In this document: piece after piece, positions 1-64,000 of the stretch
Layout: each line of letters opens with the position of its first letter
How positions within the stretch are numbered: the stretch's first letter is position 1
DNA from: Verrucomicrobiales bacterium
GTDB lineage: Bacteria; Verrucomicrobiota; Verrucomicrobiia; Limisphaerales; J093
Direction: 5' to 3'
Assembly (NCBI GenBank): GCA_015075445.1
Contig: JABTUJ010000003.1
Location: 248,001-312,000, forward strand
DNA: 64,000 nucleotides
Program-made: the position numbers and the translations under genes
The notes under the pieces: generated by a model
The model's input: only the letters and a program-made list of their open reading frames with translations
Database searches by the model: none
What the model was told of the DNA's origin: nothing

Positions 1-400
1 GCTCCAAGCTCAAAGGCCAAAGCTCAAGGGAAGTTCCAGGATTCCAGGGGGTAGAAAGGGCCCAGGCGCGGGCGTTTGGTGAAGGCGAGGGCCTGGGCGG
101 TGACCGCTGGAACCTGGCGAGGCAGAGGAAGCAGGGGCCCAAGCCCAGCGCCAAAGCCTGGCGGGAAGTTCCAGTATCCCAAGAGTAGAAGGCCTACGGC
201 CAGCTTGGTGAAGGGGCGGAGGCTACGGGCGGTAACCTGACCGCGAGGCAGAGAAGAAGCCCAAGCCCGCGCCGTGCTCAAGGGAAGTTCCAGGATTCCA
301 GGGGGTAGAAAAGGTCCCGGCATGGCCAGCTTGCGGAAGGGGGCGGAGGGCACCGCCACGGGCGGGGCGCGCGGCGTCGGGACGCCTGCACCACAGGCTT
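1..400. repeat. Degenerate tandem repeat of about 120-135 bp
   Basis: Three successive blocks starting near 25, 161 and 281 each open with a version of GGAAGTTCCAGGATTCCAGG followed by GGGTAGAA. They continue with related text (cagcttggtgaagg, then ggcggaggc, then gcggtaacc), and blocks 1 and 3 share their first 30 bases almost exactly. The array appears to run off the left edge of the window. The units differ by many one-base indels. No convincing protein is encoded here; the antisense frames that cross it are proline-rich shadows that repeat the peptide ESWNFP. Confidence 0.6.
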
Positions 401-1438
401 TGGAGAAAGACACTCCGGCGCTTCGCCTTCCTGGATAGGGAGGGGCGACCCAAGGCCTGCGATTCCTGCCGTGTCACGAGACGCAAAGTACGACGTGCCG
501 AGGAGCGCGCCAAGGTTGGGGCAGCCCCCCGGTTGGGCTGGAGGTATGGCAAGACCCGCGCCAGGTGGGGCGGGCGTTTGGGCGCCCACTTGGAAGGGAG
601 GCGAAAGGAAGGGCTGCGTGACCCAGAGAGCGCCGAGGAGTTCCTTCCAGCGTTTCGCCGCCTCCCCGAGCCTTGCGATTACCCGCTGGCACGGGGGCTT
701 GCCATGCGCATGAAGCCGTAACCGCGCCTGTGGTGCACCGGTTCGTAGCGTCGGCCCGCCTTCATGAGGGCTGGACTTGGGAATGGTGGCATTGACGCGG
801 GCGTCGTTGCCGCCATAGAAGCCGTAAACCGGACATTGGATGCGGGTAATGTCCGCGGCGTCCTCGGGTCCCGAGCCGTAGAAGGGAAAGGCGGCGAGGA
901 TCTTCGGGCTGTGGGTGGCGAAGCGGAAGGTCTGGCTGCCACCCCAGCAGAAGCCGGCCACCGCCACTTTGCCGTTGGAGGCCGGGAGCGAGGCGACGTA
1001 ATCCACCACCGCCTGGAGGTCGGCGGTGATCTGAGCCGGAGCAAGCGCGGAGATGGCCCGTCGGGCACCGTCGCTGCCGCCCAGTTCCGCCGTGCCACCG
1101 CCGCCGGGCGCGGCGCCGGAGAGAAGGTCGGGTGCGATGGCGATGAAGCCGGCCTCAGCCAACTGGTCGGCCACGCCACGGACCCACTCGGTGAGCCCGA
1201 AGATCTCGTGGATGACGACGACGGCGGTGGCCTTCTCCTTGACCTCGGGGAAGGCGAGGAAGCACGAGACCTCGCGGTCACCCTGCTTGACCTTGACCCA
1301 TTCAAGGTGGCGCGGGGAGTTCTCGAGGCGGCCCTTGGCCCAGTCCTGGGCGTGAGCAGGAAGGAGGGCGAGGGTTAGGGCAAGGGTCGGGGCGAGCGCC
1401 GGGAGCCGGCCGATGAGAGGACGTTCGAACGATTTCAT
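278..1438 (-). CDS. Dienelactone hydrolase family protein, secreted, 3' end frameshifted
   Basis: This is an alpha/beta hydrolase of the dienelactone hydrolase family, probably exported and acting on small ester or lactone substrates. I chose ATG 1438 because it gives a clean signal peptide (MKSFERPLIGRLPALAPTLA, with cleavage after AHA). Visible motifs are VVVIHEIFGL near the oxyanion region, the nucleophile elbow GFCWGG with Cys in the serine position (typical of this family), and FYGGNDARV with the Asp. The expected histidine region lies in other frames: around 765 the frame shifts to read LMKAGRRYEPVHHRRGYGF, and near 680-650 it shifts again to NRKAR then AAKRWKELLG. Family homology therefore ends near 623, and the stretch from there to the stop at 278 is read-through into repeats. 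At least three indels are needed to restore a normal protein, so this is either sequence error or a pseudogene. Confidence 0.75.
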   Translation of the reverse strand: MKSFERPLIGRLPALAPTLALTLALLPAHAQDWAKGRLENSPRHLEWVKVKQGDREVSCFLAFPEVKEKATAVVVIHEIFGLTEWVRGVADQLAEAGFIAIAPDLLSGAAPGGGGTAELGGSDGARRAISALAPAQITADLQAVVDYVASLPASNGKVAVAGFCWGGSQTFRFATHSPKILAAFPFYGSGPEDAADITRIQCPVYGFYGGNDARVNATIPKSSPHEGGPTLRTGAPQARLRLHAHGKPPCQRVIARLGEAAKRWKELLGALWVTQPFLSPPFQVGAQTPAPPGAGLAIPPAQPGGCPNLGALLGTSYFASRDTAGIAGLGSPLPIQEGEAPECLSPKPVVQASRRRAPRPWRCPPPPSASWPCRDLFYPLESWNFP

Positions 1439-1719
1439 GGATTCACGTTGTTGATGCCGGTGGAAAGAAGTACCGCGGGAAGGGTCAAACGCAAGTGACG
1501 GGGCCGGGATGGGAGGGCGCGTTGGCACGCCGACGGCGCGGGCGGGACTCGGCCGAAGTGAGCACTCCGGTTCCTCGGCCGCGCCGGCTTGAATCGTCGG
1601 AGCTTCGCGCTAGCCTTGCGCCATGTCGAACACCAGCACGGCGCGGGGGGGAATCCCCAGGGACGCGAGGTCTTCATCCTGGATCGCGGCGATGCCGCCT
1701 GAAGCCGGGACGGTGCGCA

Positions 1720-1784
1720 GGCGCCGACGTCAGGAGGCGAAGTGGCATTGCCCCTGGCCGACAACGCCTCCTGACGTCGGCGCC
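1720..1784. repeat. Perfect 20-bp inverted repeat
   Basis: GGCGCCGACGTCAGGAGGCG at 1720-1739 is repeated as its exact reverse complement at 1765-1784, with a 25-base spacer. It lies just upstream of the likely GTG start (1824) of the S9 peptidase. It could be a REP-type palindrome, since the window also holds a RAYT transposase, or a transcription-level hairpin. The sequence alone does not decide between these. Confidence 0.75.
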
Positions 1785-1823
1785 TACCGCGGGTGGAGAG
1801 CATCCGGGCTGGGAAGGGGCGCT

Positions 1824-3899
1824 GTGCGAGGATGGATTCTGAGCTGTCTGACGGCCGTTCTCGTAGGGTTGGGGGCCGAGGCGTCGGCGCGGGAGATGAC
1901 CCCGTTGGATGTCGCCCGGATCCGGGCCGTGACTTCCTCGGCAGTGTCGCCCGACGGCGCCCGCGTGGCCTACACGCTCGCGGTGCCGCGGCGGCCGTTC
2001 GCGGAGGAGGACGGACCCGCCTGGCAGGAGTTGCACGTGCTGGGACCGGACGGGTGTTCCCGGCCCTTTGTGACGGGGGCGGTCAACGTGTCGGATGTGA
2101 AGTGGTTGCCGGATGGGTGCCGCCTGTCGTTCCGGCAGAAACGCGCCGGTGACAAGGAGACGGCCCTCTACGTGATCGCCGCCGACGGAGGCGAGGCTCG
2201 GCGCGTGCTGACCCACTCGACCGGCGTGGGCGGGTATGCCTGGAGCCCGGACGGCGAGCGGGTGGCGTTCCTGGCGCGCCCCCAGGAACCCAAGTCCGTG
2301 ACGGAAGCGCGGGAGAAGGGCTTCAAGGCGCAGGTGTTCGAGGAAGACTGGCGCGCGGTCAAGGTGTGGCTGGCCCGGCCTGACTTCACGTCGGATGCCT
2401 GGACGGACCGGCCAATCTCCAAGCCGCAGCCGCTGAACCTGCCGGGCTCGGCGCATGCGGTGGAATGGAGTCCGGACGGCCGACAGTTGGCGGTGGCGCT
2501 GGCGCCGACGCCCGGCGTCGATGACGAGCTCATGCGGCAGCGCATCCACGTGGTGGAGGTCGAATCCGAAAAGGTCAGCGGGCGGATTGAGACGCCGGGA
2601 AAGGTGGGCGTCTTTCGGTGGAGTCCGGACAGCCAGCACATCGCGTTGATCGGCACCACCGAGGTGCATGATCCGCGGGAGGGCCGGCTGTTGGTCGTGG
2701 GCCGGGAAGGTGGCGTGCCGCGGGAGCTCGTGGTGGATTACGCCGGGCACTTCACCCTGCTCGAGTGGGTGGACGAGCGATCGCTGCTTGTGTTGGGCCA
2801 GACCGGCGTCACCAGCGAATTGCTCCGTGTGACGATCACGGGAGAATCCACGCCCGTGGTCGCGCCCGGAGCGATGGTGCTGGACAGCTTCAGCCTGGCG
2901 GCGGCTCGGGGGCGGGTGGCGATGGTCGGGGAAACCCCGGCGCATCCGCCGGAGTTGTTCGAGCTGAGCCTGGACGAGGCCGCCGCGCGGCGGATCACGA
3001 CGAGCAATCCGTGGCTGGCGGAGGTGGCGCTCGCGTCGCAGGAGGTGGTGCGGCATCACGCGCGAGACGGTCTCGAGCTCGAAGGGATTCTCATCCGGCC
3101 ACTCCATCCCGAGGCGGGCCGGCGGTATCCGCTGCTGCTCGTCGTGCACGGAGGGCCAGAGGCGCACGAGGCCAACGGTTGGAAGACGACCTATTCGCGC
3201 CTGGGCCAACTCGCGGCAGCGCGCGGATTCGCGGTGTTCTATCCCAACTACCGGGGAAGCACCGGGCGCGGCGTGACCTTTTCCAAGCTGGGCCAGGCGG
3301 ATTACGCCGGAGCCGAATTCGATGATCTGGTGGACGCCGTCGAACATCTGGTCGAGACCGGTCTGGTGGACCGGGCGCGGGTGGGGGTCACGGGAGGGTC
3401 GTACGGCGGCTACGCGACCGCCTGGTGCGCGACTGCGCTGAGCGAGCACTTTGCGGCGGGCGTGATGTTCGTGGGGATCAGCGACCAGATTTCCAAGTTC
3501 GGCACCACGGACATCCCCAACGAGATGTATCTCGTGCACGCGCGGAAGTACCCGTGGGAGGACTGGGACTGGTTCCTGGGCCGCAGCCCGATCCGCCATG
3601 CCGAGAAGGGGCGAACGCCGTTACTCATCCTGCACGGCAAAGAGGACACGCGGGTGCATCCGAGCCAGTCGCTCGAGCTGTATCGGTATCTCAAGACGCT
3701 GGGGCAGGTGCCGGTCCGACTCGTATGGTACCCGGGCGAAGGCCACGGCAACCGGAATGCAGCCTCGCGGCTCGACTACACGCTGCGCACGCTGCGCTGG
3801 TTCGAGCACTACCTGCAGGGCCCGCGCGGGACGCCGCCGCCTTACGCGCTCGATTACTCGCCATACCGCCCGCCGGCGGCGGCGGCCGAGGCCGAATGA
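1824..3899 (+). CDS. S9 family serine peptidase (prolyl oligopeptidase / acylaminoacyl-peptidase type)
   Basis: Exported serine peptidase that would cleave short peptides in the periplasm. The N-terminal half carries WD/TolB-like propeller blades (SPDGARVAY, WSPDGERVAF, WSPDGRQLAV, WSPDSQHIAL). The C-terminal catalytic domain has VHGGPEAHE, YRGSTGRG, the nucleophile elbow GGSYGG, and a late HGKEDTRVHPSQS with the Asp, then GEGHGN with the His, so the triad looks complete. The frame is open from ATG 1623, but that leader is low-complexity and overlaps the inverted repeat. GTG 1824 follows a purine-rich ggaagggg and gives MRGWILSCLTAVLVGLGAEASA, a good signal peptide, so I prefer it. At about 690 residues the length is normal for the family. 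It converges with purQ 37 bases downstream. Confidence 0.9.
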   Translation: MRGWILSCLTAVLVGLGAEASAREMTPLDVARIRAVTSSAVSPDGARVAYTLAVPRRPFAEEDGPAWQELHVLGPDGCSRPFVTGAVNVSDVKWLPDGCRLSFRQKRAGDKETALYVIAADGGEARRVLTHSTGVGGYAWSPDGERVAFLARPQEPKSVTEAREKGFKAQVFEEDWRAVKVWLARPDFTSDAWTDRPISKPQPLNLPGSAHAVEWSPDGRQLAVALAPTPGVDDELMRQRIHVVEVESEKVSGRIETPGKVGVFRWSPDSQHIALIGTTEVHDPREGRLLVVGREGGVPRELVVDYAGHFTLLEWVDERSLLVLGQTGVTSELLRVTITGESTPVVAPGAMVLDSFSLAAARGRVAMVGETPAHPPELFELSLDEAAARRITTSNPWLAEVALASQEVVRHHARDGLELEGILIRPLHPEAGRRYPLLLVVHGGPEAHEANGWKTTYSRLGQLAAARGFAVFYPNYRGSTGRGVTFSKLGQADYAGAEFDDLVDAVEHLVETGLVDRARVGVTGGSYGGYATAWCATALSEHFAAGVMFVGISDQISKFGTTDIPNEMYLVHARKYPWEDWDWFLGRSPIRHAEKGRTPLLILHGKEDTRVHPSQSLELYRYLKTLGQVPVRLVWYPGEGHGNRNAASRLDYTLRTLRWFEHYLQGPRGTPPPYALDYSPYRPPAAAAEAE

Positions 3900-3936
3900 G
3901 CCTTGGCTCGGCTTCGGCTGTTCCCCGGCTTCCGGC

Positions 3937-4692
3937 TCAGGCGGCTGTTGCCCGTTGATCGAGGGCGGCCAGGAGGCTGGCGAAGATCCAGCGGCCGTCG
4001 GTGCTGCCCAGGATGGCCTCGCTCGCCCGGTCGGGGTGCGGCATGAGCCCCGCGACATTGCCGGCCCGGTTGCAGATCCCGGCAATGTTCAGCAAGGAAC
4101 CGTTGGGGTTGGCGTCGTCGATGAGTTCGCCGCGGCGGCTGCAGTACTGCCAGAGGATCTGGCGGGAGGTCTGGAGCTCGATGAGCGTCTCGCGGTCCGC
4201 ATAGTAACAGCCCTCCCCGTGGGCGACGGGGATGCGGAGCAGGGTGTCCGCCGGGATGCGCGAGGTGAACGGCGTGTCCGAATTGGCGGTCTTGAGAAAC
4301 ACCTGTTCGCAGCGGAACTGGAGCGAACGGTTGCGGATCAAGGCGCCGGGCAGCAACCCCGCCTCACAGAGGATCTGGAACCCGTTGCAGATGCCCAGGA
4401 CCAGACCACCCGCCGCGGCGAACGCCTGCACGGCCTGCATGACCGGACTGAACCGCGCGATGGCCCCGCAGCGCAGGTAGTCGCCGTAGCTGAACCCACC
4501 GGGGATGATGACCACCTCCGCGTCCCCCAGCGAGGTCTCCTTGTGCCACAACAGGCACGCTTCGTGGCCAAGGACGCGCACGGCGTGGACGCAGTCCTGA
4601 TCGCAGTTCGACGCGGGGAACTGCAGGACGGCGAACCGGCGCACGCGGGCGGGCAGCGCGGGGTCTGCGGCGGGATCAGTCGTGGAGTTCAA
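3937..4692 (-). CDS. purQ: Phosphoribosylformylglycinamidine synthase, glutaminase subunit PurQ
   Basis: PurQ releases ammonia from glutamine for the FGAM synthase step of purine synthesis, working with PurL (not in this window) and PurS. The class I glutamine amidotransferase fold is clear: [13 protein letters not shown], the nucleophile in GICNGFQ (Cys102), and MPHP with His219. The usual third triad residue is the Glu of HPE; here it is HPD (Asp221), with Glu225 close by. The length (251 aa) is slightly above typical because of about 18 extra N-terminal residues before [16 protein letters not shown]; an internal GTG just before this is possible. It overlaps the 3' end of purS by 17 bases, so the two are probably translationally coupled. 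Confidence 0.95.
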
Positions 4693-4918
4693 GGCGGTAG
4701 TCCTCGATCACGGGGTTGCTGAGGAAACGGTGGCAGGCCGCCTCGAGTTGCTGGCGTGCCGTCTCGGCGTCGACGCCGCTCAGCTCGACCTCCAGATATT
4801 TGCCCACGCGCACGTCGCGCACGCCCTGGTAACCGAGGTGTTCGAGCGCACCCTGCACCGTCTTGCCCTGCGGATCGAGCACCGCCTTCTTGGGGGTGAT
4901 GATGATTGACGCTTTCAT
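4676..4918 (-). CDS. purS: Phosphoribosylformylglycinamidine synthase subunit PurS
   Basis: Small 80-residue bridging subunit of the three-part FGAM synthase (PurS-PurQ-PurL). The start at 4918 gives MKASIIITPKKAVLDPQGKT, the normal PurS N-terminus; the longer open frame upstream is proline-rich and unlikely to be translated. Family features are ALEHLGYQGVRDVRVGKY and the C-terminal [10 protein letters not shown]. It is the first gene of a purSQ pair transcribed leftward and is divergent from the pilin-like gene at 5087. No strong Shine-Dalgarno is visible. Confidence 0.95.
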   Translation of the reverse strand: MKASIIITPKKAVLDPQGKTVQGALEHLGYQGVRDVRVGKYLEVELSGVDAETARQQLEAACHRFLSNPVIEDYRLELHD

Positions 4919-5086
4919 GTTGGCCGCCGGCCGAGGGCCCGCGACGGGCGGATGTTGGGATGCGGGGCGCGGTCCGGCCAGCGAAAAGCGGGGCGAAAAG
5001 CGAGGCGTCACGCGGGGGATTCAAGGGCTGGTGATTGACGGTTCGTAACCCGCGACGTAGAAGAGCACGTCTGTTCTTCCACCTTT

Positions 5087-5887
5087 ATGAAATCGCTGTT
5101 CCCCAAGCGCTCCTGGCTCAGTGCCTTCACGCTCATTGAACTGCTCGTGGTCATCGCCATCATCGCCATCCTCGCCGGCATGCTGTTGCCCGCCCTCGCC
5201 CGGGCCAAGGCCAAAGGCCACAACGCCGTTTGTCTCAACAACCTCAAACAAATGGGGCTCGGCCAGATCATGTATGTGACCGAGACCGGCAAGACCTTCC
5301 CGGTGGCCTATTCGCCCAGCAACTTCTGGATGGCGGTCATCCGCCGCGACGTCCCGGCCGACAAGATCCGGCTCTGTCCCACCGCGCCCGTGCCACCCAA
5401 CCGGAACCCCAGCGGCGAGGCCATCGGCACCGCCACCCTCGCCTGGTACGGTCCCCAGAAGACGCCGATCCAATGGAACACCGGCTTCGAGAGCAGCTAC
5501 GGCATGAATGGCTGGATGTACTCCCCCGTCGGCGAAGGCGTCCAGGACGCGAACAAGCAGTTCTCCGGCGAGGCGAGCTACGAGAACCCGGTGAAAACTC
5601 CGATCTTCGCCGATTGCAACTGGGCGGACTCCTGGCCGCTGGCGACGGATCCGCCGCCGCGCGACGTCGGGACGGGCGGCAACTCGGCGATGATGCAGCG
5701 TTACTGTATCGCCCGCCACGGATCAACGCCGGGCGCGAAGTCCATCCGCCTGGCGGCCGGCGACCCTCTACCCGGCTCCATCAACGTGGTCTTCGCCGAC
5801 GGCCACACCGAACTGGTCCGCCTCGAGCAGCTCTGGTCCCTGGCTTGGCACCGCGGATACCGCGCGCCCGCGCAACGGCCGAGGTAA
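5087..5887 (+). CDS. Pilin-like protein with prepilin cleavage/methylation signal
   Basis: 266-residue type II secretion/type IV pilin-like protein. It has a short charged leader ([13 protein letters not shown]), then [18 protein letters not shown], the hydrophobic helix processed by prepilin peptidase. The leader lacks the usual Gly immediately before Phe and has Ala there. The rest is a large globular domain with cysteines and the near-C-terminal [15 protein letters not shown], which is the common ending of the numerous Verrucomicrobiota/Planctomycetes pilin-like proteins (DUF1559-like). It is probably a surface or periplasmic pseudopilin-type protein of unknown substrate. It is divergent from purSQ. 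A second member lies at 55120-55980. Confidence 0.9.
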
Positions 5888-6005
5888 GCGGCAGGCCGCC
5901 GGCACAACCCCTCGCACTTTGGCACATTCCACGCGCGCCGTGAGGCGGACTCCACGGTTGCCGAGGCTGGGAGACAGTTCTCATTTTGGCCGAATCCCCC
6001 CAACC

Positions 6006-6073
6006 CCGGGTGAGGGCACCGGGCGGAAACCTGGCCCACCCGCGCACTTGTAGGCCGGGTGCCCTCACCCGGC
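6006..6073. repeat. Imperfect inverted repeat (gtgagggcacc type)
   Basis: CCGGGTGAGGGCACCGGGC near 6006-6024 is mirrored by GCCGGGTGCCCTCACCCGGC near 6054-6073, with one base extra in the right arm and about 30 bases between. It sits in the 270-base gap between the pilin-like gene and the AraC gene. It could be a REP-like palindrome or a bidirectional hairpin; there is no T-run for a classical terminator. The rest of this gap shows nothing I can identify. Confidence 0.5.
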
Positions 6074-6157
6074 GATCCCCCCGGGCCAGACTGAGAACTG
6101 CTGGGGGCCGGGGCGGGACGGTTTGCTTCTGCGCGGGCGCCGGTTAAGCTCCCGGGC

Positions 6158-7123
6158 ATGGCGTCGTTTGCCGAGCGTGACGCCTGGGCAGGCGTCGGCC
6201 AGGGGTGGTGTCCGTTGTTCGGGCGCCACTGCGAACTGGGCTTCAGCTTTGAATGGCATGATTTCGAGCCGGCCCAGGCGTTGGATTGGGGCCGGAGCTT
6301 CCACCCCGGAGGCATCGAGCTCTGTTTGAACCTCGACGGTTCGGGGACGATCCGGGGCAACGGGGCGACCGCCGAGGTGGCGCCGGGCACCTGGACGCTC
6401 TATCGCCAGGGGGAACCGCCCTTGCAGGCCGTGCGCCCCAGTGGCCTGCGGCATCGGTTCCTCACCGTCGAGTTCGCCTGCGGTTTCCTGCGTGAACTGC
6501 TCTTCGGCCACCTCGAACATCTCCATCCCCTGGTGCGGCGGGCGTTCTCGGAGGAGACCACGACCTCCCAAGTCGCCGGCGTGGAGCGGATGAGCAGCAC
6601 CGTGCTCCAGGTGGTGGAGAGCCTGCGCCGTTGTCCGGTGTTCCTGCCCGCGCGCGAGACGTGGTTCCGCAGCAAGGCCCTCGAGCTGGCTTCGTTTCTC
6701 TTGTTCCAGCCGGCGCAAGGCGAACTCCTGTGCACGCGCGCCCAGCGGGCCGGCCGCGAACGGGTGGCCCGGGCGTGTGCCATCCTGCGCGAGCGGATGC
6801 GCGAGGCACCCCCGCTGGAGGAGTTGGGACGCCTGGTCGGCTGCAGCCCGTTCTACCTGAGCCGCCTTTTCTCCCAGGAAACGGGACAGACGATCCAGCA
6901 GTACCTGCGACAGATCCGGCTGGAGCGCGCCGCAGAGCTGATCCGGACCGGACGCTGCAACGTGACGGAGGCCGCGCTCGAGGTCGGCTACAACAGCCTC
7001 AGCCACTTCAGCGCTGCCTTCCGCGAACAATTCCGCTGCTGCCCCGGCCTCTACCCGCTGCAGACGATTCCGCAGACCACCGATCGCCCCGGATCGGGAG
7101 GCAAGCGAGCCGGCGGGAGATGA
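6158..7123 (+). CDS. AraC family transcriptional regulator
   Basis: 321-residue regulator. The N-terminal part (about 1-190) looks like a cupin-type sensor domain (LDWGRSFHPGGIELCLNLDG, then APGTWTLYRQGEPPL). The C-terminal part (about 210-305) is the AraC double helix-turn-helix: LEELGRLVGCSPFYLSRLFS and then VTEAALEVGYNSLSHFSAAF. The ligand is unknown. It is a single gene on the plus strand with no obvious co-transcribed partner; a secreted UnbV-domain protein follows 295 bases later. A 107-base piece of this gene (6931-7037, covering the second helix-turn-helix) is present again at 47923-48029 with one mismatch. Confidence 0.92.
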   Translation: MASFAERDAWAGVGQGWCPLFGRHCELGFSFEWHDFEPAQALDWGRSFHPGGIELCLNLDGSGTIRGNGATAEVAPGTWTLYRQGEPPLQAVRPSGLRHRFLTVEFACGFLRELLFGHLEHLHPLVRRAFSEETTTSQVAGVERMSSTVLQVVESLRRCPVFLPARETWFRSKALELASFLLFQPAQGELLCTRAQRAGRERVARACAILRERMREAPPLEELGRLVGCSPFYLSRLFSQETGQTIQQYLRQIRLERAAELIRTGRCNVTEAALEVGYNSLSHFSAAFREQFRCCPGLYPLQTIPQTTDRPGSGGKRAGGR

Positions 7124-7417
7124 GACCCACTTCAGCTCCGTAGAGCCCGGCGCGCGAGTTCGGCGCGGATCGCCCGTGAGGTGTCGCCGCGGACCGGCGC
7201 GGCTTCTTCGCACCTTGGTGAGGAACGGGATCCCGGAAGCCGGATGCGCAAGCTCCAGCCGCGGGTAGTCCGTTGGAGGAGGAAGAACCAGAAAGCGAGC
7301 AACTGTCGGTTGCTCTTCCGGGCCAAACCCGAAGTACCCGATGCCGCGGGTGTGTCGGCCGGTGGTCAGTTTCCGCCCGGGGATTCGCGACAACACGTTA
7401 TGAGCGAAAGGCTTCCC

Positions 7418-8194
7418 ATGAAATCGATTCAACCGATCTGCGCCCGTGTCCAAAGCGCAGACTCGTGCCACTGCACGAAAACGGATGGCTGGTCAGCCTT
7501 GTGTTTGGCCGTGGTCAGTGCCGGCACCCTGCTGGCCCAACCGGCCTACTTCACCCGGATTACCGACGGTCCCATCGCCACTGACACCGAGCGTTCCTAT
7601 GGTTGTGCCTTGGTGGACAACGACCACGACGGGTTTCTGGACGCTTACGTCATGAACGGCGATGACAACTCGAGCATCTGGACCGCCAACCAACTCTTTC
7701 GCAACAACGGGAACGACAACGCCTGGCTCACCGTGAAACCCATCGGGACGGTTTCAAACCGCGACGCCGCCGGCGCCAAGGTCCGGGTGTTGGCGACCTA
7801 TGCCGGCCGGGCCCGCTGGCAACGACGCGACATCACCGTCGGTTGCCTGAGCGACGGCAACCATCGCTACGCGCACTTCGGTCTTGGCGACGCCAGACTT
7901 GTCAACCGGCTGCGCATCGAATGGCCCTCGGGCGCGGTCGAGGAGTTCTCCGACCTCGCGCCAAATCGGTACCACACCATCGTCGAACCCGCGCTGCGGG
8001 CCGCGATGAAACCCCAGGGCGAGTTCGAGTTGAGCGTGTGGCCCAGCACCAACCGCACCTGCACCCTCGAGCACTCGCCCGACCTGGTGACGTGGACCGA
8101 ACTCACCACCGTCACCGGGGCGGGTGAAACCTCGGTCACCGTCGCCGACCCCGGCGCCCCCGGCCAGGGACAGCGGTTCTATCGGATGAAATGA
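7418..8194 (+). CDS. Short secreted ASPIC/UnbV-domain protein
   Basis: About 258 residues. It starts at ATG 7418 (ATG 7400, in frame, is an alternative), giving MKSIQPICARVQ and a hydrophobic stretch ending in LLAQP. After a single FG-GAP-like motif (DNDHDGFLDAYVMNGDD) comes the ASPIC/UnbV domain (NQLFRNNGNDNAWLTVKPIG, AGAKVRV, HFGLGDARLVNRLRIEWPSG). It ends in an SPDLVTWTEL...RFYRMK module shared with other secreted proteins here. It is closely similar, also at DNA level, to the 3' half of the gene at 24791-26551 but lacks that protein's beta-propeller. It therefore looks like an internally deleted paralog that is still open from end to end. The role is unknown; the full-length family is calcium-binding and surface-exposed. 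Confidence 0.8.
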   Translation: MKSIQPICARVQSADSCHCTKTDGWSALCLAVVSAGTLLAQPAYFTRITDGPIATDTERSYGCALVDNDHDGFLDAYVMNGDDNSSIWTANQLFRNNGNDNAWLTVKPIGTVSNRDAAGAKVRVLATYAGRARWQRRDITVGCLSDGNHRYAHFGLGDARLVNRLRIEWPSGAVEEFSDLAPNRYHTIVEPALRAAMKPQGEFELSVWPSTNRTCTLEHSPDLVTWTELTTVTGAGETSVTVADPGAPGQGQRFYRMK

Positions 8195-8210
8195 GAACGT
8201 GAAGACCACT

Positions 8211-8302
8211 CACCACGAAGGACACCAAGGTCACGAAGAGCCGAACGAAGCAGAGCTGCAGCCTCCCCTCTTCCTTCGTGTTCTTCGTGTTCTTCGTGGT
8301 GG
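8211..8302. repeat. Intergenic hairpin element, CACGAAGG type
   Basis: caccacgaaggacaccaagg at 8211-8230, continuing to 8238, pairs with its near reverse complement at 8273-8302 (cttcgtgttcttcgtggtgg). The loop is about 35 bases. It is the same family as 8917-9010. It lies between the UnbV gene and the toxin-antitoxin remnant. It yields false peptides such as HHEGHQGHEE and LRVLRVLRGG. Confidence 0.75.
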
Positions 8303-8393
8303 AAATACTTCCATGCCATTCACCCGCACCGTCCCTCGGCCCTCGGTTTGGCCCATGTCACCCGCACCCTCCGCGGTGCTGGTTGGTGCGGTC

Positions 8394-8603
8394 TCACGAC
8401 CTGGCTCGGTGAACCCGCACCTTGTCGGAGAAATCGAGGTCCTGGGTAACAAAAAACCGCCCGCTGTCTTGGGCGGCCTGCCAGACGTCCCCGTCCGGGC
8501 GGCCCACCAATCCCTCAGCGCGAATCGTATCCACCGAGTGCCCCAGGGCCTCCAGGGAATTGGCCAGCGATTCCGGGAGGTTCTCGTCGAGCTTGATCCT
8601 CAT
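8394..8603 (-). pseudogene. DUF5615 PIN-like toxin, C-terminally truncated
   Basis: 69 residues starting MRIKLDENLPESLANSLEAL. The two acidic motifs of the PIN-like DUF5615 family are present (LDENLP at the N-terminus and VTQDLDFSD near residue 55). The family normally runs to about 110-120 residues and continues after DLDF with an arginine-rich strand and a hydrophobic strand; here the frame ends at KVRVHRARS. It overlaps the upstream DUF433 antitoxin by 4 bases (ATGA), the normal arrangement of this pair. The missing third of the fold makes activity doubtful. It could be a true truncation or one indel. Confidence 0.75.
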
Positions 8604-8845
8604 GCCGGCTGGGGGACGGGTGGGACCGGCAAGTCCTCTTCAGCCGAGGCCGCCGCGAAGGCAATGACCGCCCGCACCGCCGGCTCGGTCAGCGTCGGGA
8701 AATCGGCGAGGATTTCCGCCACTGTGGCGCCTTCGGCGAGGCTCGCCAACAGCGTCCGAACGGTGACCCGGGTGCCTATGATGACCCATTCGCCACCGCA
8801 AACCTCCGCTCGCTGTTCGAAGAAAGCCAGGTAGTCAATTGCCAT
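8600..8845 (-). CDS. DUF433 family antitoxin
   Basis: 81-residue protein with the DUF433 helix-turn-helix pattern: WVIIGTRVTVRTLLASLAEG, then TVAEILADFPTLTEPAVRAV. These proteins pair with DUF5615 PIN-like toxins in presumed type II toxin-antitoxin modules. Here the antitoxin is the first gene and its stop overlaps the toxin start. The protein looks full length even though its toxin partner is short. Confidence 0.88.
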   Translation of the reverse strand: MAIDYLAFFEQRAEVCGGEWVIIGTRVTVRTLLASLAEGATVAEILADFPTLTEPAVRAVIAFAAASAEEDLPVPPVPQPA

Positions 8846-8916
8846 GTCCGCACTGTATCAAAACCCGATCGGCCCGCAACTGCGGTTTGCCGCAAGCCTT
8901 CCCTCGCGAACACCGT

Positions 8917-9010
8917 CCACCACGAAGGACACGAAGCTCACGGAGACCAAACCGGAGAAGAGCTCCAACGCCCCGCCCTCCTTCGTGTTCTTCGTGCGCT
9001 TCGTGGTGGA
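8917..9010. repeat. Intergenic hairpin element, CACGAAGG type
   Basis: ccaccacgaaggacacgaag (from 8917) pairs with cttcgtgttcttcgtgcgct and its continuation (8981-9010); the loop is about 35 bases. It is the same family as 8211-8302, and the two copies bracket the DUF433/DUF5615 pair. It lies 55 bases upstream of the LRR protein start. Confidence 0.75.
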
Positions 9011-9064
9011 TTTCCGAATGCACGACGGGGCACCCAAGCTGCAACCTCCACACCTCACAACACC

Positions 9065-11560
9065 ATGAAAACGAAACCGAGAATCCAGTCGGTCTGTTTG
9101 AGCCTGCTGTTCCTCGCCTGGACGGCGGCCCTTCACGCCGCCCAGTTCGGCGACTTCAGCTACGAATCCAGCGGCACCGGGGGCATCATCATCACCGGCT
9201 ACACCGGCGCCGGAGGTGACGTGACAGTCCCCGACACCATCGCCGGCCTCCCTGTCACCAGCATCGGTTACGCGGCGTTCCATGGGTGCAACCTAACCAG
9301 TGTGGCCATCCCCAGCACCGTCAGCTACATCGCGGGCCCTGCCTTCTTGGGCTCCAAGGGTCTGATGGCTATTGACGTCGCATCTGCAAACCCGTCCTAC
9401 AGCAGCCTGGACGGCGTTCTGTTCCACAAAAGACCGACCACGCTCATCCAATATCCAGCGGGGAAGGTAGGCGCCTACACTATCCCCGAAAGCGTTACCA
9501 GCATCGGGAACAGTGCGTTTGCTGGCTGCATCGGCCTGACGAGCATCACAATCCCCGACACCGTAACCACCATCGAGTACGGTGCGTTCGCAGGTTGCGT
9601 CGGCCTGACCGCCGTCATGATCCCACACAGTGTCACCCTGATCAAGGAGCGAGCGTTCTCCGGGTGCGCCAGCCTCACTGCGATCGAGGTGGCGGTTATG
9701 AACCCGGTCTACAGCAGCTTCGATGGGGTGCTGTTGGACACGCCTCCGACGACGTTGCTCTTCTGCCCTTCAGGCAAGACAGGCGCCTTCACCATCCCTG
9801 GCAGCGTCAACGCCATCGCGTCAGAGGCTTTCTCTTCCTGCGCCGGCCTGACCAGCATCATCATCACCGATCGCGTCTTCTGGATCGGCAGCACTGCATT
9901 CGCGGGCTGCAAGGGCCTCACCAGCGTAACCATCCCCAAGAGCGTCACCAGCATCGGGGACGCGGCGTTCTCCGGCTGCACCAAGCTCACTTCGTTGGAG
10001 GTGGCCGCCCTCAACCCGGTCTACAGCAGCGTCGATGGGGTGCTGTTCAACAAGCCTCAGACGACGTTGATGTTATGCCCTCCAGGCAAGACGGGCACCT
10101 TCACCGTCCCCGACAGCGTCAACGCCATCGGGCAATCGGCGTTCGCGGGCTGCACCGGTCTGACCAGCCTCATGATCGCCGACAACGTCGTCAGCATCGG
10201 CGCCCAGGCTTTTGGCGGCTGCACCAACCTGAGGACAATCGAGGTGGCCGCCCTGAACCCGGTTTACAGCAGCTTCGAGGGGGTGGTGTTCAACAAGAGC
10301 CAGACGACGTTGATGTTATGCCCTCCAGGCAAGACGGGCACCTTCACCGTCCCCGGCCACGTGACGACCATCGCAGACCAAGCGTTCTTTGCCTGCACCC
10401 GCCTTACCAGCGTCACGATCGGCAACAATGTCACCCGCATCGGACCGAATGTGTTTTCGGGTTGCTCCGGCCTGACCAGCGTCACGATCCCCGACAGCGT
10501 CACCAGCATCGGGGGCAGCGCGTTCTACGGCTGCAGCGGCCTGACCAGCGTCACCATCGGCAACAGGGTCACCAGCATCGGGGACTATGCGTTCTCGGGC
10601 TGCACTGGCCTGACCGGCATCGTGATCCCCAACAGCTTCAGCATCGGCGAGCACGCCTTCAGGGAGTGCACCAGCCTGGCCAGCGTCCTTCTCGGTAACA
10701 GCGTCACCAGCATCGAACAGGCGACGTTCCTGTGGTGCACCAACCTGGCCAGCGTGACGATCCCCGACAGCGTCACCCGCATCGGGCGGGGGACATTCTC
10801 CTACTGCACCAGCCTGACCGATATCGTCATTCCCGATAGTGTTCAAGTCATCGAAGATGCCTTCGAATCGGGTGGGAGACGGGATACATCCGGGACGTTC
10901 TCGCGCTGCACCAGCTTGAAGAACGTCACACTCGGTAACGGCCTGAGCCGAATTGCATCAGGTATGTTCGACGGCTGCACCCGCCTGACCAGCGTCACCA
11001 TACCCGACAACGTCACCCGCATCGGGCGGGGGGCGTTCCAGGACTGTACCAGCCTGACTGTGCTGACTATCCCCGCCAGCGTCATCGGAATTGAGGGGTT
11101 GGCGTTCCGGGGCTGCACCGGCTTGACCAGCCTCGTCATCCCCACCGGCGTCACCAGTATCGAGGAAGGAGCGTTCGAGCTCTGCATCACCCTGAAGGCA
11201 CTTTACTTCCAGGGAAATGCCCCGGACGTCAGCGAGTCCGTGTTCGACCGTGCCGACAACGTCACCATCTGCTACCTGCCGGGCACCACGGGTTGGGGGC
11301 CTGTGTATGCCGGCCGGCCAACAGCGCTTTGGGCGAACCCGGTGATCTTGGAAGGCACCCTCGGCACAAAAGCCAACGCCCTGGGTTTCAGCATCGCCTG
11401 GGCGCCGGATGCCACCGTGGTCGTCGAAGCGACCACGGACCTGACCGCGCCGATCTGGGTTCCGGTGTCGACGCACGTTCTGGCGGGCGGTGTAGCGGAG
11501 TTTCGAGATCCGGAGCCGACGAGTTCAGCGGCTCGCTTCTACCGTTTGCGTTCACCTTGA
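9065..11560 (+). CDS. BspA-type leucine-rich repeat surface protein
   Basis: 831-residue secreted protein. The signal peptide is MKTKPRIQSVCLSLLFLAWT with a cut after ALHA. It is followed by about 25 LRR_5 (BspA-type) repeats of roughly 23 residues with the consensus AF.GC.GLTSVTIPDSVTSI. Five longer spacer units contain NPVYSSFDGVLF and LLCPSGKTGTFTVP-like text. The C-terminal 70 residues form the shared module (VEATTDLTAPIWVPV...FRDPEPTSSAARFYRLRSP). Proteins of this type mediate adhesion or surface contact. No Shine-Dalgarno is visible upstream of the start. A decayed copy of its 3' end is at 14811-15002. The next gene starts 32 bases later behind a good ribosome site. Confidence 0.88.
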   Translation: MKTKPRIQSVCLSLLFLAWTAALHAAQFGDFSYESSGTGGIIITGYTGAGGDVTVPDTIAGLPVTSIGYAAFHGCNLTSVAIPSTVSYIAGPAFLGSKGLMAIDVASANPSYSSLDGVLFHKRPTTLIQYPAGKVGAYTIPESVTSIGNSAFAGCIGLTSITIPDTVTTIEYGAFAGCVGLTAVMIPHSVTLIKERAFSGCASLTAIEVAVMNPVYSSFDGVLLDTPPTTLLFCPSGKTGAFTIPGSVNAIASEAFSSCAGLTSIIITDRVFWIGSTAFAGCKGLTSVTIPKSVTSIGDAAFSGCTKLTSLEVAALNPVYSSVDGVLFNKPQTTLMLCPPGKTGTFTVPDSVNAIGQSAFAGCTGLTSLMIADNVVSIGAQAFGGCTNLRTIEVAALNPVYSSFEGVVFNKSQTTLMLCPPGKTGTFTVPGHVTTIADQAFFACTRLTSVTIGNNVTRIGPNVFSGCSGLTSVTIPDSVTSIGGSAFYGCSGLTSVTIGNRVTSIGDYAFSGCTGLTGIVIPNSFSIGEHAFRECTSLASVLLGNSVTSIEQATFLWCTNLASVTIPDSVTRIGRGTFSYCTSLTDIVIPDSVQVIEDAFESGGRRDTSGTFSRCTSLKNVTLGNGLSRIASGMFDGCTRLTSVTIPDNVTRIGRGAFQDCTSLTVLTIPASVIGIEGLAFRGCTGLTSLVIPTGVTSIEEGAFELCITLKALYFQGNAPDVSESVFDRADNVTICYLPGTTGWGPVYAGRPTALWANPVILEGTLGTKANALGFSIAWAPDATVVVEATTDLTAPIWVPVSTHVLAGGVAEFRDPEPTSSAARFYRLRSP

Positions 11561-11592
11561 CTATTTACCTTAACCAATCTTCGGAGGAAATC

Positions 11593-14500
11593 ATGAAAGC
11601 CAACAATCCTTTGACCTGGGCCGCCCCCATCCTGGCGGCATTGAACGTGTTCGCTGCCACCGATCCGCTGGACGAATGGCAGCCGCTGAACCCAACCCCC
11701 ACGGCCAACCGATTGAACGCCGTGACCTGCGGGGACGGACTCTACGTCGCCGTGGGCGAGTTGGGCACGGTCGTCACATCATCCGATGCCACGAACTGGG
11801 TTCTCCAGGCGAGCGGCATACCGGACGATCTGCGCGGGGTCGCCTGGGGGGAGGGAACATTCGTCGGGGTGGGCGACAACGGCCTCACGCTCGCTTCGGC
11901 AGACGGCCAGGAGTGGGACGTGGGCACCGTCGCGGCCGACGTGCGGTTTCGGGCGGTGGCATTCGGCACGGGACGTTTCGTTGCGGTGGGCGAGAACCGC
12001 GTCGCCCCCGCGGGCGGCCAGGTGTGGACCTCGACCCACGGCTGCGCCTGGACCCGGGTCGAGGTTCCCGATCTGCCGCCGCTGGGTGGCATTGCGGCCG
12101 GACCGGACGGCTGGGTTGCCGCCAGCGACGATGGCCGGGTGTTCACGTCGAGCGATGGACTGCAGTGGCAAGCCTCCATGAGCGGGCTGGCCGGGACATG
12201 GTTCAGCGTAGGCTGGGGTGCGGACCTCTGGGTCGCTGTCGGGATGGGCGGCGGGATGGCGACCTCGAGCACGGGCCGCGAGTGGTCTCCGGCAACGTCC
12301 GGGGCGGAGGAGTGGTTGTATGGGGTCGCCGGCGGGACGAATCTCAGCACGGCCACACCCTTGTGGGTGGCGGTTGGGGCGGGCGGCAAGATCCTGTCCT
12401 CCGTCAATGGCACGAACTGGACGAGCCGAACCACCGGCTGGTCGGACACGCTGCGGGGCGTCGCCTTTGGTCCGGCAGGTTTCGTGGCGGTTGGGGACAA
12501 CGGCACGATCCAGCAGTCTTCAAGTGGCGCGACGTGGTCCCAGCGGTCGAGCGGCCCGCGGGATTGGATGGCGGCGGTTGCGCACGGAGGGGGCATCACG
12601 GTGGCGGCGAATGTGTTTACCAAGGTTCTCGCTGAGACAGACATGAAGACCACCCTCTTAAGTTCGAGGAACGGCGCGGCCTGGAATCAGCGCACCTTGA
12701 GCAACTTCATCCTCGGCGGGCTGGCCTACGGTGATGGCCTTTTCCTCGCGGTAGGACCGATAGCGTCCACCGGGGACGGACTCATTTACACCTCGACCAA
12801 CGGAGTGAACTGGGTCCAGCGGGGCACCTGGGCTCTTCGCAGGTCGTGCTGGGACGCGGTGTTTGGGAACGGGCGCTTCGTCGTCGTGGGCGGGAACGCG
12901 TTCAACTTCCGTACCAACGCCGTCTGCCTGGCCTCGACCAACGGACTCAACTGGACGCAGCAGGATGCGGGGACGAAAAGCGAGCTTGTGGCGGTTACCT
13001 GGGGCAACGACCGATTTGTGGCTGTGGGCTATGGTGGCACCGTCACCGTCTCGCCGGATGGGTTGAACTGGACCGAGCAGTCCTCCGGCACGGACGAGTA
13101 TCTTTGGGAGGTGGCCTGGGGCGAGGGCTCGTTTGTGGCGGTGGGCAACGAGGGTACCGTCCTGACCTCGCCTGATGGGGTGCAATGGACCTCGAGGGCC
13201 TCCGGCACACGCCACGCCCTGCTCGGCGTGGCCTTTGGAGGCGGCACGTTCGTTGCCTGCGGTGGGGAAGGGACGTTGCTCACTTCCACGGACGGCATCG
13301 CCTGGACGCCGCGAGCCAGTGGGTCGCGCCAGTGGCTCAGTGGCGTAGCCTGGGCTGGGGATTCGTTTCTGGTGTCGGGGGACCACGGGGTGCTGCTGCG
13401 TTCGGGCGAATGGAGCGGGTCAAAGGGGTGGGGCGCCGGTCCCATGGCCGCTTGCAAGGCTGCGGGCGACGAGGCGCCCGGCCCGGAGCTTCCTGTTCCG
13501 GCTCTGGTAAGCCCCCTGCAGCCAATGGGCAGCGGTGGGGACACGAATGTTCACCACTTCCAGGGCATCCGCTACGCTCCGGCCCAGGGCATCGAGCTGA
13601 CCCTGGCGGGGGCGATCCCGAGCGGGTTCCCTTCGGATTACGACCTGTTTCCGGTCGAGGTCTCGGAGGACCTGACCAACTGGACGCCCTGGCAGACGTT
13701 TCTGCGGACGAACCGGCTGGGGCGCAGCTTCAGTCCGTGGGACACGTCAGCCGTCGAGACATCCCGCCGGTTCTATCGGACGTTCACCAACCAGTTTCCC
13801 ACCGTCATCCTTCAGCCGACCGGGCCGCATCCGGTGGGCCGGACGGTGCGCTGGGTTGAGCTGCCCAGTCACAGCGTGCGCCGACTGTTCCGCGTCTTCG
13901 TGTGGTATCCGGCTCGCGCCCAGGCCGGGCAGAGACCGATGCGTTACTTCGAGTCGAAGCTGGCGGGGCAATGGGCCGGATATTACGGAGGATCGGCGGC
14001 GGTCTTCGGAGCGGCCTTTGCCCACGCATCGCACGAGGTTGAATTCGCCGCCGCGCTGCCGCCCTGTCCGGTTGTGCTCTGTTCGCCGGGAGGGGGCAAC
14101 GCCGGCACGGACAACACGGACAAGGCGGAGGACCTCGCCAGTCACGGCTTCGTCGTTTTCGGCATGGAACACTACGACAGCTTGTACAGTCTCGAGCCGG
14201 ACGGGGCGGGTGTGATCGGCCCGTACTTCGAACCGGTTGACGCTCTGCGAACCGCCCGGGTCAAGGATGCGCTTGGGGTCATCGAACACCTGGACCGATG
14301 GAACCGTGAGGATCCCCTGCTTGCGGGCAGACTCGATCCGGAACGCGTCGGGATGTTCGGCTTTTCGGCGGGTGGTGGCACATCCGTCGAGATCGCTCAA
14401 AGATATCCGCAGTGCCAAGCGGCGGTGAGTCTGGACGGCGCCTTTTCCCACGATACCCTCCGCCCCGGTTGCTCGAAAGCCATCATGGGCATCGTGCGCG

Positions 14501-14775
14501 ATACGGGGGGCATCGCACTGCACGAACTGCGCGGGGCCATACGGGAGTTTGTCGAGTCACTGCCCAATGACGCCTACTTCTTCCGGGTCAGCGGAACCAC
14601 GCACGGCAACTTCGGCGATTACGGCTGGTTCATCAGCAAGAACGCGCGCGTCGGCACGTTGACCAAGCGGTCGGTCACCTCATTCTTCAACAAGTATCTG
14701 CGCGGCGTGGACGATCATTTCCTCGATGATCCCGGTTCCGAGTATTCGGAAGTCATGGATTTCGTCCGCCGCTGA
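11593..14775 (+). CDS. Secreted propeller protein fused to a PAF-acetylhydrolase-like serine hydrolase
   Basis: 1060 residues. The start at 11593 has a strong ribosome site (ggagg at 11583) and a signal peptide ([20 protein letters not shown]). Residues about 30-620 hold a dozen or more BNR/YCF48-like blades with the pattern [17 protein letters not shown]. Residues about 640-735 match the F-Y-R module ([14 protein letters not shown]...SRRFYRTF), here internal rather than terminal. Residues about 745-1060 are an alpha/beta hydrolase like platelet-activating-factor acetylhydrolase: [20 protein letters not shown] near the oxyanion site, GFSAGG with Ser925, SLDGAF with Asp948, and [10 protein letters not shown] with His1004. 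The triad therefore looks intact. The likely activity is an exported lipase or esterase; the substrate is unknown. Confidence 0.85.
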
Positions 14776-14810
14776 GCGCCCCGCACGGGCTCAACCGAAA
14801 GGAATCGAGA

Positions 14811-15100
14811 ATGCCAACGCAACCGACCAGCGCCCAACGGACGCGCCACGACATTACCGGTCCTCGCGATTTCGCGCGCGGCGCCTGTCGCCCACCGGCG
14901 GAGCTGGCACGGACCCACGTTCCGGCGGGCGGCGCGGCGGGGTTTCGCGATCCGGAGCCATCAATCGAGCCGGCTCGCTTCTACCGTTTATGCTCACCTT
15001 AACTTCTCACCTGAACCCATCTTTGGAGGAAAACATGAAAACCAACAATCGTTCGACAGTCCCCGCGCCCAGCGTGGCGGCATTCGGTGTCTCCGCCCCA
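14811..15100 (+). pseudogene. Remnant of a duplicated LRR-gene 3' end and following leader
   Basis: The 63-codon frame 14811-15002 ends [20 protein letters not shown], which matches the end of the LRR protein at 11500-11560. The sequence after it (ttggaggaaaacatgaaaac, 15021-15040, then the codons for [10 protein letters not shown]) matches the ribosome site and first codons of the 11593 gene. It is therefore a decayed copy of the junction at about 11440-11660. The short frame beginning at 15034 runs in frame into the LVIVD gene but is probably not its real start. Confidence 0.65.
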
Positions 15101-15181
15101 AGCCGGGGCGCGAGACATTTCGGGTCGAGTCGCCCGCAGGTCCCTGCCGACCGGGCGCCCACGACTACAACGGAGCAATCC

Positions 15182-15673
15182 ATGAAAACCAATCGTCTCA
15201 CTTCGGCAAGGCGCCGTGCCGGCGGGGTGGCAGCCCGGCCGTGGCGGTTCGGGCTGCTGCTTTGTCTGACCGCGGCCGCTTTGATGTTGGGCAACGCCCG
15301 CGCGGTGGACCTGGACCCGGTGCTCCGCGGCCAGTGGCCGCCGTTTGCGCGCGCATCTGCGCTGGGCGTGGCGGTCTCCGGCCACCACGCCTACGTGGCG
15401 GCCGGTGAAGCCGGTTTGCAGGTGATTGACCTGAGCAACCCGGCCGGCCCGCAGCAGGTGGGCGGCTATGACACCAGCGGGTATGCGCGGGGCGTGGTGG
15501 TCTCCGGCCACTACGCACACGTGGCGGATGGCGATGCCGGTTTGCAGGTGATTGACGTAAGCAACCCGGCCAACCCACAGTGGGTGGCCGCCGCGGACAC
15601 CGGGGATGCGCACGCCGGCGGTCGCAGGTCATCACGCCTACGGCGGCTGGCAGTTTGGAGGATTGACGACTAA
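15182..15673 (+). CDS. LVIVD-repeat secreted protein, N-terminal part
   Basis: The start at 15182 has ggag seven bases upstream and gives a long basic n-region plus a hydrophobic core ([20 protein letters not shown]), a plausible signal peptide. Two good LVIVD units follow ([20 protein letters not shown], then [18 protein letters not shown]). The frame breaks near 15614, where [11 protein letters not shown] continues in another frame, and the stop at 15673 is an artefact of that break. The gene evidently continues to 18545. The span 15182-18545 is 3364 bases, which is not a multiple of three, in keeping with unrepaired indels. Confidence 0.75.
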
Positions 15674-18240
15674 CCCGGCCAACCCGCAGCGGGTAGGCGG
15701 CTGTGCCACCAGCAGGCGCGCGCGGGTCGGCGACTTCCGCCACTACGCCTACGGCGACGCCTGACCTGCCATTTGAGGCCATCGACGTGAAAGTAATCCC
15801 GCCAACCCGCAGCGGGTGGGCGGCTGTGACTACGGGCCGGGCGGACGGTGGTCCTTGCGCGACTACGCCTACGGCGTCGTCGATGCCAGGGGACCTACGA
15901 CAGGCCGGTTTGCAGGTGATTGACGTGAGGACCGCCAATCCGCTGGCGGGTAGGCGGCTATCTTCCATGCATGCGCAGGATGGCGGTGCTCAGGCCACTA
16001 CGCCTGGCGCAGACATGGAGTGTCGACGTAGGTGACGACGTGAGCGATCCGGCCAACCTGCGGTGGGCCATGACACCAGCGGGCATGCGCAGGGGCGGAT
16101 GTCCAGGCCACTACGCTTGCGGTGGACACAAAGGCCGATTGCAGGTGATCAATGATCCGGGCCGTCACAGCGGGTGGGCAGCCATGACGAGCGCATCAGC
16201 GTTCGGCGTGGCGGTCTCGGCCACTACGCCTACGTGGCGGAGTGGGCGGATCGGCGGCTTGTGGTACTGGACCTGAGCAACTGGCCAACCTGCAACGGTG
16301 GAAGCCATGACCAGCGGGCCTGGTGCATGCCGTAAAGGTTCCGGCCGCTATGCCCGCGGCGGGCGCGCGGGGGCCGGTTTTGCAGGTGATCGGATGAGCA
16401 ACCCGGGCTAACTGGCAGCGGGTGGGCGGCTGGCGACACCAGCGGGAGGCGCGGGGCGTCGCAGTCCATGACTTTCGCCTACGGGCTGACGGCGCTGCCG
16501 GTTTGCAGGTGATTGACGTGAGCGATCCGGCCAATCCGCAGCGGGTGGCCGGCTATGACACCAGCGGGGGTGCGTCCAGCCTGGCGTTATCGGGCCACTA
16601 CGCCTACGTGGTGTTCTCGACTGTGGGGGGCGTGAGACAGTGGGCCGGTTTGCAGGTCATTGACGTGAGCGATCCGGCCAACCCGCAGCGGGTGGGCGGC
16701 TATCTCACCAGCGAGTCTGCGCGGGACGTGGCGGTCTCCGGCCACTACGCCTACGTGGCGGACGGAGAGGCCGGTTTGCAGGTGATTGACGTGAGCGACC
16801 CGGCCAACCCGCGGCGGGTGGGCGGCTATGACACCAGCGGGAGGCGCGGGCGGAGGGTTCTCGGCCACTACGCCTATGGGCTGGATGGAGAAGCTGGTTT
16901 GCAGGTGATTGACGTGGAAGGACCCGGCCCCACCCGCAGCGGTGGTGGCCGTGAGCAGCAGCGGTTAGCCCAGGGGCGGCGGGTCTCGGCCACTACGCCT
17001 ACGTGGCTGATGGGCTGCTGGTTTGCAGGTGATTGACGTGAGCAACTGGTCGCACCCGCAGCCAGGGCGCTATGGCACTATCGAAGGTAAGTGGTCGCGG
17101 TCTCCGGCCACTGCCACTTATGTGGCGGATGGGGTTCTCGGTCTGCAGGGTGATCGACGTGAGCAACCCGACCAACCCGCAGCGGGTGGGAGGCTGCGCA
17201 CCATCGCTGCACGTGGCGTGGCGGTCTTCAGCCACCACGCTTTACGGTGTGGAGGGAAAGGGGGTGGCCGGATTGGAGTGTTGCAGGTGATCGACGAGCG
17301 ACCCGGCCCACCCGTGCTGGGTGGAGGCTGCGCACCAGCGGCAAGGCGTGGGGCGTGGCGGTCTCGAACAACTACGCCTACGTGGCGGACGGTGAAGCCG
17401 GTTTGCAGGTGATCGACGTGAGCAACCCGGCCAACCCGCAGCGGGTCGGCGGCTACGACACCAGCGGGTATGCGCGTGACGTGGCGGTCTCAGGCAACTA
17501 CGCTTATGTGGCGGATGGGGATGCCGGTTTGCAGGTCATTGACGTGAGCAAGCCGGCCCACCCGCAGCCGGTGGGCGGCTATGACACCAGCGGGCTTGCG
17601 TGGGGCGTGGCGGTCTCGGACAACTACGCCTACGTGGCGGACGATGAAGCCGGTTTGCAGGTGATTGACGTGAGCGACCCGGCCCACCCGCAGCGGGTGG
17701 GAGGCTATGACACCGCCGGGAACGCGTATGGCGTGGCGGTCTCCGGCCACCACGCTTACGTGGCGTGGCATTCGTGCTTCCTGACTTGCTCGTGGGGTTT
17801 GGAGGTGATCGACGTGAGCAATCCGGCCAACCCACAGCGGGTGGGAGGCTATGACACCAGCGGGGTTGCGTGGGGCGTGGCGGTCTCCGGTCACTACGCC
17901 TACGTGGCGGATGCTTGGACCGGTTTGCAGGTGATCGACGTGAGCAATCCGGCCAACCCACAGCGGGTGGGCGGCTATGACACCGGCGGGGGAGCGGCTG
18001 GCGTGGCGGTCTCAGGCCACTGCGCCTACGTGGCGGCTTGGGAGACCGGTTTGCGGGTAATCGACGTTACCAACCCAGCCGGTCCACAGCCGGTGGGCGG
18101 CTGTGACACCAGCGGGTATGCGCAGGGCGTGGCGGTCTCCGGTCACTACGCCTACGTGGCGGATGATCGCGGCGGTTTGCAGGTGATCGATCTGAGCGAC
18201 CCGGCCAACCCGCGGCGGGTGGGCGGCAACTCGTCGTTCG
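15350..18240 (+). repeat. LVIVD coding repeat array, about 23 units of about 126 bp
   Basis: Each unit encodes about 42 residues: [20 protein letters not shown] then [20 protein letters not shown] count about 23 units from the recurring 'aacccgcagcgggtgggcgg' text. Units 1-2 and the last seven (from about 17370) read cleanly. The units between 15610 and 17360 contain one-base indels every few dozen bases and some larger gaps; one partly open stretch is 16422-17036. LVIVD repeats form beta-propeller-like surface domains. The clean flanks with an error-rich middle suggest unpolished repeat sequence more than ordinary decay. Confidence 0.8.
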
Positions 18241-18545
18241 ATGGGCAAGCGGTTTGCGTCGGTTCAGACCATGTGTTTGTTGCCGCGGGCCGCGATGGCC
18301 TGGTGATCCTGCACCCGTTCACGCCGCTGTCCGGCCCTCCGCTTTCCTTTGGGCAGGTGCGGACCGGTCCCACGGGGCTCGACCTGGTGCTCGAGGGACT
18401 GCCGGGGCTGCATGTGGACCTGGAGTGGAGCAGCGACCTGCACCACTGGCAAAGCTGGACCAACACCCTCCTGGGCACCGGTCCGGTGGGATTGACCGAT
18501 CCCGAGACCAACCCCCGGCAATTCTATCGCGCCATCGCCCGGTAA
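17247..18545 (+). CDS. LVIVD-repeat secreted protein, C-terminal part
   Basis: Open frame whose reliable part starts near 17350. It contains seven regular LVIVD units (for example [20 protein letters not shown]), one interrupted by an insert with two cysteines ([14 protein letters not shown]). It then has a divergent final unit and the shared C-terminal module ([20 protein letters not shown]...[17 protein letters not shown]). With 15182-15673 this would be one protein of about 1100 residues, secreted and propeller-like. Its function is unknown. Confidence 0.75.
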
Positions 18546-18826
18546 ACCGGGGAAGCACCCATGGTCGAGAACCAGATGATCCCTTCGTCGCGCCTCTTGC
18601 CCCTGGCTTTGACCGGACCCAGAAATCTTGTGCCACGATAGGGGCACGGCTTTACGGGCTTGGGCAGAACCGCGCCCTGCCGAAAGGCGGACCGGCAACG
18701 ATCTCACCAAGCGCACCCCGCTGTTGGTCCTCGTTTGTCTCACGAGCGGTTGGGCACGCTCTGGGCCGAGGACCCGGGCACGAATGAACGCTAATGGGCT
18801 CAACGACGTGGGGCGCCCCCACACTC
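18546..18826. other. Intergenic, nothing recognised
   Basis: About 280 bases between the LVIVD gene and the decayed PIN toxin. Open frames on both strands lack any family motif, and I see no hairpin repeat of the kinds found elsewhere here. Confidence 0.5.
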
Positions 18827-19135
18827 TTATCGGCTCGCTTGTCGTGCGGCGTGGCGAATCAGATCTTTCTCCTCTTTGTCCAGTGGCGGCCAGAGCCGCA
18901 ACCCAGCCACTCCCGCCAGCGGGCGCTGGCGGGAATTCCGGTCGAAGGAGAGAAACCACGCCGCCCCCATGGCCACCGCGGCGGCCACCAGCACGAGGTC
19001 GTGTCCGCCCGGACGGAGGGTGCGCGCAAAGCGCCGCGCCAGGCTCTCGGCTTGCTGGAAGGCGTCGGATTCAGCCGGTGGCCGCAGCGGGTCGTAAAGT
19101 CGGACGAGGAAACTCGAATCGGCGCAGTACCTCAT
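18827..19135 (-). pseudogene. VapC-like PIN toxin with internal deletion
   Basis: 102 residues. The N-terminus MRYCADSSFLVRLYDP carries the first PIN-domain Asp. The C-terminal part (VLVAAAVAMGAAWFLSFDRN, then AGLRLWPPL) matches the end of PIN domains. About 30-40 residues that normally lie between them, with the middle acidic residues, are missing. It is directly downstream of a decayed antitoxin with ATGA overlap, so this was a vapBC-type pair. It is probably inactive. Confidence 0.7.
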
Positions 19136-19303
19136 GGTGGGTTCTCCAAGGCGGCTTTACGCGCCCGCAGGCGGCGACGATGTTCCTCCGGTTCCGCGAC
19201 AAGGCCGCCGCCTGCCTGCTTCTGTTCCTTCAGCCACTCAAAGTGGGCTTTTCAGTCCGGCTTACGCTCCAGAACCGCGGTTCGCGGCCGTCTTGAGGGT
19301 CAT
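19132..19303 (-). pseudogene. Remnant of the antitoxin of the PIN pair
   Basis: From ATG 19303 the frame reads MTLKTAANR, then shifts; the next frame reads VLERKPD, a stop, and then KAHFEWLKEQKQAGGGLVAE with RRLRARKAALENPP before the stop at 19132. That stop overlaps the toxin start by 4 bases. Both a frameshift and a nonsense codon are needed to read it as one protein of about 55-60 residues. The text fits a small VapB-like antitoxin. Confidence 0.55.
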
Positions 19304-19480
19304 GGGACGAGCGGAGGGGGTGGCTGCTCGCATTTTGGCCCGGCTGATTTCCTGGCTCGCCTTGGGTCCCGAGGTGTGGTCCCCTCGCATCGAAGTCCCG
19401 TCGCACCTCGAACGCGCGTTATCGGTTCGGGTTGCCGGGAGCGGCGCCGGATTGGCGCGGCGGCTGACCTTGCTGGGCCC

Positions 19481-20242
19481 ATGTCATTGAAGCCCTCAGA
19501 AGACGACTCGAGGCTGAGCCATGACGGCACCGGCGCTCAGTTCCCCACCACCCATTGGAGCGTGGTGCTGACGGCGGGGGACAGCGCGTCGCCGGGATCG
19601 CAGGAAGCGCTCGGGAGACTCTGCCGTCAGTATTGGCTTCCGCTCTATGCGTTCGTCCGGCGCAAGGGGTACTCGCCCGAGGATGCGCGGGATCTGACGC
19701 AGTCGTTTTTCGCCGATTTCCTCGCGCGGCACGCGGTCGACCCGGCGGATCCGATTCGGGGTCGGTTTCGGACGTTCCTCCTGGCCTGTCTGCAGAACTT
19801 CCTCGGTCACCAACGAGATCGGGCCCTGGCACAGAAGCGGGGCGGCGCGACGCTCGTGGTGTTGGACCTGACCGACGCGGAGAAGCGCCATCGGGAGCAT
19901 GTCTTCGAGGGCGCCACCCCGGAAACGCTTTACGAGAAACAGTGGGCACTCAGCCTGCTCGAGTGCGCGCTGAACCGGTTGCGCGCGGATTTCCTCCACA
20001 CCGGCAGTGCGTTGCTCTTCGCGAAGCTCACCCCTCATCTCTGGCAGGACGAAGCGGCGGTTCCATATGAGCGCCTGGCGGCGGTCCATCAGGTGAGCGA
20101 AGGTGCCCTGCGCGCAACGGTTCACCGCCTCCGGCAGAAGTATCGCGAGATTCTCCGGGATGAGATCGCCCACACAGTGGCCCGTCCCGCTGAGGTGGAT
20201 GACGAGATCCGGCATCTGCGCCGAGTGCTGAGTGAACAGTAA
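19481..20242 (+). CDS. ECF-type RNA polymerase sigma factor, kinase-linked
   Basis: 253 residues; the start at 19481 gives MSLKPSEDDSRLSHDGTGAQ followed by the conserved FPTTHWSVVLTAGDS. Region 2 is RLCRQYWLPLYAFVRRKGYS with EDARDLTQSFFADFL; region 4 is YERLAAVHQVSEGALRATVHRLRQKYREIL. This is the planctomycete/verrucomicrobial ECF group whose genes sit next to Ser/Thr kinases. Here a kinase begins 48 bases downstream on the same strand. It is paralogous to the sigma factor at 31497-32249. A longer open frame upstream crosses the PIN remnant and is not credible. No separate anti-sigma gene is visible; regulation by the kinase is inferred from position and from what is known of this sigma group. 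Confidence 0.9.
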   Translation: MSLKPSEDDSRLSHDGTGAQFPTTHWSVVLTAGDSASPGSQEALGRLCRQYWLPLYAFVRRKGYSPEDARDLTQSFFADFLARHAVDPADPIRGRFRTFLLACLQNFLGHQRDRALAQKRGGATLVVLDLTDAEKRHREHVFEGATPETLYEKQWALSLLECALNRLRADFLHTGSALLFAKLTPHLWQDEAAVPYERLAAVHQVSEGALRATVHRLRQKYREILRDEIAHTVARPAEVDDEIRHLRRVLSEQ

Positions 20243-20289
20243 CAAACGTATGAACTCCCGTTAGACACGGGTGAAGGCAAGTCCGCCGC

Positions 20290-23200
20290 ATGGACGATAA
20301 GCCCCAATGCGCGAAGTGCGGGGCGCCGCTGGGCCGGGGCGTGTTTGCGGGGCTCTGTCCGGTTTGCATGCTCGAGGCCGGCTTGCCCCGAGACTTGGAT
20401 GGAGAACCCCAGGCCGCGCGCGCCGATGCCGCCCCCGGCAAGGGTCAGGGCTGGTCGCCGGGGCTCAGTCGCCAAGGCCGGTTTGGCGATTACGAATTGC
20501 TCGAGGAGATCGGTCACGGCGGCATGGGGGTCGTTTATCGGGCGCGACAGGTCAGCCTGGACCGCGAGGTGGCCGTCAAGTTCCTGCTCTTGGGAACCTT
20601 CTCGAGCGGTGACGTAACCGAGCGGTTCCGGCGTGAGGCCGTCACGGCGGGGAGCCTGCGGCACCCGAACATCGTGACGATCCACGAGGTGGGCGAGATC
20701 GAGGGCCAGCCGTTCTTCGCGATGGAGTACGTCAGGGGGTCGAGCCTGGCCGAGGTGATCGCCGGACGCCGGGGGCGCGGACTGGACTCCCGGCAGGCGG
20801 CCCAGTGGGTGAAAACCATCGCCGAGGCGATCCACTACGCCCACCAACAAGGGGTGCTCCACCGCGACCTTAAGCCCTCGAACATCCTGCTGGACGAGAC
20901 GGGCCAGGTGCGGATCACGGACTTTGGCCTGGCCAAACGACTGGCCGACCCTGTCCAGTTGACGGTGACCGGACAGACGTTGGGCTCACCCAGCCACCTG
21001 GCGCCGATATGGCCGCCATTGGGCATCGCCACCGTCCCCGTGGGTGATGATCTTACGCCCATCGGTCCCTTGTATGAACTGCTGACCGGCCGGCCGCCGT
21101 TCCTGAGCGAGTCCATCCAGGAAACCCTGATCCACATCCGGGAGCGGGAACCGGTGCCGCCCCGACTGCTCAACGCCGGCGTTCCGCGCGACCTCGAGGT
21201 CATCTGCCTCAAATGCCTCGAGAAAAGCCCCGAACGCCGGTTTGCGTCGGCAGAGGCGGTGGCGGAGGACCTGGGGCGTTACCTGCGCGGTGAACCGATC
21301 CAGGCGCGCCCGGTCGGGCTGTCCGGCAAGCTGTGGCGCTGGTGCAGACGGAAGCCGGCCTTGGCGTCGGCGGTGGGTGGCTTGATTCTTGTGCTTGCGA
21401 CCGGCTTCGCGGGTGTGCTGTCGCAGTGGCGCAGGGCCGAGCTCAATGCCGAGCAACACGCTCGCGAGGCCTCCTACTCGACGATTGCCCTGGCGGACTC
21501 GCAGATTCGCGAGGGCAACGTGGATCAGGCTCTCGAAGCGCTGCTCGAGTGCCCGGAAGAGTTTCGTAACTGGGATTGGGGCCATCTCATGTTTCGCTGT
21601 CACCAGGCCGTGTTGTCTCTAACGGCCCACACGAACGCACCGTCGAGTGAAAGGGGGAGAATGTCGAGCCGCAGACCGCCGGTTGCCGGGTTGAGTTTCA
21701 GTGGAGATGCCGCTCATCTGGTTACCGCGGGCTCAGATGGCACCCTCGGGTTCTGGTCGCTGGAGGAAGGACAATGCCTGGTGTCCGTCGGAACGCCCGA
21801 CGATCGGGTTCTGGCCTTCGCGGTGGCGCCGAACCGTCCCCGATGGGCGGTGGCCCGGGCAGCCGGAGAGATCGAGCTCTGGAACGGAGCGTCTGCGCAA
21901 GGGCGCATTCCCCTGAACGTTGCCGGGGCTCCCGTCCGACAGTTGGTCTTCAGCGCGGACGGCCAACGACTGGCCTGGGCGACTGAGCGTCAGATTGGCG
22001 TCTGGGATCTGGACCAGGGACGGGCCGTGCTCGAGGCCCGAGAGTTTCCCGAGTCGGTCGATTCGATTGCCTACAGCCCTCAGGGCCTGGTGGTACGGCA
22101 CGGTCTCGCGGTGGACCTGTTCGAGCTGGACACGGGTCGAAGAGTGCGGCGGCTTCAACTGCCGTCGGAAGAAGGCCGGGCCCGGTTCGTGCCTCCCCAG
22201 GCTGGCTACTCGGTCAGCCTCGATAGCCGAAATCGCCTGCGACTACACCCGGATGATTCCAACTCCCGGGATCTGGCGACCGTCACCGGGAGTCAGCCGG
22301 GTTTGCTGCGCCGGGTGTTCTTCAGTGCGGGTGGCCAGCGGTTCTGCAACGCCGGCGACCAGGGCACGGCCCGGGTCTGGGACGCCCCGACCGGAGCCGA
22401 GCTCTGGGTCGTGCCGGATCGGGTGCATCAGGCCGTGTTCAGTCCGGATGGCAACTCCCTCGCAACCTCGGGCGGCAGGAACCTCGTCCATGTCTGGGAT
22501 TTGGAAACCGGCAAGGAGGCGCTGACCTTGCGCGGGCATTCGGCGCTGATCGAGCGGTTGGCGTTCAGCCCCGACGGCCGGCTTCTGGCCACCGCCGATA
22601 CCGACGGCGCAGTCAAAGTGTGGAGCGCGGGCACGGGACGCGAGGTGTTGTCAGAGCGATCGTGCATGTGGGCTCCGGCGGTTACGCCGGACGGAAAGTT
22701 CATTTTTGGCGCGCCGTGGAATGACGAGTTCGTCATCTGGGACGCGGAAAGTGGTCAGCCAATCACAAGGGTACAAACGCCAACTCATCTGGTCGTCCGG
22801 GCGGCAATGTTTCCAGACGGACGCCGCGTCGTGACCGCCGGCAGCGAGAAGATCGCGCGGATATGGCAGATACCCACCGGTCGTCCCCTGCTGGTCCTTC
22901 GTGGGCACGAGCGGAGCCTTTGCGCGCTCGAGGTCAGCCCCACGGGAAAGCGCATCGCCACGGGGAGTTGGGACGGAACCGCCCGGATCTGGGACGCCGA
23001 CACGGGTGAATCGCTGTTCGTCCTCGACCACGGGACGAATCGTTTCGTGTGGACGTCGTTCAGTCCGGACGGACGGCGGTTGGCCACCGTTGACGAAGAT
23101 GCCATTTGGATTTGGGAGGTTGAATCGGGGCGTCGGCTCGCGCGTTATCAAACAGGCCAGTCTCGCCCCGATCGGGTCTTATGGTTCAAGGATGGCCGTC

Positions 23201-24315
23201 GGCTCCTGACCTGCAACCTGGATCGAAACATGGCCGTCTGGGACGCCAGGTCGGGCAAGGAGCTCAGGCGGTGGACGACACGGGGGGCTGCCGGTAATCC
23301 GTCGTTTTCCGCGGACGGCAAACGACTGGTGGCGGTCAGCGCCCGAGAATTTCTGTTCGGCTACGATGTCCCAAGTGCCGAGATCTGGGATCCGGAGACC
23401 GGGCGCCATTTGCTGACCCTGGCCGGGCATCGGGACCCGGCGAACAACGCGCGGTTCGCTCCGGCCGGAGCCAAGATCGTCAGCAGCTCATTCGACGCCA
23501 CCCTGCGGCAATGGGAAGCCTTCCCGTGGCGTGAGGCAGACTACCCGGACGCCGGCTCGAAGCCGTTCCGGGAGCGGATCGAGGCTTACAGCCGGGCGTA
23601 CTGGCAAGCCCGATTGACGGCCGAGGCCAGGGGACGACAACTGGCCAGCACGCGCCCGCTCGAGACGCAGTTCATCCGGGACACCACCCTCTGGCCGGCG
23701 CGTGACCGTCAAGCCGGACCCGACCAGGTGGACCTGGCTGACTTCTACAACGGGGTCTTGGATGCACCCTTCCATCCTTTCTACGCACCGGGGCAAACGG
23801 ACAACGATTTGGCGGAACTGCCCACGGGCACCGTCCAACTTGCCGGCGTCTGGTTCGACATTCGCGGCGTCATCCAGTTGCGGCGGGCCGAGCCCCTCGG
23901 CGGCTTCTGGCAGCTCAACTGGGAGCGCTACCCGGAGGCGGTCAACGGCATCCCGCTGAATCGTCGCGTGCGGCGCATCCATATCCTGCACGGAGCGACT
24001 GGCGCCATCGCCGACGGCGAACCGATCGGCGGAATGAGACTCCATTACGCCGATGGTGCCCAGGCCGAGTTCGATGTGGTCTATGGCCGCCACCTCCGCT
24101 CGTGGTGGACTCAGCCAGCACCCGAAGGCGACGTGTCCGATGGCAAACTTGCCTGGTCGGGTTCGAATCCGGTGGCCCAGGACCAGGGAGCCCGACTCCG
24201 GCTTTACGTCGTCGCCTTTGACAATCCACACCCCGATCTCGAGGTGACGACGCTCGATCTGCTCTCGCGCATGACCACGAGCGCCTGGTTCGTCATCGCC
24301 CTCACCGTGGAATAG
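20290..24315 (+). CDS. Membrane Ser/Thr protein kinase with WD40 propeller; altered activation segment
   Basis: 1341 residues. The N-terminal zinc ribbon is C7-x2-C10 and C23-x2-C26. The kinase domain (about 66-335) has GHGGMG (75-80), VAVK (Lys97), HRDLKPSN (191-198) and DFG (211-213). The activation segment is odd: where SPxYMAPE is expected it reads SPSHLAPIWPPLG, so Ile240 replaces the APE Glu, and the DVYSLG helix start reads DDLTPIGP. A single membrane helix (about 359-379, GGLILVLATGFAGVL) follows. Next is a long WD40 region (FSPDGRLLATADTDGAVKVW and many similar), then a C-terminal beta-rich domain (FDIRGVIQL...FDNPHPDLEV...FVIALTVE) shared with the kinase at 26611-31500. The kinase domain should be cytoplasmic and the WD40 part periplasmic. 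The odd segment could mean a pseudokinase or local sequence errors. Confidence 0.88.
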   Translation: MDDKPQCAKCGAPLGRGVFAGLCPVCMLEAGLPRDLDGEPQAARADAAPGKGQGWSPGLSRQGRFGDYELLEEIGHGGMGVVYRARQVSLDREVAVKFLLLGTFSSGDVTERFRREAVTAGSLRHPNIVTIHEVGEIEGQPFFAMEYVRGSSLAEVIAGRRGRGLDSRQAAQWVKTIAEAIHYAHQQGVLHRDLKPSNILLDETGQVRITDFGLAKRLADPVQLTVTGQTLGSPSHLAPIWPPLGIATVPVGDDLTPIGPLYELLTGRPPFLSESIQETLIHIREREPVPPRLLNAGVPRDLEVICLKCLEKSPERRFASAEAVAEDLGRYLRGEPIQARPVGLSGKLWRWCRRKPALASAVGGLILVLATGFAGVLSQWRRAELNAEQHAREASYSTIALADSQIREGNVDQALEALLECPEEFRNWDWGHLMFRCHQAVLSLTAHTNAPSSERGRMSSRRPPVAGLSFSGDAAHLVTAGSDGTLGFWSLEEGQCLVSVGTPDDRVLAFAVAPNRPRWAVARAAGEIELWNGASAQGRIPLNVAGAPVRQLVFSADGQRLAWATERQIGVWDLDQGRAVLEAREFPESVDSIAYSPQGLVVRHGLAVDLFELDTGRRVRRLQLPSEEGRARFVPPQAGYSVSLDSRNRLRLHPDDSNSRDLATVTGSQPGLLRRVFFSAGGQRFCNAGDQGTARVWDAPTGAELWVVPDRVHQAVFSPDGNSLATSGGRNLVHVWDLETGKEALTLRGHSALIERLAFSPDGRLLATADTDGAVKVWSAGTGREVLSERSCMWAPAVTPDGKFIFGAPWNDEFVIWDAESGQPITRVQTPTHLVVRAAMFPDGRRVVTAGSEKIARIWQIPTGRPLLVLRGHERSLCALEVSPTGKRIATGSWDGTARIWDADTGESLFVLDHGTNRFVWTSFSPDGRRLATVDEDAIWIWEVESGRRLARYQTGQSRPDRVLWFKDGRRLLTCNLDRNMAVWDARSGKELRRWTTRGAAGNPSFSADGKRLVAVSAREFLFGYDVPSAEIWDPETGRHLLTLAGHRDPANNARFAPAGAKIVSSSFDATLRQWEAFPWREADYPDAGSKPFRERIEAYSRAYWQARLTAEARGRQLASTRPLETQFIRDTTLWPARDRQAGPDQVDLADFYNGVLDAPFHPFYAPGQTDNDLAELPTGTVQLAGVWFDIRGVIQLRRAEPLGGFWQLNWERYPEAVNGIPLNRRVRRIHILHGATGAIADGEPIGGMRLHYADGAQAEFDVVYGRHLRSWWTQPAPEGDVSDGKLAWSGSNPVAQDQGARLRLYVVAFDNPHPDLEVTTLDLLSRMTTSAWFVIALTVE

Positions 24316-24374
24316 GGATCAGGCCATCGGATAGGAACTCCTTTGCCGCGTGTTTCTCCCGCGCCCGATTCGCG

Positions 24375-24593
24375 ATGACGTGGACTACGCGAACGTGGCC
24401 GAAGCTGGGCGGTGGGGACATCTTGCAGCACCTGCTCGAGCAACAGGGACCCACCGCGGCGGATCGATCGCGCATCCTCGGCGGCAGCCGAAATCTGGGC
24501 GCCATGATCCTGCGCGGAGAGCGAAGCCTCACCCTCCCCCACATCCGCAAGCTCGCCGCGCATTTCAAGGTCGGTCCGGAGGTGTTCTTCTGA
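24375..24593 (+). pseudogene. HigA-like antitoxin fragment
   Basis: 72 residues. From about residue 15 the text DILQHLLEQQGPTAADRSRI, with RNLGAMILRGERSLTLPHIRKL, matches the helix-turn-helix C-terminal half of HigA/XRE antitoxins. The usual N-terminal helical half is missing, and the first residues (MTWTTRTWPK) are unlike the family. No toxin gene is adjacent. It is probably a remnant, or a fragment reading from a later start. Confidence 0.65.
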
Positions 24594-24616
24594 GCGGGAT
24601 TCACGTCGTCCGGACG

Positions 24617-24704
24617 GAACCGCGAAATACGCCAAATACGCGAACGAGTGGGGGTGGTTGCCTCCACGGTTCTGTTCGCGTATTTGGCGTGTTTCGCGGT
24701 TTCC
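24617..24704. repeat. Intergenic hairpin element, CGCGAAATACGCC type
   Basis: aaccgcgaaatacgccaaat and its extension (24617-24645) pair with gttcgcgtatttggcgtgtt and its extension (24674-24704); the loop is about 28 bases. It has the same architecture as the CACGAAGG hairpins but a different arm sequence. It lies between the HigA fragment and the FG-GAP gene. Confidence 0.75.
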
Positions 24705-24790
24705 CTCGTTCAACTGTCACCTGCGTTGGCGATACTGTGTAACGCGCGGGGAATTCTCCGTTAGAACCGGGGTGAACAGCGCCATACACC

Positions 24791-26551
24791 ATGAAAACGC
24801 CCGCCCAAACTCACCGCTGGGTCGGCTCGCCCGACCTTGAGCACGATCCGAGATCGAGTCTTACCCCTCCCGTCGCGTGCGGTGGCCCCGGAGACCGGCT
24901 CCGAGGCTGGCGCGCGCTGGGCGGGCTCCTTGGGGTCATCCTGCTGCCACTGGCTTCTTGGGGCGAGGTGACCTTCACCCCGATCACCGAAGGACCGCTG
25001 GTCACCGAAAGTGGGACGTCAGGATTCGGCTCCTGGGGAGACTTCGACAACGATGGGTATCCCGACCTGGGCGTGCGGCGCGAGATACCGGGTACCGGTT
25101 GGCACGATACCTATGCCATCTACCGCAACAACGGCGACGGCACCTTCTCCCGCCTTCCTGACCCGCCCGGGTTGGCGGGCGCCTCCTACCAAGGTGTTGG
25201 CTGGTTCGACTGGGATAACGACGGCAATCAGGACGTCTGGGCGACGTCGGGTGGGGCGGAGTATCTCGCGTTCGGCGACGGTCACGGGGATTTCACTCTA
25301 GGCTCGGCCTCCGCGCTCATCGGATCCTGGGGCGCCCATGCCGACTATGACCGGGACGGTCTGCTGGACGTGTATTGGAGCTACCGTTCGGTAGGGAACT
25401 GCCTGATCCACAACCAAGGGAACCGAGAGTTCACCGTGTATCGGGGCCAGAGCGCGGGCCCCGCGAGCCTCTACACCTACGGCGGTTCGTGCGCGGGCGA
25501 CTTCGACGACGACGGCTGGCCGGATCTGTATGTGCCGTGCCTCAGGGATTCGCGCAGCTATCTGTTCCGGAACGATGGAAACGGCGGCTTCGTGGCGATG
25601 AACAACCTGATCACCCAAACCACCGGCCCCGCATTCCAAGCCGCCTGGGGCGACTACGACAACGACGGCCGGTTGGACCTGTTCGTGGCGCGCTGGAACG
25701 GCACCAGCGCCCTCTATCGGAACCTCGGCAATGGCGAGTTCGAGCGCCCGGCCAATGCACCCATCCTCACCGGCACGCACAATTTCGTGAGCTGGGTGGA
25801 CTACGACAACGACGGGTTCCTGGACCTGTGGGTGTCGGGTTACAGAAGCGGTAACAAGCTCTTGCGCAACAATGGCGACGGCACTTTCACACACATCACA
25901 GACGCACCCATCGTAACCGAACGGCCCCTGAACAACGCAGGCACCTACCAAGTAGCGTGGTTCGATTACGACAACGACGGGTTCCTGGACGCTTACGTCA
26001 TGCACGGGGATGATAACTCGAGCATCTGGACCGTCAACCAACTCTTCCGCAACAACGGCAACGACAATGCCTGGCTCACGGTGAGGCCCGTTGGCACTGT
26101 TTCGAACCGCGACGGCGCCGGCGCCAAGGTCCGGGCGTTGGCGACCTATGCCGGCCAGGCCCGCTGGCAACGACGCGACATCACCGTCGGTTGCCTCAGC
26201 GAGGGCAACCATCGTTACGCCCATTTCGGTCTCGGCGACGCCAGCAAGGTCGATACGCTCCGCCTCGAATGGCCCTCCGGCATCGTCCAGGAATTCCGGG
26301 ATGTACCGGCCAGGCAAATCCTAACCGTCACTGAACCGGCGCAGTTGGTGCCGCTCGGGCCGCGCGAGTTCCAGATCCGCTGCTGGAAAGGGATGCAATT
26401 CCAGGTCCAGAAGTCTCACAACCTTCAGGACTGGCTTTCCCTGGGGTTCGTGGTCAACCAGACTGGTACGCTGCTCTTCCAGGACACGCAGACCGAGCCG
26501 CAAGCCGCTCGTTGTTACTACCGGGTAATGTCGGCAGAGAACGGCAAGTGA
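24791..26551 (+). CDS. Secreted FG-GAP repeat protein with ASPIC/UnbV domain
   Basis: 586 residues. A long N-terminal region precedes a hydrophobic segment (GLLGVILLPLASWGE) that is probably the signal peptide core; a later alternative start is possible. Residues about 75-400 carry calcium-binding FG-GAP/VCBS blades (DFDNDGYPDL, DWDNDGNQDVW, DYDRDGLLDVYW, DYDNDGRLDLF, DYDNDGFLDLW, DYDNDGFLDAYV). These are followed by the ASPIC/UnbV domain (NQLFRNNGNDNAWLTVRPVG, HFGLGDASKVDTLRLEWPSG) and the shared C-terminal module ending ARCYYRVMSAENGK. It is a surface or periplasmic protein of the CRTAC/UnbV type. It lies between the two convergent sigma-kinase modules. A shortened paralog is at 7418-8194. 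Confidence 0.88.
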   Translation: MKTPAQTHRWVGSPDLEHDPRSSLTPPVACGGPGDRLRGWRALGGLLGVILLPLASWGEVTFTPITEGPLVTESGTSGFGSWGDFDNDGYPDLGVRREIPGTGWHDTYAIYRNNGDGTFSRLPDPPGLAGASYQGVGWFDWDNDGNQDVWATSGGAEYLAFGDGHGDFTLGSASALIGSWGAHADYDRDGLLDVYWSYRSVGNCLIHNQGNREFTVYRGQSAGPASLYTYGGSCAGDFDDDGWPDLYVPCLRDSRSYLFRNDGNGGFVAMNNLITQTTGPAFQAAWGDYDNDGRLDLFVARWNGTSALYRNLGNGEFERPANAPILTGTHNFVSWVDYDNDGFLDLWVSGYRSGNKLLRNNGDGTFTHITDAPIVTERPLNNAGTYQVAWFDYDNDGFLDAYVMHGDDNSSIWTVNQLFRNNGNDNAWLTVRPVGTVSNRDGAGAKVRALATYAGQARWQRRDITVGCLSEGNHRYAHFGLGDASKVDTLRLEWPSGIVQEFRDVPARQILTVTEPAQLVPLGPREFQIRCWKGMQFQVQKSHNLQDWLSLGFVVNQTGTLLFQDTQTEPQAARCYYRVMSAENGK

Positions 26552-26610
26552 CAGGGGAGGCAGGACCTCAGGCTGGGGGGAAGCGACTGTGGAAACAAGC
26601 GAGGGCCGGT

Positions 26611-29600
26611 TCAGTCCACCGTGATGGCCACGAGGAAGGGGCCGTGGCCAGGCTTGGGCGTTTCGAAATCGATGGCCTTCACCGGGACGTCAGGATGGGG
26701 ATTGGTCCAGGTCGAGCGGAAGAGCCGGACGGGGATGCCGGCCGGACTGGTTCCTTCCCACGCGACGACAAGCTCAGGCTGATCCCAGGAAGGGTGGCGG
26801 TCCCAGCGGGCAAGATCTAGGCCGACCGTGGCGGACCAGTCGACGCGCCGTCCGTTCTCGAGTCGGAGCCCGTAAATGGCGGCCTTCACGCCCGGGATGC
26901 CCCCCAGGGCAACGGCGTGGAGGAAGTGGATGCGCTGGCAGGGCCGACCCACGGGAATGCCACGAACCGCGTCCGGGTATTGCAGGTCCCGAGAGACGGA
27001 GTCGCCCCACGTGAGCTGGATCGCGCCCCGGACGTCGAACGCGATCCCAGCCAGATTCTGTTGGCCGCGCGGCAAGGTCGAGAGGTTGTGCCGGAGGCAC
27101 CGCATGCCGCGCCAATCGGTATCGAGGTTCACGTTGTAGAACGGGGACAGGTCGAGCAGGGCAGCCGGTGTCTGGGGGTCGCGGGGCGGCACCTGGATGT
27201 CATAGGCCAGGCGATGGTCGCGCAGGGCCTCGTCGACGTGCCCGAGGCGGCGCTGGATCCGCGCGCGGGCCAGGAGCGCCTGGCGTCGTTCCTTCGGGCT
27301 GAGCCTGGGTTTGAACCGGTCCGACTCCAACACCTCCGTGTAGACCCGCAGGGCGTCGGTTTCCTCAGCTCCTTGTTCGAGCCTGCCCGCGAGGGCAAGC
27401 ATCAACCGCGGGGTGGCCGTCTCGAGTTGTGCGGCGGCCGCCAGGGTCTGGAGCGCCGCGGCGGTGTTGCCGGTGGCGGTCTCACAGTCGGCCTGCGCCC
27501 ACCAGACGGCCGCCTCGGCGGGGGCCAATGCAACAGCACGACGGCTGAGCCATTCGGCCCGGGCGAGCGAGACGGGGTCGTTCCGAGTGCGATAGGTCTC
27601 GAGGGCCAGGCGTGCCGCGCGGGCGAACAACAAACCGTTCGCCGGCGACAGGGCCAGCAAGCGGGCCAGGTCCGGACACGCGGCGACAGAGCCCATCCTA
27701 GCTTCGTGCGACTGCCCGGCCACCGCGTCGGTGACCCGGAGGGAAGTGCACGGTCCGACGGCGCGATCCGCTCGGTCGGCCAGGAACCACGCCAGCCAGC
27801 CGGCACACGGGGCGGACGGCGGTTGGTCGGCGAGAACACGCTTGAGGCGAAGGAACGCCGTCGGCGGCACGAGCGCGGCAATGCGATCCTGATCGAACCG
27901 TTGTCCGGCGACCGCTTCGGCCAGGTCCGGCAACCAGTCCGGGATCGGGACGCCGACGGTGGGGACATCCCAGATCCACCCGCTGCGGTGCTGGCAGGCG
28001 GTGGCCAACTGGGTGCCATCGGGGCTAAACTCGGCGTGATTGACCTGGCGAGGATGCGGGAACGGACTGGCCAGGACCTGACCGGTAAGGCCATTCCAGA
28101 GCCGGGCGGTACCGTCCTCCGAGGTGGTGACCGCCCGTTCTCCGTTTGGGCAAAACCCCGCCCAGAGTACGGCGGCGACGTGCCGGAGCGGTTCGCCAAT
28201 GGGGGCACCCGAGTGCGCATTCCACAAGCGCGCGGTGTGATCCTTCGACGCTGTGATCAGGCGGGTGCCATCCGGGCTGAACGCAGCCTCGTTCACTTCC
28301 CCCCGGTGCAGCAACGGGGGCGTGACGGCCGCACCCGAGGCGCTGTCCCACACACGCGCGGTGCCATCGCGCGAGGCGGTGACGACGCGGGTGGCATCCG
28401 GGCTGAAGTGGGCGGCCTTCACCTCCTGGTCGTGGGCGTGCCACGGAGTGCTGAACCGGCTGTGGGTCAAGTCCCAGATCCGGATGGTCTGGGCGGCCTC
28501 GGTCAGAAGGTGGCGGCCGTCCAGGCTGAACTCGGCCCAGCGCACGAAGCTGGCTGCCTCGATGGGCAGGGACTGGAGGAGTTGACCAGTGCGGACATCC
28601 CAGAGAGCCGCGGTGCCGCCGTAGCCGGCGGTTAGGATCTGGTGTCCGTCGGGATGGAAGCAAGCCGAGCGTGCTCCCTGGCTGGTTGGGAGCGCCAGCA
28701 CACACTCCTCCCGCGTCAGGTCCCACACCAGAACATGGACATCCGTCGAACCGACCACCATCCGCTGGCTGTCCGGGCTGAACTGAGCGCAGGCCACGGG
28801 CCCACCGGCGTGGATGTGGAATTCGCGCGCCTGGGCGGTCGTGCTGTCGAAGAGGCGGGCCGACCAACTTCCCAGGACGACCCATCGTCCGTCGGGCGAC
28901 CAGTGAACAAAGCGGGGCTGACTGCCCACCCCCAGGTATCGGCGCAAGGCCTCCCCCGGCCGCACGTCCCAGACCTGGGCCGTCTGATCGGAAGAGGCGC
29001 TGACAACGTGTTGACCGTTCGGACTGAAGCGAGCCGACCAGACGGCGCCCTGGTGGCGCATGATCTCACCAGCCAACTGGCTGGTATGCGGGTCCCAGAG
29101 CCGCACTTGGTGATCTTCGCAGGCAGTCAAGAGGCGTTCGCCCTCCGGGCTGAACGCGACCGAGCGAACCGTGCCGCCGTGTGCGAGGGGCCGACCCCGC
29201 GGCGCGCCGGTCAGGCCGTCCCAGAGACGGACAGTCGCGTCAAACGAGGCGGTGGCGAGCAGGCAGCCATCCGGGCTGAAGGCCACGGCAACGACTTGGT
29301 TCTCGTGGTGCAGAGGTGCGCTGAGCGGTTCGCCGGTGTCAGCATTCCAGAGGCGGCCGGTGCCGTCTCGACTGGCAGTCGCGACGCGGTGGCCGTCGGG
29401 ACTGAACTGCCCGGCTTTGACCACACCGCCGTGCCGCAGCGGTTGGCCGACGGGCTCGCCGGTAGCCACCTCCCACACCTGAGCCGTCGCGTCATCGGCC
29501 CCGGTCAGCAACCGGGTCCCGTCGCGCGTGAATTCGACGAAGTTCACCCACGATCGGTGGTGAAACGGTGCGCGTAGCGGTTCGCCCGCGGGAAGGCGCC

Positions 29601-31500
29601 AGAGGCGCACACCCCCATCTCTCGAGGCGGTGGCCAGGAGGGTGCCGTCCGGACGGAACTGAACGACGGTGACCCAATCCGGGTGGGCGAGCCAGGGAGT
29701 GACCGGCTGGCCGGTGCGTGCATCCCAGACACGGGCGGCCTGATCCACCGAGCCGGAGGCCACCCACTGGCCGTCGGGGCTGAATCGGGCGACCACCGGT
29801 TTGAAGTTGCCCCGGAATTCGTCCAGGCCGGCGCGCTCGACCGCGGACGGGTCGTGTTGCAGCACGTGCCCGAGGAGGTTCCCGCTCCCCGCATCCCAGA
29901 GCCGGACGGCGTTGTCCATGCCGGCAGTCAGAAGCCGGGTGGCGTCGGGGCTGAATGCGGCATCGTGGACTTCGGCTGGATGGAGGAGCGGCTCGAGCAG
30001 CGGCAGCGGCCAGCTTCGGTGGGTGAGCTCGGCCAGGAGCCAGTTGGCCACCGTGCGGTTGGTCGGGTCTTGACGGAGCTTGGTCGCCAGCGAGGCCAGG
30101 CCGGCGGCGGCGTTCTGACCGGCGAACAGTTCCTGGGCACGCTGCAGTTCGAGGTGTTCGAGGATCTGTTCGGCATGATGGCGCTGGACGCGTTCCGCGG
30201 TGGCGCTGCGTCGGGCGCGCTGCCACTGGGTGAGGACGCCCATCAGGCCCAAGGCGAACACAAGCACGAGCGCGAAACCCATGGTCGCCAGCGCCGGTTT
30301 CCGCTGGCACCAGCGCCAGGCTTTGGCGACAGGCCCCGTGCGGCGGGCCTGGATCGGTTTTTCCTGCAGGAAACGATCCAGTTCATCGGCCAAGTCCCGG
30401 GCCGAGCGGTAGCGTCGTCCGGGGTCTTTCTCGAGGCACTTCAGCGTGATGGTTTCGAGATCGCGCGGGACGTGGGCATTCAGTTTTCGAAGGCTGGGGG
30501 GATCGTCCTGGATGACCTGCTGGAGCAGCATGCGCGCGTTGCCGCGGAACGGGAGTTCGCCGGTGAGCAACTGGAAGAGGACCGTGCCGAGCGAGTAGAG
30601 GTCGGTCCGCTGATCGGCCGTATGGGCCTCGCCGCGGGCCTGTTCGGGGCTCATGTAGGCGGGCGTGCCGAGCAGTTGACCGTCCAGCGTCAACGTCACC
30701 TCGCCCGCCTCCCGTCGGGCCAGGCCAAAGTCTGTCAGGTACGGTTCGCCGGCGGCATCGAGGAGGATGTTCTGCGGTTTGACATCGCGGTGGATGACGC
30801 CGGCCTCGTGGGCGTGGTGGAGGGCCCGGGCCAGCTTCGCCCCGAGGCGGGCGGCTTCGCGTGGGCTCAGGCGATGACCCGCGAGCCAGTCCGCCAGCGA
30901 GACCCCCGCGACGAAATCGCACACGATGTACGTCAGGTCGGCTTCCCGGCCGACCTCGTGCACGCTGATGATGTTCGGATGGCGCAGTGGCGCGGCGGCA
31001 CGGGCCTCGCGGAGGAACTGGTCGGCTTCGCCGGGTTCGAGCTGGCGGTGGCGGGGGATCTTGATGGCGACCCAGCGACCGAGGCGGGTGTCGCGCGCCT
31101 TCCAGACCGTGCCAAACGCGCCGGTGCCGAGCTTCCGAACGATCTGGAACTGACCGATCCGGTCCAGTGCCGCCGCCGCCTGGGATGCCGCCGTGTCGTC
31201 CACGACACTGAAGTCGGCCCCGCAGCAGTCGCAGTGGATGCGCGAGAGACGTGCTCCAGGCGCCCGTTCGACCAAGTGGCCGCAGTGCGGGCAACGTACG
31301 CTGAGGGCGGAGCCGGTGGGCGACGGGGGGTGCGTGGCGACCGGGCCCACCGGAGCGGACGCTTCGGCTGCGGGAGAATCCCCCTCCTCGGGCGGGGTCG
31401 TCAAACCGGCGGCCAGCAGGCAGGCGGTGCAGAGACCCAGGGGGGTGTCGGCGGGAATCCGGCGGCCGCAGACGGGACAGTGGCGCTCGGCGTCAGTCAT
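26611..31500 (-). CDS. Membrane Ser/Thr protein kinase with WD40 and TPR regions
   Basis: 1629 residues. There are two N-terminal zinc-ribbon-like segments (C8/C11 with C24/C27; C70/C73 with C90 and C92/C93). The kinase domain (about 115-385) is complete: GTGAFG (125-130), Lys147 in VAIK, HRDVKPQN (237-244), DFG from Asp257, SPEQA (284-288) and DLYSLG. A single membrane helix follows (about 410-430, MGFALVLVFALGLMGVL), then a long WD40 region (FSPDATRLLTAGMDNAVRLW and about a dozen more). A TPR-like helical stretch (LARAEWLSRRAVALAPAEAA) leads to the C-terminal beta-rich domain (FDVRGAIQLTW...TNPHPDVPV...FLVAITVD). The start overlaps the stop of the sigma factor gene by 4 bases, so the two are coupled. 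It is probably a transmembrane signalling kinase; its substrate is unknown. Confidence 0.92.
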   Translation of the reverse strand: MTDAERHCPVCGRRIPADTPLGLCTACLLAAGLTTPPEEGDSPAAEASAPVGPVATHPPSPTGSALSVRCPHCGHLVERAPGARLSRIHCDCCGADFSVVDDTAASQAAAALDRIGQFQIVRKLGTGAFGTVWKARDTRLGRWVAIKIPRHRQLEPGEADQFLREARAAAPLRHPNIISVHEVGREADLTYIVCDFVAGVSLADWLAGHRLSPREAARLGAKLARALHHAHEAGVIHRDVKPQNILLDAAGEPYLTDFGLARREAGEVTLTLDGQLLGTPAYMSPEQARGEAHTADQRTDLYSLGTVLFQLLTGELPFRGNARMLLQQVIQDDPPSLRKLNAHVPRDLETITLKCLEKDPGRRYRSARDLADELDRFLQEKPIQARRTGPVAKAWRWCQRKPALATMGFALVLVFALGLMGVLTQWQRARRSATAERVQRHHAEQILEHLELQRAQELFAGQNAAAGLASLATKLRQDPTNRTVANWLLAELTHRSWPLPLLEPLLHPAEVHDAAFSPDATRLLTAGMDNAVRLWDAGSGNLLGHVLQHDPSAVERAGLDEFRGNFKPVVARFSPDGQWVASGSVDQAARVWDARTGQPVTPWLAHPDWVTVVQFRPDGTLLATASRDGGVRLWRLPAGEPLRAPFHHRSWVNFVEFTRDGTRLLTGADDATAQVWEVATGEPVGQPLRHGGVVKAGQFSPDGHRVATASRDGTGRLWNADTGEPLSAPLHHENQVVAVAFSPDGCLLATASFDATVRLWDGLTGAPRGRPLAHGGTVRSVAFSPEGERLLTACEDHQVRLWDPHTSQLAGEIMRHQGAVWSARFSPNGQHVVSASSDQTAQVWDVRPGEALRRYLGVGSQPRFVHWSPDGRWVVLGSWSARLFDSTTAQAREFHIHAGGPVACAQFSPDSQRMVVGSTDVHVLVWDLTREECVLALPTSQGARSACFHPDGHQILTAGYGGTAALWDVRTGQLLQSLPIEAASFVRWAEFSLDGRHLLTEAAQTIRIWDLTHSRFSTPWHAHDQEVKAAHFSPDATRVVTASRDGTARVWDSASGAAVTPPLLHRGEVNEAAFSPDGTRLITASKDHTARLWNAHSGAPIGEPLRHVAAVLWAGFCPNGERAVTTSEDGTARLWNGLTGQVLASPFPHPRQVNHAEFSPDGTQLATACQHRSGWIWDVPTVGVPIPDWLPDLAEAVAGQRFDQDRIAALVPPTAFLRLKRVLADQPPSAPCAGWLAWFLADRADRAVGPCTSLRVTDAVAGQSHEARMGSVAACPDLARLLALSPANGLLFARAARLALETYRTRNDPVSLARAEWLSRRAVALAPAEAAVWWAQADCETATGNTAAALQTLAAAAQLETATPRLMLALAGRLEQGAEETDALRVYTEVLESDRFKPRLSPKERRQALLARARIQRRLGHVDEALRDHRLAYDIQVPPRDPQTPAALLDLSPFYNVNLDTDWRGMRCLRHNLSTLPRGQQNLAGIAFDVRGAIQLTWGDSVSRDLQYPDAVRGIPVGRPCQRIHFLHAVALGGIPGVKAAIYGLRLENGRRVDWSATVGLDLARWDRHPSWDQPELVVAWEGTSPAGIPVRLFRSTWTNPHPDVPVKAIDFETPKPGHGPFLVAITVD

Positions 31501-32249
31501 GGCGCTTGGATCTGGATCAGGTAGCGGAGCTCGTCATCCACGTCCTTCGGGTCCGCGACGGTGTCCGCAACCACCTGTCGGAGGGCGGCGCGGTAACGCC
31601 GGCGCAGGCGGGTGACGGCCATGCGCACAGCGGGCTCCGCCAGGCCCAGCTTTGCGCCCGCGTCGCGATAGGCCAGCCGCGGAGAGTCGCCCTGCAGGAA
31701 AGGATGCAGGTGCTGGAAAATCCGCGCGTGATGGGAGTGGAGGTAGTCCGCCTCGACCGCCCGCAAGGCCTGGGCGAGGACAGTCACGCCCCACTTTCGG
31801 TCGAAGAGAGTCTCGGGACTGAGTTCGGTGGCGGGTTCGGCCCAGAGCTGACGTTCCGCGCCGGCGGCGTCGAGGGGGAGGAACTGAGAACGGCCGCCTC
31901 GCTTCGCGGCACGGGCCAGATCGCGTTGCTGGGCGAGGTAGTTCTTGAGGCACCCGAGGAGAAAGGACCGGAAGCGGCCCAGGTCAGGTCTGGCTTTGTG
32001 GATGACCTGCCGTTCGAGCAGGTAGAGCAGGAAGCCTTGGATGAGGTCCTTCGCGTCTTCTGGCGGATAGCCGGCACGGCGGATGAACGCATAGAGCGGG
32101 AACCAGTAGGTCTGGCAGAGCCGCTCGAGGGCCTCCCGCGAGCCGGGGGCAGCACTGTCCCCCGCGGCGAGCACGGTGCTCCAGTGCGTGGTCGCGAATC
32201 GCGCGCCGGTTCGCGCGCCGGGCTCGTCGGTTGCGCCTTCGGGGGCCAT
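31497..32249 (-). CDS. ECF-type RNA polymerase sigma factor, kinase-linked
   Basis: 250 residues from ATG 32249 (MAPEGATDEPGARTG); an in-frame ATG at 32300 would add 17 residues that do not resemble the family. It has the conserved FATTHWSTVLAAGDSAAPGS, region 2 (YWFPLYAFIRRAGYPPEDAK) and region 4 (AYRDAGAKLGLAEPAVRMAV then TRLRRRYR). It is clearly homologous to the sigma factor at 19481-20242. Its stop overlaps the start of the kinase gene (ATGA). The coupling implies that the two products are needed together. Confidence 0.92.
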   Translation of the reverse strand: MAPEGATDEPGARTGARFATTHWSTVLAAGDSAAPGSREALERLCQTYWFPLYAFIRRAGYPPEDAKDLIQGFLLYLLERQVIHKARPDLGRFRSFLLGCLKNYLAQQRDLARAAKRGGRSQFLPLDAAGAERQLWAEPATELSPETLFDRKWGVTVLAQALRAVEADYLHSHHARIFQHLHPFLQGDSPRLAYRDAGAKLGLAEPAVRMAVTRLRRRYRAALRQVVADTVADPKDVDDELRYLIQIQAP

Positions 32250-32685
32250 GGCTGGGGCCCTCCAAAACCGGGGCCGTCGCTGGGCCGAGCCTCGCGGCAC
32301 CAGGTCTCGGGCTGGGTGATCAGTTCATCGTGATTTCACCGTGAACTTGATCCCATTCCTGGGTGCCGCGCGAGCAGAAAAGCGGGCTTCCCGGCAGCGT
32401 CGAGCAGGATCGGCGGCAGGAAGATCACCACGCCACCCACGCCCGCCAGTGGCGGTCAATGGGGTCAAACATTGACATTTGACAATTCCGGGTGGAACCG
32501 ACCGTCAATGAATCGCCAGCGACCGACAGCGGGTATGAAATAACCGGGCGGGGGGTGCCCGCCACGATCGGTGTCCTGGCGGGTTGCTCTCGAGGACAGG
32601 CGCCACTGGACCAACACCGCGGAACGGCTGGACTGGATGTTGCGGCCGGCGGTATCGCCGTGAAGACCGGCACTGCCGCCCGCCG
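32250..32685. other. Intergenic region with a REP-like palindrome
   Basis: About 435 bases between the sigma gene start and the stop of the giant surface protein. It contains the TCAATGGGGTCAAACATTGAC repeat (32457-32477) and presumably the promoter of the leftward sigma-kinase operon. Short frames on both strands carry no recognisable motif. No clear -35/-10 pair stands out. Confidence 0.45.
32457..32487. repeat. GGGGTCAAACATTGACATTTGAC repeat, single copy
   Basis: The core GGGGTCAAACATTGACATTT, followed by gacaatt, shares its first half with the ends of the RAYT element at 46876-47914 (ggggtcaaaccatgacattg) and with both arms of the palindrome at 62058-62107. It carries its own short dyad (gtcaaa...tttgac). 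It is probably a REP or solo-end sequence mobilised by a RAYT-type transposase. Confidence 0.65.
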
Positions 32686-35600
32686 TTACCACGCGCGCAC
32701 GCGGTAGAACGCGGCAGCCGACGTCGGCCGCTCCGTCTGCGGGTCCGTGAACGAGGCCACCCCGTTCACCCCGACGATGGGCCCGCCGATGACGGTCCAG
32801 TCGGCGTCCGGACTGAGTGACGAGGTTCGTTCGACGGCGTACGCCACACCGGGCGAGGTCGCCCATTCCAGCGTGAGCGGTGTCAGGCGGATGAGGCGCA
32901 GCAGGACGAGGACGTGGACGTGAAGGTCCGGTGCACCGGGTGCGCCTTCGCGATTTCCGACCGCATCCACGGCCGTCGAAAAGAAGGCGAGGCTCGAGCC
33001 GGGCAGGGCAGGGAAGATGGCTGCTGTCTCGGTCGTGCCCTGTTTCCAATAGGCGTAGCGTCCGCCGTTCTGGGAGACGAAGACGTCGTAGGCGGCGATC
33101 CCGGAGCCGTCGCCGTCGCTGCCGGACCACGCGAGCCACAAACCACCCTCGTACGTGCCCAGCAGATGAACCCGGCTTTCGGGCGGGGTAGCATCCAACC
33201 GGTTGACGGCAACGGGCGTCACGATGGGGGCGTTCACATCGAACACGATGGAGGCCTGATTGGTGAGCGTGGTTCCGGGCGGTGCGGTCGCCCGAGGCAG
33301 GACGCTGAAGCTCACGAAGCCCTCGCCCCGGTGGTGCGGGTCGTTCGGGGGCAGGAAGCCCGCGAAGGGATCCTCGGGCAGCCACCCGGTGACCGGGTCC
33401 ACCGATTGCAGGCGCCAGGTCACCACACCGGTCTTCAGGTCCAGCGCGACGGAGGCGAGCACGGGGTTCGGGTCCGAGCTGACGTAGGCGACCCCCGCGT
33501 ATTGCTGCACGTCCGCCGGCACGTCGAGGACGGCGTCGTTGAAGGCGAACTGCAGCGGCCGGAAGGTGGACCAGTCGAGGTTCGGATCCAGCGGATCGGT
33601 GATGATGACCTCCTGGGCGGCGGCACTGGCCGAGGCGACGTTCTCGAAATGGATGGTGTAACGGATCGCCTCGCCGGCGCGCACGAAGCCCGCGGGGCCG
33701 GAGCCCGTGGTCACCTTCTCGTTGGGATCGAACGACTGCATGACCGGTGCCAGGCCGAAGCCGTCGGGCGGGCAAGCGAGCGCCCCGGCTCCGCCCGCGG
33801 GCGCGGCGTGGAGACCGCGCAACCCTCCCACGGCACACGGCGGTGGGGGTGGTTCATCCGGCACGCCGCCACCTCCGCAACCCTTCCCCCGTCCGACCAT
33901 GCGCGGGAAATCCTCGTTGAACATCAGGGCGCCCGACTGGTACCTCCCGACGGCCTCGAGCAATCCTGAGTATGCGTTGTCGAATTCCTCGTCGAGATCC
34001 TGGAGGCGTTGGAGCTTCGCCCGTGTTTCGGGCAACACGCTGTTCTGGAACCGGCTGATCGTGGACAGCGCCGCCGCGGTGCAGGGGCCGACGTCCGTTC
34101 CTCGGAAGTACGCTTCAAGGTCGCCGAGCTGGCTGTCCATCTCCTCGAGGTTCCACTCGAGGCGGAAGTTGCCGCGGTAGAGCTTCAAGAGCGTCTCGAC
34201 CCCGTAGTCCTGCAGGGACTGGATCGCGGGCCTGACGGGGTCGGAATCCGGGAGCGCGCAATCGGCGAGGATGCCGTTCAAGGCGGCGTAGAGGTCGGTG
34301 GGCAGATCGGCGACGCCGCTGAAGGCGCGTTCGAGCGGCAGGTAGGAATCGTCCTCGAAGGCGTCGAGCAGGTCCTCGACGCGATCCTGCACGTCTTCGA
34401 TGGACTCCCGCATCAACTGGAGGTCGGCGATGACCTTGTCGCTGTTCAGGTCCACGCACTTGCGCTTCATCTTCCCGAACGCCTCCAAGGCGGCGTCGAG
34501 CATGGCCTGATCCTTGTTCAGCTCTGGCGTCATCCAATGCGCCGTGTAGAGCGTCGGCGGGTAGGTGTACATCTCCGACGGGAGGTAGTTGAGCCACGGA
34601 CGTGTGGCGTTCGCTCCACCAGGCTGCTGCAAGCGCGGTTGCCGGTCGGCCAAGGCGATCAAGGCACCTTCGAGCTCGGCCGGTGGCGTCACCAGCGGGG
34701 GAGCGTCGCCCGGTAAGAGTTGGATCGCGACGGGGGTCGGCGCGTCCGGTGTGGTGGTGATGCTGACCACCACAGGGAGAAAGCCGGGGGCCCAGGCCAC
34801 GAGCCGGCTCGTGCCGGCCGGGGCCTCGCTGTCGCTGAAGCCGCCCGAGGCATCCGTTCGGTGCAGCCGTTCCCGCGGCAGCAGCGCGCCGACCACAACC
34901 AAGGCGTTGCTGATCGCCGCGCCGGTGGTGGCATTCACGACCTGGCCGCTGAGCGGTGACCCTGGGGGGAGAACGAAGTCCAGCGCAGCCGAGTCGCCTT
35001 CGTTCGGAAGCGAGGCGACGGCGCTGGTCGGACCGCCCCGATCGACAGCCATTGCCGATATCTGATACGTGCCGGCCGGCAGGCCGGAAACCGCGTAGCC
35101 TCCGTCCGCGCCGGTCGTGACGCGCGTTGGGGTCCGGAGGGCGTACGGGTGGCCCGGGTCGCTGGCCCGGACCACCACAATCGCGCCCGGAACGGTCCGG
35201 CCTTGGGCATCGCGCACGATGCCAGCGAGCGAACCGCCCTGGCCCGGGAGCGCGAAGGAGACCCAGGCCACGCCGCCCTCGGTCAGGGTCACGGCCTGCG
35301 ACGGTAACGGCAGCCGCCCGGTTGCGCTCGCGGAGAGGACATAACTGCCGGGATCGAGATCCGTGAACTCGAAACGCCCGTCCGCATCGGATGCGGTGCG
35401 ACGGACTTGTGCCGAGGCGGTGTGCTCCACCTGGATGGCGGCGCCGGCGAATGGCCTACCGCCCAGCCCGTCGCTCACTTCGCCCCGGAGGTTCCCCGTC
35501 GGTCCGGACACCACCAGGACGAGATTGGTCAACGCGGGCGCCGACGCCTCCGGCACCACCACCCCGGGCAGTCGGCCGGACGCGTAGCCGGCCACTGACA

Positions 35601-38600
35601 CCGAATACGTGCCCGGCGGGATGTCTCGGACGACAAACGTGCCGTCGTGCCACGATACCGCGGAGAAGGTTCCGTCGGCCGCGGCGTCCAGTTCCGCGGG
35701 CTGTGGACGGTGCGCGAAGTAGAGCACGGCCTGACCCAACGGGTGTCCCAGGTCGCCGAGAAACAACTGGCCCTGCACCGGCGGGCTCTGTACGGCCTCG
35801 CGAGCCTCGGTGATGAGGAACTCGAGCGCCTGCCGCGCCGTCACGACCTCGACCCCCAGCGCCTGCGCGCGCTCCGCTGCGCCGGCCAACATCTGGACGA
35901 ACTCGCCCACCGAAGGGCCGGCTTGCCGCGCGACCGCCTGCCAGGCCGCCTCCCAAACGGCATCCGCCTCCTCGGGCACGATCCCGTCGTGCAACGTCTC
36001 GTAGTCCATCACCTGCGTGTCGCTCGTCTGAAACAGGTAGGTCTCGAACTGCGCCAGCGGCGTGCCAGAGACCCGCGCCAGGAACGGCAGGCGGAACCTG
36101 ACACCCGGCGCAAGGCTCGTTGACGTCGCGCTCTCCAACGCCAGGCCGAGCAGGCTGAGTGACTTCCCGCCCCCCGCTTCGTCCCTCGCACTCCAGATCG
36201 AAGCCTCCCCGCTCACGGGGCGCAGTACGATCAACGGCGCCGGGGCGTTGACCTCCCCGTCGTTCCAGTACTCGAGATAGCCGGTGAACGGCCGGCCCGC
36301 ACGAACCGCCGTGGGCAGGACCACGCGAGTTCGAATGGCGGGTTCGCCGCCCGCGGCGACCAGAAATGCGCCCGGCAATCGCGTCCCGGTTTCGCCGAGC
36401 CCCAGCGCGACGCTGTAGAGTCCCGCGGCCGCGCCGCGCAGGTCAAACACCGCCTCCGCCAGGGTCGCACCCAGCACGCCCACCGACCGGGCGTGGATGG
36501 CTGGGCCCTCGGCCGGTTCGAGCCGTGCCGTCATGCCCGCGGCGAAGCCACTGCCCAACAACGGCACCGTGATTTCCCCCGCGTTGCCCGCGCGCGAAAG
36601 CCCCACGGAGTCGAGCGAGAAGCTGGCAAAGCCCACCGTCAGCTCGTAGCCCAACTGCCCATCGTCCAGTGCCTCGGGAACGATCATCAGGTACAGCACC
36701 CCGGCGTCCGGATTCGGTGGGAGGGAGAGCCGGACGTCCGGCGCGTTCCATTCGCGGTTCCGGTCGTCGAAGTCCGCCGCAGTTGGCACGCGGCCCTGGG
36801 CCACGTAGAGACTGCACCAGCCCTGGGTCGTCGCGGCATCCACGGTCACCAGCAGCGGACGCGCCGGATCGGCGGCGAGCTTGAACCAGCTCGGGATTCC
36901 CACGCCGCCGAACGTGAGGCGCTGGCTGCCGCCCATGTCCAGCAGGGGAATCCGCAGCAGCGTGTCAGCAAGGGCGACGCCGAGGTTGTTCTGCGCGTTC
37001 CGGCCTTCGAACACTTCGCCGCGGCTGTTGGCGCGGACCTGCCAGCGCCAGCGTCCCTCGGAACCACCCGGGACCCGCACCCCGGCAATGAACTCCTGCG
37101 CCGCACCCGGTCCCAGCACGGCCGTCGAGGCCACGAGCGCCGCTTCGATCGGCCCGGCGTTGTCGGGAACATCCTGGGGCGCGAGGAACACCTGGTCGTG
37201 CCAGCCCCGGTCCACCGTGCCCGGCCCCAGGTTGCGCACGGTCCAGCGCACCACCGCGGCTTCCCCCGCTTGAACCTCGGAGGGACCCGACACGTTCTCG
37301 ATCACCAGATCGGAGTCCGACGCGGCAGTCTCCACGAACTCGAATGCGCCCAAGTCGGCGAACGCCGCGTCCGGCGTGGGGGTTCCCGTGTTCACTGTGC
37401 GGGGATCGTCGTAGCGCGGCGCCTCCATGAGATCGGTGTCCGGCGCCACGGCCCCCTCCGCGGCATCAATCGCGGGGGACTGGTAGTGCAGGCGGTAGTC
37501 GGCGTTTGCGGCATCCACGAATTGCGGGTCCACCTCAATATTCCCGTTACGCCCGACCGGATCGGCGATCCCGCTCGTGTTCCCGGCCACGGCCGTGGGA
37601 TTCCACAGGCCGCAGTACCGGATCGAGGGTGCCGGCGAATCCAGATCCTGAAGCACCCCGACTTCGTGCGATCCCGTGACGATGCAGTTCCAGAGTTCGA
37701 GGGTGCCGCGGTGGATCAGGACGCCGATCCGGCTGTCATCCACGGTGCAGTTCACGGCGCGCACCTGCGAACCCGGATTGACCGCGAGCGCGCGGTCGGC
37801 GCTCCGCAGCACGCAGTTCTCGAGCGTCACCCTGCCCGTGGCGAGCACGCCGTCGAAGGTCGCGTCCTCGAGACGGCTCTGACGCACGGTGACCTGCGCG
37901 CCGTCCACGACGCGGAGCATGCCGGTCTGTTCCCAGTTCCCGGACGCCGTTCCCCCGCCATAGCGCAGGTGGACGTGGACCAGCATGGCTCCACCGGCGA
38001 TCCGGACCCACCGCCAGTCACCCGCGGCGGGCTGTGTCGCGTCGCCATCCTGGTTCGAGTCACCGCCCTGCGTGTCGTCCTTGAACGACGTGAACACAAT
38101 CGGAGCGGACAGCGTGCCGCGCGCTTCCAGCCGCGCCGTCGCCGCCACCACGAGCCCGGCCTTGTCGTGGAACTTCAGCAGCGCGCCGGGTTCTACGGTG
38201 AGGGTGGCCCCGTCCGGAACGGATACTTCGCCGACGATCTCGTGAAGCATCTGACCGGCAAAGACTGCGCTCCCGGGCAGCGTGCCGGTGTGGCGCTCAC
38301 TGCTGAAACGCAGCACTGTGAACTCGTTGCGCAGGAATTGACCCGTGCCCAGGACCGTGAACGACCAATCCCCGGGTCGGCCTCGGGAAGCGGTCCCGTC
38401 CTGGTTCGCGTCGCCGCCGAACCGGTCGTCCGCCTGTCCGGTCAAGACGACTTCGCCCGCCGCGCTGCCGCGTGCGTCCACCACAGCGGCGGCTTCGATC
38501 ACCAGCGTCGCTCCCGCCGCGAACTTCACCACCGCCGCGGGTTCGATGACCAGGGTCACGCCGCGCGGGATGCGCAGTTCACCCTCGACGAGGTGCACGG

Positions 38601-40293
38601 AACCTGCGCGCCACACCTCGTTCGAGACGAGCACGCCCGAATGCCAGGAAGCCGAGTTGTTGATCGCGACCTGCCAGACCGACTCGCGGACGACCGAGTG
38701 ATGGGCATCGCGGAGCACCAGCCGGAGTTCGTACGTACCGTCGGGCCACGCCAGCGTGTCCCACGCAAACGCGTCCTGCGGGGCGACGGACGCTGCCAGA
38801 ACGCCACGACCCTCGTCCCCCCTTAGCTGAAGCTCCCCCCGGACGTCGAAGGGGCTGATGGCCATCGCCACCCAGCCGAGCGCTCGGGTGCCGTGCAACA
38901 GCACCGGCGGCAGTCCGGTCCAGTACACGTCCGTCCCGGGTCCGCCCACGAAGACGCTGCCGCCTCCTCCCCCGACGCCACCGGCACCGGGGTCTGCCAG
39001 GCAATGGCTGACCGGGAAAAACTGTCGGTCGCGAAAGTAGATCGCGATGCGGCCGCCACCGCCGCCCGCTCCGGCTCCGCCTTCTCCGCCAGCCGCCCGT
39101 ATCGTCCCCTGGCCCGTCAGTTCCCCCGCCTCGATCCAGACCGAACCGCCCGAGCCGCCGCCACCATTGCCAACCCCCGCCCCGCCGTCCGCGCTCACCA
39201 GCCCATCCAGCCTAAACTGCTCGCCAATCATCAAATGCAGCGCGCCGCCACCCGCACCCCCGCGGGATCCGTCGGCTCCGCCGCCCCCGGATCCGGGTTC
39301 CCGCGGTATCTGCGCCGAACCGTACGCCGCCCCGCCCCCGCCCATGGGAATCCCCACCACGCTCTGCCCCCGGCCGCCGTAGCCGCCACCCCCACCGCGG
39401 TTGTAGTCACCACCCTGGCCCCCGCCGCCCGGCCCCTTGCCCGGACGCCCCCGATCCGTCGAGCCCAGGTAGCCCTGCGCGTCGGCCGTGATCCAGGCGC
39501 CGCTCGCCACCTCGACGCTCCCGGCCTGGATCGTCACCCCCACCCCTGACCAGACGTTGTTCAATGGCGCATCCGTCTGCTTCGCCCTCGCCACGACCAC
39601 GGCATTGCTGCCCGCCAACCGCAACGCGTTCGTCACCCCCACCCACGAACCCCCGCCCAGCCACATCTGTCCCTCGGCCGCCACATCCACGTCCCCGGTC
39701 ACCCCCAGCCCCGCGTCGGTGCCCAACACCAGCAAACCGCCTCCGAACACCTGCACCCGGCCCCACTGCTCCTGCGTCCCGTCGGGAATCGCATACCGGT
39801 GGTGGAGCGCCAGACTCTGGCCCGCCACCGAGCGATCTACGAACGCGCAGGTCCCCGCCTCCGCACCACCTGAGCCCGCCACGCTGCTGTCGGCCTGGCC
39901 CGTGAAACTGCTTTGCTGGAAATAGACCGCGATGCGGCCGCCGGCCCCGCCGCCGGCGCCGGTTCCGCCTTCGCCACCCTTGGCGTGCACGGCTCCGCCG
40001 CCGGTCAGTTCCCCCGCCTCAATCCAGATCGAACCGCCCGAGCCGCCGCCACCATTGCCAACCCCGCCCCGCCGTCCGCGCTCACCAGTCCATCCAGCCT
40101 GAACTGCTCGCCAATCATCAAATGCAGCGCGCCGCCACCTGCACCCCGGGATCCGTCGGCTCCGCCGCCCCGGATCCGGGTTCCCGCGGTATCTGCGCCG
40201 AACCGTACGCCGCCCGCCCCGCCCATGGGAATCCCCGCCACGCTCTGCCCCTGGCCGCCGTAGCTGCCACCCCACCGCGGTTGTAGTCACCAC
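32686..40293 (-). CDS. Giant multidomain surface protein, C-terminal 2500 residues
   Basis: Continuous frame of 2535 codons; the first codons (before about 40050) lie in an error-prone repeat and the true N-terminus is at 41672. Reading leftward: glycine-rich repeats with GGGGGYGGRG and GSGGSVWIEAGELTG (to about 38900); a right-handed beta-helix-like region with two blocks of LTVEPGALLKF/LVIEPAAVVKF type (about 38600-37400); a CARDB-like domain (SGPSEVQAGEAAVVRWTVRN); and carboxypeptidase-regulatory-like beta domains (LRGEVSDGLGGRPFAGAAIQ, LAGIVRDAQGRTVPGAIVVV, LSGQVVNATTGAAISNALVV). A strongly helical, possibly coiled-coil block (about 34550-33930) follows, then a DUF11-like domain (FVRAGEAIRYTIHFENVASA), an Ig-like/FN3-like region, and the terminal module (ASFTDPQTERPTSAAAFYRV). 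It is a large exported adhesin- or matrix-like protein; no catalytic motif was seen. Confidence 0.82.
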   Translation of the reverse strand: MVTTTAVGWQLRRPGAERGGDSHGRGGRRTVRRRYRGNPDPGRRSRRIPGCRWRRAAFDDWRAVQAGWTGERGRRGGVGNGGGGSGGSIWIEAGELTGGGAVHAKGGEGGTGAGGGAGGRIAVYFQQSSFTGQADSSVAGSGGAEAGTCAFVDRSVAGQSLALHHRYAIPDGTQEQWGRVQVFGGGLLVLGTDAGLGVTGDVDVAAEGQMWLGGGSWVGVTNALRLAGSNAVVVARAKQTDAPLNNVWSGVGVTIQAGSVEVASGAWITADAQGYLGSTDRGRPGKGPGGGGQGGDYNRGGGGGYGGRGQSVVGIPMGGGGAAYGSAQIPREPGSGGGGADGSRGGAGGGALHLMIGEQFRLDGLVSADGGAGVGNGGGGSGGSVWIEAGELTGQGTIRAAGGEGGAGAGGGGGRIAIYFRDRQFFPVSHCLADPGAGGVGGGGGSVFVGGPGTDVYWTGLPPVLLHGTRALGWVAMAISPFDVRGELQLRGDEGRGVLAASVAPQDAFAWDTLAWPDGTYELRLVLRDAHHSVVRESVWQVAINNSASWHSGVLVSNEVWRAGSVHLVEGELRIPRGVTLVIEPAAVVKFAAGATLVIEAAAVVDARGSAAGEVVLTGQADDRFGGDANQDGTASRGRPGDWSFTVLGTGQFLRNEFTVLRFSSERHTGTLPGSAVFAGQMLHEIVGEVSVPDGATLTVEPGALLKFHDKAGLVVAATARLEARGTLSAPIVFTSFKDDTQGGDSNQDGDATQPAAGDWRWVRIAGGAMLVHVHLRYGGGTASGNWEQTGMLRVVDGAQVTVRQSRLEDATFDGVLATGRVTLENCVLRSADRALAVNPGSQVRAVNCTVDDSRIGVLIHRGTLELWNCIVTGSHEVGVLQDLDSPAPSIRYCGLWNPTAVAGNTSGIADPVGRNGNIEVDPQFVDAANADYRLHYQSPAIDAAEGAVAPDTDLMEAPRYDDPRTVNTGTPTPDAAFADLGAFEFVETAASDSDLVIENVSGPSEVQAGEAAVVRWTVRNLGPGTVDRGWHDQVFLAPQDVPDNAGPIEAALVASTAVLGPGAAQEFIAGVRVPGGSEGRWRWQVRANSRGEVFEGRNAQNNLGVALADTLLRIPLLDMGGSQRLTFGGVGIPSWFKLAADPARPLLVTVDAATTQGWCSLYVAQGRVPTAADFDDRNREWNAPDVRLSLPPNPDAGVLYLMIVPEALDDGQLGYELTVGFASFSLDSVGLSRAGNAGEITVPLLGSGFAAGMTARLEPAEGPAIHARSVGVLGATLAEAVFDLRGAAAGLYSVALGLGETGTRLPGAFLVAAGGEPAIRTRVVLPTAVRAGRPFTGYLEYWNDGEVNAPAPLIVLRPVSGEASIWSARDEAGGGKSLSLLGLALESATSTSLAPGVRFRLPFLARVSGTPLAQFETYLFQTSDTQVMDYETLHDGIVPEEADAVWEAAWQAVARQAGPSVGEFVQMLAGAAERAQALGVEVVTARQALEFLITEAREAVQSPPVQGQLFLGDLGHPLGQAVLYFAHRPQPAELDAAADGTFSAVSWHDGTFVVRDIPPGTYSVSVAGYASGRLPGVVVPEASAPALTNLVLVVSGPTGNLRGEVSDGLGGRPFAGAAIQVEHTASAQVRRTASDADGRFEFTDLDPGSYVLSASATGRLPLPSQAVTLTEGGVAWVSFALPGQGGSLAGIVRDAQGRTVPGAIVVVRASDPGHPYALRTPTRVTTGADGGYAVSGLPAGTYQISAMAVDRGGPTSAVASLPNEGDSAALDFVLPPGSPLSGQVVNATTGAAISNALVVVGALLPRERLHRTDASGGFSDSEAPAGTSRLVAWAPGFLPVVVSITTTPDAPTPVAIQLLPGDAPPLVTPPAELEGALIALADRQPRLQQPGGANATRPWLNYLPSEMYTYPPTLYTAHWMTPELNKDQAMLDAALEAFGKMKRKCVDLNSDKVIADLQLMRESIEDVQDRVEDLLDAFEDDSYLPLERAFSGVADLPTDLYAALNGILADCALPDSDPVRPAIQSLQDYGVETLLKLYRGNFRLEWNLEEMDSQLGDLEAYFRGTDVGPCTAAALSTISRFQNSVLPETRAKLQRLQDLDEEFDNAYSGLLEAVGRYQSGALMFNEDFPRMVGRGKGCGGGGVPDEPPPPPCAVGGLRGLHAAPAGGAGALACPPDGFGLAPVMQSFDPNEKVTTGSGPAGFVRAGEAIRYTIHFENVASASAAAQEVIITDPLDPNLDWSTFRPLQFAFNDAVLDVPADVQQYAGVAYVSSDPNPVLASVALDLKTGVVTWRLQSVDPVTGWLPEDPFAGFLPPNDPHHRGEGFVSFSVLPRATAPPGTTLTNQASIVFDVNAPIVTPVAVNRLDATPPESRVHLLGTYEGGLWLAWSGSDGDGSGIAAYDVFVSQNGGRYAYWKQGTTETAAIFPALPGSSLAFFSTAVDAVGNREGAPGAPDLHVHVLVLLRLIRLTPLTLEWATSPGVAYAVERTSSLSPDADWTVIGGPIVGVNGVASFTDPQTERPTSAAAFYRVRAW

Positions 40294-40860
40294 CTGGCCC
40301 CCGCCGCCCGGCCCCTTGCCCGAACGCCCCTGATCCGTCGAGCCCGTAGCCCTGCGTCGGCCGTGATCCAGGCGCCGCTCGCCACCTCGACGCTCCCGGC
40401 CTGATCGTCACCCCACCCTGACCAGACGTTGTTCAATGGCGCATCCGTCTGCTTCGCCCTCGCCGACCACGGCATTGCTGCTCGCCAACCGCAACGCGTT
40501 CGTCACCCCACCCACGAACCCCCGCCCAGCACATCTGTCCCTCGGCGCCACATCCACGTCCCCGGTCACCCCAGCCCCGCGTCGGTGCCCAACACCAGCA
40601 AACCGCCTCCGAACACCTGCACCCGGCCCCACTGCCCTGCGTCCCGTCGGAATCGCATACCGGTGGTGGAGCGCCAGACTCTGGCCCGCCACCGAGCGAT
40701 CTACGAACGCGCAGGTCCCCGCCCGCACCACCTGAGCCCGCCACGCTGCTGTCGGCCTGGCCCGTGAAACTGCTTTGCTGGAAATAGACCGCGATGCGCC
40801 GCCGGCCCTGCCCCTGAGCACCCGCGCCGCCAGCCCCACCCGTCGCGCGTACTGCCCTCC
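39040..40860 (-). repeat. Tandem coding repeat of about 870 bp in the giant protein gene, one copy full of indels
   Basis: The segment around 39040-39930 recurs at about 39930-40790 (compare 'tccagaccgaaccgcccgag' at 39136 with 'tccagatcgaaccgcccgag' at 40022). A third, more divergent and shorter copy lies from about 40790 into the N-terminal part. The second copy differs by a few substitutions and by many one-base deletions, mostly in C or G runs, which destroy its reading frame. The first copy is fully open. Each unit encodes glycine-rich text plus a VNNVWSG-like segment. Confidence 0.75.
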
Positions 40861-40976
40861 GCCCGTCGTCGCCCGCTTCGATCCAGATTGAACCGCCCGA
40901 TCCGCCGCCGCCGCTGCCGGTGGCAGCCTCGCCGTCCGCGCTGATCAGCCCATCCAGGTTGAAGCGACCATCACGA

Positions 40977-41672
40977 TCAGGTGAATCGCGCCGCCCCCGG
41001 CGCCCCCCACTGACCTTCGGCACCCCGCCCCCGATCCCGAATCCAGGGCATCTGCGCCGAACCACACGCCGCCCGCCCCAACCCATGGAATGCCCGGCGC
41101 GCTCTGCCCGCGCCCGCCGTAGCCGCCACCCCACCGCGGTTGTAGTCACCGCCCTGGCCCCCGCCGCCCGGTCCCTTGCCCGGATGACCCCGGTATGTCG
41201 AGCTGAGATAACCCTGCCCGTCGGCCGTGATCCGTGCATCGCTCCCCAGTGCGACGTTGCCCGCCTGGATCGTCACGCCAGCACCTCGCCATTCGCCGTT
41301 CACCGGGCCATCCGCGGCTTTTCCCAGGCATTCGAGCCTGGCCGCGTCGGTCACCACCAGCGCCCCTGCCACCTCCAACCGCGCTCCCCCTCCCAGGACA
41401 AGCGTGGCGGTGTCGCGCAAGGTCACCGCGCCACACCGCACCGGCTCGCCGGCTAGCAACGCCCGGGCCTGGCCTGCCAGCGTCAATCCAGCGAAGGCGT
41501 GCGTGCCCTCGATGGTGAGCCGGCCCGACTCGACCCGCACGTCCAGGCCCTCGTACTGCAGGTCTGCCCCGCTAATGACGAAGTCGTTGGTGATGACCAG
41601 TTCCGCGGAATGGGTTGCCGGAACGCCGGCAAGCCAGAGACTGACCACAGCCAGTTGCCATGTCGCTTTCAT
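40977..41672 (-). CDS. Giant multidomain surface protein, N-terminal part
   Basis: 231-codon frame with a signal peptide (MKATWQLAVVSLWLAGVPAT, cut near THSA), then beta-strand-rich text (LVITNDFVISGADLQYEGLD, TLVLGGGARLEVAGALVVTD) like the start of a beta-helix, and the first glycine-rich unit (GYLSSTYRGHPGKGPGGGGQ). The frame decays after about 41140, and the protein evidently continues into the frame ending at 32686. The two parts together span 8987 bases, which is not a multiple of three. In the organism this is likely one protein of about 2990 residues. Confidence 0.75.
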   Translation of the reverse strand: MKATWQLAVVSLWLAGVPATHSAELVITNDFVISGADLQYEGLDVRVESGRLTIEGTHAFAGLTLAGQARALLAGEPVRCGAVTLRDTATLVLGGGARLEVAGALVVTDAARLECLGKAADGPVNGEWRGAGVTIQAGNVALGSDARITADGQGYLSSTYRGHPGKGPGGGGQGGDYNRGGVAATAGAGRARRAFHGLGRAACGSAQMPWIRDRGRGAEGQWGAPGAARFT

Positions 41673-42077
41673 GTGGGTAAACCCCCGTCAAGACTGCCGA
41701 TCCATCGCACGCCTGTTGTTGCCCGCCGACCTCCTCGGTGACCTCGCGCGACCGCCGTGGATTGACCAGCTCACCTGGTCGGATCGGGTCACAGACGAGA
41801 TCCTAATGCATTGGCGCTCGAGACTAAGTCTGAGCACATGACGGCGCAAGGCGAAATACGCCAGGCGAAGGGCGCCTGCGCCCCGAATCCTGAGCGAGGG
41901 GCGGGCGATCGGGCCTCGAGGGGTAACGCCGCGTGGGGGCACGCGGCCCACAGGGGAAGCTTGTACGCCGCCGTGGGCTACGTTTTGGGGAGGCCACCGC
42001 CCGGAGGTGGGCGAAGTAGAGAGAGGACCGCGATCTGCAGGCTTGATTCGCGCTGCTGACCACGCAACTCTTTGCGG
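41673..42077. other. Divergent intergenic region
   Basis: About 400 bases between two outward-facing genes for very large secreted proteins. It must hold both promoters. I see no repeat family member, operator-like dyad or RNA element that I can name. Confidence 0.4.
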
Positions 42078-45000
42078 ATGAAACGATTTGGGAGCCTCCT
42101 CCCCGCGATCTACCTGCTCTGCACCCTGCCCCTCCACGCGGCTATGCCCCCGGTGGTCCTGAACGCCTCGACCCTCAACAACTGCCTGCCGGAGTCCCGC
42201 CTGGCCCTCGACGACGACGGCAACCGCCTGGTGGCCGTCACGTTCACGAACGCGGCCTACCTGGGGGGCGGGTGGCTGGGGTTGTTGTATGGGAACTACT
42301 CGCGCGAGGTCGCGGTGGCCAAGTACGACCTCGAAGGCCGGTTGGTGTGGTGGCGCCGGGGCGCGGGGCCGGGTCAGGAGGAGGTCACGGGTGTTGCCAC
42401 CGACCCCACTGGGAGCGTCTATGTCACCGGCACATTCGAAGGCACCGCCAGCTTCGGTCAGACCTTCCTGGTGAGCCGTGGGGGACGGACATCTTCGTCG
42501 TGAAGTACTCGCGCGATGGCCTCCAGGAATGGGCGATCAGCATGGGCGGGGCGGCGAATGATCGCTCGACCGGGATCACCCGGAACCCGGCGGGCGGAGT
42601 CCGCCTCTGTGGCGCCGTCGGCGGCCACGCCCTGCTGTACGCGGATCCCAATTCTTGGATGCTCAGCCAGACCGTCCTGGTGGACCCCCGGGTGCAGCAA
42701 CCCGAAGGGGCACAGGCCTTCGCGGCCGCGGTGAGTTCCCACGGCATCGTCGGGGCCGCGTGGACCTGGCTCTCGCCCGGACGGGAGCGGGCGGTCAGCC
42801 TCGCCATGGCCGCGGACGGCACCATGGTGGTCGCGCTCGAGGACCTGCTCGACAGCCGGACGTCAGTCGTGATCGCCCCGCCCCACAAACCGGAGGTGCG
42901 GGTGACGGCCGAAACACAGTGCGCGCCGCACGCGATCGCCATCTCCGGCGGGTCAATCTACCTGGCGGGGACCATGTACGGCTCCGAGTTCCGGTTCGCC
43001 GGGCTGACTGTGCCGCGGCGGTCGCTGAACTGGACCACCGGCTTCCTGGCCAAGATCGGCATCAACGGCGACGGCCTGTGGGGACGGGGGTTCGCCGGCG
43101 AGGAATGGGCTTACTTGCGTTCAGTAAGCTCCGACCCCGCTGGCGGGGTGCTCCTGGCCGGGCTTTGTTACGGGGACCTGTTCCTGGGGGAAACGCAGGT
43201 GCCGGCCCCAGGCGCCGGAGACACCGCCAGCTCTGTGGTCGCCCATCTGAGCGAAGACGGAGAACTCGACTGGGCCAAATTCCTGGGGAGCGGTGCACCG
43301 AACAGCGCCTTCCAGGCGGTGGCTGACCGGGCAGGGAACACCTCCGTGCTGGGGTCGTTTCGGAACTCGATTCACCTGGGCGACCTCGAGCTCAGCAGCG
43401 AGGGCGCCGCCTGGTTCGACCCGGCGATCAACCTCTACCTCGCGCACCTGCGGACGACTCCCGAGTTCGCCTGGGCCCGCCGCAACAGCGGCGGCTCCGC
43501 CTGGGGCGCCGAGGTCGCCACCGACCTGAATGGACACCGGTTCGTGGTCGGTTCTTTTGGGCCGCCCGACGCGATGTTCGGCGATCTCACAGTTACCAAC
43601 GCTGACATGCACGACGGCTTCGTGGCCAAGTACGACGCCACCGGACACGCCCTCTGGGTCCGGACGATCAGCGGCCCCGACCGGCAGGGCGCCTCGAGCG
43701 TCGCGGTCGATGCCAGCGGGAACTGCATCGTGGTGGGGTTCTTTGAGGAGACCGTGACCATCGGCGCCAGCACCTTCACCGTGACCGACGGTCCGGACGG
43801 GCTCGTGGTTAAGTACAGCCCGAACGGCGACGTGCTCTGGGCGCGCGAAATCGACGGCACCTGGGCGCGGAACCTCAACCGCGTGCGCGTGGACCGGGGC
43901 GGTTCCGTGTACGTGGCGGGCACGTTCGGCGAGACCATCGACTTCGGGGGTGGCACCACCCTCACTTCGCTGGGCTTCACCGACGCGTTCCTGGCGAAGT
44001 ACTCCCCCAGCGGCACGCTCCAGTGGGTGCGCCGGGGCGGAGGCGGCGGTCCGGCCAGCGCCACCGCCCTGGCCGTCGACGGTGCCGGCAACTGCGTGCT
44101 GGCCGGCTCGTTCGAGGAGGAGGCCACCTTCGGTTCGTTCGACCTCGCCGCCACCACCATCAAGGACGTGTTTCTGGTGAAGTACGACAACGCGGGAAAC
44201 GCGAAATGGGCGCGCCGTGGCAGCGGCCCGGCGAACGACCTGGCCGCGGGCGCGGCCTTCGACGCCGCCGGCAATCTATACGTGGCCGGCTCCTTTTCGG
44301 AACAAATCCAGTTCGGCGACCTGTCCGTCGAGTCCGGCGCGTCGGTGGCGCCGTTCCTCGCGAAGTTCGACCGGGACGGCGCGCCGGTCTGGATCCAGGC
44401 GGCGGGCAGCACGGGCGCGGAGAGCGAGGCCACCGGACTGGCGGTGACACGGGATGGGGCGGCGTACGTCTGTGGCCTCTTTGAACGCGAGTTCGAGGCC
44501 GGGTTGTGGCGGCTGCAGAACCGCGGCGGCTACGACAGCTTCCTGTTGAAGTTCAATCCGGGGGGCGAGCTGCAATGGGTCAAGTCGGCTGGCGGCGAGG
44601 GGTACGACGTCGCGGCTGCGGTGGCCGTGGACGCCACCGGCACCTGGAGCATGACGGGGCAGTACTCGGAGGACGCGACCTTCGATCAGCAGGTGCTGCA
44701 CGGCACGGGGAGCGCGCGGATCTTTCTCACGTCGTCCACGCCCGTCCTGAACACCCGCATCCTGGCTCCCGAGGGCGGCGAGGCCGGTTTGGGTGCCGAG
44801 GTGAACGTTCCCCTGCGGCTGGCCGCGCAGGGCGATGAGGCCGGGCTCTCTTTTAGCCTGACCTTTGATCCGGCGGTCCTGACGTACGTCAAGTGCGTGA
44901 AAGGCTCCGATTGGACCGCGTCGGCCACCCTCTTGCTTAACCCGAGCCAGGTGGCCCAGGGGCGGCTCGGCATCGGCCTGACCCGCTCGGGGGGAACGCC

Positions 45001-46129
45001 GGCACACGGCGGCCTCGAAGAGGTGGTGGTGGCGACCTTCCTGCTGGCGGCCAACACCCAGGCCCGCGAGACCACCCTCGCTTGCGGCGATCAACCCGTC
45101 GCCCGCCAGGCGGTCTCGACCACGAGCGAGGATCTGGCCCTCGACTGCCTGCCCACCACGCTGAAGATCGTTCGCGGCTACGAGGCGGACGTGGTGGCGC
45201 CGTTCAAGAAGATCACCGCCTCCGACATCAACCGCATCGGCGGATTCGCCCTGGGGCTCGAGGCCGTCCCGGATCGGGACACGTTCGAGCGGGCGGACTG
45301 TGCCCCCTTCGCCGTGGACGGCTCGCCGTTGCTCGGGGACGACGCGGTGAACCTGAACGACTGGGTCCAGGCCGGCCGGTTCGCAGTGGGCCTCGATCCG
45401 TTGACGGTGCAGGGCGGGCCGTCGGGGCCCTTCAACCTGCTGGCCCGCGCCAACCGCACCCGGGATGGCATCGGGCTCCAGGACGGCGGGGCGGACGGCT
45501 TGCGGGTGCTGCGGATCCTGGCGATCGGATGGAAGCCCGGCGTGACGAACGAGCTCGTGGTCCAACTGGACGCCGTGAGCGGCGAGAACGCTGCCAGCTT
45601 CAGCCTCGCTTTCGATCCGGGCCTCATCCGCTTCGTGGACGCAACCCTCGGAACCGCGGCGACGGACGGCACGCTCCTGTTGAACCCCGCCGCCGCCAGC
45701 CAGGGCCAGCTCGGCGCCGTGGTGCTGTTGCCGTTCGGCGCCACCCTGCCGGCGGGAACGCACGACTTGCTGCGCGTACGGTTCGCCGTGTCGCCGTTCG
45801 CCGAAGGGATGAGCTCCGAGCTCTTCTTCACTGACTTCCCCGCCGCGCGCGATGTTGCGGATACCGCCGGGGTGTCGCTGACCACGGAGTTCGTGAATGC
45901 CGGGCTCGACTTCGGTATCACCCACCTCCGGATCAGCCAGCCCGTGCTCGCGAACGGCCAGCTCCAGCTCCAGACCGAGGGCGTGACCGGGAAACCGATT
46001 GTCATCCAGGCAACGACGGACCTGGAAGCGTGGCAGAACGTCGCAACCAACGCGACCGGCATCGGCCCGATCAGCATCCCGTGGTCGGCGACGGACGCCG
46101 GGCGCTACTTCCGCGCGCTGGTGCCGTAA
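42078..46129 (+). CDS. Secreted SBBP-propeller protein with cohesin-like and dockerin-like domains (one frameshift)
   Basis: The start at ATG 42078 gives the signal peptide MKRFGSLLPAIYLLCTLPLH. The frame shifts once at the G-run 42480-42484: with one more G the text reads VSRGGTDIFVVKYS without interruption, so sequence error or a single-base lesion is likely. From about 42280 to 44730 there are SBBP beta-propeller repeats (GVATDPTGSVYVTGTFEGTA, AVDGAGNCVLAGSFEEEATF). Then come a cohesin-like domain (44740-45130, SLTFDPAVLTYVKCVKGSDW), a dockerin-like double EF-hand region (45180-45420, ITASDINRIGGFALGLEAVP with LNDWVQAGRFAVGLDPL), a second cohesin-like domain (45500-45920, SLAFDPGLIRFVDATLG), and the terminal module (TTDLEAWQNVATN...RYFRALVP). 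It is about 1350 residues long. It is a surface protein, possibly in a cohesin-dockerin type assembly. Confidence 0.82.
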
Positions 46130-46231
46130 GACAAACGCCCGGCGGCCTGGCCGAAAGCGCCGACGCGCGCCCAGCCGAGCCTGAGCTGAATCTTGCCAAC
46201 CCCTGGCTGCGGTGGCTAGGTTTGCCAGCGT

Positions 46232-46891
46232 ATGTTGGCTTCGGCAATCCAGTCTGATGCAGCTGGCGCTGCCGCGAACCGGCCGCCGCTCTTGGAGAAC
46301 GGAGAATCCCTGCACTCGCGGGAGTTCCTGCGCCGCTACGAGCGGCTGCCGCAGCTCAAGAAGGCCGAGTTGATCGAGGGAGTGGTATATATGGGGTCAC
46401 CTGTCAGCACCCGGCACGCCGTTCCGGACGGCATCATTCACGGCTGGCTGGCACTGTACGCTGCCCGTCATTCGGACGTGCAGTTCCTGCCCAACGCCAC
46501 CGTCATCCTCGATGCCGAGAACACGGTGCAGCCGGACGCCCTCCTGCGGCGCCTGTCCGAACACGGTGGCCGGACCCAGATCAACGACGACGGGTACCTC
46601 ACCGGCCCGCCGGAACTCATCGTGGAGGTGGCCGCCAGCTCCGCCTCGATTGATCTGCGCGACAAACGCCGGGCCTACTGCCGCAACGGCGTGCGCGAAT
46701 ACCTCGTCTGGCTCGTGGCCGAGGCCCGCATCGAGTGGTTTTGCCTCGAAGGCGACGACTACCGGCCGCAACGTCCCGAGGCCACGGGCGTCTTGCGCAG
46801 CCGTGCCTTTCCCGGGCTCGAGTTGCCGGTCGCCGCGGCGCTCGCCGGCGACACGGCCGCGGTCCTGACAGGAGGAGGGGTCAAACCATGA
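46232..46891 (+). CDS. Uma2 family (DUF820) putative endonuclease, 3' end overwritten by a mobile element
   Basis: 219 residues. It has the Uma2 PD-(D/E)XK-like fold signature: KKAELIEGVVYMGSPVSTRH near the N-terminus, then VQPDALLRR, GPPELIVEVAASSASIDLRD, and KRRAYCRNGVREYLVW. Acidic and Lys residues fit the nuclease site (D in VQPDAL, E-V in VEV, and K). The protein ends AAVLTGGGVKP; these last codons are encoded by the left inverted end of the RAYT element, so the original tail of perhaps 10-20 residues was replaced. The function of Uma2 proteins is unsettled. Confidence 0.85.
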   Translation: MLASAIQSDAAGAAANRPPLLENGESLHSREFLRRYERLPQLKKAELIEGVVYMGSPVSTRHAVPDGIIHGWLALYAARHSDVQFLPNATVILDAENTVQPDALLRRLSEHGGRTQINDDGYLTGPPELIVEVAASSASIDLRDKRRAYCRNGVREYLVWLVAEARIEWFCLEGDDYRPQRPEATGVLRSRAFPGLELPVAAALAGDTAAVLTGGGVKP

Positions 46892-47914
46892 CATTGTCCG
46901 GCTTGGGTCTCACCTTTCCGTCAGTCGCTGGCGTTTGAGTTCTTGGAGCCGCGTCGTGGTGCTCTGCCGCGTCCCCGTCTGCAACCGGGCCGCTATCCAT
47001 GCCATCGTCAGCGTCGTCTCTCGTCGCAGTCGCGCCGCCAACGCCAATTTCACCGGATCGCTCTTGCGCCGCGCCACCAGATCCGCCTCCGTCCATCCCT
47101 CCCGCCTCAGTTCCTCCGCAATCACCCGCTCCGCCCGTACCTCGGCACTCCCGCGTCGCAACTCCCCGGCATGCCCCCGGCTCAAGCTCCCCTCCATCCG
47201 CTCCAGCAACTGCTTCCGGAACGCCTCGCTCCCACACACCACCCCCGTCGCAGTGGCTCCCACCCAGCCTCGTCAAGCGCCTACCTCCGCCGTGCCTCCA
47301 TGCGCCTCTCGAATTCCTGGCGCCCCTCCGCGGTGTCCTTCCCCATCCCGTGTTCGCCCAGCAACCGGTCCACGCGTATCCAACCGGGACGATGCCGCGC
47401 CGCCGCCAAGTACCAGATCAGACTGCTCCACGGGTAACTGAGCAAGCGTTCCTCCGCCGCCAGTAACCGCGCCCGCACCGGATTCAGGTGCACATAATCG
47501 CAGACCGTCTTCAGGTACCCGTTGCCGCCGCCTTCAACCAGCAGCGCCTTATACCGTCCGCTGAACACGTGGCCGGCGAGTTTGTGCCGGTGGTTGAAGC
47601 GATTCGTGTAGGTGCTCAGCAGCCAGCGCATCCCCGCGACAAGGTTGGCCTCGGGCGTCTCCACGACCAGGTGAAAGTGATTGCGCATCAGGCAATAGGC
47701 GTGCACCTCGAACCCCGTTTTCTGACAGGCCTCCGCGAGCGTCCGGAGGAAATCCTGGCGATCAACGTCATTGGTGAAGATATCCTCCCGGCGATCCCCG
47801 CGGCTCATCACGTGATAGATCGCCCCGGGAAACTCGACTCCCAACGTGCGTGGCACGCGCAAACCTGGCGGGTCGCTGCGGCCTTCGTCAAGACAATGTC
47901 ATGGTTTGACCCCT
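46876..47914. mobile_element. RAYT-type element bounded by 23-bp perfect inverted ends
   Basis: AGGGGTCAAACCATGACATT, then GTC, at 46876-46898 is matched exactly in reverse complement at 47892-47914. Between them lies a leftward REP-associated tyrosine transposase gene (46910-47862). The left end falls inside the 3' end of the Uma2 gene, and immediately outside the right end is a 107-base fragment of an AraC gene. I see no target duplication, as expected for HUH single-strand transposition. Related end sequences occur at 32457 and 62058. Confidence 0.75.
46910..47862 (-). pseudogene. REP-associated tyrosine transposase (RAYT, Y1_Tnp), interrupted
   Basis: The N-terminal part (47862-47281, 193 residues) is a clear Y1 transposase: FPGAIYHVMSRGDRREDIF, YCLMRNHFHLVVETPEANLV with the His-hydrophobic-His metal site, FNHRHKLAGHVFSGRYKALL, and YLKTVCDYVHLNPVRARLL with the Tyr. 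The frame then meets TAG (47281-47283). Ignoring it, the text continues ALDEAGWEPLRRGWCVG, and a one-base G deletion near 47246 shifts it into GSEAFRKQLLERMEGSL through KLALAARLRRETTLTMAWIA, the usual C-terminal helical domain of these transposases. So one nonsense codon and one frameshift interrupt an otherwise full-length gene of about 315 codons. Confidence 0.85.
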
Positions 47915-47922
47915 ACCCCCTG

Positions 47923-48029
47923 CGCAGAGCTGATCCGGACCGGACGCTGCAACGTGACGGAGGCCGCGCTCGAGGTCGGCTACAACAGCCTCAGCCACTT
48001 CAGCGCTGCCTTCCGTGAACAATTCCGCT
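47923..48029 (+). pseudogene. 107-bp fragment of the AraC regulator gene
   Basis: This stretch is identical to 6931-7037, apart from one silent C-to-T change, and encodes the second helix-turn-helix (AELIRTGRCNVTEAALEVGY then NSLSHFSAAF). It starts 8 bases outside the right end of the RAYT element. Outside these 107 bases the two loci are unrelated. The 180 bases that follow, up to the small CDS at 48213, show nothing I can name. Confidence 0.85.
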
Positions 48030-48212
48030 TGGTCTTTGCCGTGGCGCAGTTCCGCCACCCCCGGGCGAGCGCAAGCCCCCGACAAAGAATCGCAAGCTGC
48101 CGTTAGCACATCCGATGATGCTCGTGCCACACTTCAGGACGGATTGCGTTCTATGCTTGTGCTGACTCGGCACCGTCCCGCAGACTGCAACCGGCCAACC
48201 ACGCCGGGAACC

Positions 48213-48536
48213 ATGCCGCAGACTCCGCCAGTGAGACGCCGGCCGGCCGCCGCCAAGGCGGGCGGTGCCTGGCTGATGCTGGCGCTGCTGCTGTTCCTGG
48301 AAGCTGCTGCCGCCTGGCCTGCGCTCCATGCCGCGGTGTGCCCCGATGCCGGCCGATCGCAAGACCACTGCGCGGTCGCGCAGTTCGCTGCGGGCTTTGC
48401 GGAATCGTCGCCCGGACCGGCCCCGACTCTGATCCCCACTCGCGAGGGGCACCTGCCTTGCCTGCCGTGGCGCCAGGAGGTGCACCCCACCTCTCCGCTT
48501 TTCCGCCTCGCCTCCTGTCGACCGCCGCCGGCTTGA
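48213..48536 (+). CDS. Small membrane-anchored or exported protein upstream of a TonB receptor
   Basis: About 107 residues from ATG 48213 (an in-frame ATG at 48153 is less likely). The basic start (MPQTPPVRRRPAAAKAGG) leads into one hydrophobic segment (AWLMLALLLFLEAAAAWPAL), then HAAVCPDAGRSQDHCAVAQF with a C/H-rich C-P-D...D-H-C pattern, and a Pro-rich tail with a further Cys. The spacing of His and Cys suggests metal contact but proves nothing. It ends 118 bases before a TonB-dependent receptor on the same strand, so a shared uptake role is possible. I do not recognise a named family. Confidence 0.55.
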   Translation: MPQTPPVRRRPAAAKAGGAWLMLALLLFLEAAAAWPALHAAVCPDAGRSQDHCAVAQFAAGFAESSPGPAPTLIPTREGHLPCLPWRQEVHPTSPLFRLASCRPPPA

Positions 48537-48654
48537 CCTGGCGGTTTCCTCGTTTCCCTGGTCGACCCGGATCCGTCGCCGGGTCGGTAATGAATTCCTA
48601 CAGTGTGACCGCGCCCGGCGGAGGCGGTCGTCAACCCTCTCCCGAATAGCTTAA

Positions 48655-50874
48655 ATGAAACGCCTTGTTGCCCTCGGACTGATCCCGGCCGCGAGTCTGA
48701 CCTCCAGCGCGCTGCTGGCACAGGAAACCGCGACCCCGCCCGCCGCCACGCCATCGCCCGAAGACACCGTCGCCGCCGCAGGAAATCCCGCGGGGGACCC
48801 GCCCCTGGAGCGGATGGACCGCGTGGTGGTGACCGGCACCAACACCGAACGCTGGCTGAGCGAGTCGCCGGTGCGGACCGAGGTGATCACGATCACGCCG
48901 CGAGGTGTCGAGGCGGCACCGAAACTCGCCGAGACCCTCGAATGGACCACCGGCCTGCGCGTGGAAAGCACCTGCCAGAACTGCAACTCCACCGAGGTCC
49001 AGATGCTGGGGCTGCCCCAGCGCTACACGGCCCTCCTCACCGACGGCCTGCCCAGCTTCTCGAGCCTCAGCTCGGTCTACGGCCTGGAGCAGATCCCGAC
49101 CGCGTTCCTGGACCGTATCGAGGTGGTCAAAGGGGGCGGCTCCGCCCTCTACGGGCCCAGCGCCGTGGCGGGCGTGATCAACCTGATCCCCCGCAACCCG
49201 ACCCGCTCGGGTGGCGGCGTGGAATTCGGGTATAACTGGATGGATGGGCATAGCAGCGGCGATCGCCCGAACCTGGACGGCACCGTGCACGGGACCGTGG
49301 CCGCGCGGGATGGCCGCTTGGGCGTGCGTGCCTTTGGGGCCAACAGCTTCGTCCAGGGACTCGACGTGGATGACGACGGTTTCACCGAAGTGAGCCGCCG
49401 GGATCTCTGGTCCGGTGGCCTGCGTGGTCTCTGGCAGCCGCGGCCTGAGATGACCCTGACGCTGGACTATCTGGGCAGTCACGAGGACCGCCGCGGAGGC
49501 AGTGCCGGCGACGCCCTGGATGCGGCGCCGAACACCGTCGAGGTCGCCGAGACCACGGAGACCCGTCAACATTTGGGCACCGCCGTCTTCCGCCATGTGC
49601 TGAGCGACCGCTTCATCTACCGGCTCGGCTTCTTCGGGGGGGACGTGGCGCGAGACTCCTACTACGGCGGCACCGCGGCGCTCGGATCGCCGGATCCGGG
49701 TTCGCCCTACTATGACCCCACCTGGACGCCCGAACGCGGTTTCGGCAACACCGACAACCTGCTGGTGGTGGCGCAGGGCCTGGGCGACTGGTACGCCTCG
49801 CCGGAGCACGTGCTCACCGCCGGCGTCCAATGGCGGAGCGAGGATCTGGCCGACTACCAGCCCACCGTCAACCGCACCGAGGCCCAGCGATTCGAAGACC
49901 TCGGCCTGCTGGTCCAGTCCGATGCCACCCTCGGTGACCAGTTCAGCCTGGTGTCCAGTGCCCGCGTGGATTTCCATTCCGAACTCGACGACCCCGAGTT
50001 CTCCGCCCGCCTGGGGGGAAAGTACGCCCCGACGGACCGGTTCCGCCTGCGCGCCTCGGTGGGCAACGGCTTTCGGGCACCGGAGGTGTTCAGCGAGGAC
50101 TTTCACATCACCAACATCGGCGGCGCCCTGCAGGCCATTGAGAACGCCCCGGACCTGACCGCCGAGCGTTCGCTCACCACGACCCTGGGCCCGGAGTGGC
50201 AGTTGTCCGAGCGCTGGACGGTCGAGGTGAACGGTTTCTACACGTGGCTGCGTGATACCTTCGTCGTGGAATCCGCCGACGACCCGGCCACGCCCGACGC
50301 CCTGGAGTTCGAGCGGCGCAACGGCGGACGTTCGCGCGTGTACGGCGGGGAGTTCAATCTCAACTACGCCACCCCCACCGTCCAAGGCTCGCTCGGGTAC
50401 GTCGAGCAACGGCTCGAGTACGAGGATCCCCAGCTCCTCCTGGGCGATCCACTCTGGCCGGCCAACCCGGATCCGGCCGCCGATCCCAACGACAACCCAA
50501 TCTACAGCACCACCTACCCGCGGGTCCCCGAGCGCTATGGTGTCGTGCGCGTGGCCTGGGACTTTGGCCTGGCCACCTTATCAGCCGCCGGCGCTGACCG
50601 GTCCCATGGAAGTCCCCACGTGGTCACGGACCCCACGGGAACACTCGTGCGCAACGAACTGAATGCCTCCCCGTGGTTCTTCACGGTGGACCTGGCCCTC
50701 ACCCGCGACTGGAGCTTCCGGGGCGGCCAAGTGTTCCGGCTCAGCGTCGGCGTCCGGAATCTGTTCAACGAGTACCAGGAGGATCTGGACCAGGGACCGT
50801 ACCGCGACTCGACCTACGTGTATGGCCCCCGGTTTCCCCGGACCCTCTTCGCCAGCGCCGGGTATGAGTTCTGA
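48655..50874 (+). CDS. TonB-dependent outer membrane receptor
   Basis: 739 residues. The signal peptide is MKRLVALGLIPAASLTSSAL with a cut near LLAQ. The TonB-box-like segment is DRVVVTGTNTERW. The plug domain contains TLEWTTGLRVESTCQNCNST, MLGLPQRYTALLTDGLPSFS, and IEVVKGGGSALYGPSAVAGV with INLIPRNP; the remainder is a 22-strand barrel ending in aromatic Phe (RTLFASAGYEF). The two cysteines in CQNC are a feature of a receptor subgroup often described as siderophore or colicin-type; the ligand is not decided. There are no tonB/exb genes in its own transcription unit; a TonB system lies at 56276-58665. Confidence 0.92.
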   Translation: MKRLVALGLIPAASLTSSALLAQETATPPAATPSPEDTVAAAGNPAGDPPLERMDRVVVTGTNTERWLSESPVRTEVITITPRGVEAAPKLAETLEWTTGLRVESTCQNCNSTEVQMLGLPQRYTALLTDGLPSFSSLSSVYGLEQIPTAFLDRIEVVKGGGSALYGPSAVAGVINLIPRNPTRSGGGVEFGYNWMDGHSSGDRPNLDGTVHGTVAARDGRLGVRAFGANSFVQGLDVDDDGFTEVSRRDLWSGGLRGLWQPRPEMTLTLDYLGSHEDRRGGSAGDALDAAPNTVEVAETTETRQHLGTAVFRHVLSDRFIYRLGFFGGDVARDSYYGGTAALGSPDPGSPYYDPTWTPERGFGNTDNLLVVAQGLGDWYASPEHVLTAGVQWRSEDLADYQPTVNRTEAQRFEDLGLLVQSDATLGDQFSLVSSARVDFHSELDDPEFSARLGGKYAPTDRFRLRASVGNGFRAPEVFSEDFHITNIGGALQAIENAPDLTAERSLTTTLGPEWQLSERWTVEVNGFYTWLRDTFVVESADDPATPDALEFERRNGGRSRVYGGEFNLNYATPTVQGSLGYVEQRLEYEDPQLLLGDPLWPANPDPAADPNDNPIYSTTYPRVPERYGVVRVAWDFGLATLSAAGADRSHGSPHVVTDPTGTLVRNELNASPWFFTVDLALTRDWSFRGGQVFRLSVGVRNLFNEYQEDLDQGPYRDSTYVYGPRFPRTLFASAGYEF

Positions 50875-50916
50875 CCACGGCAGCCGTCCCTCCAAGCTCC
50901 TCCGCAGGGTCATCTT

Positions 50917-51504
50917 CTAGATGCAACTCGTGGGGGACTGGTGGCGGGCGTGGTGATCATCGCCACGGTGGTCAGCGGAGCGATACGAGGGGGGCAACGA
51001 CCCAAGTGCTTCCGCCAGCCGGCCGGCGAACTCGTTGATTGCCTCGTCATCATGTGCCAGCGACAGATAGGCACCCGCAAAGCGCAGCACCTTCGAGCGC
51101 CCCGTCGCCACATGGGCGATGCGCAGGCAGAGCAACGTCGCCTCCGTACCCGAGGCGACGAAGCGGACGCGTGCGGCACAGGGGCAGATGGCCGACAGCC
51201 GCTCCGCGAGTTGGACGGAGCGACGGTTCACCGCGGCGAAGTTGGCCCCGTCGCGGGCCGCCACCGCTGCCGCCTCGAGGACCTTCGGATGGGCATGACC
51301 GACCAGGGCCGAGCCCCAAGCCATGCTCATGTCCAGGTACGGCTGTCCTGCCGTGTCCCACACCCGACAGCCCTGGCCCCGGTCGAGCACGGTCACCAGG
51401 TTCGGGGGAAGTCCGAACTCGCCGTTCGAACCGGCCGGAAACAGAGCGCGAGCGCGCGCGGGCCAGGGATCCAGCGGTTCGGGCGGGGCGGGGGGCGTTG
51501 TCAC
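50917..51504 (-). pseudogene. N-terminal fragment of a class III aminotransferase (glutamate-1-semialdehyde aminomutase-like)
   Basis: 195 codons that match only the first 40-45% of the family: ARALFPAGSNGEFGLPPNLV, AGQPYLDMSMAWGSALVGHA with HPKVLEAA, and VRFVASGTEATLLCLRIAHV. After FAGAYLSLAHDDEA the similarity ends and the frame closes in unrelated text. The PLP lysine and the rest of the fold (normally to about 430 residues) are absent, so it cannot be an active enzyme. The convergent TonB receptor stops 42 bases away. It is probably a deletion remnant. Confidence 0.75.
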
Positions 51505-51731
51505 GGGTCGATGTCGTTCCGCACCTCATCGGCATGCCAGTGAACTCGTTCTAGATGGGGACCGGAGCCAAACCCAGGCAGGAGAGCTGGGGATCGCCCT
51601 GCATGGCTGCCGCGGAAGCGCTGGGTCAGAACGAGGAGGTCGACGAGGGCCCGGCGCCTGTGGACGCGAGTGGGCCCACAGGCGCCGGGGCAAGGGAGAG
51701 GGAACGGGCGGCTGGGCCGCAGGTTCGCAGA

Positions 51732-54638
51732 CTACTGTTTGACCCGGAAGAACCGGGCTTCGCCCTCGGTGGCCGTCTCGTGCGGGCTGGTTACGCCCGT
51801 CCCATCGGCCCAGGGACCGTTGATCGTCGCGGCGGACTGGAGTGTCCCCCCACCGGTCCACTCGATCTTCACGCGGCCGTTCGCCACGCGCGAGGCATAG
51901 AGGGTCGTGCCGATGCCACCCGAGGTGTCCGTCACCACGAGGATGTTGTCGATCGCCCACCACCAGTTGTTGGCGGCATCGAAGTACCCGAACGTGAGCA
52001 TCAAGCGCTGCGCACCAGCCGGGTTCGCCAGCGGGACGACGAGCCGGTCGGCAGTTGAGTTGTCATCCTTGTACGATGGGCTCGCGGGATTCGATTCGAA
52101 GCGGAGGACTTCGACCGGGGCGCCGTTGTCATAGGTGGCCGTGATGTTCGCGACCTGGTTCGGCTCGGGCCGCCAGCTTGAGCTGAACACCAGGTAGGCG
52201 GTATTCGCCCCGGCGCCTGCCAGCGAAATGGAAGGCGTGCTCAGGTAGGTGTTGTAGGTGCCGGCCGGGTGGCTTTGGTCGTCGTATTCGTCGCTGTCAG
52301 CGATCGCCACGACGTTGGTGCCGGTGGTGAACTGCGAGCGACGCTGATCGTCCACGCTGGCCCACCACTCGCGCTGGGCGAAGCTCCAGCCGGCCCATTC
52401 GGTCACGCCGTCCGTGGCGGGATCGCCCACGCCGGGGACACCGGTGTCATCGATGGTCCAGCCCTGAGGCGGGGTCTTGGTCCACACCGGCCCCGTGGCG
52501 GGTGCCGTTTCATCCACCGGCGCGCCCAGGGGGACGCCTTCAAAGTCCTCCGAGAACTGCACCGTGGCGGTGGGGCCGGGAAGCACCGTGAGGAGCGCGT
52601 TGTTGCTGGTGGTCTTGCCGGCGCTGTTGCTGACTTCGGCGAGATACGGGCCGTTATCGGCGAGCGTGGCCACGGCGATCTGGAGGGTGTCGGTGGTGGC
52701 GCCGGGCACAGGGACTTTGACGCCGTTGACCAAGCGATACCATTGATAGCTGATCGGGCCGCTGCCCGACGCGGTGACGCTCATGCTCGCGGGCTGGCCC
52801 GCGGTTACGATCGCCTTCGCCGGTTGGGCGGTGAGAATCGGCGGGGCGGCACCGGCATCGAGCAGGACGTTGTCGATGGCCCACCACCAATCGTTCGCGG
52901 CCTCGTGCATTTCGAACGAAATCACGGCCTTCTGGGCGCCCGGCGGATTGTTCAGCGACAGGGTAATTGTCTCGTTCTGGGAATCGGGCTTAAAGGTCGG
53001 ACTGCCGTCCTTCGAGTCCCATTTCAACAACTGAATCGGCGCGGCGTTGTCGAACTTGACGGTGACGATCGCCGTCTGGTTGTTGATGGCTTCGCCGTTC
53101 GGACCGACCGGGAACTTGCTCGGGTTGGCATCATCCAGGCCTTCCGGCCGCCAACTCGAGGAGAACTGCAGGAACAAGGTGTCCGGGGAGAGGCCCGTCA
53201 GCGAAATCTCCGGGGTCTTGAAGTAAGAGAAGAACAGGCTGACCGCGTGGCTGGTATCGTCCCATTCGTCGGGATCGGCGACGGCGACGATGTTCTTGCC
53301 CAGCGTGAACTGGTCACGGGTCTGGTTGTCCTTGGCGACCCACCAGTCCTTGTTCACGAAACTCCAGCCCGCGAACTCAGTGATTCCGTCGCCATCGGCG
53401 TAACCGTCGCCATCGGCATCCGGGTTGTCCGCGCTGATGAGGGTCGCCACGAAGTCGCGGTTGTCGATGCTCCACCCGCTGGGCGGGGTGTGGGTCCAAG
53501 CACGGTCGTTTGCCGCGTCATCCTTGGCCGGGAGAAGCGTCAGATGATCGAAATCCTCGAAGAGGACTGGCACGCGGAACGAGTGGGAGAGGCTCTTCGA
53601 TCCCGTGGCACTGTCGACGTAGGTGATGATGACCGTATGGTCGCTCAGCGGGGTGAAGTTCTGGCTGGTCACCTTGACGGTATAGACCGTGCCGTCCTGG
53701 GTGACCACGGGGGTCTTGTCGGTCCCGTCGAGGGAAAGCGTCCAACCGGTCAAGGTGCTGTCGCCCCCGTTGACCACCACGCCCACATCCGTGGTGGTGC
53801 TGCCGTACTCGCCGGCGGGAATCCACGTCTCGACGTAGGAAGGCACCGCTGGGAGCTGCTGCGGAATGCCGGCGGCCTGCGCGCCGCCGAGGGCCGCGAG
53901 TTGGGCCGTGGTCAGCACCTCGTCGCGGAGCTGGAGGCTGTTCACGTACCCCGGGGCCACTTCGCCATCGTTGTCGGTGAAGAGCACAGCCCAGGCACTC
54001 GGTGTCAACGCCCAGCGCCCTTCCAAGCCGCCAGCGGCCTGGGTCCCCACGAGGGCGCCATCGATGTACTTGCGGATCTGATTCGCCTCGGCGCTCTGGT
54101 CGACGGTGAAGGCGATGCGATGCCACTGGTTGGTGGTGACCTGGCCGGCGTATTGGCCACTGATGCCGATCCCGTTGCTGGTGTTGATGAATAGATCGGA
54201 ATCCGCCGTCAGCCCGCCATCGATCTCGATCAGGGCCCGCCATTTCTTGTCGGACGACGGCGGGTAATACACGTCCATGATCAGGGTGTACTGGTTGATC
54301 AGCTCCCCTCCCCCATTGCCCGAGCCGGGGGTGGGCAGGGTGTAGCCTTCCGGGTTCGTGAAGGCATCGAAGCCCATCACCCGGGCGGGTTGTCCCCCGA
54401 TGTCTGGAAGTCCGAGGGAGGTTGTCGTTCCGAACCGCGTCCGCTGCTGGGTCGCGCCGCCGCCGCCGTCATTGTAGTCGAGGGCGGGACCGACCGTAGC
54501 GGCGAGGTTTCCGTTCTCGAAGTCCCACTGCCCGACCACGGCGGCGCGGACGAATCCGCTGCCGCCGAGCAACAGACTGGCTACGGCCACGGCCATGAGG
54601 CCGCGGCGGTGGGTGGTTATCATTGGATCGTTATTCAT
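51732..54638 (-). CDS. Secreted LamG/Ig-like surface protein
   Basis: 968 residues from ATG 54638 (MNNDPMITTHRRGLMAVAVA); ATG 54623 is an equally possible start. Neither has a clear ribosome site. The signal peptide core is VAVASLLLGGSGFVRA. A LamG/concanavalin-like domain lies at about 25-250 (NGIGISGQYAGQVTTNQWHR, then YIDGALVG). Two copies of a beta domain contain EFAGWSFVNKDWWVAKDNQT and EWAGWSFAQREWWASVDDQR, each ending in AANDWWWAIDNVLL/AANNWWWAIDNILV. An Ig-like domain (AQPAKAIVTAGQPASMSVTA) lies between them. The C-terminus carries the shared module (LQSAATINGPWADGTGVTS...ARFFRVKQ). It probably binds carbohydrate or matrix; no catalytic residues were recognised. Confidence 0.82.
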   Translation of the reverse strand: MNNDPMITTHRRGLMAVAVASLLLGGSGFVRAAVVGQWDFENGNLAATVGPALDYNDGGGGATQQRTRFGTTTSLGLPDIGGQPARVMGFDAFTNPEGYTLPTPGSGNGGGELINQYTLIMDVYYPPSSDKKWRALIEIDGGLTADSDLFINTSNGIGISGQYAGQVTTNQWHRIAFTVDQSAEANQIRKYIDGALVGTQAAGGLEGRWALTPSAWAVLFTDNDGEVAPGYVNSLQLRDEVLTTAQLAALGGAQAAGIPQQLPAVPSYVETWIPAGEYGSTTTDVGVVVNGGDSTLTGWTLSLDGTDKTPVVTQDGTVYTVKVTSQNFTPLSDHTVIITYVDSATGSKSLSHSFRVPVLFEDFDHLTLLPAKDDAANDRAWTHTPPSGWSIDNRDFVATLISADNPDADGDGYADGDGITEFAGWSFVNKDWWVAKDNQTRDQFTLGKNIVAVADPDEWDDTSHAVSLFFSYFKTPEISLTGLSPDTLFLQFSSSWRPEGLDDANPSKFPVGPNGEAINNQTAIVTVKFDNAAPIQLLKWDSKDGSPTFKPDSQNETITLSLNNPPGAQKAVISFEMHEAANDWWWAIDNVLLDAGAAPPILTAQPAKAIVTAGQPASMSVTASGSGPISYQWYRLVNGVKVPVPGATTDTLQIAVATLADNGPYLAEVSNSAGKTTSNNALLTVLPGPTATVQFSEDFEGVPLGAPVDETAPATGPVWTKTPPQGWTIDDTGVPGVGDPATDGVTEWAGWSFAQREWWASVDDQRRSQFTTGTNVVAIADSDEYDDQSHPAGTYNTYLSTPSISLAGAGANTAYLVFSSSWRPEPNQVANITATYDNGAPVEVLRFESNPASPSYKDDNSTADRLVVPLANPAGAQRLMLTFGYFDAANNWWWAIDNILVVTDTSGGIGTTLYASRVANGRVKIEWTGGGTLQSAATINGPWADGTGVTSPHETATEGEARFFRVKQ

Positions 54639-54739
54639 GGGATGCGACGTGTCGTGGTTCGTGGGTTGAGCTGCACACCGTGCTGCGAGGGAAGCTGGTT
54701 GCGGTCGGGTCGCCGGCCCGCGTGAAACGCGTGGCGAGA

Positions 54740-55123
54740 TCACTTGTCCGTGCGCTGGAGCTGCCGGAGTTGCCCGGCCTGGACATCGCCCGCCGCCGCC
54801 GCCTCGGCGACTTGGGTGTTGATGGTGATCAGGCAACGCGCCAGATCGTTGCGTTGCCGGGCGGTCAGCGCCGGGTGGTCCGCCAGCGCCTCCATGCCCA
54901 CGGACGCCTTCGTCCATTCCTTGCCTTCAACCGCGGCGACAATCGTGACCGCCAGTTGCCGCACTTCGACACCGGCAGCGCGGAACGTGTCGTGCAACAC
55001 CCGGGGCACCTCGCTCAGCGCCACGGGCTCCGGCGGTTTGGCGGGGCCACATCCGTTGACGAGCAACAGGACGGCAAGGGTGGCGAGCGCCCCCAGCCGA
55101 GGAAGAAGTCGTGGATCGATCAT
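54740..55123 (-). CDS. Small putative lipoprotein
   Basis: 127 residues. It has the N-terminal lipoprotein signal [20 protein letters not shown] with LVNGC as the lipobox (Cys25). The mature part is helical ([40 protein letters not shown]). Its start overlaps the stop of the pilin-like gene by 4 bases (ATGA), so it is the second gene of a two-gene unit. I do not recognise the family. Membrane-anchored periplasmic location is inferred. Confidence 0.75.
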
Positions 55124-55980
55124 TCGCCCGTGTACCATTTGTAATCCACGCCGCGATGGACGCCGGCAAACTTGATGCCGGACACGTGGCCTGGGACCCA
55201 GAGTGTGTTGCAGAGCTGATTGTGGCGGTACCACTCGAACTCCATCTTGATGCCCGGATACAACCCGGCCAGGCCCACCCGCCATTGCGTCAGGATCTCC
55301 CGGCGCCCCGGCCACAGCCCGATGCTGTCGTCCGGACCCTCCATGCGCTGTTCTGCCGAGTCTTGGGCGAAGATGGTGTTGGCGGGTTTGGCAAAGGAAC
55401 TCAGCTTGCGCGGTCCCTGAAGCCGCTCGGCAGGGTCGCGAGGGTCTGGCGGCTGCCCGATGTAGGAATTGATCCCGTAGGTCGAGTTCAGCCAGAACTC
55501 GCGCGGATAGGACTTGCCCTCCTCGCGCCACTCGTCCACGACGCGGGCGCTCGGGCACCGATAGATCTCCTTGGTGCCGCCGAAGTAATCAATGTAGGCG
55601 ATGCCCCAATAGGCCTCCGGGTCGTCCGGCGCCAGCCGTTGCGCGGTCCGGGGATTGCGGGTCCACTGGCCGTGGTTCGGGATGGAACCGCCCACGTGGA
55701 AGAACATGTCGCGGAAATCGTCGGCGTACATCGTCATGCCGATCGAGATCTGCCGGAGATTGTTCTGGCACTTCGCCTGGCGGCCCTTCTCCTTCGCCTT
55801 CGCCAAGGCCGGCAGGAGCATGCCGGCCAGGATGGCGATGATCGCGATCACCACCAGCAACTCGATCAAGGTGAAGCCGGAGCGCGAAGCCAGGCGCCCC
55901 CCAGGGGAGCCACCACCCGCGCAGCCGTCTGCGCCGGGGTTGCCGGCGCCTCGCAAAGAAGACCGCTCGAATCGATTCAT
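55120..55980 (-). CDS. Pilin-like protein with prepilin cleavage/methylation signal
   Basis: 286 residues. A 35-residue Gly/Arg-rich leader ends RSG, then [20 protein letters not shown]. The site G|F is the canonical prepilin peptidase cut, with Glu at +5. The mature domain ([48 protein letters not shown]) is the usual large verrucomicrobial pilin-like fold with paired cysteines. It ends [14 protein letters not shown] lipoprotein gene overlaps its stop. It is related to the protein at 5087-5887. Confidence 0.9.
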
Positions 55981-56275
55981 TGGGCGCGATCAGGCTGGCA
56001 CGATCCAGCCATCGAGCCTTGAAGTCTAGCGGAGTGGCCGGTGGATGGGACAGTTACGATGCGGTGAACACCGTGACGTTTCCGTGAAGCGCCGCCGCCC
56101 TACAGAGTCGTCACCCGCGGCCGTGGCGCCCGAGATCCCCGCCGTGCGAAGTGGACCTGATCGCAAGGGGCTTCGGGTTCGGAGGATTCTGCCGCAGCAA
56201 AGAGTGTGATCTGATCCCATTGCCCGCGCCCCAAACAACGTTGTGGTGGCCGGCGGGAAGCGAGGGTCCCCGTGA
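55981..56275. other. Intergenic region
   Basis: About 295 bases between two leftward genes. It should contain the promoter of the pilin-like/lipoprotein pair and the end of the TonB operon. There is no clear hairpin followed by a T-run and no repeat of the families seen elsewhere. Confidence 0.4.
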
Positions 56276-56800
56276 TTAGCGCTGGGATGGGGGTCGGCTG
56301 GTGTTGGTCAGCGCGCTGGCGAGCCGTTCCTGGAGAGCGTCGAAGTCCTGGACCAGCCGGTTGTACCGCCCGGCCAACTCGTTGAAACGGGTCACGGTGT
56401 CGTTGCGCTCCTGGATGGCGGCGCGCAGTTGTTCCGCCGCCTGCTGCAGCCGATCGTCGCGCGCGGCCACCGCGGCAGCCCAGTTGGTGAGCGCCGACTT
56501 GATCTGGTCGGTCTCGGCCCGTGACTGGTCGAGTTCCCGTTCGAGGAGGGCGAGTTGGTCGCGAGCGTCCCGCCCCTCCTGCGCGGCCCGGGCCAGGTGA
56601 CCCCGCAGGTCCGCCAGGTCGCTGGCCTGGCCGGCGGTGGTCTCTGCCAGTCGCTCCGCGGCGGCGGTCTGCTCGAGGCGGTGTCGCTCGACCTGGATGA
56701 GATCGAGGTTCAACTGGCGGTTCGCCCGCCATTGCACGACGCACAGCACCGCCAGCACGAGGACACCCAGGAGGTTGAACCAGGTCAGGACGCGGTTCAT
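56276..56800 (-). CDS. Inner-membrane coiled-coil protein at the end of the TonB operon
   Basis: 174 residues. One N-terminal membrane helix (LTWFNLLGVLVLAVLCVVQW) is followed by an almost continuous heptad-rich helix (LNLDLIQVERHRLEQTAAAE through DRLQQAAEQLRAAIQERNDT and NRLVQDFDALQERLASAL). It looks like a single-pass protein with a long periplasmic coiled coil. Its start overlaps the exbD stop by 4 bases, so it is part of the same transcription unit. No named family was recognised; a structural or scaffolding role with the ExbBD-TonB complex is a guess from position. Confidence 0.75.
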   Translation of the reverse strand: MNRVLTWFNLLGVLVLAVLCVVQWRANRQLNLDLIQVERHRLEQTAAAERLAETTAGQASDLADLRGHLARAAQEGRDARDQLALLERELDQSRAETDQIKSALTNWAAAVAARDDRLQQAAEQLRAAIQERNDTVTRFNELAGRYNRLVQDFDALQERLASALTNTSRPPSQR

Positions 56801-57234
56801 GGCGCCGGCGAGACCGACGGTGTCCGGATCTCGAACGCAACCTTCTCGATGCCCACCTGCCGGACCAGGTCGAGGACGCGGATCATGTCGCCGTGACGAG
56901 TGTCCTCATCGCCGCTGATGAGGACGCGCAGCGTGGCGTTCGTCTTGTGCCAGGCGGACAGAGCCGTCACGAGTTCGTGCTGTCCCACGGGGCTGCGATC
57001 CAGGAACACCAGGCCGGCCTTGTCCACAGAGAGGTTCGCGAAGCTCCGCAGCGTTTCAGGTGTGGCTAGCGTCGCGGTGGGGAGGTTCACCGGCACGCTC
57101 TTCAGGCTGACCAGGCTCAGACTGACCAGCATGAACGCCGCCAGCAGGAAGAACATGATGTCGATCAGCGGGATGATCTCGATCCGCGCCTCGGCGTTCT
57201 CGGGAAGGAGCTTGGAGCCGAGCTTGACAGGCAT
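56797..57234 (-). CDS. exbD: Biopolymer transport protein ExbD/TolR family
   Basis: 145 residues: short cytoplasmic start (MPVKLGSKLLPENAEARIEI), then the single membrane helix IPLIDIMFFLLAAFMLVSLS containing the essential membrane Asp of ExbD (the D of LID). The periplasmic domain ends DMIRVLDLVRQVGIEKVAFE. It works with ExbB to use proton flow to energise TonB. It lies 27 bases after exbB and overlaps the following coiled-coil gene. Confidence 0.92.
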   Translation of the reverse strand: MPVKLGSKLLPENAEARIEIIPLIDIMFFLLAAFMLVSLSLVSLKSVPVNLPTATLATPETLRSFANLSVDKAGLVFLDRSPVGQHELVTALSAWHKTNATLRVLISGDEDTRHGDMIRVLDLVRQVGIEKVAFEIRTPSVSPAP

Positions 57235-57261
57235 GGGGATGAACCGGACGGCGGGTGGGGG

Positions 57262-57975
57262 TTACGACCGCGCGCCCGGCGGACAGGCGGGAGGCTGCGC
57301 CCGGTTGGTGCCCAGCGCGCGCTGCCGGGCGAAGGCTTCGAGGTCGTGGCCGTGATGCCGGGCGGACTCCACGAGGAGTTCGACGTGGTTGATCGTGCGC
57401 TCGAGCCGCGAACGCAGCCGGGAGAGGCAGCGATTGAAGTAGTTGTAAGGGACGAGCGCGAGGATGGCGATCCCGAGCCCGCAGGCGGTGGCAATCAAAG
57501 CCTCCGCGATGCCACCGCTCACCTTCGTGGGAGCCAGTTGTTCGTCGCCGACGAAATTGAACGAGTGCATGATGCCGGTGACGGTGCCCAGCAGCCCCAG
57601 CAAAGGCGCGAGCGTGATCAGCGTCCCGAGCACCCACTGGAGTCGTTCGGCCTGGTCGAGCGCCTCGGTTGCGCGAAGCTGCATGGCGCCGAGCAGCGAG
57701 CTGTGGGCGTTGGAAAGCCCTTCGTGCAGGGTGGCGAGGAACGGATCCTGGGCGGCGGCCGTGAGCCGGGTGGCGCGTTCAAACTCGCCCGCGGCGATGG
57801 CGTCGAAGCACTGCTGGAGCGCGGCGGACTGGCGGCTGCGGTGGAGGTTCCACCACCAGAGCGACCGCTCGACGATGACCACCAGCGCGGCCAGCAAGGC
57901 CAGCAGCAAGGGCCACATGACGGGCCCGCCGCGAAGGAAAAGGTCCAGCACAAGGTTGGCGAGGAGGGGCGGCAT
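57262..57975 (-). CDS. exbB: MotA/TolQ/ExbB proton channel family protein
   Basis: 237 residues. The first membrane helix is [20 protein letters not shown]; the conserved C-terminal block contains [20 protein letters not shown] and [20 protein letters not shown], as in all ExbB/TolQ proteins. It forms the proton channel with ExbD. It is coupled tightly to tonB upstream (3 bases between stop and start). Confidence 0.92.
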
Positions 57976-57978
57976 GGG

Positions 57979-58665
57979 CTATTTCTGGATCTCGAAACGG
58001 ATCGCCACCTCATAGCGTCGCACCGAACCCGGCCTGAACCGCCAACGCTGCCGAACCACGGTGACCGCCGCTTCGTTCAGCAGGGGCCAGGGACACGGCG
58101 TGACTGCCTCCGCCGCCAGCACCCGCCCGTTCTCAGCTACGGTCAGCCCCACGCGCACCGTGCCTTCCTGCCCAGCCCGGACCGCCGCCCGCGGGTACTC
58201 GGGCGCGGGCTGGTTCCCTTCGCCCTGGCCAAACGTCAGCGGTTGAGGCGCGGACTGCGCGGAAGGGACCGGAACTGATGCCGCCGGCCAGACGTGGTCC
58301 GCTTCCTCCGGTGCGACGACACGGCTGGGCCCCTCAACCGGCAAGGCGAACGCGACGGCCGGTGAAGGGGTGGCCACCTCGAGGAGCGGCGCCGCCTCCG
58401 GCACCGCCAGCAGGGGCGGCGCCGGTGCCGGAAGCGCCACCGACAGGGGCGGGAGCGTCGTCTCTGTGCGGGGCAAGGGAACCCGCGCGACCTCCACGTC
58501 CAGGACCTCGGCGCGCACGGGCGTCCGTGGGGGCGCCACTGCCCGCGTGGATCGGGGATAAGTCAATCCCAGGCCCAACGTTCCCACCCCGAGACAGCCC
58601 ACCCAGATCACGAGCGTCACGGTCGTCAGCAGCCTGACCTCCCCGTTGCCTGGCCATTCTGACAT
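57979..58665 (-). CDS. tonB: TonB family energy transducer
   Basis: About 228 residues from ATG 58665 (MSEWPGNGEVRLL); ATG 58677 would add four residues. It has one N-terminal membrane helix (TVTLVIWVGCLGVGTLGLGL), a long Pro/Ala-rich spacer that crosses the periplasm, and a TonB C-terminal domain (PEYPRAAVRAGQEGTVRVGL, LLNEAAVTVVRQRWRFRPGS). It links ExbBD to outer-membrane receptors. It lies 40 bases downstream of the receptor gene at 58706-60883. Confidence 0.9.
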   Translation of the reverse strand: MSEWPGNGEVRLLTTVTLVIWVGCLGVGTLGLGLTYPRSTRAVAPPRTPVRAEVLDVEVARVPLPRTETTLPPLSVALPAPAPPLLAVPEAAPLLEVATPSPAVAFALPVEGPSRVVAPEEADHVWPAASVPVPSAQSAPQPLTFGQGEGNQPAPEYPRAAVRAGQEGTVRVGLTVAENGRVLAAEAVTPCPWPLLNEAAVTVVRQRWRFRPGSVRRYEVAIRFEIQK

Positions 58666-58705
58666 GTGGGTCGCCACGGACTGTGCAGCGAGGCGCGCCT
58701 CGATT

Positions 58706-60883
58706 TCAGAACCGCATCTCCGCCGTCAAAACGAAGTTGCGGCCGGGCTCGTTCGCCCCCGAACCGTGAATCCGGTAATCCTCGTCGGTGAGGTTCTCGA
58801 GGGCGGCAGTCAGGGTGGCATGGCGGCAGAAGTTCCATCCGGCGCGAAGGTTGAACACGCCGTATCCCGGCGTGCCGCCCACCGGGATGCGTTGCGTGTC
58901 CCGCACGTCGTTGGAGGCCAGCCGATCCTGCTTTTCGGCAAAGGTCGTGGCGAACTCGGCCCACAGACGCCCCTTCACCTCGTGCCAGCGCAAGCCCGAG
59001 TTCACGGTGGTGGGCATGAGCCGGCTGACCGGTTCGGTGACTTCCTCGCCTCCCGCCACGATCGGGGTGTCCAGCTCCCCGCGCATCCAGGTGAAGTTGG
59101 CCCAGAGGGTCCAGTCCCGATGCAGCCTGGCGCTGGCCGCCAGCTCCACCCCGTGCACATAGCCCTCGCCGGAGTTCTCCTTGTTGACGATCAGGTCGCC
59201 GTTCGCCGTGGTCTGGCCCGTGGGCACCCGCACGATCAGGTCGTCCTGGAACGTGTAGAAGTAAGCCGCCTCGGCAGCCAGGCGCCCGTACTCCATCTTC
59301 ACCCCCACTTCGGGGGATAGGAACGACTCCGGCTCGAGTCCGAACGCCGGGATTTCCTGCTCGCCGCTCCGCGCGATGTCGAAGCGGGTGAGGTCGGAGA
59401 GGTTCGGAGCGCGAAACCCCTGCGCGACGCCGGCGTAGAGGGTCCAGTGCTTGGGGTCGCCGGGCTGATAGCTCAGGCGGGCGTTGCCGACCAGGGTGTC
59501 CCAGGAATCCGCCAGGGACATGGGCAGTCCGGTGTAGGGATCTTGCACCTGCTTGGCGTCGGCCGCGGCGTAGGTGTACCGGCCGCCGAGGATCAGGGCG
59601 AGGGTGTCTGCCACAATCGGCAGATGGTTCTCGACGTACGCGCCCACCAGATCGTACCCCGCATCGTCCGCCACGGGCCCCTGCACGCGCACCGTGGTCA
59701 GGTCGCCCGCGGCGTTGTAGCCCCGGTACGCGGAGTTCACCCAGTCATGGTAGTATTCGGCGCCGTAGATCCAGCGCCCGACCTTCGACGGGCTCTGCAA
59801 CTGCAGCGAGAGACCGAGGGTTTCCACATCCACGTCCTGCACCTCCCGGTTCCGGTTGCTCCGGATCCGATCCTCCGATTCCCCCTGGTAATGGCGGGAC
59901 ACGCTGACGTGAAGCTCATCCGCGAAGCCCTCGAGCTTCTCGGCGTGATACTGCAGGTAGTCCAGGTCCCGCGCCTGGTCGAAGAAGCGCTCGCGATCGC
60001 TGCCGCGCGTCGTGCCCGACCACAGCACCCCATAGATCGTCGAGTGCGTCCGCCAGGCATCGTTCAGCCGCACCGTCTGGTGGCCATAGACGAGTCGGGA
60101 GTTGGGCGCGACGAAGTACTCAACCTTCGCGTCAAGGTCCCATTCGCTGTACCCGGTCTCCGGCTGTTTCCCCACCTCCTCGCCGCCGCGCAGGTCGCCG
60201 AAGTCCTTCAGCGAGGCGCCCACATGGAAGCCAACCTTGTGGTCGTATTGCCCGCTGAACTCGGGGCGGCCCATGTGCGACTGCTCCGCGGAGGAGTAGC
60301 GATAGAAGGCGCTCCCGTTCGCGTCGAACCCGCTCTCGTAGCCGCGCCGGCCCTTGCTCAGCGCATTGACCGTGCCGCCAATCGCATCGCTGCCGTAGAG
60401 GACCGAGCCGGGGCCGCGCACCACTTCGAGCCGGTCGAGGGAGAGCGCATCCACCGTGTTCCAGTACTGGTTCGGGCCGTCGCGGAACGTCGAGTTGTTC
60501 AGCCGGATGCCGTCCACCAGCATGAGGGTGCGGAACCCGGTGAATCCCCGCAGGTAGGGCGAGCCCTGCCCGTGCGCTGTCTTCTGCAGCATGATCGACG
60601 GCAGCTCCCGCAGCGCCTCGGGCGTGGTGCGGGGCATCTTCCGCTCGAATTCGGCGGGTGTCACCGCGCTGACCGAGTAGGGCAGCGTGAAGGGATCCTC
60701 CTCGGTGCGGGTGGCAGTCACCACCATCGTCGGGAGTTCGGCCGGGGTCTCCGCCGTGGGGGTGACCGGCGGAACATCCGTCGCGGACTGGGCTTGAGCC
60801 GCAAAGGTCGCGCCGGCAAGCAGGAGAGTAACCAACGCCGCAGCCTCAACACGCGTGGTGAATGGGAGTGTTACGCGGTGCAC
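58706..60883 (-). CDS. TonB-dependent outer membrane receptor
   Basis: About 725 residues. The frame is open far upstream, but the signal peptide (VTLLLAGATFAAQAQS) sets the start near GTG 60883 (MHRVTLPFTTRVEAAALVTL) or ATG 60958. The TonB box is TMVVTATRTEED; the plug has SIMLQKTAHGQGSPYLRGFT, LMLVDGIRLNNSTFRDGPNQ, and LEVVRGPGSVLYGSDAIGGT. The barrel ends NFVLTAEMRF with the C-terminal Phe. It is the first gene of an apparent operon with tonB, exbB, exbD and a coiled-coil gene. The ligand cannot be told from sequence; the QYWNT plug text is common in haem/siderophore-type receptors. Confidence 0.92.
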   Translation of the reverse strand: MHRVTLPFTTRVEAAALVTLLLAGATFAAQAQSATDVPPVTPTAETPAELPTMVVTATRTEEDPFTLPYSVSAVTPAEFERKMPRTTPEALRELPSIMLQKTAHGQGSPYLRGFTGFRTLMLVDGIRLNNSTFRDGPNQYWNTVDALSLDRLEVVRGPGSVLYGSDAIGGTVNALSKGRRGYESGFDANGSAFYRYSSAEQSHMGRPEFSGQYDHKVGFHVGASLKDFGDLRGGEEVGKQPETGYSEWDLDAKVEYFVAPNSRLVYGHQTVRLNDAWRTHSTIYGVLWSGTTRGSDRERFFDQARDLDYLQYHAEKLEGFADELHVSVSRHYQGESEDRIRSNRNREVQDVDVETLGLSLQLQSPSKVGRWIYGAEYYHDWVNSAYRGYNAAGDLTTVRVQGPVADDAGYDLVGAYVENHLPIVADTLALILGGRYTYAAADAKQVQDPYTGLPMSLADSWDTLVGNARLSYQPGDPKHWTLYAGVAQGFRAPNLSDLTRFDIARSGEQEIPAFGLEPESFLSPEVGVKMEYGRLAAEAAYFYTFQDDLIVRVPTGQTTANGDLIVNKENSGEGYVHGVELAASARLHRDWTLWANFTWMRGELDTPIVAGGEEVTEPVSRLMPTTVNSGLRWHEVKGRLWAEFATTFAEKQDRLASNDVRDTQRIPVGGTPGYGVFNLRAGWNFCRHATLTAALENLTDEDYRIHGSGANEPGRNFVLTAEMRF

Positions 60884-61219
60884 GAAAGGTACTCTGAAGC
60901 GCCGTCGCCCGAAGCGTCCAGACGAAAGCTGGCGGGAAAGGGAAACGGCCCGCGGCATCCGGTCGGTAGAATGAGACATGCATCTGCCCGGCAGTCTGAG
61001 GCCTGACCCGCCTGGCTGCCTTCGCCGTCTTGCCGAAGCTTTGCGGGGCCTTGCCAAAGTGTGACTCGTCTGGCAACGCTCCTGCGAGACCTCCCAACTC
61101 CCCATGCTCCCCTCGGAACCGTGACCCAGGTCAAAGAACCGGCCCACCCCGCAAGCGGCCGACAATCCAGCGCAAGCGACCGCAAGCAAGAGCCAAATGC
61201 AGGAGTAGGATGAGGCCGC
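60884..61219. other. Divergent promoter region of the TonB operon and methyltransferase
   Basis: About 335 bases. A Shine-Dalgarno (aggag, about 61201) precedes the methyltransferase. Regulation by iron or oxygen would be expected from the gene content, but I found no clear Fur- or FNR-type palindrome. The upstream open frames through here have no family features. Confidence 0.4.
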
Positions 61220-62041
61220 ATGAAGACACTGACGCTCTGCCCTCCCGCTGCGGGAGCGCACGATTCGTTGCCAGCCCCTGCCCACAAGATGCCCGGACAC
61301 TGGCTGCTCGCCCGCCTGGGCAAGCGCGTCCTGCGCCCCGGCGGCCTCGAACTGACCCGCGTGATGCTGGAACAACTCGACATCCAGCCCCGCGACGCGG
61401 TCGTCGAATTCGCCCCTGGTCTCGGCGTCACCGCCCGCCTGACCTTGAGCCGGCAGCCGGCGAGCTACACCGCCCTCGAGCGTGATGAAGTCGCGGCGAA
61501 GGAAGTCCAAAGCTACCTCACCGGCCCTCACCAGCGCTGCCAGCTTGGCAGCGCCGAGCAGACCGGGTTGCCCGAGCAATCCGCCACGGTCGTCTATGGC
61601 GAAGCCATGCTGACCATGCAAGGGCCGGAACAGAAACGGCGCATCGTGGCCGAGGCGTTCCGGCTGCTGCAGCCCGGCGGACGTTACGGCATCCACGAGC
61701 TGAGCCTCACGCCCGATGACCTCCCGGAAGCGGTTCAGGAAGACATCAGCCGCGAGATGTCGCGCAATATCCACGTCGGCGCGCGTCCCCTTTCCGCCCG
61801 CGAATGGCGTGAACTGCTCACGGACGCGGGGTTCCGCGTCGAGTCCGAGGCGACCGCGCCGATGCACCTGCTCGAACCGCGCCGGGTGGTGCAGGACGAA
61901 GGTCTCTTCCGCGCGCTGCGGTTCGTGTTCAACGTCCTCCGCACCCCGGAGGCCCGGAAACGAGTCTTTTCCATGCGCCGCATGTTCCGCCAGCACCGCC
62001 GGCATCTGGCGGCCATCAGCTTCATCGCGGTCAAACCCTGA
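61220..62041 (+). CDS. Class I SAM-dependent methyltransferase
   Basis: 273 residues. The Rossmann-fold glycine motif is VVEFAPGLGVTARLT (motif I), followed by YTALERDE (motif II acidic end), GSAEQTGLPEQSATVVYGEA (motif IV) and LLQPGGRYGIHELSL (UbiE/COQ5-like post-motif). The N-terminal MPGHWLLARLGKRVLRPGGL is the feature of a methyltransferase group found beside metal or haem-uptake genes. It is divergent from the TonB receptor operon. Substrate unknown. It ends just before a palindromic repeat. Confidence 0.88.
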   Translation: MKTLTLCPPAAGAHDSLPAPAHKMPGHWLLARLGKRVLRPGGLELTRVMLEQLDIQPRDAVVEFAPGLGVTARLTLSRQPASYTALERDEVAAKEVQSYLTGPHQRCQLGSAEQTGLPEQSATVVYGEAMLTMQGPEQKRRIVAEAFRLLQPGGRYGIHELSLTPDDLPEAVQEDISREMSRNIHVGARPLSAREWRELLTDAGFRVESEATAPMHLLEPRRVVQDEGLFRALRFVFNVLRTPEARKRVFSMRRMFRQHRRHLAAISFIAVKP

Positions 62042-62057
62042 GCCCTCACCTGAAGCC

Positions 62058-62107
62058 AATGGGGTCAAACACTGCCAAATGTCAAATATCAATGTTTGAC
62101 CCCATTG
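62058..62107. repeat. GGGGTCAAACA palindrome (REP/RAYT-end family)
   Basis: CAATGGGGTCAAACACTG (from 62058) is answered by ATCAATGTTTGACCCCATTG (62088-62107), giving two arms around atgtcaaat. The arms match the repeat at 32457 and the ends of the RAYT element at 46876-47914. It replaces the 3' end of the pseudogene on the minus strand. Confidence 0.75.
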
Positions 62108-62809
62108 CCCCTTTTGTCGTCCGGCAGACCATCGGCGTCGAGGTCGCCGGGGCCCACAACGACGCCCTCGATCTCGAGCGTGGTGGGGGCAACGACTGCC
62201 GCGTTGAACCGGGTGGCGAAGTCAGGAAAGCTTGGAGTCCCGGTCGGACCGTCCGTGGTGTGGAGCGAACTGACGATGAAGCGCAACCGCCCGGCGTTGA
62301 GTCCCGCCTCCACGTAGCTCAGCACGAAGGGGTCGGCAAGGTTGAGTTCGAAGGTGAGCTTCGCCCCGGTGGGCACCCACTCACCCGGGGGCGCGTCGGC
62401 GGTTTGGGCGACGGCAAACGGAACGGCTTCAAACGGCGCAAAGGCAGGGTTGGTCTTGCCGACGTTGTTGCTGACGTCCACCCACGTGCCATTGGTGGAC
62501 CAGCTTGCCGCGTAGGCGTTGCGCTCGCCCGGGGCCCCGGAACCGAACGGGCTGCCCTGGTTAAACGACGTGAGGTTGAAACCGTGGCGATAACCGACGG
62601 CAAAGAGCTCGACCGGTCGCAGGGAGCGGCATTGTGCGGATACATCCAACGCTCGATGGCGGGTGCGCTGTCGGTGAGGGCGAAGGGAGGGGTGAACAAC
62701 GGCGTGTCTGCCTCTGCCGTATCCAGGGTCAGCGAGTCGAGACTGAGGCTGGGTGCGGCGGCGGCGAAACCAACAACATCCCGGCGAGAGCGACATCGGA
62801 TCGTTTCAT
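62089..62809 (-). pseudogene. Exported protein gene, frameshifted and cut by a palindromic repeat
   Basis: The start at 62809 reads MKRSDVALAGMLLVS, a signal peptide. A frameshift in the GCC run leads to VGFAAAAPSLSLDSLTLDTA and FALTDSAPAIERWMYPHN; a second shift near 62610 leads to LFAVGYRHGFNLTSFNQGSP, then ELNLADPFVLSYVEAGLNAG and APTTLEIEGVVVGPGDLDAD with GLPDD. The text then runs straight into the palindrome (KRGNGVKH, stop). The lost tail would have followed DADGLPDD, usually DxWE-type in such proteins. It was probably a secreted surface protein; it is now broken, although the two frameshifts could be sequence errors. Confidence 0.6.
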
Positions 62810-63018
62810 GGCCGCACAGCCTCGCCGAGCTCCCGTGGGGCGGCTTGCGCCGGCTTGCGAAAGCTGTGCGGTGCCTTGCGAACGACCTGGCCTTGATCGC
62901 TATCGCACTTCCGGCGGAAGCGTGGCGAAGGGCCGCCTCCGTTTGAGCTGCCTCCAAGTCCGGATGAAGCGAAGGCCCCTGGGACTTGTCATGGCCGGTC
63001 CAGTGGATAGGCGTTGGT

Positions 63019-64000
63019 TTACCGAGTTGCAGCGCAGGTTCCGTTCGCCAGCGGGCGGGGCGCCTGGTTCTTGGGCGATCTCCCGGCAACCAACGCTTTG
63101 TGCAATTCCACTACGATCATGGCCGCCAGACCCGCCCCGACAATCCGCAGCCACTCGTCCCAGCCAATCGCGGTGGTCTTAAAGACCTTGTTGAGGAACG
63201 GCAGGTAGGTGATCGCCGCCTGCAGCAGAAAGACGCCCAGGATGCCAAGCCAGAGCCAGCCGTTGCGGAACAGGCCAACGGCGAGGACGGAGTGCCGCAG
63301 CGACCGGCAATTGACGAGGTAGAAGGCTTGAATCACCGCGACCGTGTTGAGCGCCACTGTGCGCGCCGCTTCGACCCCCGCCCCGCGAGCCAGTTCCCAT
63401 TGGAACAGCCCGAACGCGGCCAGGAGGATCAGGAGCCCCACCAGGCTCACCTGCGCGAGCATCTGCCCCGTGAGGATGGGGGCAGACGGCGCGCGGGGCG
63501 GGCGCTGCATGAGGTCAGGCTCCTTCGCTTCCAGGGCCAGAAACAACCCCAGCACACCGCCGGTAGTCATGTTGATCCACAGGATCTGGATGGGGAGGAT
63601 GGGCAGCGTGGCGCCCACCAGGGCCGCGGCCAGGATCACCAGGCCCTGGCCCAGGTTGCTCGGCAAGGCCCAGGTGATGATCTTCGTCAGGTTGTCAAAG
63701 ACGTTGCGGCCTTCCTCCACCGCCGCGCGAATCGAGGCGAAGTTGTCGTCCGTCAGCACCATGTCGGACGCTTCCTTGGCCACCTCCGTGCCGGTGATGC
63801 CCATCGCGATGCCGATGTCCGCCTGTTTGAGGGCGGGACCGTCGTTGACCCCGTCCCCGGTCATCGCCACCACGTGCCCGCGCGCCTGGAGCGCGCGGAC
63901 CAGACGGAGCTTCTGCTCCGGGCTGACGCGGGCGAAAACCGATACGTTCTCGGCCACTTCGATCAGTTGCGCATCGTCCAGGGCGGCGAGATCCTTTCCG
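63019..64000 (-). CDS. Cation-translocating P-type ATPase (type II), C-terminal part, cut by the window edge
   Basis: The 5' part lies beyond 64000; the frame is open to the edge. Visible are the P-domain hinge ARVSPEQKLRLVRALQARGH then MTGDGVNDGPALKQADIGIA (TGDGVND), TEVAKEASDMVLTDDNFASI, and the C-terminal membrane helices with ILPIQILWINMTTGGVLGLF. The order fits the Ca2+-ATPase/PMR1-like type IIA group, whose M6 usually has NLxTD; here it reads NMTTGG. The ion is therefore not certain. It ends ANGTCAATR at 63019. The 200 bases between it and the pseudogene at 62809 show nothing I can name. Confidence 0.9.
   Translation of the reverse strand, partial: GKDLAALDDAQLIEVAENVSVFARVSPEQKLRLVRALQARGHVVAMTGDGVNDGPALKQADIGIAMGITGTEVAKEASDMVLTDDNFASIRAAVEEGRNVFDNLTKIITWALPSNLGQGLVILAAALVGATLPILPIQILWINMTTGGVLGLFLALEAKEPDLMQRPPRAPSAPILTGQMLAQVSLVGLLILLAAFGLFQWELARGAGVEAARTVALNTVAVIQAFYLVNCRSLRHSVLAVGLFRNGWLWLGILGVFLLQAAITYLPFLNKVFKTTAIGWDEWLRIVGAGLAAMIVVELHKALVAGRSPKNQAPRPLANGTCAATR

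Follow-up and report, generated by a model that had tools for sequence, protein, structure and literature searches.

The window analysed here, a stretch of 64,000 nucleotides from an 8.2 Mb draft genome (87% complete, 100 contigs), contains two gene pairs, each made of a sigma factor gene and a gene for a large kinase, which converge on a gene for an FG-GAP/UnbV_ASPIC protein. This arrangement raises the question of whether one sigma-kinase unit was duplicated, giving an envelope-sensing system around that protein as the first-pass annotation proposed (redundant or with cross-talk between the modules), or whether the two pairs work separately, and what they would respond to. The reading that we prefer, with a probability of about 0.72, is that the pairs are two ECF sigma switches, each controlled by its own kinase and independent of the other, and that both belong to a large, divergent family of paralogs.

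Anatomy of the two convergent modules

We call the plus-strand pair module A (sigA and kinA) and the minus-strand pair module B (sigB and kinB); their parts are listed in Table 1. The coordinates of both pairs were checked in the sequence and all of them hold. The gene sigA starts with an ATG and stops with a TAA, and the gap between it and the ATG of kinA is 47 bases rather than the 48 reported before. The 4-base overlap reported for module B stood, the TGA of sigB and the ATG of kinB sharing the ATGA at 31500-31497 of the minus strand.

Table 1. Positions of the two sigma-kinase modules, their parts and the gene between them (positions in the window; residues counted in each protein).
Feature	Position	Strand	Details
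sigA, ECF-type sigma factor	19481..20242	+	253 aa
sigA parts			sigma2 ~26-118, sigma4 ~147-230; N-terminal FxTTxWS signature; sigma2.2 motif DARDLTQ
kinA, Hanks-type Ser/Thr kinase-TM-WD40-C-terminal beta domain	20290..24315	+	1341 aa
kinA zinc-ribbon-like motif	20308..20367	+	CxxC...CxxC, residues 7-26
kinA Pkinase	20491..21264	+	residues 68-325; AVK, HRD, DFG kept; Pfam
kinA activation segment/P+1 loop	21007..21080	+	apparently out of frame: -1 at 21007, +1 at 21033
kinA transmembrane helix	21364..21432	+	residues 359-381; hydropathy
kinA WD40 beta-propeller region	21787..23499	+	approximate
kinA C-terminal beta-sandwich domain	23752..24312	+	
FG-GAP/UnbV_ASPIC protein	24791..26551	+	586 aa; N-terminal hydrophobic segment; same strand as module A
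kinB, Hanks-type Ser/Thr kinase-TM-WD40-TPR-like-C-terminal beta domain	26611..31500	-	1629 aa
kinB C-terminal beta-sandwich domain	26614..27180	-	modelled, pLDDT 86
kinB WD40 beta-propeller region	27961..29985	-	approximate
kinB transmembrane helix	30220..30288	-	residues 405-427; hydropathy
kinB Pkinase	30406..31149	-	residues 118-365; Pfam
kinB zinc-ribbon-like motif 2	31222..31293	-	residues 70-93
kinB zinc-ribbon-like motif 1	31420..31479	-	residues 8-27
sigB, ECF-type sigma factor	31497..32249	-	250 aa; sigma2.2 motif DAKDLIQ

Both kinases matched the Pfam families Pkinase (E 1.4e-42 in kinA and 4.3e-49 in kinB) and WD40 (E 1e-42 and 7.9e-107), hydropathy gave exactly one membrane helix in each, and both end in a homologous beta domain of around 180 residues. 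CxxC pairs give kinA a single zinc-ribbon-like motif, whereas kinB has two, and none of the three passed a Pfam cut-off. This is the anatomy that had been read from the sequence before. kinB is 288 aa longer than kinA and has a stretch of its own, weakly TPR-like, between the WD40 region and the C-terminal domain. A cytoplasmic kinase, one membrane helix and periplasmic WD40 arrays, together with a lineage-specific expansion, are also known from the WD40-bearing transmembrane Ser/Thr kinases of Planctomycetota (for example Ca. Uabimicrobium and Gemmataceae; PMC11032199). To that plan the present modules add an adjacent sigma factor, zinc-ribbon-like N-termini and a glycosidase-type C-terminal beta domain that is not in Pfam.

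Regarding the sigma factors, sigA and sigB scored below the cut-offs of Pfam PF04542 (19.3 and 14.1 against 24 bits) and NCBIfam TIGR02937 (28.6 and 27.9 against 42.9 bits). These scores reflect divergence and not an absent fold, the cut-off being a library threshold and not a biological criterion. The profile of the family matches SigE of M. tuberculosis (E 2.8e-6), and among 65 family members 60 matched Sigma70_r2 and 28 matched Sigma70_r4_2 (E<=0.01). The AlphaFold2 model of sigA, built from the 65-row alignment, had a pLDDT of 84, and a Foldseek search of the PDB with it gave ECF sigma factors as leading matches (region 2 of E. coli sigmaE, target-normalised TM 0.73). Profile, fold and family evidence together identify sigA and sigB as ECF (group 4) sigma factors with sigma2 and sigma4 only, which carry in addition the signature F-x-x-T-x-W-[ST] at the N-terminus and a further helix at the C-terminus.

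Family membership and origin of the two modules

Around 27 sigma genes of this family are present in the genome, at least 20 of which adjoin a kinase gene, together with some 50 Pkinase genes. The sigma relatives that bear names are mostly from Verrucomicrobia, including records of subdivision 3, Limisphaerales and Pedosphaerales. At 64 of the 78 informative named loci of Verrucomicrobiota, Planctomycetota and Acidobacteriota a kinase lies within 1 kb of the sigma gene, always on the same strand (64/64) and in 53 cases downstream, whereas the sigma genes of the remaining 14 loci have no adjacent kinase. Both modules therefore belong to a known kind, an ECF sigma factor encoded with its Ser/Thr kinase, and the earlier statement that ECF sigma factors linked to a transmembrane WD40 sensor kinase are an established arrangement agrees with the literature as well as with these loci. 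Since the family is so expanded, two pairs side by side are not in themselves the sign of a special system.

Within a pair the two partners are coupled, yet not rigidly, and reshuffling happens at times. Sigma and kinase distances were correlated across genomes (Mantel r 0.22, p 2e-4, n=108), and more weakly within the source genome (r 0.16, p 0.07); shared species history may contribute to the correlation across genomes.

Some of the sigma genes without a kinase have other neighbours. Three of them (L134:2222-3091, L148:2723-3634 and L160:2826-3401) are each followed by a prepilin-like gene (for example with RCPxDKST), which suggests that partners or targets of another kind exist. Another (L119:2066-3652) is closely followed by a different sigma-70-like gene (MSEDRQWLAEFARTGSEAAFRQIAGRH...), possibly a sigma-sigma tandem. 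Elsewhere in the source genome, on contig C8 (46500-66000, locus L081 of G000), three family sigma genes lie within 15 kb, one of them matching only partly, and the third adjoins a kinase gene whose coding sequence is spread across several frames.

We then come to the claim of a duplicated system. Modules A and B lie within 13 kb of each other and share family, domain order and C-terminal domain, as a duplication of one unit would have it. Nevertheless, the identity between them (46-47% for the sigma factors and 42% for the kinases) is ordinary for the family. The closest relative of sigA in the genome is encoded on contig C31 (50%, marginally above sigB with 49% in that comparison), and the search of the same genus and of other relatives gave no ortholog above 54%. 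Among 108 sigma-kinase pairs, taken from the source genome and from others, sigB ranked 38th in identity from sigA and sigA 3rd from sigB; among 107 kinases kinB ranked 50th from kinA and kinA 43rd from kinB.

The phylogeny of both halves, which had been proposed as a check, spoke clearly for the kinases only. kinA groups with the kinases of L129, from the same order, and of L203, from a different Verrucomicrobiota genome, with support of 100/98, and a constrained kinA+kinB clade was rejected (p-AU 0.012). sigA joins L129, L203 and also L112 with weaker support (97/77), while kinB and sigB are placed elsewhere on long branches. A sigA+sigB clade was neither recovered nor rejected (p-AU 0.289), the sigma tree having low resolution, so that on the sigma side a duplication is formally still allowed. 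Close sigma pairs are commoner than expected, with 5 pairs within 15 kb against 1.28 under random placement of the 27 genes (P 0.012), which also favours duplication. Nevertheless, at least one such pair occurred in 73% of the random placements (P 0.73), and therefore one close pair in the genome is unsurprising. The C-terminal domain is no sign of a unit duplication either, because it is shuffled, being present in some kinases only and also on unrelated proteins. We also found no promoter dyad common to both modules. Thus, the duplication of one unit is largely refuted and we consider it very improbable: as far as the sequences tell, A and B are old paralogs among dozens that are equally distant, and no recent unit duplication joined them. 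Given the grouping with L129 and L203, module A appears to predate the split of these lineages, and A and B appear to have become neighbours separately.

The protein encoded between the modules, which is likely secreted judging from its N-terminal hydrophobic segment, does carry the expected domains (FG-GAP_3, E 8.1e-48; UnbV_ASPIC, E 7e-14) and does lie where it was described. As a constant partner it failed: an FG-GAP-like protein was near only 2 other sigma loci among around 108 examined, plus 1 more weakly similar, and the genome has 52 ASPIC matches, for which reasons we rejected it as an obligate part of the module. The window itself has two UnbV_ASPIC proteins, the other one being encoded at 7181-8194.

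Joint control of the nearby surface-protein genes, which had also been suggested, gave no signal. Shared dyads of the -35/-10 type upstream of sigA, sigB and the FG-GAP, surface-protein and TonB genes were not above those of shuffled sequences. A GAAC...GTC-like site occurred only once among the scanned upstream regions, 5' of sigA; a scan for housekeeping promoters and terminators was at chance level; and the comparison by eye of the region upstream of sigA with those of L129, L203 and L110 gave no evident footprint. Upstream of sigB-kinB by 436 bases, on the same strand, there is a gene for a surface-type protein of 2535 aa (32686-40293, minus strand) with CarboxypepD_reg repeats and DUF7619, a position that would permit co-regulation with sigB-kinB. 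The surface proteins are accompanied by TonB-dependent receptors (48655-50874, plus strand; 58706-62092, minus strand) and by a BspA-type leucine-rich-repeat protein (9065-11560). Three consecutive open reading frames in different frames (14726-15673, 16422-17036 and 17247-18545) all have LVIVD repeats, as if frameshifts had broken up one or two propeller genes.

Control of the sigma factors by their kinases

The closest characterised pairs are those of group ECF43, namely EcfP-PknT of Vibrio and EcfK-PknS of Xanthomonas, in which the linked kinase activates the sigma factor by phosphorylating a Thr that replaces the core-binding DAED (PMC8999054, PMC13147305); in EcfK a linker Thr is phosphorylated too (PMC13147305). 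The present modules resemble them in that an ECF sigma factor lies beside a Hanks-type kinase, PknS being transmembrane, and no adjacent anti-sigma gene was seen. However, where ECF43 has STTA for DAED, the family of sigA and sigB keeps DAxD, and the STTA motif is absent. The acidic positions of sigma2.2 are retained in 127/140 (D/E68) and 138/140 (D71) of the family sigma factors; the third position is Q in 76, E in 46, R in 8 and K in 7, the motif being DARD in sigA and DAKD in sigB. The FxTTxWS N-terminus is another difference from ECF43. Because D68 and D71 are retained, the ECF43 mechanism is not directly transferable. Groups ECF59, ECF61, ECF62 and ECF217, mostly planctomycetal and compared here by their description in a review (PMC8999054), are alike in their kinase linkage, in overlapping phyla and in keeping the acidic motif or a similar one.

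Several Ser/Thr positions are conserved among the 140 sigma factors: T24 in 140/140, [ST]27 in 98%, [ST]146 of the linker in 74% and T232 in 99%. T73, beside sigma2.2, is conserved in 89% of the family and is Ile in sigB. None of positions 70, 73, 127 and 146 separates kinase-linked from kinase-less sigma factors (all p > 0.07). T24 would be the obvious phosphosite, although in the model of sigA it stands where the first helix of sigma2 begins and may be a helix cap, and we downgraded it.

According to the switch that we propose, the kinase would be anchored in the inner membrane, its catalytic domain facing the cytoplasm and its WD40 propeller and C-terminal beta-sandwich lying outside, where the binding of a ligand would activate it. 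The kinase would then phosphorylate the co-encoded sigma factor, as we infer from the strict co-direction of the genes and from the characterised ECF43 pairs, and the phosphorylated sigma factor would bind core RNA polymerase and transcribe a small regulon, to which its own operon may belong. With D68 and D71 kept, phosphorylation would not act, as it does in ECF43, by just making up for a missing DAED charge, and the phosphosite would more likely be a Ser/Thr conserved within the N-terminal motif, in the sigma2-sigma4 linker ([ST]146) or beside sigma2.2.

A sigma factor that keeps D68 and D71 for core binding may also be intrinsically active and need restraint. The kinases could in that case be scaffolds similar to anti-sigma factors, with the zinc-ribbon N-terminus tethering the sigma factor to the membrane, a signal releasing it and phosphorylation being secondary. 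The CxxC motifs at the start of both kinases fit with this, as does kinA, whose activation segment is scrambled while its frame of 1341 codons stays open. However, the zinc ribbons are below every Pfam cut-off, the catalytic motifs are intact in kinB (all of them, including MSPE and DLYSLG) and in almost all the kinase paralogs, and the characterised linked kinases work through activating phosphorylation (PMC8999054, PMC13147305). Therefore, we take such scaffolds to be improbable.

The activation segment of kinA reads GSPSHLAPIWPPLGIATVPVGDDLTPIG, where its relatives have GSPxYxxPEQAxG...SDxYxLG. A frameshift-aware alignment of kinA against 47 relatives called a -1 and a +1 shift around this segment, and these shifts were found in kinA only among 14 kinases tested (0/13 of the others). 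kinA lacks the APE glutamate and the DxYxxG motif, with DDLTPIG in that place, whereas the catalytic lysine, HRD and DFG are retained. kinA may thus be inactive or losing its kinase function, or the draft may contain base errors (mis-assembly), and module A may be impaired, its activation segment being out of frame as assembled. If the two shifts are compensating indels, module A would be decaying and its sigma factor would now be uncoupled from kinase control. Their restriction to kinA, the loss of both motifs and, elsewhere in the genome, the split kinase frames of cluster C8 are in favour. Nevertheless, base errors are possible in a draft of this completeness and number of contigs, and the rest of the kinA frame, HRD and DFG included, is intact; we regard decay as unlikely.

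The C-terminal beta domain as a candidate sensor

Regarding the signal, the domain at the C-terminus of the kinases matched nothing in Pfam or NCBIfam, and by sequence no solved structure could be related to it with confidence. Its AlphaFold2 model is mostly beta (pLDDT 86, pTM 0.85) and among solved folds comes closest to AziU3/U2 (TM around 0.6), not to a carbohydrate-binding module. We found the domain in 73 of the 146 relatives searched, and in 24 of the 24 proteins examined it lies at the C-terminus; these were kinases, AAA_35 fusions and secreted-looking proteins without assigned function. Other classes of Verrucomicrobiota have up to 23 copies per genome. Seven examined proteins from these classes (among L301-L310) have a match of the GH2 or GH42 type with the beta domain downstream of the catalytic part, while L304 is another kinase-WD40 protein with the domain. 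A profile built from the kinase-attached copies only finds the glycosidase copies with E 6e-21 to 3e-34 and had no match among reversed sequences used as a control, and in the alignment the kinase and glycosidase domains share the motifs YADG, DWW and NPxP.

By these sequence comparisons the C-terminal domain of the kinases and the accessory modules found on secreted GH2/GH42-type glycosidases of Verrucomicrobiota are homologs, attached to a kinase receptor in the one case and to an enzyme in the other. This homology supports an extracytoplasmic C-terminus of the kinases, and it suggests that the beta domain may recognise a glycan, the ligand sensed by the kinases being most likely a carbohydrate or a glycan-bearing surface. 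An enzyme module could thus have been recruited as an outer sensor, through which a glycan outside would switch on the sigma factor by way of a phosphosite other than the STTA position of ECF43. The logic of this glycan-to-sigma phospho-switch would be parallel to that of SusR/HTCS and FecI-FecR-type systems, with no kinship to them. We consider this last step tentative, a possible but rather unlikely extension of the independent switches proposed above.

The glycosidase-type sensor domain and the defect in the activation segment of kinA are what is new here. Sigma-kinase pairs such as A and B form an expanded and fast-diverging regulatory family in Verrucomicrobiota, with around 27 sigma factors in one genome, and on this family one could test how ECF sigma factors with intact acidic core-binding residues are controlled by linked kinases. 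The retained acidic residues of sigma2.2 and the glycosidase-type sensor domain are the parts worth following. The beta domain is a new lead, open to testing, on the ligands of bacterial WD40 kinases: being common to kinases and glycosidases, it would tell the class of ligand of such kinases.
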